Shown here: piece by piece, positions 1 to 38,459 of the stretch
How the letters are laid out: every line of letters starts with the position of its first letter
Position numbering within the stretch: position 1 is the stretch's first letter
Assembly: GCA_903878115.1 (NCBI GenBank)
Contig: CAIRGO010000137.1
Coordinates: 1-38,459 of the forward strand
Direction of reading: 5' to 3'
Length of the DNA stretch: 38,459 nucleotides
Source: Akkermansiaceae bacterium
Lineage (GTDB): Bacteria > Verrucomicrobiota > Verrucomicrobiia > Verrucomicrobiales > Akkermansiaceae
Notes under the pieces: model-generated
What the model was told of the DNA's origin: nothing
Database searches by the model: none
Seen by the model: the letters and a program-made list of their open reading frames with translations, nothing else
Translations under genes and position numbers: made by a program

Positions 1-810
1 CCGGAGTGGGTTCGTGCCGAAGTTTATCGAACTGTTGCACTGGCATCATCAGGTGATTATGAATCGGCGTTGGCTGCCGCGAACGCTTTGGCCAACTTGC
101 CGATTCCGAAAGAGCGCATCGAATCTGCTGGTGCGCGGATGATGTTTTGGGAGGCTAAAACATTGGCCGCACGTTTATTGATGCGTCGAGGTGCTAAGGG
201 CGATGAAGCATTGGCGATTGCTAGTTTGCCCAAACCCGATGATGTGAAAGATATTGTCTCGCGCACGAAAGTTGGTTCGTTTTATCAAGGCTTAGTGATT
301 GTGTTAGAGGGTAAAAAAGCCCTTGCTGAAGGTGATGCCAAACGCGCAGAAGAGCTGTTTCAGCTAATGGCCATGCATGGCGAAAAAATGGAAGAGGTTC
401 GCGTGCAAGCTGGAAAAGTCGGCGAGCTTTCTCCTTTTCTTCGCGCGTTTGAATGCTTGGAAGTAAGCGCCTCAGAGTTCAAGGGTGATCTTACCATGAA
501 GATTAGCAATGCTACGGTGAACGCGGCTTACAACTGGTTCAGCGGTGCGCGTGACAAACAAAGAATCTCATCGCGCATGATGCCGCCGATTACCTTGTTT
601 CCGATGAGCGCGCATCTTTCCGATTACTATCAAAACAAAAAAGATCTGAAAAGTGCGCGTGAAGCATGCGAAGAAGGATTGTTGTTTTGGCCTAACGATT
701 TAATTTTGTTAGATCATTTGCGAAAAATTGCGACCCTGCAAAATAACACACAGGACAGTAAAAAGTTTGCCGAGAAAATAGAAGATATTAAAAAAGGCTC
801 GAACCATTAG
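1..810 (+). CDS. TPR-like helical repeat protein, 3' end only
   Basis: The reading frame is open from the first base of the window, so the true start lies upstream and at least 269 codons are present. The visible protein is rich in Ala, Glu, Lys and Leu and looks like paired helices of TPR type. Two stretches carry the small-residue/acidic pattern of TPR units: one around ALAEGDAKRAEELF, and one near the C-terminus around YYQNKKDLKSAREACEEGL followed by FWPND. No catalytic motif is visible in this part. A role as a scaffold, or as the TPR half of a larger secreted or membrane protein, is inference. The stop codon overlaps the convergent membrane-protein gene by four bases, leaving no room for a separate terminator. 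I do not recognise a specific family. Confidence 0.75.
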   Translation, partial: PEWVRAEVYRTVALASSGDYESALAAANALANLPIPKERIESAGARMMFWEAKTLAARLLMRRGAKGDEALAIASLPKPDDVKDIVSRTKVGSFYQGLVIVLEGKKALAEGDAKRAEELFQLMAMHGEKMEEVRVQAGKVGELSPFLRAFECLEVSASEFKGDLTMKISNATVNAAYNWFSGARDKQRISSRMMPPITLFPMSAHLSDYYQNKKDLKSAREACEEGLLFWPNDLILLDHLRKIATLQNNTQDSKKFAEKIEDIKKGSNH

Positions 811-1199
811 TCCTGCTCGTTCGCCAACATTTTTCTTAGCCGTTCGGCAAAGAGAGATCTGACGATCAAAATCATGTAGCAAAAGGTAAGGATTGCTACG
901 ATCATTTCAAGCATCGGCGTAGCTGGTGGTTTTGGCGCTGGATGCGCGATCCACTCGGCCCAGTTGGGTAGATTGACCATGGTGCGGCAGAAACCCAGTA
1001 GCGCAACAATTCCGCTGCCGACAATACCGTGCCAGTAATTTTTTATCGAGAAAATCCAGCAGATGATAAATGAGCCACCGAGAGTGAGTCCGCCTAACAG
1101 AAAAGAAAAACTCTCATTTCGATCAGGCAATATTGTTTTGCCAAAAATCCCAATGGCAAGACAAATTAAACCTAACAGAAATGAAAGTCTTGGTAACAT
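807..1199 (-). CDS. Small integral membrane protein, four predicted helices
   Basis: This 130-residue protein has four hydrophobic segments at about residues 5-24, 31-51, 55-75 and 98-118, joined by short polar loops and followed by a basic/acidic tail (RLRKMLANEQD). No enzymatic motif is recognisable. The ATG lies eight bases after the leuB stop codon, so it is probably the second gene of a leuB transcript. Its 3' end overlaps the convergent TPR-like gene by four bases. The membrane topology is read directly from the sequence, but the function is unknown. Co-transcription with leuB does not by itself imply a role in leucine synthesis. Confidence 0.7.
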   Translation of the reverse strand: MLPRLSFLLGLICLAIGIFGKTILPDRNESFSFLLGGLTLGGSFIICWIFSIKNYWHGIVGSGIVALLGFCRTMVNLPNWAEWIAHPAPKPPATPMLEMIVAILTFCYMILIVRSLFAERLRKMLANEQD

Positions 1200-1207
1200 T
1201 TTTTACG

Positions 1208-2302
1208 TTAGATTCTAGCCAAGATGGCATCACCCATTTGCGCTGAATTCACGCGCGTTTCACCCGCTGCTCCTGTGGCGATGTCGCCAGTGCGGAAGCC
1301 ATCACGAATGGTAGCGGACACAGCGGCATCAATCGCATCTGCTGCGGCAACTTCACCAAGTGAATAGCGGAGCAGCATCGATACACTGAGAATTTGCGCA
1401 ATCGGATTCGCAATGCCCATGCCTGCAATGTCGGGAGCGGATCCGCCCGATGGCTCATACATGCCGAAATACAATCCTTTATCATTTTTTGCGCCGAGTG
1501 ATGCAGATGGCAGCATGCCTAACGATCCAGAAATCATCGCCATTTCGTCAGAGAGAATATCGCCAAAAAGATTTTCGGTCACGAGAACATCAAACTCCGC
1601 AGGGCGTTTCACCAATTGCATCGCGGCATTGTCGACATACATGTGCGTGAGCGCTACATCAGGAAATTCTTTGGCGACTTCGTTCGCCGTCTCGCGCCAC
1701 AGCACCGATGAGGCGAGCACATTGGCTTTGTCCACCGACATCAAACGTTTGTCGCGACCACGTGCCGCAGTAAATGCCACGCGCAGAATTCGCTCGATTT
1801 CGGATTTTTTATAAATCATCGTATCGAATGCCACAGGTTCGCCATTTTCTTCGCGGCGACCTTTTGGTTGGCCGAAATAAACGCCACCTGTGAGTTCGCG
1901 CACGCAGAGCACATCAAACCCATTGGCGATCAATTCGTTTTTCACAGGTGAAGCATGAATTAATGCTGGCAAACATACACCTGGACGAAGATTGGCAAAA
2001 AGCCCGAAATGTTTACGCAGCGGCAACAACGCACCACGTTCTGGCTGAATATCTGGTGGCAACGATTCCCATTTGGGACCGCCTACGGAGCCGAATAAAA
2101 TCGCATCAGCTTTCTCAGAAGCTGCAATGGTTTCTGGAGGTAATGGATGCCCAGTTGCATCAATCGCCGCGCCACCAACGAGGTGTTCGCTGCGATTTAC
2201 GGTGAAGTTAAATTTTTCGGTTACAGCATCAAGCACGCGTAATGCTTGCGTCATGACTTCAGGTCCGATTCCGTCGCCGGAGAGAATAGTAATAGTATGC
2301 AT
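1208..2302 (-). CDS. leuB: 3-isopropylmalate dehydrogenase
   Basis: LeuB oxidises and decarboxylates (2R,3S)-3-isopropylmalate to 2-oxoisocaproate with NAD+, the third step of leucine synthesis in the cytoplasm. The protein starts [16 protein letters not shown], the usual N-terminus of the isocitrate/isopropylmalate dehydrogenase family. It carries the substrate-loop arginines, the VDKANVL segment, the metal-binding stretch [19 protein letters not shown] and the NAD-binding [19 protein letters not shown]. Length from this ATG is 364 residues, close to the E. coli enzyme. An upstream in-frame GTG at 2347 would add 15 residues ([14 protein letters not shown]) without family support, so I chose the ATG at 2302. 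No leuC, leuD or leuA lies nearby, and no Shine-Dalgarno motif is visible. Confidence 0.97.
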
Positions 2303-2594
2303 GGGTCGATTAGTGTGTGAGGGCCGCGAGGTTTTGGTAAAATGCACAAGGAATCAAGCACCATTGTCATGATTGATGAGATTTCTTCCACTGCTGAGAA
2401 TTTGTTTTTTTGGTGGAGGCCGTAGTAAGAGCCAGTGGCCGGAAATGAGGACGAAAAAAAGGGGGGCGGAGTTAATGTAAAATCACAATATGCAAGATCC
2501 CTATTTACTTCATAACAAGGCTTGCCGAAGCGCCCGATTTTTTTGACAATCATGTGACACTTTATCTGTCGGATTCTGTTACATTTTGCCTGCT

Positions 2595-2746
2595 ATGAAA
2601 TACAAAACATTAATCATTTCAGCATTCACTATCGCCGCCCTCCACGGGCAGGAAATAAAGCTGTTCCCTTAGTAAGCGTCACAGTCGCAAACAATGGTCC
2701 AGCCCAATCAATTGATCCCTTTGCAGTCGGCAACCCCAAACAATAG
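2595..2746 (+). pseudogene. Decayed secreted-protein start, frameshifted
   Basis: An ATG at 2595 opens a signal-peptide-like sequence (MKYKTLIISAFTIAALHGQE), but the frame stops at 2672 after 25 codons. A second frame carries on sensibly from about 2648 (AGNKAVPLVSVTVANNGPAQ) to a TAG at 2744-2746. Together the two frames read like the start of a short secreted protein broken by an indel. A chance hydrophobic ORF cannot be excluded, because the stretch is short and I recognise no homologue. Confidence 0.3.
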
Positions 2747-2782
2747 AGTAAGCAGCGGAATTGAGGCCTCGGCGATCTCACT

Positions 2783-3055
2783 GTGAGACCGAGCTCATTG
2801 CTCGCCGTGCGCAATGGCGAAACCATCGAACTCACGCCACGCGAGGTATCGATGCTACGACTCCTCCACGACCACAGTGGCGAGCCTGTCACCCGCGATG
2901 CATTTCTCGATACTTGCTGGGGACTCAATTATTTCCCCGATTCCCGCACACTCGATCAACACATTTTCCTACTCCGAAAAAAAATCGAGTTAGATCCCAC
3001 CAATCCAAAAATCATCCAAAGCGTTCGTGCTGTGTGCTATCGGTATCCTGCTTAG
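2783..3055 (+). pseudogene. Orphan OmpR/PhoB-type winged-helix domain (response-regulator remnant)
   Basis: The 90-residue frame is the C-terminal DNA-binding half of an OmpR/PhoB response regulator. It shows the NGETIELTPREVSMLRLL opening, the recognition-helix pattern DSRTLDQHIFLLRKKI, the D-x-x-NPK turn and the wing strand IQSVRAVCYRY, and it ends correctly a few residues later. No receiver domain precedes it. The frame is closed by TGA at 2762-2764, only six codons upstream of the GTG at 2783, and those codons (GLGDLT) look like the strand that normally leads into the domain. The receiver half has therefore been lost, and no histidine kinase gene follows. It is most likely a truncated relic. 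Expression as a minimal DNA-binding protein from GTG is a weaker possibility. Confidence 0.6.
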
Positions 3056-3202
3056 GCTGAGTCTAACGAAAAGTAGCGACTGGCTGATCTCAACACTGAG
3101 ACTGAGATATTTTGGTATTTCAGAAATGACCTCGTTGTTCTGCCAGACTCGGCGTCCGTCGATGAATATCGCATTACCGCACTGGGGCCGCGCCATGTAG
3201 TA

Positions 3203-4372
3203 TTATTTATCCTTCGCTGGCGGTCCATCGCGTCGCGGGGCGAGTTGATCATCGAGCCAAGCACCGACTTTTTCAGCCCACAACTGTCCGTGTTTTTGCA
3301 GACCATTGCCGTTGAAATGAACGCCCGCCCGCAAGTCGCCGCGCAGCGCGTCGGTGTCCACGCCCTCCCACGACAATCCCTTGCTCCAGAGGCTTTTCAT
3401 GGCTTTGCGAAACTCGGTGTTCTCCTGTTCCTGCTCACTGTGAAAAGTCGCAATCGCGGTGAACCACGGCACCGGCCATGCGGCTTGGTTGCGCGAGCTG
3501 CGGATGAGTTTTTCCATGAACTCGACGTATTGCGCCCCGCTGATCTGTCGGGCGGCGTTGCTTTGCCCAGCATCGCTTTCACCCTGATGCCAGATCACCG
3601 CACGAAAACCGCCGATGCCGAGATCCTTCATCGGCTGGCAGAGTTTGGCGAACAGCACGCCGTCGGACTCGAACTCGTCGCCCTTCGGCACCACTCCTTT
3701 TCCTGTGGTAGTGTTTTGCTTGAAACGGACACCCTTGGGCAACCACTCCCGCACGCTAGTGCTACCCACCGCCACTGGCACGATACCGATGATTACTCCA
3801 TAACGAGCGGTCATTGCATCGCCAAAAGCCGGTATGAAGCTGCCACCATTTCCGCTGGCGCCGCGCTGCGGATCATTCGCGATGCTCCATTGCTTGCCAT
3901 CGAACGAGCTCACGAGCTGTGACTTCGTCATCTGCTTTTCCGAACCATGATTTGCCGCATTCGACTGACCCGCGACGATGAATACTTCGCCCAAGCCGAC
4001 ATGTTCCACCGCCGCCTCGGCCACTGTTTTGCCGTCTTTTAGCCCGCGCACTTCCACCCGATACCACCCAGCACTTGGCTTGGTTTTTACGTCCAAAGCG
4101 ATCTTACCACTCGCAACGGGCGATTTGATATTCTCCCAAGCAACTCCAGCAGAATCGCTGCCGTTCGCGATCACGCGGTATTGCCAAGTATCGGCATCCA
4201 CAAGCACCGAGCCACGAATTACGATGGTGCCCTCGTCAACCGTCCGTCTTTGGAAGACCTGATAGTCCAGCGGAGAAGATAAGGCTACCTCGGGTGTCAC
4301 TGGTGCCGCAGTAAGTAAGTTTAGCGGGAGAAGCATTAGTGAGAGGATCAGGGAAGGTATCGTTTTATGCAT
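3203..4372 (-). CDS. Secreted carbohydrate esterase, SASA / sialate O-acetylesterase-like
   Basis: This is a 389-residue protein with a signal peptide (hydrophobic residues 6-22, ending LLTAAP). A beta-rich N-terminal domain (about 35-125) leads into an SGNH-type esterase. The nucleophile block is VAGQSNAANHG with Ser137, the IWHQGESD block covers residues 260-267, and DLRAGVHF supplies the likely Asp346/His352 pair. These blocks define the SASA/carbohydrate-esterase-6-like family, which removes acetyl groups from sugars such as xylan or sialic acid; the exact substrate cannot be read from the sequence. It is the last gene of a minus-strand cluster, 82 bases after the phosphatase, and probably shares its transcript. 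The C-terminus is charged (RRDGPPAKDK). Base composition is GC-rich relative to the housekeeping genes. Confidence 0.88.
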   Translation of the reverse strand: MHKTIPSLILSLMLLPLNLLTAAPVTPEVALSSPLDYQVFQRRTVDEGTIVIRGSVLVDADTWQYRVIANGSDSAGVAWENIKSPVASGKIALDVKTKPSAGWYRVEVRGLKDGKTVAEAAVEHVGLGEVFIVAGQSNAANHGSEKQMTKSQLVSSFDGKQWSIANDPQRGASGNGGSFIPAFGDAMTARYGVIIGIVPVAVGSTSVREWLPKGVRFKQNTTTGKGVVPKGDEFESDGVLFAKLCQPMKDLGIGGFRAVIWHQGESDAGQSNAARQISGAQYVEFMEKLIRSSRNQAAWPVPWFTAIATFHSEQEQENTEFRKAMKSLWSKGLSWEGVDTDALRGDLRAGVHFNGNGLQKHGQLWAEKVGAWLDDQLAPRRDGPPAKDK

Positions 4373-4454
4373 GGGAATTAGACTCGAAATGGAAGTGAAG
4401 AAAAGCGGCGATGGGGAGTAGACTCGATTTCGAAAAAGGGCAGGGTATCTCTGA

Positions 4455-5915
4455 TTAGCGAGTTGGTTTGGTTATGAGGCAGCGGTCAATTTCCTGACCG
4501 GTGGCATCGAGCGCACGCAGCAGCAGTCGGTCCGTCGTTAGTTCGAAGACGGTGAACGAATGTCGGTCTGCCACGAACTTCGCGGTGTAGGGCACCCAGT
4601 TTCCGGGCTTCTGGCTCTGGAAAAAGGCCGCATTCTTTTCGAGTTCGCCTTTGTAGAGTGTGCCGCCACCTCCTCCGGCGACGAGGTGGATTAGGCCATT
4701 GGGCCGAGTGTGAGTCACGCCGTCGAAGACCGTGTCGAGTTTGAAATTACCGTTGACGAGGCCTCCGGCCGGAACCTTCACGGAGTCGGGCGTGAACCGA
4801 AGCGGGACACTGCGCTGGTAGTTGTGCACGTGACCGGAACAGATCAGATCAGCCCCGCAGCGCTCGAACAGTGGGGCGAGCAGTCGCGTTTTCTGCTCGT
4901 TGTAATGCTCGCGCGAGCTATGAAACATGGGCGCGTGGATGCAGACGAATTTCCACGGAGCATGGCTGACGGTGAGATCGCGTTCGATCCATTCGAGCAT
5001 CTTCGGTGAGTCGAGTTTCGCGTAGCCGTTATTGTCGAGGATCAGGAAATGCGCCGGACCGTCGTCGAACGAGTAGTTTCCGAGGGCTGGATAGCTGCTG
5101 CCGGCCGACTGGCGAAATGTGGCGGCGGCAGGCGAGGTTCCGAGTGGCGTGCTCCAGGGTCCTTCGCCGGGACCATTGGCAGGAGCTTGGAAAAAGTAAT
5201 AGGCACCGAGAACGTCCGGAGTATCTAGCAGGTTGTGGGTGTCGACGTCGTGGTTTCCGAGCACCGCATAAAACGGAATGGAGGCCATCAAGGACGGTCC
5301 GCTGAGTGGATTGTAGGTGTTCCAGTAGTGATCGAGATACTGGCTGACGCGGCCAGTGGGATAGACCAGATCCCCAAGGGCTACGACAAAAGCAGGATCT
5401 ACCTTTGCGATCTGGGCGGCGACGGCATCCTGTCCGGTTTGGCCATTTGCTAGATCACCGACCATCACAAAGCGGATCGGTTTCCCAGCGCTCGCGCTGG
5501 TCCGAAAGGTGCCAGAGCCGATCTCCTGACCCGCCCGTTTCACTTGGTAATGGATCGTGCGATCCATGGGCAAGCCGTCGATCGAGGCGGTGTATTTGAA
5601 GAAGTGCTGCTCGTGTTCGGCAGTCCCCTTGACTTTGTCTTCACCGGGCTCGTTCTCTGCTGGCTTGCGAGTGGATTTTGCTGGGCCGAAATCGAGTTTC
5701 ACACGCTCGGGTGTCACAATGCGGGTGGGAAAATTCTCGCCGCTGAACTCGACGCTGAACTCACCAGGGACCTGGTCCGTCAGCCAGAGGATTCGTTTCG
5801 ACTCGGCTCCAGCGATCGTGGAAATAGGTCCCGGCTGGACATAGGGCCGCACGACCAGCGACTGGCCAGAAAGTGCGGAGTGGAACAGCAAGACTGCGAA
5901 GATTGTAGTTTTCAT
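4455..5915 (-). CDS. Secreted purple acid phosphatase-like metallophosphoesterase
   Basis: The 486-residue protein begins with a signal peptide (MKTTIFAVLLFHSALSGQS). A beta-sandwich N-terminal domain (about 20-140) precedes a calcineurin-like catalytic domain. The metal-binding motifs appear in order: MVGDLA with Asp154, GDLVYP at 181-186, GNHD at 220-223, IHAPMFHS with His327, and GHVHNYQR at 361-368. This order, with the Tyr in GDLVY and the N-terminal sandwich, is that of purple acid phosphatases, dinuclear metal enzymes that hydrolyse phosphomonoesters outside the cytoplasm. Its ATG overlaps the stop codon of the upstream LamG-phosphoesterase (ATGA), so the two are very likely translationally coupled. 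The natural substrate is unknown. Confidence 0.9.
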   Translation of the reverse strand: MKTTIFAVLLFHSALSGQSLVVRPYVQPGPISTIAGAESKRILWLTDQVPGEFSVEFSGENFPTRIVTPERVKLDFGPAKSTRKPAENEPGEDKVKGTAEHEQHFFKYTASIDGLPMDRTIHYQVKRAGQEIGSGTFRTSASAGKPIRFVMVGDLANGQTGQDAVAAQIAKVDPAFVVALGDLVYPTGRVSQYLDHYWNTYNPLSGPSLMASIPFYAVLGNHDVDTHNLLDTPDVLGAYYFFQAPANGPGEGPWSTPLGTSPAAATFRQSAGSSYPALGNYSFDDGPAHFLILDNNGYAKLDSPKMLEWIERDLTVSHAPWKFVCIHAPMFHSSREHYNEQKTRLLAPLFERCGADLICSGHVHNYQRSVPLRFTPDSVKVPAGGLVNGNFKLDTVFDGVTHTRPNGLIHLVAGGGGGTLYKGELEKNAAFFQSQKPGNWVPYTAKFVADRHSFTVFELTTDRLLLRALDATGQEIDRCLITKPTR

Positions 5916-8116
5916 GGCTTTGGACTTTCAACTGGGGCTCCCAGAGGCATGCGTTTCTGGATGCCCCAGGCGCCGAGCTTTCGCTGGGTGACGATTAGTT
6001 CCTTATCGGTGATTCTTACCACGAGGAAGTCGCCGGTGTCGCCATCACCGCGTGCGGTAGCACCATCATGGATGGTAAGCAAGCCATGCCAGGGCACGAA
6101 GGCTGCGCCGTGCGAGTGGCCATTGATCAGACAGGCGATGTGATAGGGTTTCACAACTTCGTAAAATCGCTCCTTGGCATCGGCATGCCACCAGTCGGAC
6201 ATGCCACCGAGCCAGCCGAAGTGCTGGAAAACGACCACCCAGCGACCGCTGTTGCCGACATTCTTCGCGAGGTCTTCTTTCAGGAAACGAAGCGCTCCTT
6301 CTGGATCGTGCTCGCGGCCGTTCACGCCCTTCACGTCCTCAGGACCATTTCCTCCGAACAGATTCAACTGCACAAGATGCACCTGATCCCAATCCCATGA
6401 GTAATGAAGACCATTCGTTGATACCGAAGTGAGTCCGCTCCGCTTGGCATTTCGCTCCTTGATTCCTGCCCGCGTGATGCTTTTCGCAGGACCTCCATCG
6501 TGATTGCCAAAGCCCTCAAAAAGCGGATAGCAAAGTCGCCCGTCTGTACCTGTCAGGCCGTAGTCCCGACAAAAATCTGACCACTGCGCATGCGCTGTTT
6601 CCGCGTTGAAACCCTCGTCGAGCAGGTCGCCGTTCATCGCCACTCCACGAGGTGTTCTGACCACTCCACCACCTATCGAAGCCGGCAGCGATTCGCCGGG
6701 AAGGGCATTCATTTGATCAATCACACGACGGTTGATCGCGGCATTGTTTTCACGACCGTAGTGGCTGTCGGAGCCCACAAAAAAGGTGACGTCGTTCTTC
6801 ACTAGTTCATCCCTCGTGCGGAAGGTCCAGATTGCTCCGCGCGTGGCGGGTTGAGTGCCGTTGTCGGAATCGACCCGCCAGAAGCAGCGGGTTCCGGGAA
6901 GCAGGGCGATTGGCAGTGAAAAACTCCGCGCCTGGCCAGAAAGTTCGGCCATCGGTTTGGTGGCATGTTCGACCTCGTCAGCGGTCGCACCAATATAGAC
7001 GCGCTGTCGAGTGGCATACTGGCCGGGCTGCCAAGTAAGAATTTTCGTGGTGACAGCGACGTTGCTGTCATGATCACGTGGCAATGGACCTGCCGCTAGA
7101 CCGGCATCGGCCTTGAAGGACCAGACCAGTCCCGGCGCGATCAACTTGCCCTGTTTGTCGATCTGGTCGACCCGCCAGAAATACGTTGTTCCCACCTTCA
7201 GGCCTTTTTGTTCAAGCTCCGATGTTGTCACCCGCCTTGCGAGCTCTTGTTTCCCGGCCTCCACAGCGCTGCGATCACTATCCACGTAAACGACGAAGCT
7301 GATGGCTTCCGGAGATCCTGGCTGCCAGCGAAGTCTCACGTTTAACGCGGTGGTCGTGGTATCGTTCGCAGGCTCGGGTGCGAAGGCTGTTTTCAATCCG
7401 GCACTAAGTCGCAGTTCGCTTTGAGAAAGTACCACGGGCAGCATTCGCAATCGGGCGATCGCACCGGTGAAGTGTTTCAGCTTGCCTGCCTCATTGGTTT
7501 CACCAGAAGCCCCGACATGAATGACGGCCTGCGGGGTGATCGTGAATTTTAGGGCTCTTTCAAGATCAAGCTCACCGTCAACATAGACGCGCAGTGTGCT
7601 GTCGCCGCCAACACCACCGTAAGTCCACGCGAGGTGATGCCAGGCGTTCGGGTCAGGCAGTGTAGTAAACGGAGTCGTCGCCTTGAAACCGGATCTAAAC
7701 GCTCCAGACGTGGAACTGCCAGCGAAGCTGAACTCGGTTCCCGGTCCGCCCTTGGACGGAGCCAGAACCATCAATGTTTCGGACTTTTCCACGGTGGGAT
7801 TGAGCACCCAAGCCTCCACGGTGAAAGGGCTCTTCTCGAAACCGGCAGGTAAAGCGAATCCCGATATCAAGTCATTCCCGCCGCTGAACTCGACCGCCTG
7901 CCGACCGTTCACCATCGCCACCCGCAGCGGCTGCTCCGATTTAAGCAGACCAGCATAGGTTCCTTTCGCAGGCCACTCCTGGATCGACCCTTGGACAAGC
8001 TGTGACGCGTCCAAGTCGAATATCGCATCGCCAGCCTTTGTGGGCTCAGAGATCGAAGTGTAGGCAAATACTGCTGTGCACAAAAGTGAGAGGAGGATGG
8101 AAAGGTTCCGTTTCAT
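5912..8116 (-). CDS. Secreted LamG-Fn3-metallophosphoesterase fusion
   Basis: The 734-residue protein is multi-domain. A signal peptide (1-22) is followed by a LamG/concanavalin-like domain (about 30-238; AIFDLDASQL, WHHLAWTYGG, LRVYVDGELD). Two fibronectin-III-like modules follow (about 248-336 and 342-434, each with a YFWRVD or CFWRVD strand), then a calcineurin-like phosphoesterase (about 443-722). Metal-ligand motifs are VGSDSHYG (Asp450/His452), NGDLLDEG (Asp497), GFGNHDGG (537-540), QHFGW (His632) and NGHSHG (666-669). The LamG module suggests binding to a sugar polymer or cell surface while the enzyme removes phosphate. It is the first gene of the cluster and overlaps the next by ATGA. 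The upstream region is shared with the divergent gene at 8478. Confidence 0.88.
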   Translation of the reverse strand: MKRNLSILLSLLCTAVFAYTSISEPTKAGDAIFDLDASQLVQGSIQEWPAKGTYAGLLKSEQPLRVAMVNGRQAVEFSGGNDLISGFALPAGFEKSPFTVEAWVLNPTVEKSETLMVLAPSKGGPGTEFSFAGSSTSGAFRSGFKATTPFTTLPDPNAWHHLAWTYGGVGGDSTLRVYVDGELDLERALKFTITPQAVIHVGASGETNEAGKLKHFTGAIARLRMLPVVLSQSELRLSAGLKTAFAPEPANDTTTTALNVRLRWQPGSPEAISFVVYVDSDRSAVEAGKQELARRVTTSELEQKGLKVGTTYFWRVDQIDKQGKLIAPGLVWSFKADAGLAAGPLPRDHDSNVAVTTKILTWQPGQYATRQRVYIGATADEVEHATKPMAELSGQARSFSLPIALLPGTRCFWRVDSDNGTQPATRGAIWTFRTRDELVKNDVTFFVGSDSHYGRENNAAINRRVIDQMNALPGESLPASIGGGVVRTPRGVAMNGDLLDEGFNAETAHAQWSDFCRDYGLTGTDGRLCYPLFEGFGNHDGGPAKSITRAGIKERNAKRSGLTSVSTNGLHYSWDWDQVHLVQLNLFGGNGPEDVKGVNGREHDPEGALRFLKEDLAKNVGNSGRWVVVFQHFGWLGGMSDWWHADAKERFYEVVKPYHIACLINGHSHGAAFVPWHGLLTIHDGATARGDGDTGDFLVVRITDKELIVTQRKLGAWGIQKRMPLGAPVESPKP

Positions 8117-8477
8117 GGGTTGAACTGCTAGGAAATTGCTTTTGGGATGAAGGTCGTTGCAAGAGCCAAGGTCAGGGGAAATGGGGAACTTGGGCTAATC
8201 TGAAAGGCTGAAAACTGAAATTCTTACATTAAGATAACTCTGCCGAGGCCGGGATTAGGAGGTTACGGGCAATATCACAGCAATTCTCAATTTCAATTTA
8301 TACGCAACTTTCCGCACCGCTTTGTCAAAAATAATTTTTATTCTGGATGATTGTTTTTTTGCTGCGGCACCATTTTGTCAGGTTGATTCGAGAACCGAGA
8401 TTCGTTCGTCTTCCCATGGGATTTCATTACAAATAATGCGCGCTTGCCAGATGCGTGGTTCTTTGTAGATTCGCTGC
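8117..8477. other. Divergent intergenic region, 361 bases
   Basis: This region separates the divergent LamG-phosphoesterase and thioredoxin-fold genes. I see no ORF or RNA gene in it. The half near 8478 is AT-rich and carries a reasonable promoter (8444-8471). The half near 8116 shows no clear -35/-10 pair for the minus-strand cluster. A GC-rich patch near 8242-8255 forms no convincing hairpin. Confidence 0.5.
8444..8471 (+). promoter_or_regulatory. Putative promoter for the thioredoxin-fold gene
   Basis: TTGCCA (8444-8449) and TAGATT (8466-8471) are separated by 16 bases. The -10 box ends six bases before the ATG at 8478, so if it is used the transcript would be leaderless or nearly so. No Shine-Dalgarno motif is present between them, which agrees with that. 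Confidence 0.45.
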
Positions 8478-9557
8478 ATGCGCACCTTTCTACTTTTGTT
8501 ATTCTGTTCTCTGATATGGATCAATCCATGTTTTAGTAATTCCCCAGAATTGGCAACTGGCATTCGCACCGAGTATCAGAAAAAAATGGAACTCTGGACA
8601 CTGAGCATGCAGGCGGCAACGACCGCCGAGGCACAGGCAAAACTTTTGTCAGAACGCCCTGATGGCTTCGTCTATTCCCAACGCTTGTGGGCGGCGCTTA
8701 AAGGTTCGCTCACGCAAGATTGGACCATAGAACCTGCTGGCTGGTTGCTAAAACTGGTGTGCTCTTTGCCATCGAATCCTCCCAAGCCCGAGGTGGTAGC
8801 TTTGCGAACAGAGATTGTTAGCTCGATCATGGATGCCGTGGAGAAGAATCACATGCGCAGTGCGAAATTAGCGTCTGTTTGCATGGGCTTACTTGCTGTA
8901 GGCGATAATAAAACATTGCAGTTGTTAGAGAAGATTGAAAAAGGAAGTCCTGATCGCAAGGTCCAAGGTGTGGCAGCACTCGCGTTAGCATTTTTGTTAG
9001 AAAATCTCGGCGACGAAGTGAACAATATCAAACGACGCCTGACGCTTATTCGCAAGGCCATCATCGAAAGTGCCGATGTGGTAATCGATGGCACCACTGT
9101 GGCGAAGATGGCAGAAGATCAACTCTATGTGATTCGTTATCTTAGTAAGGGCCGTGAAGCTCCTGATTTGGAGGGGCTTGACGTCTCAGGAACGAAGATG
9201 AAACTCTCAGATTTTAGTGGGAAAGTAGTGGTGCTTTTGTTCTGGAATACTGCCATTACTGATTATGAGCGGGTCATCGAAATTCATCGCAATATGGTAA
9301 AAAAAATGGAAGGGAAGCCGTTTGTGCTCGTAGGTGTGACCAATGATAGTCTCGCTTCTTTACGAGTGTTACAGGGGGATGGATTAGTGACATGGCGAAA
9401 TTTTTGTGACACAAAAGGCGAACTTACGCAAAAATTTCACGTTAAGTCGTTGCCGATTGCCTATGTGTTAGACCGCGAGCGGAAAATCCAATACATCGGA
9501 AATCCAGGCTCTTTTGTGGAGCTCACGGCTGATGCTTTGATTTCTGATAAACCATAA
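8478..9557 (+). CDS. Exported thioredoxin-fold (AhpC/TlpA-like) protein lacking CxxC
   Basis: The 359-residue protein has a signal peptide (hydrophobic residues 3-16, cleavage near CFSNS). A helical region of roughly 200 residues contains HEAT-like helices (about 130-200). The C-terminal third is a thioredoxin fold of AhpC/TlpA type: REAPDLEGLDVSGTKMKLSD, then FSGKVVVLLFWN and the later LPIAYVLDRERKIQYIG strand. The canonical active site should follow FW, but the sequence there is FWNTAITDYER, with no cysteine. The module is therefore probably not a disulfide oxidoreductase and may act in binding or scaffolding. The cis-proline region (SLPIAYV) is kept. The next gene starts 74 bases downstream and may be expressed separately. 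Confidence 0.75.
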   Translation: MRTFLLLLFCSLIWINPCFSNSPELATGIRTEYQKKMELWTLSMQAATTAEAQAKLLSERPDGFVYSQRLWAALKGSLTQDWTIEPAGWLLKLVCSLPSNPPKPEVVALRTEIVSSIMDAVEKNHMRSAKLASVCMGLLAVGDNKTLQLLEKIEKGSPDRKVQGVAALALAFLLENLGDEVNNIKRRLTLIRKAIIESADVVIDGTTVAKMAEDQLYVIRYLSKGREAPDLEGLDVSGTKMKLSDFSGKVVVLLFWNTAITDYERVIEIHRNMVKKMEGKPFVLVGVTNDSLASLRVLQGDGLVTWRNFCDTKGELTQKFHVKSLPIAYVLDRERKIQYIGNPGSFVELTADALISDKP

Positions 9558-9631
9558 ACGATTGGAATTTTTTTACATTTTTCCACCCACCTCCCAGTTG
9601 CAAAATAGCTTTATGCAGTTAATTTACTCGC

Positions 9632-10363
9632 ATGATGATCGCAACACTTCCTGCACACACAAATGGTTTTATGGGTATTAGTATCGGCTACTGGCTGGTT
9701 CTGGGCGGCACGATGCTTTTAAGTTTTTTGGTTTCAAGCATGCTCAAACGTCGTTTCGCAGAATACTCACAAATCCCACTGCGTGTGACCGGTGCTCAGG
9801 TGGCTGAAATGATGCTGAAGCAAAATGGCATCACAGATGTGCGCGTGATTCATGTGGATGGTCAACTCACCGACCATTATGATCCTTTAAATAAAACCGT
9901 GAATCTAAGTGAGTCCGTTTATCACATGAACAGCGTAGCGGCTGCGGCGGTGGCAGCTCATGAATGTGGACATGCCCTGCAGCACAAAGAGGCATATGCA
10001 TGGCTAGGATTACGATCAAAAATGGTGCCGATCGTTAGCATCTCCAGCCAAATCATGAATGTGGTTATGCTGCTAGGTGTCTTTGGAGCATTTGCTCTTG
10101 GCAACGGTATGTTTCTCTGGATCATCGTTGCAGCACTGGCGGTGACGGCTGCATTTTCCTTAGTTACCTTGCCAGTGGAGTTCGACGCAAGTCGCCGAGC
10201 CTTGGCGTGGATCGAACGCAGCGGATTAGCGACCAATATTGAGCATGAACGGGCAAAAAATGCCCTGTTTTGGGCTGCCATGACCTACGTTGCTGCTGCG
10301 ATTGGTTCGATTTCGATGCTGATGTATTATGTGTTGCAGCTTATGGGCGCGCGTCGCGATTAA
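9632..10363 (+). CDS. Membrane zinc metallopeptidase, YugP family
   Basis: This is a 243-residue integral membrane protein of the YugP-like neutral zinc peptidase family. It has an N-terminal helix (about 17-36), a soluble segment, the zinc motif HECGH at 110-114, two further helices (about 140-157 and 161-179), the conserved TLPVEFDASRRAL segment (Glu183, a probable third zinc ligand), and a C-terminal helix (about 215-236). The length matches the family. Substrates are not established for most members; a role in membrane-protein turnover is an assumption. Start ATG 9632 is followed immediately by a second ATG at 9635, and either could be used. No obvious Shine-Dalgarno motif is present. Confidence 0.92.
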   Translation: MMIATLPAHTNGFMGISIGYWLVLGGTMLLSFLVSSMLKRRFAEYSQIPLRVTGAQVAEMMLKQNGITDVRVIHVDGQLTDHYDPLNKTVNLSESVYHMNSVAAAAVAAHECGHALQHKEAYAWLGLRSKMVPIVSISSQIMNVVMLLGVFGAFALGNGMFLWIIVAALAVTAAFSLVTLPVEFDASRRALAWIERSGLATNIEHERAKNALFWAAMTYVAAAIGSISMLMYYVLQLMGARRD

Positions 10364-10415
10364 GTGTTGGGAAAAATATTTCTGCTAGCCTGACCTGGCA
10401 ACCGACTATTTATTC

Positions 10416-10443
10416 TTGTCATTTGTCTAACTGCAAGTATATC
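10416..10443 (+). promoter_or_regulatory. Putative promoter for the cystathionine gamma-synthase gene
   Basis: TTGTCA (10416-10421) and TATATC (10438-10443) are spaced by 16 bases. The -10 box ends ten bases before the ATG at 10454, so the predicted untranslated leader is only about three to five bases. The short gap leaves no room for a riboswitch downstream of this promoter. Confidence 0.45.
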
Positions 10444-10453
10444 ATTGCCAACA

Positions 10454-11923
10454 ATGCGCAATTTCCTCACCACGCCTGCTTGGCAAGAAGATGACCTAGG
10501 TGTGCCATTACCAGACTCTTTGCATGCGGTTTCGGTATGTTTGCCAACATGGAAATCGATTATCGACTATGAAGAAGGCCGAGATCGAGTCGTTCGTAAA
10601 ATGCGCCTCGGTTACCCGCGATTTTTTCGCCATCCGGCAGTCGAGCGTTTGTTCGAGGTTGCCAAATTAGAACTCGCTAGTGAGGTCGAAGCGGTGGTGG
10701 TTTTCCCTTCACGAGTATCGGCCCAGCGTGCGCAGCGTTTTGTCGAGCGCCGCGCCGAAGTCGCAACGCGGGTTGCTAGTTTTCATGGGTTGCAGGCATT
10801 GATTGTGCCTGATAAGGCGAAAAGCACAGCACTTGATTATTGGCGATTTTCTGGCGAGGTTGTGAGTAGTAGGCAGGCAATGGATGTTCTTGATGGCAAA
10901 CCTACACCATCAGGACGCTCGAAAATTTTGCGGGCAAAAATTGGTCGCATGGTCGGCGTTGCCAAGGAGCAAATTTTCGTTTTTGCCAGTGGCATGGCTG
11001 CTTGCACGTCAGTATTGCGTAGTCTTCCTGGTTTGCGTATGGGTCGTAAAACATTGCAGATTGAGTTCCCTTATGTCGATTGTTTGAAAGTGCAGGAAAT
11101 GTTTGGCAACGGCGTCGTGTTGCTCAACGAAGGGGCAGGGGAGTCGTTCGATGAAGCGTTGCGACGCATCCGCCAAGGTGAGTTCGCTGGGGTTTTTGTC
11201 GAAGTTCCGAGCAACCCGTTGTTGCGCACTGTAGATCTCGCCCGTGTCGCGGAGGCTTGTCAAACCAGCAACACTCCGTTGATCGTCGATGATTCTACCA
11301 ATTGCCCAGGTAATCTTGATGTTCTTCAATATGCCGACGTTGTCACGACCAGTCTTACCAAATGGATTTCAGGTGTTGGCGATGTGATGGCTGGCATGGC
11401 CTGTGTGCGCGAGGATAGTGCATTTAGTGCTGATTTTTCGGTAGCCCTCGCAGGAGAAGTTTCTGAAGGCGCGCCTCTTTATGCTGGCGATAGCTTGGCG
11501 CTTTTGGCAAACTTGAAAGACGGGGAAGATCGCTGGCGTTTGGCAAACGAAGGAGGTGTTGCTTTGGCTGCTTATCTTTTACAACATCCTGCTGTGGATA
11601 AAGTCTGGCATCCATCAGTGACGAATCGCGCTGAATACGACAAATTGCGCAAGCCAGATGGCGGTTATGGTGGCTTATTATCTTTCGCGCTAAAATCTCC
11701 CAAAAAAACGGCCAAATTTTATGATGCGTTGGAGATTTGCAAAGGCCCCAGCTTTGGAACTAATTTCAGTCTTGCTTGTCCTTACACCTTGCTGGCTCAT
11801 TATCCCGAGCTTGGTTGGGCTGAAGGCTGCGGTGTTCCTAGTCATCTCATTCGAGTGAGTATCGGTTGCGAGGGCGCAGAGAACATTATTAAATTGTTCG
11901 AAAAAGCACTTGAAGTCATTTAA
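10454..11923 (+). CDS. Cystathionine gamma-synthase-like PLP enzyme, fungal (STR2) type
   Basis: The 489-residue protein belongs to the Cys/Met-metabolism PLP-dependent family (fold type I). The catalytic block is complete: phosphate-loop ASGMAAC (178-184), EVPSNPLLRTVDL (250-262), the PLP-ring aspartate in LIVDDSTNCPGN (279-280), and the Schiff-base lysine Lys303 in TTSLTKWISGVGDVMAG. The N-terminal 150 residues are longer than in bacterial MetB and contain HAVSVCLPTWKSIIDYEEG and GYPRFFRHP, a layout I associate with fungal STR2-type cystathionine gamma-synthases. It probably joins an activated homoserine ester and cysteine to give cystathionine in methionine synthesis. Related lyase or sulfhydrylase activity cannot be excluded. 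I chose ATG 10454 over the in-frame TTG at 10445. No metA/metX neighbour is present. Confidence 0.85.
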   Translation: MRNFLTTPAWQEDDLGVPLPDSLHAVSVCLPTWKSIIDYEEGRDRVVRKMRLGYPRFFRHPAVERLFEVAKLELASEVEAVVVFPSRVSAQRAQRFVERRAEVATRVASFHGLQALIVPDKAKSTALDYWRFSGEVVSSRQAMDVLDGKPTPSGRSKILRAKIGRMVGVAKEQIFVFASGMAACTSVLRSLPGLRMGRKTLQIEFPYVDCLKVQEMFGNGVVLLNEGAGESFDEALRRIRQGEFAGVFVEVPSNPLLRTVDLARVAEACQTSNTPLIVDDSTNCPGNLDVLQYADVVTTSLTKWISGVGDVMAGMACVREDSAFSADFSVALAGEVSEGAPLYAGDSLALLANLKDGEDRWRLANEGGVALAAYLLQHPAVDKVWHPSVTNRAEYDKLRKPDGGYGGLLSFALKSPKKTAKFYDALEICKGPSFGTNFSLACPYTLLAHYPELGWAEGCGVPSHLIRVSIGCEGAENIIKLFEKALEVI

Positions 11924-11940
11924 TAATGATTTGTGATGAT

Positions 11941-11976
11941 TTGCGCAAATTCACAGGTTTTTTGCGCGAATTCACA
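11941..11976 (+). repeat. Pair of 15-base direct repeats, 21-base period
   Basis: TTGCGCAAATTCACA (11941-11955) recurs as TTGCGCGAATTCACA (11962-11976), with 14 of 15 bases identical. Starts are 21 bases apart, about two helical turns. Each copy begins with a short palindromic TTGCGC core. The pair lies just upstream of the predicted -35 box of the small gene at 12039, which suggests a regulator-binding site. Confidence 0.7.
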
Positions 11977-11983
11977 TTCTCAT

Positions 11984-12012
11984 TTGTAGAATTGGATCTA
12001 CTTTTATATAAG
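11984..12012 (+). promoter_or_regulatory. Putative promoter for the first small arm-domain gene
   Basis: TTGTAG (11984-11989), a 17-base spacer and TATAAG (12007-12012) make a good sigma-70-type match, with a leader of roughly 20 bases before ATG 12039. The -10 box abuts the inverted repeat at 12011-12032. Confidence 0.5.
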
Positions 12013-12032
12013 TAACTACCAATTTGGTTACT
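12011..12032. promoter_or_regulatory. Inverted-repeat operator candidate over the -10/+1 region
   Basis: AGTAAC (12011-12016) and GTTACT (12027-12032) form a perfect 6-base inverted repeat. The 11-base palindrome ACCAATTTGGT occupies 12018-12028. The site overlaps the end of the -10 box and the predicted transcription start, a typical position for a repressor operator. Confidence 0.45.
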
Positions 12033-12038
12033 ATCCTT

Positions 12039-12281
12039 ATGCAAAATCAGAACCCCACTAAAGTAGGCAAACTTTCGCTCCGTGTTAACGAAGCCAACAC
12101 CAATCACCATCTCTGGAACAACCGCGGTGTATGGTGGTGTCATCTCACAATCCACCAAACTGATGCTACCGTGCAAAGGATGAGATTTTCTCTAAAAACG
12201 AAAGATCTGGATAAAGCACGTGAGCGTCGCGACAGGATTTTTCGAAAAATTTCAGAAGAATCGACTCATACAGCAGCCTGA
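12039..12281 (+). CDS. Small basic protein resembling a stand-alone integrase arm domain, copy 1
   Basis: The 80-residue protein has a core of HHLWNNRGVWWCHLTIH, a spacer, then RMRFSLKTKDLDKARERRDRIF. That is the layout of the N-terminal arm-type DNA-binding domain of tyrosine recombinases: three short strands around W-x-x-x-V, an R-x-S-L-x-T-x-D turn, then a helix of A-x-x-R-R-D type. No catalytic recombinase domain follows, and the stop codon comes soon after the helix. Its closest relative here is the gene at 12366. I chose ATG 12039; an in-frame TTG at 12024 would add five residues. It has its own promoter and stacked repeats upstream, so it may be autoregulated. DNA binding is inferred from the fold resemblance only. 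Confidence 0.7.
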   Translation: MQNQNPTKVGKLSLRVNEANTNHHLWNNRGVWWCHLTIHQTDATVQRMRFSLKTKDLDKARERRDRIFRKISEESTHTAA

Positions 12282-12328
12282 TTTTTTATCGTCAAATAAG
12301 ATACTGTACTAATTTTTGTATTTTTATA

Positions 12329-12357
12329 TTGTAATTTCTGTTGAATCACGATATCAC
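12329..12357 (+). promoter_or_regulatory. Putative promoter for the second small arm-domain gene
   Basis: TTGTAA (12329-12334), a 17-base spacer and TATCAC (12352-12357) are followed eight bases later by ATG 12366, so the transcript would be nearly leaderless. The inverted repeat and direct repeats seen before copy 1 are not present here. Confidence 0.4.
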
Positions 12358-12365
12358 TAGCCGCG

Positions 12366-12590
12366 ATGAAAAAAAACACCAAGATCGTGATGAAAATTAA
12401 CGATGACAATGAGAATCATCATTTATGGAACAATCGAGGCATGTGGTGGTGCCATGTTACTGTTCATAAATCGGACTCCACTTCCGAACGGATGAGATTT
12501 TCTTTGAAAACGAAAGACGTAGAAAAAGCTAGAGAGCGCCGCGATCGAATTTTTCTTAAAATTGCCGAGCATTACGAGATTGCCGCTTAA
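12366..12590 (+). CDS. Small basic protein resembling a stand-alone integrase arm domain, copy 2
   Basis: The 74-residue protein is a paralogue of the product of 12039-12281. Over the 54-residue core starting at N-x-NHHLWNNRG I count 41 identical positions, and most substitutions are conservative (V/M, L/V, I/V, D/E). The N-terminal 12 residues and the extreme C-terminus differ. Fully conserved elements are HHLWNNRG, WWCH, RMRFSLKTKD and KARERRDRIF. The two genes lie 84 bases apart in the same orientation, so they arose by tandem duplication and both have stayed intact. The function is not known. A small DNA-binding protein, comparable to an excisionase or a recombinase arm domain, is the best structural guess. 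Confidence 0.7.
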   Translation: MKKNTKIVMKINDDNENHHLWNNRGMWWCHVTVHKSDSTSERMRFSLKTKDVEKARERRDRIFLKIAEHYEIAA

Positions 12591-12774
12591 GTTGTTGGTA
12601 AATTGATAATATACTTAAAAGCATATCATCAAATCTCAATTTGAATTGATTGTTGGTTAAACGTTTGTTTGATAAACTTCTCTTGCCAGTAGAAGATTTT
12701 TTCGCTACCACTTTCGAGCGCTACGCAGTTCCTGATAACAGAATGCGTATTGCACCAATTATACTTTTCGCGCT

Positions 12775-14442
12775 GTGGGATTTTGGGATACTTTCAAACG
12801 CTGGAAACTGGCTCAAAAAGGCCTTTCTTCAGGAAAAAAACGTCGAATTTATGACGCCGATGATCAACTGAGAGCATTGCTAGCCAACGCTCGATGGGTG
12901 AATTGGATGCTATGTGCTTTGTTTGTGGCCTGCTATGTTGGGTTAAGTAACTACCAGGCTTATGGAACTTACCTTGCTGATAACCCGACTAAGTCTGCAC
13001 TGGCTGCGATCGGAATTGCTCTGACTGGATTGTTGATGATTTATATCAATCAGAATGAGGTAATGAAGAAAAACAATGTGCTGTTTTTGCTTCTCGGCGG
13101 GGTGATTCTGCACTTATTCTTCGTAAAAGGCATATCCTTATGGGTCGATGCTTATGGCTTCAGCAAGCAATACAAATTATTGCTAGTGCCTTTTGCGCTG
13201 GCACCTATGGTGCATTCGATATTGTTAGGTCGCCGCGCCGGAACATTTAGCGCGGTATTTGTTAGCATTGCCGGAACCTTGTTGATACCAACATCTGAAG
13301 TTACGATTTACCTAGTGATCAGTTTGATTTGCGGTATGACCGCCGTATTTTTGACTTACCGCGTTCGCAAACGTTCTCAATTATTGCGAGCTGGTATTTA
13401 TGCGGGTGCGTTGGCATTGCTATTTAGCGCTTTGTTAGGGGAGATTCTGAGTCACGGTCGAATCGATGATTCACAAAACATGATGCAAGTTGGCAAAGAA
13501 TGTCTCGCCACATTTGGGGTGGGTTTTCTCACGGCACTAATTGTCAGCGGCTTGTTACCATTGTTAGAGGGCGTATTTTCCCTGACCACTGCGATCAGTT
13601 GGTTAGAACTTGGCGATTTGAATCATCCATTGCTAAAGAAAATGCAATTGGATGCCCCTGGGACTTTTCATCATAGTCTTGTTGTCGCATCATTAGCAGA
13701 ATCAGCTGCAGAATCAATCGGGGCAAATGCTGCTCTGTGCCGAGCTTGCGCTTATTTTCATGATGTGGGTAAGTTGAAAAAGCCCGAATACTTTATCGAA
13801 AATCAGGCGGATGGAATGGAAAACCCCCATGATTTGCTAACTCCTACGATGAGCGCTTTAGTGATCATCGCTCACGTCAAAGATGGTGTGGACATGGCGA
13901 TGAAATACAAACTGAACCCTCGAATTATCGATGCGATTTTAGAACATCATGGCGACTCGATGGTGTTTTATTTCTATCGAAAAGCTCAAGAGCAAAAATT
14001 AGCAGATTCGGATAAAGTGGAAAAAGGGTTAGAAAATGCAGAAGATTTACCGCAGATCGACGATGAAAATTTCCGCTATCCAGGGCCGCCTCCGCGCTCG
14101 AAAGAAACGGGGATATTAAGTCTCGCCGATGCCATCGAAAGCGCATCTCGATCATTGAAAAAACCCAGCCCCATCAAAATCCGTGGTTTGGTAGATGACA
14201 TTGTGAAATCTCGTTGGTCAGATGGCCAACTCGATGATTGTGCACTAACGTTACGCGATCTAACAAAAATTCGCGAGAGTTTTGCCTCCACGCTTCGCAG
14301 CATGATGCATAGTAGGATCAGTTATACGAAATCGGAGGAAATTGCTGATCGTAAGTCATTGCATGGCAAAGGGGATCGTAAAGATACCCCAGATTCTTCT
14401 GTTGGTAAAATCGCTACCCTCAGTCAAACGGATAAGAAATGA
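12775..14442 (+). CDS. PgpH-type membrane HD-domain phosphohydrolase (c-di-AMP phosphodiesterase-like), short form
   Basis: The 555-residue protein couples about eight membrane helices (roughly 43-58, 73-91, 101-118, 132-150, 155-172, 176-194, 203-221, 242-262) to a cytoplasmic HD domain. The HD signature includes DAPGTFHHSLVVASLAE (His299/His300), CAYFHDVGKLKKPEYF (His329/Asp330), His367, EHHGD (391-394) and Asp452. This is the PgpH/YqfF arrangement that degrades cyclic di-AMP to pApA. The family's large extracellular sensor between helices 1 and 2 is absent; only about 14 residues separate them here. The start is GTG 12775: the frame is closed by TAA at 12736 and no in-frame ATG precedes the first helix. 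The stop overlaps ybeY (ATGA), matching the widespread pgpH-ybeY gene order. Confidence 0.85.
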   Translation: MGFWDTFKRWKLAQKGLSSGKKRRIYDADDQLRALLANARWVNWMLCALFVACYVGLSNYQAYGTYLADNPTKSALAAIGIALTGLLMIYINQNEVMKKNNVLFLLLGGVILHLFFVKGISLWVDAYGFSKQYKLLLVPFALAPMVHSILLGRRAGTFSAVFVSIAGTLLIPTSEVTIYLVISLICGMTAVFLTYRVRKRSQLLRAGIYAGALALLFSALLGEILSHGRIDDSQNMMQVGKECLATFGVGFLTALIVSGLLPLLEGVFSLTTAISWLELGDLNHPLLKKMQLDAPGTFHHSLVVASLAESAAESIGANAALCRACAYFHDVGKLKKPEYFIENQADGMENPHDLLTPTMSALVIIAHVKDGVDMAMKYKLNPRIIDAILEHHGDSMVFYFYRKAQEQKLADSDKVEKGLENAEDLPQIDDENFRYPGPPPRSKETGILSLADAIESASRSLKKPSPIKIRGLVDDIVKSRWSDGQLDDCALTLRDLTKIRESFASTLRSMMHSRISYTKSEEIADRKSLHGKGDRKDTPDSSVGKIATLSQTDKK

Positions 14443-14942
14443 ATGCGCATTTTTCTATCGAAATCATCGATCACCAGCATGTTATCCATTTGCCTGAATT
14501 GTGGATCACGTGGTTAGAATCAAGAGCGTTGGCCGCTTTGCCGCTCGTTTTAGAGCAAGGATGCGAGACTAACCATTTGTTATCGTTGACTCATCTCGAT
14601 GTCGCATTGGTTGATGAAGACGCTAGCGCTCAAGCGCATCGTGATTTTATGAATGTTGATGGCGCTACCGATGTAATTACTTTTCTCCATGGTGAGTTAG
14701 TGATCTGCCCTAGCGTGGCTCAGCGCCAAGCGATAGAAAATGAAGAACCATTTCTGCGTGAACTTTTACGCTATGTAATTCATGGCATGCTTCATCTCGC
14801 AGGACATGATGATCGCATCGCTGAGCAACGTGCGAATATGGAAGCAGCGCAGGAAGCAATTGTCGCCAAATGCTGGCATGATGTGAGCACCAAATTACTT
14901 GGAAATGATGTTTTTGATGTGAATCGAGATAACTCCAACTAA
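14439..14942 (+). CDS. ybeY: Endoribonuclease YbeY (rRNA maturation factor)
   Basis: YbeY is a single-domain zinc endoribonuclease that acts in 16S rRNA 3'-end maturation and late 70S quality control. The metal motif is IHGMLHLAGHDD, matching the family's HGxLHLxGxDH except that the last residue is Asp instead of His. The upstream strand has the family signature DGATDVITF followed by HGELVICP. The 167-residue length fits. The ATG overlaps the stop codon of the HD phosphohydrolase gene, so translation is coupled. The final His ligand being Asp is unusual. It could still bind zinc, or the nearby residues could adjust. Confidence 0.92.
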   Translation: MNAHFSIEIIDHQHVIHLPELWITWLESRALAALPLVLEQGCETNHLLSLTHLDVALVDEDASAQAHRDFMNVDGATDVITFLHGELVICPSVAQRQAIENEEPFLRELLRYVIHGMLHLAGHDDRIAEQRANMEAAQEAIVAKCWHDVSTKLLGNDVFDVNRDNSN

Positions 14943-15025
14943 TTTTTAAATGATCAAAGAATCCGCTAATTCATTAAGATTTCAGTGATAATTTTCATCT
15001 GCATTCATAAATTCGACACGAATCG

Positions 15026-15084
15026 AAAAAAAAATCACTTTTTTTTCATTTCATGCTTGCTAGTCCGCGAAACTCTGGTATCAA
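15026..15084 (+). promoter_or_regulatory. Putative promoter with UP-element-like A/T tracts for rpsM-rpsK-rpsD
   Basis: TTGCTA (15057-15062), a 16-base spacer and TATCAA (15079-15084) form the core. A run of nine A (15026-15034) and eight T (15039-15046) lies just upstream of the -35 box, where an UP element would contact RNA polymerase alpha. This suits a strong ribosomal promoter. The leader to ATG 15151 would be about 60 bases. No S4-binding pseudoknot could be recognised by eye. Confidence 0.45.
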
Positions 15085-15150
15085 CGCCGCCCCGCATGCG
15101 TTTCAGCCAATCTGATCCATGCGTTTAACTCGCGAATCTCCGCAAACATC

Positions 15151-15519
15151 ATGGCCCGCATTTTCGGTATAGAAATTCCTAATGAGAAGCGTATAGAAGC
15201 TTCTCTTCCGTTCATCTATGGTATCGGTCGTCAGACCGCATCCCGCATTCTAGAGCAAGCTGGTATCGACCCCGATATCCGCACTGGACAACTCTCAGAA
15301 GAGCAATTGGTGAAAATCGCACAAGCAATCCAAAGCAATGGCATCGCCATTGAAGGTGACCTTCGTCGCGAATTTCAAGTTGCAATGAAACGTCTTACTT
15401 CCATCAACTGCTATCGCGGGATTCGCCACAAACGTGGTTTGCCAGTTCGCGGTCAACGCACACGCACCAACGCTCGTACTCGTAAGGGTAAGAAGAAAAC
15501 TGTCGGCGTGAAGAAATAA
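15151..15519 (+). CDS. rpsM: 30S ribosomal protein S13
   Basis: S13 sits in the head of the 30S subunit and contacts the P-site tRNA and the 50S subunit. The 122-residue protein opens [26 protein letters not shown], has the helix-hairpin-helix region [12 protein letters not shown], and the basic C-terminal tail [22 protein letters not shown]. Length is standard. It is the first gene of the rpsM-rpsK-rpsD block, 19 bases ahead of rpsK. No infA or rpmJ precedes it, unlike many bacterial alpha operons. No Shine-Dalgarno motif is present in front of the ATG. Confidence 0.98.
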
Positions 15520-15538
15520 TCTCCTATTTTACTAATAT

Positions 15539-16054
15539 ATGTCCGAGGAACAAAATAATTCGATTGAACCAACCGTCGAGCCTGTTGCAGCAGCAGCAGC
15601 GCCTGAAGTGGTGGCTCCGAAAAAAGAAGAGCGCCGCGATATCTTTGCAGAAATTGCAGGTGGCGAAGAAGCAGTCGTTAAAATTCACAAAGCCAAAGGC
15701 TCCAAGAATATCGCGAAAGGCATTGTGCACGTCACATCGACCTTTAACAACACATTGGTTTCTGTTACCGATGCCTTGGGCAATGCTCTTGGCTGGTCCA
15801 GTGCTGGCAAAATGGGTTTCAAAGGTTCACGTAAGAGCACCGCTTATGCAGCTCAAGTCGTTTGCCAAGATGCCTGCCGCCAAGCAATGGGTCACGGTCT
15901 TCGCGAAGCTGAAGTTCGCGTGAAAGGACCAGGCTCTGGCCGCGAGTCCGCTGTCCGTGCCGTGCAAGCCATCGGTATTGAAATTATCTCCATTGATGAT
16001 GTGACACCAGTTCCTCACAATGGCTGCCGTCCTAAAAAAGCTCGTCGCGTTTAA
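15539..16054 (+). CDS. rpsK: 30S ribosomal protein S11 with acidic N-terminal extension
   Basis: S11 lies on the 30S platform near the 3' domain of 16S rRNA. The conserved body begins around residue 50 ([25 protein letters not shown]) and runs through [20 protein letters not shown] and [16 protein letters not shown] segments to the C-terminus [11 protein letters not shown]. The protein has 171 residues against about 129 in E. coli. The extra segment is an N-terminal Glu/Ala/Pro-rich tail ([15 protein letters not shown], then an alanine run, then [17 protein letters not shown]). It is acidic, low-complexity and probably disordered. Starting internally would discard the alanine-rich tail, but no ATG lies near the conserved body before residue 94, so the extension appears real. 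Confidence 0.96.
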
Positions 16055-16084
16055 TCCACTTTTCCTTTTACCAATTACAAGATC

Positions 16085-16696
16085 ATGGCACGTTATACAG
16101 GTCCCCGCACAAGAATCAGCCGCCGCTTCGGTGTGCCGTTGTTTGGTTCTTCCAAATCATTGGAGCGCCGCAATTTTCCACCCGGTCAGCACGGCATCAA
16201 AGCTGGTCGTAAGAAAAAAAGCGAGTACTCCGTAGCTCTCGGCGAAAAGCAAAAACTCCGTTTCCAATACGGCGTTTTGGAAGCTCAATTCCGCCGCTAC
16301 TATCAAGAAGCTGCTCGCCGTCGTGGTATCACGGGTGAAATCATTCTTCAACTCCTTGAATTGCGTCTCGACAATGTTTGCTATCGCCTCGGCTTTGGCA
16401 ATACTCGTCAAGCAGCACGTCAACTTGTTAATCACGGTCACGTGCTTGTTAATGGTCACGTGGTGGACATCGCTAGTTACGAGTGCAAGCCTGGTGATGT
16501 GATCAAACTCACTGCCAAAGCTTCTTCGCAACAAATGGGTCTGCGCATGCTCGATCTTACTCAAGCTGTGCCACTCGTCGATTGGCTCACTCTTGATCGC
16601 ACTGCACTAGAAGGTTCCGTATCACGCATCCCAGATCGCGCTGACATCGACCCAATGGTAAATGAGCAGTTGATCGTGGAACTCTACTCACGTTAA
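16085..16696 (+). CDS. rpsD: 30S ribosomal protein S4
   Basis: S4 is a primary 16S rRNA-binding protein that nucleates assembly of the 30S body. The 203-residue protein has the usual N-terminal domain (MARYTGPRTRISRRFG, FPPGQHG) and the S4 RNA-binding module (LELRLDNVCYRLGFGNTRQAARQLVNHGHVLVNG). The N-terminal zinc-ligand cysteines seen in some bacteria are absent. It is the last gene of the block and is followed 23 bases later by a strong terminator instead of rpoA. In bacteria where S4 represses this operon, the control site is in the leader, but I could not identify one here. Confidence 0.98.
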   Translation: MARYTGPRTRISRRFGVPLFGSSKSLERRNFPPGQHGIKAGRKKKSEYSVALGEKQKLRFQYGVLEAQFRRYYQEAARRRGITGEIILQLLELRLDNVCYRLGFGNTRQAARQLVNHGHVLVNGHVVDIASYECKPGDVIKLTAKASSQQMGLRMLDLTQAVPLVDWLTLDRTALEGSVSRIPDRADIDPMVNEQLIVELYSR

Positions 16697-16719
16697 TCGT
16701 TAGCCGATTGACTGAACTA

Positions 16720-16754
16720 AAAAAGCCCTGTTGCCATGTGCATCAGGGCTTTTT
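16720..16754. terminator. Bidirectional intrinsic terminator between rpsD and proA
   Basis: AAAAAGCCCTG (16720-16730) pairs perfectly with CAGGGCTTTTT (16744-16754) around a 13-base loop. The GC core is followed by T residues on the plus strand, and the leading A run gives a U tract on the minus strand, so the hairpin can stop both rpsD and proA transcripts. Confidence 0.9.
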
Positions 16755-16836
16755 ACTGTAATATATGCGATCATGTTTCAAGTGGGCATGGCCGCAGAAT
16801 ATTGAAGTTAAAACATTAGCTTAATTCAATGGGTAT

Positions 16837-18126
16837 TTATTTAATAATCCCATCGCCTACGATACGGTATTGGTAACTTGTCAATTCGCGCAGGGCCATC
16901 GGCCCGCGGGCGTGGAGCTTGTCGGTGGAGATCCCGATTTCAGCTCCAAAACCAAATTCTTCGCCATCGGCAAAGCGCGTGGACACGTTGTGAAAAACGC
17001 AGGCGCTGTCGATACTGCGCAAAAATATCTCCGCTGTGACTTGGTTACTGGTGACGATACAATCGGAATGATGCGATCCGTAATAATTAATGTGTTCAAT
17101 TGCTGCTGTGACGTCAGTGACTATTTTTACGGAAATAATATAATCTAGATATTCCGTCGTCCAGTCCTCTTCTGTCGCCTCAATGGCATCGGGAATGTAA
17201 GCGAGAGTTTGTTCGCAAGCGCGAATTTCGACGTTCTTTTCCCGCAGCGCGATCGCGAGTGGGGGTAGAATTTCTGCGGCGATTTTTTCGTGCACGAGTA
17301 AGGTTTCCAGTGCATTGCAGACGCTCGGTTTTTGGGTTTTGGCATTCACGCTGATGCTGATAGCCATCGCGGGATCGGCATCGATGTCGATGTAGGTGTG
17401 GCAAATGCCATCGTAATGCTTGATCACTGGCATGCGTGCTAGCGAAACTACTGTTTCAATTAATCCTTTGCCGCCGCGTGGGATGATGAGATCGAGATAG
17501 CGATCCATTTTTGCTAGCGAGGTGACGCTTTCTCGATCGGTGAAGGGGATCAATTGGATGGCGTGTTTAGGCAGTCCCGCAGCTTCACCTCCTGCTTGTA
17601 GCGCATCGGCAATCGCACAATTCGAGTGAATGGCTTCGGAGCCACCGCGAAGAATGGTCGCATTACCAGACTTGAGGCAAAGCACCGCCGCATCGCTGGT
17701 GACGTTGGGGCGACTTTCATAAATAATCCCAATCACGCCGATGGGCACTCGTACTTGCCGAATGCGCATGCCATTAGGACGGGTTACATCAGAGAGTAAT
17801 TCGCCACAGGGGTCGTGGAGGGTGGCGACTTGATCAATGCCAGAAGCCATAGCTGCGATCCGTGATTCATCGAGACGCAGACGATCGAGCATTGCCGCAC
17901 TTAGTCCTTTCTCCGCCGCTGCCTGTAGGTCTTGCTGATTTGCTTCGATAATTTGCGCCGCGCGTTGACGGATTTCCTGCGCCATGGCTCGTAACATGGC
18001 ATTTTTTTGCTCTGAGGATAATTGACTGAGGGCATACGATGCCTGCCGCGCCTGTTGTCCCATGACATTCACGGCAGTCGAGATTTCCGCAGCGGTGAGC
18101 GGTTGCGAGTTATGATTTTCCGACAT
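16837..18126 (-). CDS. proA: Glutamate-5-semialdehyde dehydrogenase (gamma-glutamyl phosphate reductase)
   Basis: ProA reduces gamma-glutamyl phosphate with NADPH to glutamate-5-semialdehyde, the second step of proline synthesis in the cytoplasm. The 429-residue protein has the family signature VPIGVIGIIYESRPNVTSDA (about 127-146), LKSGNATILRGGSEA, DLIIPRGGKGL, the catalytic cysteine Cys270 in KPSVCNALETLLVH, and the C-terminal GISTDKLHARGPMALREL. Length is usual for the family. It follows proB after six bases and the two surely share a transcript, ending at the bidirectional hairpin at 16720-16754. Confidence 0.97.
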   Translation of the reverse strand: MSENHNSQPLTAAEISTAVNVMGQQARQASYALSQLSSEQKNAMLRAMAQEIRQRAAQIIEANQQDLQAAAEKGLSAAMLDRLRLDESRIAAMASGIDQVATLHDPCGELLSDVTRPNGMRIRQVRVPIGVIGIIYESRPNVTSDAAVLCLKSGNATILRGGSEAIHSNCAIADALQAGGEAAGLPKHAIQLIPFTDRESVTSLAKMDRYLDLIIPRGGKGLIETVVSLARMPVIKHYDGICHTYIDIDADPAMAISISVNAKTQKPSVCNALETLLVHEKIAAEILPPLAIALREKNVEIRACEQTLAYIPDAIEATEEDWTTEYLDYIISVKIVTDVTAAIEHINYYGSHHSDCIVTSNQVTAEIFLRSIDSACVFHNVSTRFADGEEFGFGAEIGISTDKLHARGPMALRELTSYQYRIVGDGIIK

Positions 18127-18132
18127 AATAAT

Positions 18133-18906
18133 TTAGACTGTTTGCTGCTGTGGCACAAATCGCGTGCCAATGCCATGACCGTTGACGAGATCGATCAGTC
18201 GTTCAGGTTTGCGACCATTAGCGATCCACGTTTCCACTCCATTTTCTACAGCGTATTTCACCGCAGTTAATTTCGATGCCATACCGCCGATAGAAAATTT
18301 CCCCTGATCATCGCGCACGAATTTCATCACGTCGTCGATGTTGTTTACCTCGGGAATCGGCTCAGCAGAATCCGGTGCTAACAAGCCCTCAGCACTGGTC
18401 AGTAAAATCAGACGCTTGGCACCGGTGAGCACCGCCACGCGCGACGACAGTTGATCGTTGTCTCCGACCTTGAGTTCTTCGATGGCTACCGAGTCATTTT
18501 CATTGATGATGGGAATGATACGCGGTTCATCGAGTAGGCGGTGCAAGGTGCTAGAAATGTGGGAAAAACGTTCTCCAAGATCGGCCGCAGTAAGTAACAC
18601 TTGCGCCACAGTGATGCCGAAGTTCGCAAAAAGGCTGCCATACGCCTGCATCAAGCGCGCCTGACCAACGGCGGCACAGGCTTGTCGAGTCACGATATCG
18701 CGTGGGTAGCCATCAAGTTGAAACGAAGCCACTCCAGAGCCCACAGCGCCAGAGGACACTAATAAACAGCGATGCCCAGCATCCATCAACGCCGCAAGAG
18801 CGGTAACGAGTTTGACTAAAGCCGCCCCGTCCAGAGTGCCGTCTTCCACCCTGGTCAAAACGCCAGTTCCTACTTTTACGATGGTGAGTTGATGTTGATT
18901 GCTCAT
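18133..18906 (-). CDS. proB: Glutamate 5-kinase, short form without PUA domain
   Basis: ProB phosphorylates glutamate with ATP to gamma-glutamyl phosphate, the first and feedback-inhibited step of proline synthesis. The amino-acid kinase fold is complete: TIVKVGTGVLT, LVSSGAVGSGVA, IPIINENDSVAIEEL with GDNDQLSSRVA, and the terminal GGMASKLTAVKYAVENGV. The protein is 257 residues, against about 367 for E. coli, because the C-terminal PUA domain is missing. Short kinases of this kind occur in many bacteria, so this is not a truncation by mutation. I chose ATG 18906 (MSNQHQLT); the 11 extra upstream residues (LLHCAAQSIF) have no family support. Confidence 0.95.
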   Translation of the reverse strand: MSNQHQLTIVKVGTGVLTRVEDGTLDGAALVKLVTALAALMDAGHRCLLVSSGAVGSGVASFQLDGYPRDIVTRQACAAVGQARLMQAYGSLFANFGITVAQVLLTAADLGERFSHISSTLHRLLDEPRIIPIINENDSVAIEELKVGDNDQLSSRVAVLTGAKRLILLTSAEGLLAPDSAEPIPEVNNIDDVMKFVRDDQGKFSIGGMASKLTAVKYAVENGVETWIANGRKPERLIDLVNGHGIGTRFVPQQQTV

Positions 18907-19025
18907 GAAAATGCTTTGCGCAGCGCAGTGCAGCAGCATTCTTGCCGTTTGGCGATGCTAAATAGTGTCACACATGAATGTGGTGAAAAAGGAATCTGGA
19001 ACGAAACCTGTGAGGCAATTACTAC

Positions 19026-22000
19026 TTAAGGGTTTGCAGTTACCTTCAAACGAATGAAGCGCCGTTGAGTTGAGGAAACGGGTAGGGTATCGGTCCCCGA
19101 TAACTCGTTGCCGTTTGCTGCGGTTGGCAATTCCGTCCATACGTTAGACTCCATATCACTCGTAACTTCAATGGCATAGGTAAGATCACTAGCTAAGGGG
19201 TTTTTCATCATTGTCAGGCGAAGATATTTGTTCACTCCCACTGTTGTAAAACTTTGCAACACAGGAGATGAATTGGCAATCATCGGAACCGTGTTGAGTG
19301 CGTATTCCATCAGATTGGATAACCCATCATGATCGGGATCGTCTGTCGGTCCATTATTTAGGCCAGCCGTGAGCGATTGCTCTGCAGTTTGGGACCAAGT
19401 TAAGTAAGTTGTTAAAGCTGGGTTCACGCTGACACTTACATTGGTCGAAGCAATTTCATGGTTTGCCGTATCGGCAGGAGTGAAAGTAACACCGTGTGAA
19501 GCGGTGCCAATGGTCGGAGCGCTGGAGGGAATTGCGAATGCAAAACTTCCTGGCACCGAACCTGCGCCGCCGCTTAGTGTGGAACTGCCGAGCGTCTGTC
19601 CGAAAGTGATCGAGCTTGCGGTTGGTGTCGAAGTAATCGTCGTTAGAGCTTTGTTCACTGTTACATTCACCCTTGTGTTGACTGGCAGATAGTTCGCAAT
19701 ATCAGTCGGGGTGAAAACTACACTTTGAGTTAGAGTTCCTGCGGATGGAGCTGTGGTTGGTGCAGTGAAGGCAAAAGTGCCCGGCACGGAACCCACGCCG
19801 CCGCTTAGGTTGGCATCGGCAAGTGTCTGGCCATAAGTGATGTTCGTGGCTGTTGGTGCCGTGGTAATGGTAGGAGTCGCTTTGTTTACGGTTAGATTTA
19901 TTACAGAAGCACTGCTGCCCGTGAAGTTAGTATTCCCGCTGTAGATCGCGGTGATTGTATGGCTTCCTGAAGAAAGATTATTGTTGGTGATCTGAGCTTG
20001 CCCGGTGATGATGGTCATTGGAACTCCGAGAGCTAACGAGTTGTCGTAAAATTGAACCATACCACCATCTGGTGCGGGCACGACTGTGGCGGTTAACGTT
20101 ACCATTGATCCGTAGATACTGGAGCTCAGTGAAGTCGTTACACTAGTGGCGGTGGACAGTGCTTGAATGTTGAGTTGGCCAGGTTCATAAATAATGGAGT
20201 AGTTTGTCGCTAAAAACGTGCCTCCTGTGGCGGCGTTTGGTATGATAGGATACAAGCCTGCTGCCGCAGTTGCTCCGCCACCTGAACAGGCCAGCGATAC
20301 CGTGCCTATGGTTTCACCATTTTGTAATCCACTGGAAGAAAACAGTGATTCACCATCGCCAAACGTCAATGTTTGTCCGTAAAACTTGCTTTGGTTGAGA
20401 GCAGTGACTGAGATCTGCCGCGGAGTAATATCAGCGGTCAATCCGGTCGGTTGTATAAGAGAGTAGTTGCCATTGTTCGTTCCTGTTAGAGTAAATCCAT
20501 TCACGGTCAATGGCTTGGCCGATGCCGCGGTGGAGTTTGTAAAGGTTGCTGACGAAGATCCGCTGAGTGTTACGATGTCGCCACTGTAGGACTTGCCGTC
20601 ACTTGTCGTACCTGCGCCCGGAGCTTGAGAGGGAAGTAGTGTGGCACTGCCGCTTACTGTCGCGGCGGGTGTGCCGTCGTAAGCTTTGGGAACTCCAGTC
20701 AGGCCGCTGATCGCCAGAGCTTTGGGAGCAATTTGCACTGAGCCAGTGGCCCCGATCAGACTATAGTTAGATGCTGCCGAACCTGAAATCGCTAGAGTAG
20801 TTGGCGTGACAGTCCTGAACGTGGCTATCGAACCAGCCCATTGAGTTGATGATGAAATTGTACCGCTAGAAGTAGCTGTTCCGGGAGAACTGACGATGCG
20901 TTCGAGAGCATAAACTCTTGCGTTGCTAGTTGCTGTTCCATTGGTGGATGCCGCATTGTCCACTTGTGCGAAACTATTACTAGGAGTCCCCAGCGTGTTA
21001 GCACTGCTAGCGAAGCCAATGCCTCCGATCCACAGTTCGTTAGCTTGAATCGTCGTGGCTGTGGATCCGGTAGAGGCCGATATGCCAGTGCCAACAGAAT
21101 TTGTTTGAGAAACCTTGTCCAAAGGATTGCTAGTAAGCACGCCAGAATACTCCATGACAACCGCGGCTGATCGGAAATTTCCTTGATTTATGGTAATTCC
21201 AGTCCCCGAACCAGATGGCAAGTTGGATGCATACCAAATCTCAGTGGTTATGCCAGAATTGTTCGATTGTGAAGCACGCAACCAAGTTCCGATAGAAACT
21301 CCAGTCTGAGTGATGGACGTTACAATGTTAGCACTTGTGCCGCGTGTGGAGATCACTGCGATCATCGTATTACCAGCAATGGGGGCGACAGCCGTTAGAC
21401 TAAACGACGTCGCGGCATTTACTCCAGTACTACCCTTCGTTTTCTGCACTAGACTCGGTGGCATAATGGTGCTGATTGTCTGCGTTCCACTATCTTTAGC
21501 TGTTAGATTGGCACTGCCGGTCAGGGTTAAATTACTACCGTCAAGATTGTTCGAAATTGATAGAATTTCTGCCGTTGCAATCGCGGTCCCATCATACATA
21601 CGGGTGCCAGACAACTGGAGACTTCTTGGCGTGATCGAGGCATTGGCCACGGTGGGTTGAGCTGATAGAGCGTAGTTGCCTGCATTGGCGCCGGCGAGCG
21701 AAAAGCTGCTGGTCGTGATTGCCCAAGTTCCTGCGTTCGAACTTGCGAAGGTGCCGATGCCAGGTGCTATCGTAACTGTTTCACCTGCCACTATGCCGCC
21801 AGAAAGGGAACCGCCTGAGAGTAATGCTGCGGTATTGCCATCATAAACTTTATTGCTAGCTGTGACTCCTGTGATCGTCAGCGGCTTGGCTGTGACAGTA
21901 TAAATTAGCGGCGTAGAAACGCTGCCGCTGAAAATCGCATCGCCGCTGTAAGTAGCTGTAATTGAATGACTCGACATCGAAAGTGTGCTAATGGCAAAAG

Positions 22001-25000
22001 TGGCAGAGTTTGAACTTACGTTACTTACTCCCAGGACAGTAGTGCCGTCCCTAAATGTCATTGTGCCCGTAGCTCCCGCAGATATCGCAGCAGTGAAGGT
22101 AACTGTGGAGCCATAGGGACCTGTGACGAGAGGAGAAGATTGGAGGGTTGTGGATGATGCAAAGGCTGCGGGAATTGCATTTACCTGAGCTGAGTCGGCA
22201 CTTTCTCCGGCAATATTGATCGTGGACAACTGATAATAGTAGTTGGTGCCATTGACAGCAGTGCTATCGACAAAGCTAGTAGAAGTAGTATTTCCAATAA
22301 CGGTGTAGGGACCTCCGCTGATGAGAGATCGTTTCACATAGTAGCTATCAGCACCTGCCGCGCCCGTCCAATTCAGTGCGATGTTGTTGTTCCTTGGTGT
22401 GGCAGTGAGATTTGTCGGTGCAGCAGAAATTAGGCCACTAATTTCAATAGAAAGGGCAGGGGAAGTGCTGCTAGAGTTGTTCACGTTTCCAGTATATTGT
22501 GCGGTAATGCTGCGCAAACCGATGGACAGGTTACTGGACGAGAAACTGGCCTGAAAAGATCCGTTCAAGACACTGGTGCCCAGCAGTGTGATGCCATCGT
22601 AGAATGCCACGTTGCCGGTTGGCGAGGTGCCGCTTACCGTGGCGGTGAAGGTCAGGGGAGAGCCCTGATTGGCCGGCGTGCTGCCGCCTGTTAGAGCGAG
22701 TGCGGTGGTGGTCGATGGAAGGATGGTAATCGTGCCGGCGCCAGTGAAGTAGGTGTCGTTCTTGTTGGCGGCTGGAGAGGTGGTCGAGCCATAGGTGCCG
22801 GGAGGCATCGTTGTTCCGCCGAGGCTGAGCGAGGTGATCATGCGGTTTCCGGTGTAGTTCAAGTTGGCCTTGCCGCCGGTTGCGATGATTATCGCGCCGG
22901 GCCCCACCGCGGCGGCCGCCGAATAACGAATGGTGCCTGCCTGGATCGTGGTGGGGCCGGTGTAGCTGTTCGTGCCGGTCATAGTCCATTGTGTTGTTCC
23001 GATGGTTGTAAGTCCGCCCGATCCGCGGATGTTGCCGGTGATTTGGAAGCCGCCCGTGGTGCCGAAACTGAATGTGGTGATGCCGGTCAGAGTGACGGGG
23101 CCGGCGAGGTAACTGGTGAAGCTGTTGCCGCCGGTCACGGTCGCGCCGTTCAAGGTGATGGGATTGGTCAAATTGGTCCGGTTGACCAGGAGGGTGGCGT
23201 TGGGGTTGATCGTCACCGGCCCGCTTCCGAAGAACGGGGTAACGATGTCGCTCGCCGGGAAGGTAACCTTGCCGGCGTTTAGAATGGTTCCGCCACTGTA
23301 AGTGTTGTTGATGTTGTTGATCGTCAAGGTTCCAGGGTTGTCCTTGGTGAATCCGCCGCTGCCGGATATCAGGCTTGATAGTGTGACAGCACCGCCCCCA
23401 TTGCCGCCGAAGTTGGTCATGGCGGCGAGGACGAGCGGTGTGCCAATGGTCACCGCGTTGGAGCTATTTTGATTAAACTGGGGTAGGATGGTGCCATTGG
23501 CGGAAAAGGTGATGCTGTTAGTACCTGCGAGCGTGACCGCAGCGGCTACATTCATTTGATTGAGCTGGAATCCGTTGTTCAGGTCATGGGTCGCAGTGTA
23601 GGTGCCCGTCGGAGTGAAATTGAGAGTATAGAAGGGCTGACCGGCGGCTGCGGGAGCGGTGGCCGGATTCCACCTGGCGGCGGTGCTAAGGTTTCCGGAA
23701 ACGGCACTGCCCCAGGTAAAGCTCACCGGCTGACCTACTTGGATACCAATGGAAACGGTTGCGGGACTCGAGTTGCTGGTGCCATTGTTGACAAGAAAAG
23801 TAAAGCTGTCCGATCCGCTGAAATTCGTTGTCGGAGTGTAGGTTAGGTTCGGAGCGGTCCCGCTGAGAATTCCGTTGCTGGGCGGGGAGATGATCGTGTA
23901 GGTGAGAGTGCCGCCACTACCCGTCAAAGTAATCGCTTGGGGAGTGTTTTGTACCAGGCTAACACTTTGCGAATGGGCGTAGGCTCTGCGATCCGTGATA
24001 CCAGCGCCATCATAAAGCCATTCAGGGCCTATGAGCGCACCGTTGGCGCCTGCAAAAGATGGGCCGGTCCATTTAAGCTTTGCTACGGCAGAACCAGTGT
24101 TTTCATAATAGTTCAATTGCAAGTCAACCATCTGGCCTGCGGTAAGGCTTACTGATGCCCCGTCTTTCCAGTTTGTTGTCTGATCCACGTAATCATCGAG
24201 AACCAGAACTCCGTTGAGATACAAGTGGACCCCGTCGCTGTTGAGCGTCGAGAAAGTATAAGTTCCTGTTTCAGGTATTCGCAAAAGACCGCTCCAGCGA
24301 ACGCTAAATGTGTCTGCGCCGAGCAATGCGTTAGGCGTGGCAGTGCCCCAGTCGAAATTTACCTGCGCATCGGTCCGAGTAAGTTTCAAATTGGTGAAGT
24401 TGACATTGTCAAAATATTCACCTTTCAGGCCAGTGCCGGCGGTGCCGACAATGACGCTCACCGTGCCCGGTGCAGAGGGGTAGGAGGCCCCCAAGTTATC
24501 GATCACTTGAAAAGTGAAATAATCTGGCCCCGTATAGCCGGAATCAGGTGTGTAGGTGAGATTCGGTGCTGTGCCGGTAAGCGTGCCATGGGGAGGATCG
24601 GTCACGTTGGTGAAAGTGACGGATGAACGGGGAGAAGAGCCAGTGAGAGTGATGGCCTTGGGGCCGGTGGTGGAAGTAACTTGGGTGTTTGCCACGGACA
24701 AGCCTGGAACCTGAGTCGTCGCGGTGATAGAGCCTTCAATCGAGGCGATGGTGGAGACGAGCGTTGTATATTGAGTTGAGGTCGGGCTCCATTCCGCGAG
24801 GTAGGTTCTGAGCGTTGGCAAGGTCCAGCGGGCGGCATCACCATAGGCAGCCAGCGCATTGAGACCTGCAATAATGGTCCTGTCGGATCCCCATTCGAAG
24901 CCCACGGGAATATTCAACATGGCCAATGCGTAGGGAATTCCCTCGCTGACTTTGTATTTCGAGAGCGTCTTGATTCCATTGGCACGGGAATCGGCACTCC

Positions 25001-27245
25001 ACATCCGGTCGGCCAGACACTCGATCTCGACGACCTTGAAGAAGTCGGGAATAAGCGCCTGCACGTCTGTTAGAGGGAGTTTGTCGAAGCAGAACCTAGA
25101 TGCGCCGGAGCGGGAGTAGGAATCCGGTTGTTTCAATCCGGCCTGAACCGCAGGATAGAGCAGGCTTTTGGAGGCGTTAATGGTGTAATCGCGGATGTTG
25201 CCGCCACCGTAGATAGCATCGCCGAACAGGGCCAAAGACAGGTAATTGTTTGACATCTGGATCGGGTCGCTCCAGGCGATGACATCGGGGTTGGTTGCGT
25301 TGGCAGTGAACCTCGTGAGCATCGTGTCGCGGTGCGCGCTGGCCGTGGCGGGGGGGTAGCTGCGAATCGCGGATGCGGCTTTGGCGCGGACCCAGAGATC
25401 AGTCTCTGCCGTTTTGTCGAGGCGTTGGACGATGCTTGGCAAGGCGGTGCTGTCGTTGAGAAGACCGAGAGCTTGGCAGGCACCCATGCGACCGTTGGCA
25501 TTCGTGCCAGTGACCATGTTACGCACGGTGGTGAGGTCGGCGCCACTGAGCGTGCGCTTTCCAAGTTCGATGGCGGCGTAATGGCGCACCACGGGATCGT
25601 AGTCGCTGAGGGAAGTGATCAACTGCGCGTTGGTGAAACTTGGGCTATCCACTTTGAAATTCGCGGCGGCGACTGCGTGGGCGACCGTTGTAGCATCCAG
25701 CGCGAGCGGAGGCGGATTGGCAGGAATATCCCTCTTGCCAGTGATGTGGAGACGTTGCAGGGGCAGCGCGTAAGTAAGGATGTAGCAAGCGGTGGCGTTC
25801 ATGCTATAGTAGCCGCTCGCGCCCAAATAAGTGCCGTCGGAGGTGGTGCCGCCGCCGTATTGTTCGGCGCCGTCGTAAGCGAAAGAGCCATCGGTGCGAC
25901 GCGAGAGATCGAGATGCCAGCGCACAGGTTTCAAATGTTCCGCCACGGCGAGGGCTCCGCCCATGTTGGCGCCCATCGCACTCCATAGGTAACTGAAACC
26001 CTGACCAGTGTGGCCATACTCGCGGCCTCTGTAACTGGCGGTGGTGACGCGCGAATAGTATTCGGTTTCCGCGGCGCGTCCGGACTGCAAGCCGAAGAGC
26101 ACGGCGCACATCGGGTCTTTGCCATTGGAAGAGTGCCCGCTGATGAAGGGTTCGTGCTCTCCATACGGAATTGGTCCCTTGTTGACATAAAAGGCAAAGA
26201 AGGCGGAGCCTCGCTGGATCGCGCCGTCAATTTCCGGATCAATCGTTTGTCCGCCTACTAGCAGCGCCTTCTTGCCTAGCACCATGGCCATGTTGGCAAC
26301 GATCCCTACCGCATTTACCGGACCATAGCCACTGCCCATGCGACGACCGGAGCCATCGGGCCTCAATACCGACGGGCCATGACCGAATGTGCCATTGATG
26401 GTCTGCGACTGCGCGAGCTTGAGCGTATAGCTGTTGATGCCGGGCAGCACGTTGGCATCGCTCGTTGCTAGGTAATACTCCGAGAGAAACAAGCCCGTAT
26501 AGCTCCAGTCCCAAGTTGGCAGCGAGTTGTTCACCGGACCTGCGTTCGCCAGCGAGCGAGCATACGTTTGCAAGCGGGACTGCACCGCGGCATAGTCGGA
26601 ATCACCCGATTGAACCCCAGCTAACAATGCCAAACCACTGATGGCATCACTCCAACCGCTGGTTAGGAAGTTTTGGTCGGCGAGGAGTTGGCTGACCAAC
26701 TTGTTACGGGCGTTGGCGAGAATCTTGGTTGACTTAGGGCAGGAGTATGGAGCGGTGGCGGTGTAATTGCCCATGATCGTCATGACGATATTCTCATCGG
26801 TGGTGACACCGGCGCGCCAGCGTTTGACCCGCAGGGTGCCGGCCCCAGTTTTCTCGGCCTCGCCGATCGCTGCGCCAAAGGCCTTGCGGGCATCGCTGGA
26901 AAAAAGCGGCACGGAGCCGCTGCTGGCCGCCATCGCGCCTAGGATCACATCGTCCACCGCCAGTACGGCGTTGCCCGGCGAGCTAGCCACGGTGATCAGG
27001 ATTTGTCGGCTTTCGCCAGTCATGGTTCCATCCGCGCCATGAGTATTACCGGATCCGCCGCTCAGATAAATCCAGCCGCGCAGACCGGTGGGTCCGAGAT
27101 TATAGGTTTCAGCATATTTCGGTGTGCTAGTGGTAGAGATCTTCAATGCGGCGATTGCTCCAGCGGCAGTGAGGTCTGGCGGAGCAGCTTGAATCGATAG
27201 CGTAAATATGGCAACGATAATCAAATAAAGCGCAGTTAAGAACAT
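19026..27245 (-). CDS. Giant secreted mosaic protein: DUF6288, HEAT, Ig, PA14, autotransporter-type repeats, MBG/YDG
   Basis: The protein has 2739 residues from ATG 27245. A signal peptide (MFLTALYLIIVAIFTLSIQA) leads a DUF6288-type module (about 26-515; PDZ-like GPTGLRGWIY, then an alpha/alpha barrel). HEAT-like helices follow (530-850), then an Ig-like domain (850-935), PA14 (936-1069; GLKGEYFDN), Ig (1092-1167), autotransporter-associated strand repeats (1167-1510; NTYSGGTILNAG, NSYTGPTTIQAGT), Ig_3-type, Fn3, Ig_3-type, then MBG/YDG repeats (1786-2361), Ig_3 and two tandem MBG units (2454-2605). The C-terminus has a Ca-type DDPDHDGLSNLMEYALN. It is probably a surface-attached or released protein; no sortase or PEP-CTERM signal is visible. 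An in-frame ATG at 27329 could give a longer basic n-region. Composition varies strongly along the gene. Confidence 0.9.
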   Translation of the reverse strand: MFLTALYLIIVAIFTLSIQAAPPDLTAAGAIAALKISTTSTPKYAETYNLGPTGLRGWIYLSGGSGNTHGADGTMTGESRQILITVASSPGNAVLAVDDVILGAMAASSGSVPLFSSDARKAFGAAIGEAEKTGAGTLRVKRWRAGVTTDENIVMTIMGNYTATAPYSCPKSTKILANARNKLVSQLLADQNFLTSGWSDAISGLALLAGVQSGDSDYAAVQSRLQTYARSLANAGPVNNSLPTWDWSYTGLFLSEYYLATSDANVLPGINSYTLKLAQSQTINGTFGHGPSVLRPDGSGRRMGSGYGPVNAVGIVANMAMVLGKKALLVGGQTIDPEIDGAIQRGSAFFAFYVNKGPIPYGEHEPFISGHSSNGKDPMCAVLFGLQSGRAAETEYYSRVTTASYRGREYGHTGQGFSYLWSAMGANMGGALAVAEHLKPVRWHLDLSRRTDGSFAYDGAEQYGGGTTSDGTYLGASGYYSMNATACYILTYALPLQRLHITGKRDIPANPPPLALDATTVAHAVAAANFKVDSPSFTNAQLITSLSDYDPVVRHYAAIELGKRTLSGADLTTVRNMVTGTNANGRMGACQALGLLNDSTALPSIVQRLDKTAETDLWVRAKAASAIRSYPPATASAHRDTMLTRFTANATNPDVIAWSDPIQMSNNYLSLALFGDAIYGGGNIRDYTINASKSLLYPAVQAGLKQPDSYSRSGASRFCFDKLPLTDVQALIPDFFKVVEIECLADRMWSADSRANGIKTLSKYKVSEGIPYALAMLNIPVGFEWGSDRTIIAGLNALAAYGDAARWTLPTLRTYLAEWSPTSTQYTTLVSTIASIEGSITATTQVPGLSVANTQVTSTTGPKAITLTGSSPRSSVTFTNVTDPPHGTLTGTAPNLTYTPDSGYTGPDYFTFQVIDNLGASYPSAPGTVSVIVGTAGTGLKGEYFDNVNFTNLKLTRTDAQVNFDWGTATPNALLGADTFSVRWSGLLRIPETGTYTFSTLNSDGVHLYLNGVLVLDDYVDQTTNWKDGASVSLTAGQMVDLQLNYYENTGSAVAKLKWTGPSFAGANGALIGPEWLYDGAGITDRRAYAHSQSVSLVQNTPQAITLTGSGGTLTYTIISPPSNGILSGTAPNLTYTPTTNFSGSDSFTFLVNNGTSNSSPATVSIGIQVGQPVSFTWGSAVSGNLSTAARWNPATAPAAAGQPFYTLNFTPTGTYTATHDLNNGFQLNQMNVAAAVTLAGTNSITFSANGTILPQFNQNSSNAVTIGTPLVLAAMTNFGGNGGGAVTLSSLISGSGGFTKDNPGTLTINNINNTYSGGTILNAGKVTFPASDIVTPFFGSGPVTINPNATLLVNRTNLTNPITLNGATVTGGNSFTSYLAGPVTLTGITTFSFGTTGGFQITGNIRGSGGLTTIGTTQWTMTGTNSYTGPTTIQAGTIRYSAAAAVGPGAIIIATGGKANLNYTGNRMITSLSLGGTTMPPGTYGSTTSPAANKNDTYFTGAGTITILPSTTTALALTGGSTPANQGSPLTFTATVSGTSPTGNVAFYDGITLLGTSVLNGSFQASFSSSNLSIGLRSITAQYTGNVNNSSSTSPALSIEISGLISAAPTNLTATPRNNNIALNWTGAAGADSYYVKRSLISGGPYTVIGNTTSTSFVDSTAVNGTNYYYQLSTINIAGESADSAQVNAIPAAFASSTTLQSSPLVTGPYGSTVTFTAAISAGATGTMTFRDGTTVLGVSNVSSNSATFAISTLSMSSHSITATYSGDAIFSGSVSTPLIYTVTAKPLTITGVTASNKVYDGNTAALLSGGSLSGGIVAGETVTIAPGIGTFASSNAGTWAITTSSFSLAGANAGNYALSAQPTVANASITPRSLQLSGTRMYDGTAIATAEILSISNNLDGSNLTLTGSANLTAKDSGTQTISTIMPPSLVQKTKGSTGVNAATSFSLTAVAPIAGNTMIAVISTRGTSANIVTSITQTGVSIGTWLRASQSNNSGITTEIWYASNLPSGSGTGITINQGNFRSAAVVMEYSGVLTSNPLDKVSQTNSVGTGISASTGSTATTIQANELWIGGIGFASSANTLGTPSNSFAQVDNAASTNGTATSNARVYALERIVSSPGTATSSGTISSSTQWAGSIATFRTVTPTTLAISGSAASNYSLIGATGSVQIAPKALAISGLTGVPKAYDGTPAATVSGSATLLPSQAPGAGTTSDGKSYSGDIVTLSGSSSATFTNSTAASAKPLTVNGFTLTGTNNGNYSLIQPTGLTADITPRQISVTALNQSKFYGQTLTFGDGESLFSSSGLQNGETIGTVSLACSGGGATAAAGLYPIIPNAATGGTFLATNYSIIYEPGQLNIQALSTATSVTTSLSSSIYGSMVTLTATVVPAPDGGMVQFYDNSLALGVPMTIITGQAQITNNNLSSGSHTITAIYSGNTNFTGSSASVINLTVNKATPTITTAPTATNITYGQTLADANLSGGVGSVPGTFAFTAPTTAPSAGTLTQSVVFTPTDIANYLPVNTRVNVTVNKALTTITSTPTASSITFGQTLGSSTLSGGAGSVPGSFAFAIPSSAPTIGTASHGVTFTPADTANHEIASTNVSVSVNPALTTYLTWSQTAEQSLTAGLNNGPTDDPDHDGLSNLMEYALNTVPMIANSSPVLQSFTTVGVNKYLRLTMMKNPLASDLTYAIEVTSDMESNVWTELPTAANGNELSGTDTLPVSSTQRRFIRLKVTANP
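19431..19886 (-). repeat. Two tandem MBG-type repeat units within the giant protein
   Basis: Units at 19656-19886 and 19431-19655 encode parallel ~76-residue blocks. Each opens with V-N-K-A, then T-I-T-(T/S)-x-P-T-A, I-T-(Y/F)-GQTL, LSGG-x-GSVPG, F-A-F, and ends VTFTP-x-D-x-AN with a V-(N/S)-V strand. Both are of the MBG (Mucin-binding-like, bacterial Ig) type, with similarity clear at protein level and only patchy at DNA level. Confidence 0.75.
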
Positions 27246-27476
27246 GCGTTTTTTGATTCCTAACGAAACTTTTTTAGTGAAGTAATTCACGAGAATGCGC
27301 TTATGATGGCAAAACTTTAAGAGATTCATTAGGTTTATTAGAAAATTGTAGCAGTATGGGTTAATGAGCCAGATTGAGTTAAAGCGCGCGCGACAAAGTA
27401 ATTGATCCATGAATTTACTCTAAAATGGCAAAGCTGCATTATGCCTCATTGGTAGAGAATTGCAATAATTAATTTC

Positions 27477-27502
27477 TTGACAACTAATTCTAACAGTATA
27501 GT
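27477..27502 (+). promoter_or_regulatory. Weak putative promoter for the divergent regulator
   Basis: A perfect TTGACA (27477-27482) is followed by TATAGT (27497-27502), but the spacer is only 14 bases, shorter than usual. The -10 box ends 11 bases before ATG 27514. An 8-base palindrome ATTGCAAT (27459-27466) sits just upstream and could be a binding site. Confidence 0.3.
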
Positions 27503-27513
27503 AGCTTTTCATC

Positions 27514-28599
27514 ATGAATCCGATTCAACAAATTCCGAAACATGAACTAGTGGTTAAGCGTATTAAGGATGGATTAGGAGCAGGGCGTTGGAGTGGTAGT
27601 GTGCCCGGCGTTCAGCGTTTAGCAACTGAGCTTGATGTTTCTCCGCATACTGTGAGGCGTGCATTGAAAAAGCTTGAAGTCGAGGGGTTTCTTGGTGGGC
27701 GTGGGCTAGGGCGCAGCCGAGGTATCACGGCGGTCAGCGAATCACATTACCGCAAGCGCCCATTGCGCATCGCAATTTTGCGACATGATATGCATCTATC
27801 AGATAGCCCGCAAACGTCCCTAGTGTTGACCGAGATCATTCATTCGCTGGAAGTTGCGGGGATGAATGTATTTTATTGCAAAAAGTCTCTAACTGAAATG
27901 AAAAACGACGTGCAACGCATGACTCGTCAGTTGGTATTAGCGAAGGCGGATGCATGGATTGTTGAAGCAGGTTCACGCCCGCTGTTAGAGTGGTGCTCGT
28001 CACAATCGACTCCTTGTATGGCGTTGTATGGTCGCACGGGCGACTTGCCTATAGCTCGTACGGGCCCAGATATCGTTGATGCATGCCGCACTGCTATGCG
28101 TCAACTCCTGGCATTGGGGCATAGTCGTATTGTCCATATTGTTCGTGAAGCGCGCCGCAAGCCAATACCAGGGGCAAGTGAACGAACGCTCCTTGAGGAA
28201 ATGACAAATTCTGGAGTGATGATAGGTCCATATAATTTGCCCGATTGGGAGGAAACTCCAGAAGGCTTTGGTCGCTTGCTCGAATCCTTATTTAGGCGCT
28301 CGCCACCTACAGCTTTGATCATCGATGAAATTCCTCGATTGCTTGCCACGATCGCTTTTCTCGCTCGCCGTGGTATCAAGGTGCCTGAACATATTTCGAT
28401 AGTTTCCACCGACTGTGATGCACTACTTGATTGGTGTCGTCCTGGCATTGCTCACATGCAATATGATAGTAATCTCATCGTTCGCCGCGTGGTGCGTTGG
28501 GTGAAAGCAGTTCGAAAAGGGAATCAAGACTGTAAAGTGATTAATGTTCCTGCGCAATTCGTTCCAGGTGGAAGCATCGGCCCTGCATACATTCGGTAA
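27514..28599 (+). CDS. GntR-type helix-turn-helix regulator with LacI-like sugar-binding sensor
   Basis: The 361-residue protein combines an N-terminal GntR-type winged helix (about 1-72; VPGVQRLATELDVSPHTVRRALKKLEVEGFL) with a periplasmic-binding-protein-like sensor (about 85-361; RIAILRHDMHLSD, ARTGPDIVDACRTAMRQLLALGHSRIVHI, ISIVSTDCDALLDW). This architecture is frequent in Verrucomicrobia and usually controls sugar-use genes. It is transcribed away from the giant secreted protein and towards the rhamnosidase-like gene, which starts 95 bases downstream. It may therefore control one or both, with a sugar released from plant or algal polymer as ligand. That link is inference from position. 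Confidence 0.85.
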   Translation: MNPIQQIPKHELVVKRIKDGLGAGRWSGSVPGVQRLATELDVSPHTVRRALKKLEVEGFLGGRGLGRSRGITAVSESHYRKRPLRIAILRHDMHLSDSPQTSLVLTEIIHSLEVAGMNVFYCKKSLTEMKNDVQRMTRQLVLAKADAWIVEAGSRPLLEWCSSQSTPCMALYGRTGDLPIARTGPDIVDACRTAMRQLLALGHSRIVHIVREARRKPIPGASERTLLEEMTNSGVMIGPYNLPDWEETPEGFGRLLESLFRRSPPTALIIDEIPRLLATIAFLARRGIKVPEHISIVSTDCDALLDWCRPGIAHMQYDSNLIVRRVVRWVKAVRKGNQDCKVINVPAQFVPGGSIGPAYIR

Positions 28600-28694
28600 A
28601 TTTTTCACGAATCGTTTTCCCTCATGATGGTCATATAGAATTCTCGCAAAAAATCTAAGATTGCTTCCGAGCACTTCTATCAATAAGGTCGGGT

Positions 28695-30902
28695 ATGGCA
28701 AAATGGTTGATTTGCATTAGTGTGTTAGTTGGGGAAATGGGCGTGCTGTTCGCAGCTCCTGATAAATTGTCGAATACTGACGAGTCATTACCTGTTGGTT
28801 CGATGATCAAAGATTATGGCTTAAAAGATTATGTCCGCACTTCTGTAGATCTTCCGCATGCGGAACCGCAGCCATGGAAACTTGTTTGTGGATTGCCTTA
28901 CAATTGTCATTTCCAGCCGTGGATCGAAATCGAGGCTGCTGAAGGTAGTAAGATACTTTACAATTCTAGTAATCCGTTAGTGCTTTATTTGACCAAGACG
29001 GAATCAGTCACCACGGCCACAAACCAATCCATTTATGAGGCAAAAAACTGGGTCAGCGGGGAAGGGGCGATCTATACGATTCCCGCTGGTGCTAAAGTGA
29101 AATCCGTGAAGTATCGCGAGACCGGTTTCGACACCACCTTCGCTGGTTCTTTTGTTTGCAACGACGAAGATTATAACATTCTTTGGAAAAAAGCGGCGCG
29201 GACTGCTTACATTTGCATGAGGGATCATTTTTACGATTGTCCCGACCGCGAACGCGTCGGATTTTGGGGCGATGGCACACCTGAGATGAACCAATGTTTT
29301 TATGTGTTTGATCCTTCCGCTCATCGACTCGCGAAAGACTTAGTGCGGCGAAAACTAGAACCAAAATTCTATCCAGGGCAACACCTCGAGTTCCTCGGCG
29401 AGTATGGATTATGGTTCTACTACCTGCACTCGGGAGACCTTGAATCGATGCGCATGATTTATGCACCTACCAAAGAGTTTCTTTTTACCACTTATCAATT
29501 TGGCAATCCAAAGACTTGGTTCGATTGGGGTAAGGAGGTCAAGGATACTGCTGTCATCGAAACCTGTTTCTATTACAATTGCCTGCAAACATTGAGAAAA
29601 ATAGCACTTGTCACCGGACACGATGCCGATGTTCCAGAGATCGATGCCAAGCTCACTGCAATCAGCAGCACCTTCGATAAAAACTACTGGAAAGACGGAT
29701 ATTACATGTCCTCTCAAGTAACGAGTCCAGATGATCGGGCGAATGCGATGGCGGTGAATTCCGGTCTTGCCGATCGCTCCAAATGGCAAGCGATTTACGA
29801 TAATGTTCTTACTAAAAAAACTTATGCTAGCTGTTTCTTTGATCGATGGGTATTCGAAGCTCTTTGCACTATGGGCAAACAAGAATACGCGCTGATACGA
29901 ATGCATGAGCGATACAAAACGATGATTCCTTGTAGTTTTACGACGCTTTGGGAGCATTATGATCGCTGGTGGGCATCGCGTATTGATGCTTACGATGATG
30001 CGTCTTCGCTGAATCACGGTTGGAATCCTCCGGCGTTAAATCTCTCACAAACCATCTGCGGCATCACTCCTGTCGAGCCAGGGTGGACAACTTACCAAGT
30101 AATGCCGAAAGAGTCGTTTTTAACTGCGATCAACGTAGTAGTTCCCACCATCAAAGGTAAAGTGACGATGGATTTGAAAAAGACCGCATCTGAGTATGCG
30201 CTTAGCCTAGATTCTCCGCCCGCGACCATTGCCATCGTCGGAATTCCCAAATCCTCATTTACGAAAATGGACAGCATCAAGGTTAATGGCACAATAGTTT
30301 GGAATGGTGCCTTCATCGCTGGCATGGATGGAGTTTCGTGGCAGGGAGAAGATGCCGAATTCATCAAGTTCAAGGTGACACCAGGAACTTGGAAATTTTT
30401 CGCGCAAGGAAATCTCCCACTTAGCTCGCCCAAAGCAATTCCTCAGAAACCAGCGGACGATATCGTGTTAGACAAAAAAGGCTGGGCAGCGAGTGCCTCT
30501 ATACCCGATGGAACTTTCCTGTTCAGTGGTGCAAAAATTCCCATCGATTGTAGCGCGGCGAATGCGATCGATGGTGATCATTGGAATGGATGGCGCGATA
30601 AGACAAAGACTCAATATCCAGGTCAGTGGTTTCAGCTTGATATGAAAAAAGTCCAGGATTTTGACAAAATCGTATTAGATAACACCTGGGCGTTATGGGA
30701 TTTCCCCGTCACATATTCGGTTGCGGTATCCAACGATGCTGTCACATGGAGCCCTCCCATAGCGAGCGGCTCTGGTGGCTTAGGAATCAATGCCATCAGC
30801 TTTCCGCGACAATCAGCGCGCTATATTCGCATCACGCAAAACTCATCGAGTGATACATATTATTGGTCCATTTTTGAACTCGATGTGTGTCGGAAAAAAT
30901 GA
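28695..30902 (+). CDS. Secreted GH78-like alpha-L-rhamnosidase with C-terminal discoidin-type domain
   Basis: The 735-residue protein has a signal peptide (residues 1-21). Beta modules lead to an alpha/alpha six-hairpin domain. The block RDHFYDCPDRERVGFWGDG (176-194) matches the acid-containing motif of GH78 rhamnosidases (CPxRDERLGWTGD type; Glu186 is the likely general acid), and CSFTTLWEHYDRW supplies the second carboxylate (Glu420). ITPVEPGWTTYQVMP is the usual family strand after the barrel. The C-terminal ~130 residues resemble an F5/8 type C (CBM32-like) domain (WFQLDMKKVQDF, ARYIRITQNSS). It likely releases L-rhamnose from pectin- or fucoidan-like glycans outside the cytoplasm. The exact linkage is not deducible. 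It sits 95 bases after the regulator and converges on bioF. Confidence 0.8.
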   Translation: MAKWLICISVLVGEMGVLFAAPDKLSNTDESLPVGSMIKDYGLKDYVRTSVDLPHAEPQPWKLVCGLPYNCHFQPWIEIEAAEGSKILYNSSNPLVLYLTKTESVTTATNQSIYEAKNWVSGEGAIYTIPAGAKVKSVKYRETGFDTTFAGSFVCNDEDYNILWKKAARTAYICMRDHFYDCPDRERVGFWGDGTPEMNQCFYVFDPSAHRLAKDLVRRKLEPKFYPGQHLEFLGEYGLWFYYLHSGDLESMRMIYAPTKEFLFTTYQFGNPKTWFDWGKEVKDTAVIETCFYYNCLQTLRKIALVTGHDADVPEIDAKLTAISSTFDKNYWKDGYYMSSQVTSPDDRANAMAVNSGLADRSKWQAIYDNVLTKKTYASCFFDRWVFEALCTMGKQEYALIRMHERYKTMIPCSFTTLWEHYDRWWASRIDAYDDASSLNHGWNPPALNLSQTICGITPVEPGWTTYQVMPKESFLTAINVVVPTIKGKVTMDLKKTASEYALSLDSPPATIAIVGIPKSSFTKMDSIKVNGTIVWNGAFIAGMDGVSWQGEDAEFIKFKVTPGTWKFFAQGNLPLSSPKAIPQKPADDIVLDKKGWAASASIPDGTFLFSGAKIPIDCSAANAIDGDHWNGWRDKTKTQYPGQWFQLDMKKVQDFDKIVLDNTWALWDFPVTYSVAVSNDAVTWSPPIASGSGGLGINAISFPRQSARYIRITQNSSSDTYYWSIFELDVCRKK

Positions 30903-30914
30903 ACCTGCGAAAAT

Positions 30915-32153
30915 TTACATATCAGCAAGCAGCAGTTTTAACTCAGCAATTTCTTCCTGCGTATGGCGTGCAGAAAGCGAAATTCTTAGGCGCGCGGTAT
31001 TCCTAGGCACGGTAGGGTAGCGGATCGCTGGCACGAGGAAGCCGGCCTTATTCAGTGTTGCGGATGCCGATAACGCTTGCTCATTGCTTCCTAAAATCCA
31101 AGGAATGATGGGCGTGCAATGCTTGTCATGCATCGTTCCTAACGTGAACTGAGCGATATTGTTTTGCAATTGTTGACGCAATTTCTTGCCTTCCTCAGAG
31201 CGGATAATGGTGAGAGCTTGGCAGGCTGCATGAGCGAGGGCAGGGGGAGGGGCTGTGGAGTAAATAAACGAACGTGCACGATTGATTAGCAGATCAATCA
31301 CGACTGATGAACTGGCTATAAATCCACCGGCTAAGCCAGCGGCTTTACTGAGCGTGCCCATCTGCAGATCAATACGTTTTTGCAAACCTATTTGTTCTGC
31401 GAGACCTGCACCATGCTCTCCAAAAATACCGAAACCGTGCGCTTCATCGACGAGTAATAAGGCATCGTATTTTTCTTTCAAGCGAACCAATTCTTCCAGT
31501 GGTGCGAGATCGCCGTCCATACTAAAAACGGATTCGGTAACGATCATGATGCGAGGTTCACTGCCATGCTGTGCTCTGAGGGCATGAAGAATTTTTTCCA
31601 AATTGATGCAGTCGCTGTGAGGAAATACCCGCAAAGTAGCACCCGATAGGCGTGCCGCATCGATTAAGCAAGCATGGCTTAGTTTGTCGAGAATGACAAA
31701 ATCCCCGCGCTGGAGCAACGCGGGGATCGTTCCCATCGCCGCTGCGAAACCTGTGCTAAAAAGCAGTGCTCTATCGCTGGCTTTTAACTCGGCAATGGAA
31801 TCCTCCAGCGCGACATGTGCTGGACTAGTGCCGCAGATCAAGCGAGATGCCGTGGCGCCGTGGCCGTAGGTTCTTATGCCCTCCACGAAAGCCTCTGCAA
31901 TGGCGGGATGACTAGCCAACCCGAGGTAATCATTGGCCGCGAAATTCCGCATTTCTCGTTGATCCTGAGCGCTTGTACAAGTTCCTTTATTGCCGTAGGG
32001 CGTGACTTTGCGCCATAAACCCTGCGCGATAATTTCTTCACGTTCTTCTTGCAGCGATCTCATCATGCTAGCGTTCAGATACCAGAAATCTACTGATTTA
32101 CCAGCAGAACTTACGAATAGGCCGTATTTCTCCTGTTGCTCATTTTGGCTCAT
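30915..32153 (-). CDS. bioF: 8-amino-7-oxononanoate synthase-like PLP enzyme
   Basis: BioF condenses pimeloyl-thioester and alanine to 8-amino-7-oxononanoate in biotin synthesis. The protein shows FAANDYLGLASHP, GATASRLICGTSPAH, His160, the PLP-aspartate/histidine pair in LLVDEAHGFG (Asp236, His239) and the Schiff-base lysine Lys270 in MGTLSKAAGLAGG. Start ATG 32153 has a GGAG ten bases upstream, the only convincing Shine-Dalgarno motif I noticed in the window. It gives 412 residues with a 30-residue tail (MSQNEQQEKYGLF). The internal ATG at 32066 would give 383 residues, closer to E. coli length. Related activities (glycine C-acetyltransferase, serine palmitoyltransferase) belong to the same family, but biotin synthesis fits best. 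No other bio gene is adjacent. Confidence 0.87.
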   Translation of the reverse strand: MSQNEQQEKYGLFVSSAGKSVDFWYLNASMMRSLQEEREEIIAQGLWRKVTPYGNKGTCTSAQDQREMRNFAANDYLGLASHPAIAEAFVEGIRTYGHGATASRLICGTSPAHVALEDSIAELKASDRALLFSTGFAAAMGTIPALLQRGDFVILDKLSHACLIDAARLSGATLRVFPHSDCINLEKILHALRAQHGSEPRIMIVTESVFSMDGDLAPLEELVRLKEKYDALLLVDEAHGFGIFGEHGAGLAEQIGLQKRIDLQMGTLSKAAGLAGGFIASSSVVIDLLINRARSFIYSTAPPPALAHAACQALTIIRSEEGKKLRQQLQNNIAQFTLGTMHDKHCTPIIPWILGSNEQALSASATLNKAGFLVPAIRYPTVPRNTARLRISLSARHTQEEIAELKLLLADM

Positions 32154-32193
32154 GATCAGTAAGCTCCGCTGGGTAACATCGTTAAGATTTTTG

Positions 32194-32222
32194 TTTTTAT
32201 TTAGCTTAGCGCAGGTTGTAAA
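32194..32222 (-). promoter_or_regulatory. Putative promoter for bioF
   Basis: On the minus strand, TTTACA (32217-32222 read in reverse) and TAAAAA (32194-32199) are spaced by 17 bases. The -35 box is the left arm of the inverted repeat at 32216-32245. The leader to ATG 32153 is about 35 bases and contains the GGAG. Confidence 0.45.
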
Positions 32223-32245
32223 TTTCCTAAATAATGTATTTACAA
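32216..32245. promoter_or_regulatory. Perfect 8-base inverted repeat, BirA-operator-like
   Basis: TTGTAAAT (32216-32223) and ATTTACAA (32238-32245) are perfect complements around 14 bases. The known BirA consensus is TTGTAAACC, a 14-16 base spacer and GGTTTACAA; the outer TTGTAAA/TTTACAA halves match here, but the CC/GG inner bases are absent and the halves lie closer. Each arm also contains a TTTACA that can serve as -35 for the divergent genes, so the symmetry might reflect two back-to-back promoters instead. Confidence 0.5.
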
Positions 32246-32266
32246 ATAGTATTAAAATGATACATT
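32239..32266 (+). promoter_or_regulatory. Putative promoter for the Verru_Chthon A-like gene
   Basis: TTTACA (32239-32244), a 16-base spacer and TACATT (32261-32266) precede ATG 32291, with a leader of about 18 bases. The -35 lies in the right arm of the inverted repeat. Confidence 0.4.
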
Positions 32267-32290
32267 GCTCCAACCCAAAAAAGCTAAGTT

Positions 32291-35200
32291 ATGCCAAAAT
32301 CCCCAAAATTTCTGTATTCAAAATCATTTCTCTTTGCTCGCAGAGATGGTTTTACGCTTATTTTAACGATAAGCTTGATGGTGTTGTTGACCATGATTGC
32401 GATTGGAGTGCTTTCGATGTCAACCTTGACACTGAGAAGTTCCTCCCAAGGAAATGCTGCTGGTGTAGCTCGTGCTAATGCGAAAATGGCGATGATGATT
32501 GCCATCGGTGATTTGCAAAAAAACTTAGGTCCTGATCGAGCAATCTCGGCAACTTCAGAGCTCATCACCGCCACTCCTACCAAACCAAATCTCACAGGAG
32601 CATGGTCATCTTGGGCTCTCGATCCATCCGCTACTTCTTTGAATTATACAGCAGAAAAAACCAATCGTTTTCGCAAGTGGTTGGTGTCTGATATCAATCC
32701 AACGGCAACGAATCTTCCGAATTATGCAAGCACGGGAGCGATCGCTGATCCGGTTGAGTTGGTTGCCAATGGCACGCTCGGTGCAGGCGCGATCGCGGCA
32801 GATAAAGTCAACGCTGGTCGTGTTCCTGTTAGTCAGAATGGAATCAGAAGTGGAAATTTCGCTTGGCATGTAGCAGATGAATCGGTCAAAGCTCGTATCA
32901 ATTTGTATCGCGATCCAAATCAAGGTGATACCTTAGCGAAGCGAAGAGCTTTGCTGGGTGGTCATCGTCCTGATGTGACGCAAATCAGGGCGTCAGATAG
33001 CACGGCATTGGATTTTTTACCTGCAGATGACACTGTGGCGAATTTCACTACAGCGAAAGGTCTTGAGCCTAAGCTAATCGACATGAATCAGTTTGATGTT
33101 TTTACCAATTCCAAAAGAATCGGCAAATTCCGCAATAGTGTGACTCCCTATTCAGTGGGACTTCTCACCGATGTCCGCAATGGTGGATTAAAACAAGATT
33201 TGTCATCGTTGTTTGAAATGGCGACCATGCCATCAGTGTATAACGGTCAAAAACTCTATCAGTCCACTCATAGAATTACTGGCGTAACGGATCCTTTCTG
33301 GTCAGCATTGCAAGGATATTACACTACTTATAGAGATATCACGAATTCTGACACGAATCCAACTTATTACAAATCCGCTCAGGAAACCATCACGACTACT
33401 ACATTTACGCCGCCACGTACTTTTTATGCAGCTCCTGTCATCGCGAAGGTAGAAGTTCTGTTCACCTATGTCACGCGTGATTCACATTCCGGTTGGGTGA
33501 ATTCGCTAAAAGCGGACGATCCGAATATGGTCCGCATGGGGCATTTGCTATACGTGCCTCTTGTCACCTTGCACAATCCTTACAACGTGAATATTCAGTT
33601 TGATAAAATGCAGGTGGTGATTCGCAATATTCCCGTCGCCTTTCATTTTTACGTTAACAATGTGCCACAGAGCAATGGTCTTTGTTCGCTCAATGAAATG
33701 TTTGTCAATAATGGGCAAAAGGGTGAAAAATCCTTCGCACTTGATATCGCCAATTGGCCTAGCCCGGGCAGTTCTAGTCCATCCGGTGTGATTACGATGA
33801 GACCAGGGCAAACCTTGGTCTGTGGCCCGTATTTGAATCCACAGGCGAGTTTCAGCAATTCTCAAGGTACAAATTTTTTCGATTATCAGAATAATCTAAC
33901 AGGAGTGGATATGGCAGGTAATGTCACACTCCCCGTTCCTGCAAAACCAGGTTTTGCAGGCAAGGCGGTAGGCTTTGATGTGGACTGGATCACGCCGCCA
34001 CATCTTACTTCTGGGCAATCCAATGACGGAAACAAAGGAGTTTTAGGATTAAAAGATGCCGACCAGATCTACATGGAGTACGGAATCAGGCAGCCGACAC
34101 GCGGCGTGAATACTCAGTTTGAAGTGTCGGCAACGATTACTTCGCGTGGACGCAGTATGACCTATGGGGGATTAAATTTTCAATACAACGATCAAGGAAC
34201 ACTTTCTAAATATTTCAATAAGACGTATCGGTATCCCGCTACGGGATCAATTAGTGTGCCCGAAACTTATGCTTCCAATACCACTCCGATCTCCGCACAA
34301 GGACGAGCCAAAGCGGTGGCATTGTTTTCCGCGTATGCACGCACCACTAATGGGGGTGTCTATGAAACCAACCGCAGGACAGTATTAGGCGGAGCGCTCA
34401 ATGTGCAACGTGATGGTCAGTTGGCAGGTAAGCCATTTTTGGAAAATAATCCCGCACGTTCTGTAGTGAGCATTGATTTAACCAATGATGCTCCAGGCAT
34501 GCATTCACACGAGCTTAACTTCCAGCCGCTTTCGGGAGAAGTGGATGACATTTTTGAGATCGATGCACTGTCGCGCTCGAATTATCTAACAGGAAATACC
34601 ACCTTGCGAGGCGTTAAATCAGGATCATATCTTGAATTGCCGACTGGTCCGATGCAGACGATTGCAGATTTTCGCCGATCCAATGCATTGACAAGCTCTT
34701 ATCTGCCAAACTTTGTGCAACCGGTCTCGAATTCTACAGTATCTGCCTTGATGTCCACCAATCGGGTGTCGGAAACAGGAGTCGCTAGATATGCATTGTT
34801 GGATCACAGCGTTTTGGCGAACCACGCGCTGTATGATCGATTTTATTTTTCGACCATTGCTCCCTATGGGTTAAAACCGGCTACTACCGTGCTTACGGAT
34901 TTCATGAACAGCAATCAGCCGCTTTTATCTCAGTCGTTCACTCCTTATTTGCCGTCGGGGAAAGCTGTCACCGATGTTTCTGCAGAATTGTTAACTGGCG
35001 GCAGGCCTACTGCTGCTGCCTACTTATTGGCTGCAGAATACCAAATGATCAATGGCGCATTCAATGTGAATTCCACATCAGTGCAGGCATGGAAGGCGAT
35101 GTTGTCGTCAATGTCTCGTAGCAAAATGCAAATTTTATGGGCAAGAAATGGCCTGCTTGAAAGCAAAAATAGCGTGATGACACCCATTGCGCCGATGTCA

Positions 35201-35860
35201 CTGGTCAATGGCGGAAATGCAACCGATGCCGCCATCAATGCTGCTGGAATCGATAACGTTCGCACCAATCAGTGGAATGGTTACCGCGAATTATCTCCTA
35301 GCGAAATCGATACTCTAGCAAGATTGATCGTTGATCAAGTACGTTTACGGGGACCATTTCTTTCCATGTCGGAGTTTGTTAATCGCCAGATTGGTCCTGA
35401 TTCGGCGTTAACCAGAGCAGGCGCATTGCAGACAGCCATCAATCTGTCCAATGTGAACAATGCCGTTTTCACCACGCAAATTCCCATCACTGCTGCGGAT
35501 GTTCCTAACGGCAATCTCTATCGAAACAGAACACCATCGATGCTGGTTGGTAATCCCGCAGAAGGCGCTCCAGGATGGATCATGCAGGGCAATTTGCTGC
35601 GAATATTGGAACCGATGGCTACCGTGCGTTCGGATACTTTTGTGATTAGAACATGTGGTGAAGCGACAGATGCGAACGGCGTGGTTACGGCGCGAGTCTA
35701 TGCTGAAGCTGTGGTGCAGCGTGTGCCTGAATACGTAAATCCGATTGACCGCCCATCCGTGAACGTGGATAGTGTTGCCTCTGCCAGTGCTATTAATAAA
35801 GCTTTCGGTCGTCGTTTTAAAATGACATCCTTCCGCTGGCTCGCAAAACAGGAAATTTGA
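32291..35860 (+). CDS. Verru_Chthon cassette protein A-like giant pseudopilin-type protein
   Basis: The 1189-residue protein starts with a basic leader (ARRDGFTLI) and a long hydrophobic helix (about 22-42; LTISLMVLLTMIAIGVLSMS), a type IV pilin-like N-terminus. The glutamate normally at position +5 is missing. The remainder is a large, Asn/Thr-rich extracellular-type region with a C-terminus FGRRFKMTSFRWLAKQEI. This layout matches my recollection of Verru_Chthon cassette protein A (TIGR02600), known from verrucomicrobial genomes and usually found with smaller pilin-like proteins B, C and D. None of B-D is adjacent here. Instead the gene is followed by a 236-residue secreted protein and a subtilase. 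The function is unknown; export by a type II/IV pilus-like system is the natural hypothesis. Confidence 0.82.
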   Translation: MPKSPKFLYSKSFLFARRDGFTLILTISLMVLLTMIAIGVLSMSTLTLRSSSQGNAAGVARANAKMAMMIAIGDLQKNLGPDRAISATSELITATPTKPNLTGAWSSWALDPSATSLNYTAEKTNRFRKWLVSDINPTATNLPNYASTGAIADPVELVANGTLGAGAIAADKVNAGRVPVSQNGIRSGNFAWHVADESVKARINLYRDPNQGDTLAKRRALLGGHRPDVTQIRASDSTALDFLPADDTVANFTTAKGLEPKLIDMNQFDVFTNSKRIGKFRNSVTPYSVGLLTDVRNGGLKQDLSSLFEMATMPSVYNGQKLYQSTHRITGVTDPFWSALQGYYTTYRDITNSDTNPTYYKSAQETITTTTFTPPRTFYAAPVIAKVEVLFTYVTRDSHSGWVNSLKADDPNMVRMGHLLYVPLVTLHNPYNVNIQFDKMQVVIRNIPVAFHFYVNNVPQSNGLCSLNEMFVNNGQKGEKSFALDIANWPSPGSSSPSGVITMRPGQTLVCGPYLNPQASFSNSQGTNFFDYQNNLTGVDMAGNVTLPVPAKPGFAGKAVGFDVDWITPPHLTSGQSNDGNKGVLGLKDADQIYMEYGIRQPTRGVNTQFEVSATITSRGRSMTYGGLNFQYNDQGTLSKYFNKTYRYPATGSISVPETYASNTTPISAQGRAKAVALFSAYARTTNGGVYETNRRTVLGGALNVQRDGQLAGKPFLENNPARSVVSIDLTNDAPGMHSHELNFQPLSGEVDDIFEIDALSRSNYLTGNTTLRGVKSGSYLELPTGPMQTIADFRRSNALTSSYLPNFVQPVSNSTVSALMSTNRVSETGVARYALLDHSVLANHALYDRFYFSTIAPYGLKPATTVLTDFMNSNQPLLSQSFTPYLPSGKAVTDVSAELLTGGRPTAAAYLLAAEYQMINGAFNVNSTSVQAWKAMLSSMSRSKMQILWARNGLLESKNSVMTPIAPMSLVNGGNATDAAINAAGIDNVRTNQWNGYRELSPSEIDTLARLIVDQVRLRGPFLSMSEFVNRQIGPDSALTRAGALQTAINLSNVNNAVFTTQIPITAADVPNGNLYRNRTPSMLVGNPAEGAPGWIMQGNLLRILEPMATVRSDTFVIRTCGEATDANGVVTARVYAEAVVQRVPEYVNPIDRPSVNVDSVASASAINKAFGRRFKMTSFRWLAKQEI

Positions 35861-35865
35861 CCATT

Positions 35866-36576
35866 ATGTTGATTCGCATTATTACTTCTCTGATGATTGG
35901 CTGCATTGCTGGGTCATCAGCCTTTTCTCAAGAAAAAACCGCAGCGGTTCAAATCCGTGCCGTATTGCACGACCCCGTTCATCCCGTGGCGGATTTATAC
36001 ATCGCTGATCCAAGTGGGGCCATCGTGAAGTTGAATTTACTCGCTGAGGGGTTTTCCCGTGCTCAATTTACACTGCCGCAAAATGGCAGTATTGTGCTGT
36101 TTGATAAAGCCAATGTTGATCCAACAAAACCAGCGGAATCCATCGCGGCTACGTGCGCCATACCATCAGACGCGAAGCGCTTGATGATGTTGATTTTTCC
36201 TGCGCCTGCTGATGCGAAACCCGCGTATCGAGCAATTTTGATCAACGAAGACCCTGCTGTTTTTGCCAATGGTCAATCACGCGTGATCAATTTGACTTCT
36301 GCCGAAACAGCGTTAGAGATGGGTGAGCACAAATTGCCTTTGCGTCCAGGTAAAATCACCGATGTGCCAGTGGTTAAGAAAGTAAATGAATACAACATGG
36401 CTCAGACGAATTTTTACTATAAAGAAGGGGAGACATGGATGCCATTCACAGAGCGACAATTGCAGTATCTCGATTCGATTCGGCGCGTCTTTCTTATCTA
36501 CGTTACCCCAGGGTCCACGCAGCCATTTGTAACGACGATTGTGGACAACGCCCCGGCGATTATGCCCAATCCTTAA
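35866..36576 (+). CDS. Secreted 236-residue protein of the Verru_Chthon A neighbourhood
   Basis: The protein has a signal peptide (MLIRIITSLMIGCIAGSSAFS) and a mature part of alternating short strands, including DLYIADPSGAIVKLNLLAEG and GSIVLFDKANVDP, then AYRAILINEDPAVFANGQSRVINLTSAE. This pattern suggests a beta-rich exported protein of unknown function. I recognise no catalytic motif. The ATG at 35866 lies five bases after the stop codon of the giant pseudopilin-type gene, so the two genes are almost certainly co-transcribed and possibly coupled. An alternative TTG start at 35857 overlaps the upstream stop but is less likely. The subtilase gene follows 46 bases later. Confidence 0.75.
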   Translation: MLIRIITSLMIGCIAGSSAFSQEKTAAVQIRAVLHDPVHPVADLYIADPSGAIVKLNLLAEGFSRAQFTLPQNGSIVLFDKANVDPTKPAESIAATCAIPSDAKRLMMLIFPAPADAKPAYRAILINEDPAVFANGQSRVINLTSAETALEMGEHKLPLRPGKITDVPVVKKVNEYNMAQTNFYYKEGETWMPFTERQLQYLDSIRRVFLIYVTPGSTQPFVTTIVDNAPAIMPNP

Positions 36577-36622
36577 TTTTTCAAACAAATCTCCGCTACG
36601 GCGGTGATATACCTATGTAAGA

Positions 36623-38230
36623 ATGAACTTTCACAAATCAACGTTGGGTTTTCTGCTTACTTTGTTAGTGGCTATTGTCTGCGGATGGTTCATCGGTAAT
36701 TTCTCTTGGAATGATGCGACTGCTGTTGCCGAGAAGCCGAAGGAAAATCCTAAGCCTGTTATTCAAATTCCTGAGCCAGCATGGGGGAAATTATCTTCTT
36801 CGCAAGAGCGTAAACAAGGGTTTCGCGCTGATAATGACGCGCTGGAAGCAGGAGCGGTGCCTGGACAGAGAGCGTTGGCATTTTCCTCGTTAGATGCACT
36901 CGAAGCTTTTCTCAAAAGAGCGGGAAGTCGCGTCAGTGTGTTAGGTCGGATGGATGGTCTTAAAGCCTTACGCATTGGCTTTTTGAATCCTGATGATCTA
37001 GCTGATTTGTTAGATGGTTCAGAGGAGCAAGGTTATATTTTTCCAGCCTACACTCCTAATCCCTCTGGTGGAGTGGTCCAAGATGATGCTGTTCCCCTAG
37101 GCAATCAGTTGCTCGCCTGGTTAGGGCTTACTTCGATGGATGTCACGCTGGGCAAAGGAGTGAAAATCGCAATCCTCGACACTGGTGTTGTCTCACATGC
37201 AGCTCTTTCGTCTAACGTGAAAAATTTCATGTTAGTTCCGGCCTCCGCCAATCAATCCGAATGGAATGGCCACGGCACTGCGGCGGCCTCATTGATCATT
37301 GGCAATTCCTCCACCATCCCAGGTGCTGCTCCTAGTGCCACTCTCAGTTCTTATCGTATCGCAGATGATACAGGCGCATCTGATAGTTGGAAAATGGCGG
37401 AGGCGATTATGATGGCGGCGGATGCAGGCAATCAAATCATTTCCATCTCGATGGGGTCGTATGGCAATAGCGTAATCCTGCAGCAAGCGATTGTTTATGC
37501 GCAGTCGAAAAATGTCGTAGTGGTCGCTTCGAGCGGCAATGATAGTTATGGCCAATCGGCTTACCCAGCAGCCTATGAGGGCGTCATTTCTGCCGTGGCA
37601 GTTGATGCGACAAATAATCATTTGCTGTTTTCTAACCAAGCATTGCAATCTGGTCTTGCGGCACCAGGGTGGGGGGTAAATGCAGCCTATCCGGGTGATC
37701 GTATTACTTCATTTTCTGGCACTTCTGCTTCCGCACCGATTATCGCAGGGTCGATCGCGGCAACGATGTCGATGAACAACCTATCCGCCCAACAATCAGT
37801 AGCGATGATTTATCAACATGTGAACGAGGCCGATGCTGCAGGATACGATACAAATACAGGTGCGGGTGTCGTCAACTTGGGACGGATCGCAAATCGCGAT
37901 ACGTTGAACATTTACGATGGCGCGGTGGCTTCTAATGTCATTTCTCCGCCAACCAACACGGATAGCGCTAGCGTTCAGGTAAACATTCAAAATCAAGGCA
38001 CCACAACATTGATGAATGTGCCTGTTCAAGTGACGACACCATCGGGAGTGAAAGATCTAACGGTTTCTTCGCTAGCACCTGGTGCCGTGAAGAGTTTTAC
38101 GATTCCTTTATCCAATAGTTCGTTTGACAAAGGTGCTAGCGTTTCTGTTAGTTCGCGGATCTCGAGTCAGGATGCGGTTTTGTTTAATAATCAGCGCACC
38201 ACGACGTATAGTCCAGCGCCTGCGCCCTAG
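36623..38230 (+). CDS. Subtilisin-family (S8) serine protease with C-terminal CARDB-like domain
   Basis: The 535-residue protein has an N-terminal hydrophobic segment (about 8-26), a signal peptide or membrane anchor, then a likely propeptide (about 60-160). The catalytic domain has the complete S8 triad: Asp186 in AILDTGVV, His217 in WNGHGTAAAS and Ser368 in SGTSASAPI, plus oxyanion-hole Asn306 in VASSGNDS. The C-terminal part (about 435-530) has a CARDB-like beta fold (VQVNIQNQGTTTLMNVPVQV). It is therefore probably a secreted or anchored protease. Being the third gene after the pseudopilin-type protein, it may process that protein, its partner, or external substrates; this is inference. 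No Shine-Dalgarno motif precedes the ATG. Confidence 0.9.
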   Translation: MNFHKSTLGFLLTLLVAIVCGWFIGNFSWNDATAVAEKPKENPKPVIQIPEPAWGKLSSSQERKQGFRADNDALEAGAVPGQRALAFSSLDALEAFLKRAGSRVSVLGRMDGLKALRIGFLNPDDLADLLDGSEEQGYIFPAYTPNPSGGVVQDDAVPLGNQLLAWLGLTSMDVTLGKGVKIAILDTGVVSHAALSSNVKNFMLVPASANQSEWNGHGTAAASLIIGNSSTIPGAAPSATLSSYRIADDTGASDSWKMAEAIMMAADAGNQIISISMGSYGNSVILQQAIVYAQSKNVVVVASSGNDSYGQSAYPAAYEGVISAVAVDATNNHLLFSNQALQSGLAAPGWGVNAAYPGDRITSFSGTSASAPIIAGSIAATMSMNNLSAQQSVAMIYQHVNEADAAGYDTNTGAGVVNLGRIANRDTLNIYDGAVASNVISPPTNTDSASVQVNIQNQGTTTLMNVPVQVTTPSGVKDLTVSSLAPGAVKSFTIPLSNSSFDKGASVSVSSRISSQDAVLFNNQRTTTYSPAPAP

Positions 38231-38252
38231 TGATTTTTCGGGGTGCAAATTT

Positions 38253-38272
38253 TTTTTCATTAAGATGAAAAA
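38253..38272. terminator. AT-rich inverted repeat after the protease, weak terminator candidate
   Basis: TTTTTCAT (38253-38260) and ATGAAAAA (38265-38272) form a perfect 8-base hairpin with a 4-base loop (TAAG), 23 bases after the subtilase stop codon. The stem is almost all A-T and no clean U tract follows, so termination would be weak. Confidence 0.35.
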
Positions 38273-38277
38273 TTATC

Positions 38278-38304
38278 TTGCTAAGTGAATTACTTTCGTA
38301 GAGA
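38278..38304 (+). promoter_or_regulatory. Weak putative promoter for tRNA-Pro
   Basis: TTGCTA (38278-38283) and TAGAGA (38299-38304) are spaced by 15 bases, about 16 bases before the tRNA 5' end. The match is modest. Confidence 0.3.
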
Positions 38305-38319
38305 TTCGCCGCCCCGTGA

Positions 38320-38396
38320 CGGGGCGTAGCTCAGCCTGGTAGAGCGCCTGCTTTGGGAGCAGGAAGTCGTCAGTTCGAATCTGGCCGCCCCGACCA
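38320..38396 (+). tRNA. tRNA-Pro (anticodon TGG), CCA encoded
   Basis: A full cloverleaf folds. The acceptor stem CGGGGCG pairs with CGCCCCG, the D arm is GCTC/GAGC, the anticodon arm CCTGC-TTTGGGA-GCAGG carries anticodon TGG, the variable loop is five bases, and the T arm is GTCAG-TTCGAAT-CTGGC. The discriminator base is A and the terminal CCA is encoded, giving 77 bases in total. It reads proline CCA codons and, by wobble, other CCN codons. The C at the first position pairing with G73-1 is normal for bacterial proline tRNAs. Confidence 0.97.
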
Positions 38397-38459
38397 CTTT
38401 TTCTATATATTTTGCTTTTTGTGCTTGCTTGATTGCAATCCATTTCGCAACTTCGCCCC

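Follow-up and report, generated by a model that had tools for sequence, protein, structure and literature searches.

It has long been an open question how type II secretion systems recognize their folded clients. The pseudopilus of these systems carries a tip complex of minor pseudopilins that is topped by GspK, also called XcpX (PMC6211770). In Thermus thermophilus, the GspK-like pilin ComZ carries an inserted beta domain and binds its neighbor, the pilin PilA2 (PMC6561018). Lectin modules grafted onto modular pilins are also known (PMC9934059). One verrucomicrobial genome encodes 67 homologues of a PulG-like pseudopilin, and its type II secretion system could export its alginases (PMC13274419). 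A further described family is Verru_Chthon A (TIGR02600), whose true cassettes also contain the pilins B, C and D; searches for Verru_Chthon, TIGR02600, or Akkermansiaceae together with pseudopilin returned nothing in the literature searched. Here, we describe a locus from an Akkermansiaceae bacterium that holds one member of a large and so far undescribed family of gene pairs, accompanied by an optional protease.

The window, meaning the whole stretch of DNA analyzed, is a complete contig (C137; 38,459 nucleotides) of a 4.41-Mb draft genome. Three intact, co-directional genes lie at its end on the forward strand. The first, A (32291 to 35860), encodes a predicted giant GspK-like minor pseudopilin of 1,189 amino acids; the second, B (35866 to 36576), encodes an exported partner of 236 amino acids; and the third, S (36623 to 38230), encodes a subtilase of 535 amino acids with an N-terminal hydrophobic signal or anchor, an S8 domain, and a CARDB-like C terminus. 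These open reading frames bear out a preliminary reading made from the sequence alone (the sequence-only reading), which had described a tight, co-directional trio: B begins at an ATG five bases past the A stop codon (a TTG at 35857, taken as the start instead, would make B overlap A), and S starts 46 bases behind B. That reading had also noted that pilins B to D are missing; no such gene adjoins A as far as the contig end, 229 bases past S. Upstream of the trio are a 2,794-amino-acid protein with autotransporter-type beta-strand and tandem-95 repeats (19026 to 27410, reverse strand); a regulator that joins a GntR-type DNA-binding end to a LacI-type ligand domain, followed by a secreted protein that resembles alpha-L-rhamnosidases and bears an F5/8 C domain (27514 to 30902, forward strand); and a BioF/KBL-type PLP acyltransferase (30915 to 32273, reverse strand) that is divergent from A and scores 0.2 bits below the bioF cutoff. 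By eye, the gene divergent from A in genomes G010, G023, and G059 has the same orientation as this BioF-like gene and a similar start. Promoter and terminator scans gave no more than the shuffled level.

Protein A resembles Verru_Chthon A in its size, its class III signal without a glutamate at position +5, its multicopy state, and its verrucomicrobial host, but only about 60 to 75 N-terminal residues align. TIGR02600 scored A at 20.8 bits against a cutoff of 332.3, with a match confined to residues 20 to 78, and no A paralogue in the genome passed this cutoff. Alignment of A with true cassette A proteins by hhalign covered 73 N-terminal columns and nothing further, and C-terminal slices of A gave no significant match to those proteins. 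Thus, the proposal that A is "Verru_Chthon A-like" holds for 59 N-terminal residues and fails for the rest of the protein, and assignment of A to Verru_Chthon A by the curated model was rejected. The curated GspK model NF037980 (cutoff, 130 bits) did not list the A protein of the window, and the best paralogue reached 19.0 bits. Searches of A against Pfam yielded no match, and its profile found no credible match among the sequences of solved structures.

The predicted structure of A was more informative. An AlphaFold model built from 60 relatives (mean pLDDT, 91) contains a long N-terminal helix (residues 22 to 79), a GspK-like body, and a large beta-rich region at about residues 380 to 770. 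Foldseek alone ranked GspK only 14th (E value, 0.07); VIA-align placed it first (3ci0_K; Z score, 11.2; RMSD, 3.3; 240 of 280 residues), far ahead of the runner-up chain, which reached a Z score of 3.3. This match extends beyond the N-terminal helix and takes in the whole body of A, including its globular part. The model therefore shows the arrangement that defines the GspK fold, a pilin body with an inserted domain, and suggests that A is a giant GspK-like protein in its manner of working, whereas curated sequence models place it in neither the GspK nor the Verru_Chthon A family.

The signal of A is consistent with this assignment. A carries the class III signal GFTLILTIS, with cleavage predicted after G20 and a leucine at +5. 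The absence of glutamate at +5, which had been pointed out in the sequence-only reading, is confirmed; glutamate is found at this position in none of 60 relatives and in none of 14 true Verru_Chthon A proteins. GspK itself has no glutamate at +5; the absence is thus expected of a GspK-type tip subunit and is no oddity. A does differ from GspK in being about four times larger, in its additional beta-rich region, in its score below the curated cutoff, in its pairing with a two-Ig protein, and in its copy number of about 13 in this genome. No GspH, GspI, or GspJ gene lies beside A, and no major or other minor pseudopilin adjoins the A-B pair. ComZ-PilA2 is a close parallel, in which a GspK-like protein with a large inserted beta domain also has a partner gene next door; however, ComZ has a beta-solenoid as its insert and a pilin as its partner, and its role is DNA uptake (PMC6561018). 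A might instead be an independent surface adhesin or anchor that uses a pilin-like signal outside any pseudopilus, as the very large beta-rich region, the absence of pilin genes beside the pair, and the many diverged copies of A would suggest. We regard this as improbable, since the resemblance to GspK spans the entire body of A and the genome encodes a full assembly machinery.

Protein B is exported, with a signal peptide, and consists of two tandem Ig-like domains in a model of high confidence (pLDDT, 92.9). Pfam searches of 58 members gave stray weak matches and assigned none of them to a family, and the B profile found no credible match among the sequences of solved structures. The best structural match was the ectodomain of PepT2 (Z score, 12.7), which also has two tandem Ig-like domains; however, there is no sequence relation (7 to 9% identity), and the likeness in fold shows no function. 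The extracellular domain of PepT1 and PepT2 binds trypsin (PMC4597091). Kinship of B with cytolysin domain 4 or with AlgF was considered and rejected, as the resemblance in both cases spans one Ig-like domain only.

A and B are inherited together. The genome contains 13 A loci, 11 of them complete, and B lies directly behind A in 10 of the 11, the exception being C164. Among fetched loci, some of which were fetched twice, B was recognized by its profile behind 78 of the 96 A genes that have room behind them, and several of the remaining 18 have B by eye. Distance matrices for A and B were closely correlated over 77 pairs (r = 0.94; shuffled maximum, 0.15), as they were among the paralogous pairs of this genome (r = 0.88). 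Genomes carry about a dozen such pairs, most of them with no protease alongside. The real unit is therefore the A-B pair, and the subtilase is an optional companion; the three genes do not make up a fixed machine. This upholds one part of the claim that the trio acts as a unit, namely the association of A with an exported partner, and not the inclusion of S.

The identity of S as a protease is clear. Peptidase_S8 matched at 107 bits against a Pfam cutoff of 21.8 (E value, 1.5e-30; residues 177 to 413), and the motifs ILDTG, GHGTA, SSGND, and GTSASAP occur in order at residues 184, 216, 303, and 366. The CARDB domain that the sequence-only reading had also assigned to S scored 21.6 bits, just below its cutoff of 22.7. 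S is present as a single copy in this genome, and 101 of the 145 family genomes have it. A survey of relatives for the gene order, which the same reading had proposed, showed that the order recurs: of 117 subtilase loci, 18 have A-B directly upstream of S at a similar distance, comprising 5 loci in the genus of the window (5 of 10 genomes), 11 in genus g7, and 2 in genus g13. The order is absent from most loci in other genera. By a rough estimate, in which about ten A-B pairs are set among several thousand genes and loci are not independent of one another, chance would place A-B beside S at well under one locus in the sample. In six loci of g7, an A gene lies behind S. A C39-like cysteine peptidase gene, a label assigned by reading of the sequence rather than by a family search, stands behind S in 59 of the 117 loci; at three loci in g7 (L099, L244, and L256), A genes flank the subtilase and this peptidase gene on both sides. 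In the tree of A proteins, those encoded next to S are spread over at least two clades and imply eight changes of adjacency, six of them forced by starred branches, so the order may have arisen repeatedly. The A-B-S order is thus real and far above chance, yet it is optional, because most A-B pairs have no S and many genomes have one but not the other.

Two further explanations of the trio can be weighed against this distribution. The first, put forward in the sequence-only reading, treats A, B, and S as a self-contained unit for secretion and processing, with the subtilase trimming either A itself or the substrate of A. Recurrence of the order with similar spacing in three genera, its possibly repeated origin (at least six changes of adjacency), and the fact that subtilases are the commonest family of co-directional downstream neighbor of A-B pairs (12 of 40 in the sample scanned) all speak for such a unit. 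However, the protease is absent beside most A-B pairs; S is missing from every genome sampled in genus g3, most of which have A; other genomes have S and no detected A; and S is followed more often by the C39-like peptidase gene than it is preceded by A-B. We consider a self-contained unit quite unlikely, and trimming of A by the subtilase was not supported. The second explanation is that S is a mere neighbor, an ancestral gene of the family that came to lie beside A-B by chance and was kept there by descent in two genera with no functional link. The wide occurrence of S in the family, the 99 of 117 loci with no A-B upstream, and the A orthologues of G033, G051, and G080, which lie on contigs other than that of S, fit this account. 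Against it, adjacency occurs in three genera and involves A proteins from at least two clades, and some g7 loci also have A on the far side of S; chance alone predicts far fewer cases. On balance, we find it unlikely, although it carries more weight than a self-contained unit. The best reading is that S is a frequent exported neighbor or client of the pair and not a dedicated protease for trimming A.

Other downstream neighbors of A-B pairs are consistent with a client model. Besides subtilases, the co-directional genes behind A-B include sulfatases, alpha-L-fucosidases, and passenger-repeat proteins, as well as housekeeping genes. Signal peptides, called with a crude predictor, were found in 16 of 35 co-directional downstream neighbors other than S, compared to 117 of 485 controls (P = 0.006). 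This excess is compatible with pairs that serve exported clients and is no proof of it.

The genome also encodes what such pairs would need for assembly. The prepilin peptidase that the sequence-only reading had suggested looking for is present, together with three secretins and five matches to the T2SSE ATPase family, of which three are strong and of the GspE/PilB type and two are weaker. We favor the reading, which we think probable, that A is a giant GspK-type tip pseudopilin, that A-B is a multiplied modular pair working on a shared machine, and that S is a plausible client or neighbor. The prepilin peptidase would probably cleave A after G20, as with GspK, and A would then cap a pseudopilus or type IV pilus built by the shared ATPases and secretins of the cell. 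We propose that A, like GspK, can do without a glutamate at +5 because no subunit sits above it to pair with. Its additional beta-rich region of approximately 400 residues would be the likely working part, where A binds either an exported client or a ligand from outside. B, which is co-inherited one to one with A, would leave the cytoplasm via Sec and most likely dock on A as an adaptor, stabilizer, or cargo receptor. Since the pair has multiplied and diverged, each copy probably has a client of its own, in many cases the product of a neighboring gene; at this locus, the exported subtilase beside the pair could plausibly be such a client or a functional neighbor. Against the tip assignment we counted the low Foldseek rank, the failure to pass any curated GspK model, the absence of pilin genes beside the pair, and the housekeeping neighbors.

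A broader and more tentative proposal, to which we give somewhat less than even weight, is that these pairs constitute a large, undescribed family of client-specific pseudopilus tips in Akkermansiaceae-type bacteria. Each giant GspK-like A would join with its own two-Ig adaptor to sort, secrete, or display one given exported enzyme, and a shared machine would be retargeted by swapping a two-gene cassette. If so, the dozen diverged tips of a genome, every one of them matched with an adaptor, would amount to a natural experiment on client choice. Proteins that lie outside Pfam, and that the Verru_Chthon A model catches at the N terminus only, hereby gain a testable fold and a partner.

Pilin genes do occur elsewhere in this genome and in its relatives. 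Contig C195 carries one set of pilin genes with a K-like gene, all of which score below the cassette model cutoffs, and the B profile did not match this locus. The K-like gene of this set (L033, 5517 to 8083, reverse strand) is split into two open reading frames in different frames, by a frameshift or an assembly error. True cassette A passes the TIGR02600 cutoff in 73 of 113 genomes of the order; in this family, no match was obtained at an E value of 1e-30 among the genomes listed (18 unmatched genomes are not on the list). The true cassettes, with A and the pilins B to D, occur in sister families. In 20 sampled true loci, no B-type partner was detected nearby (B profile, E values up to 1); three pilin genes usually adjoin A, which often comes after a very large repeat protein. 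In several sister-family loci, such a repeat protein sits immediately before the true Verru_Chthon A gene; in the window, the 2,794-amino-acid repeat protein lies upstream of the trio on the opposite strand.
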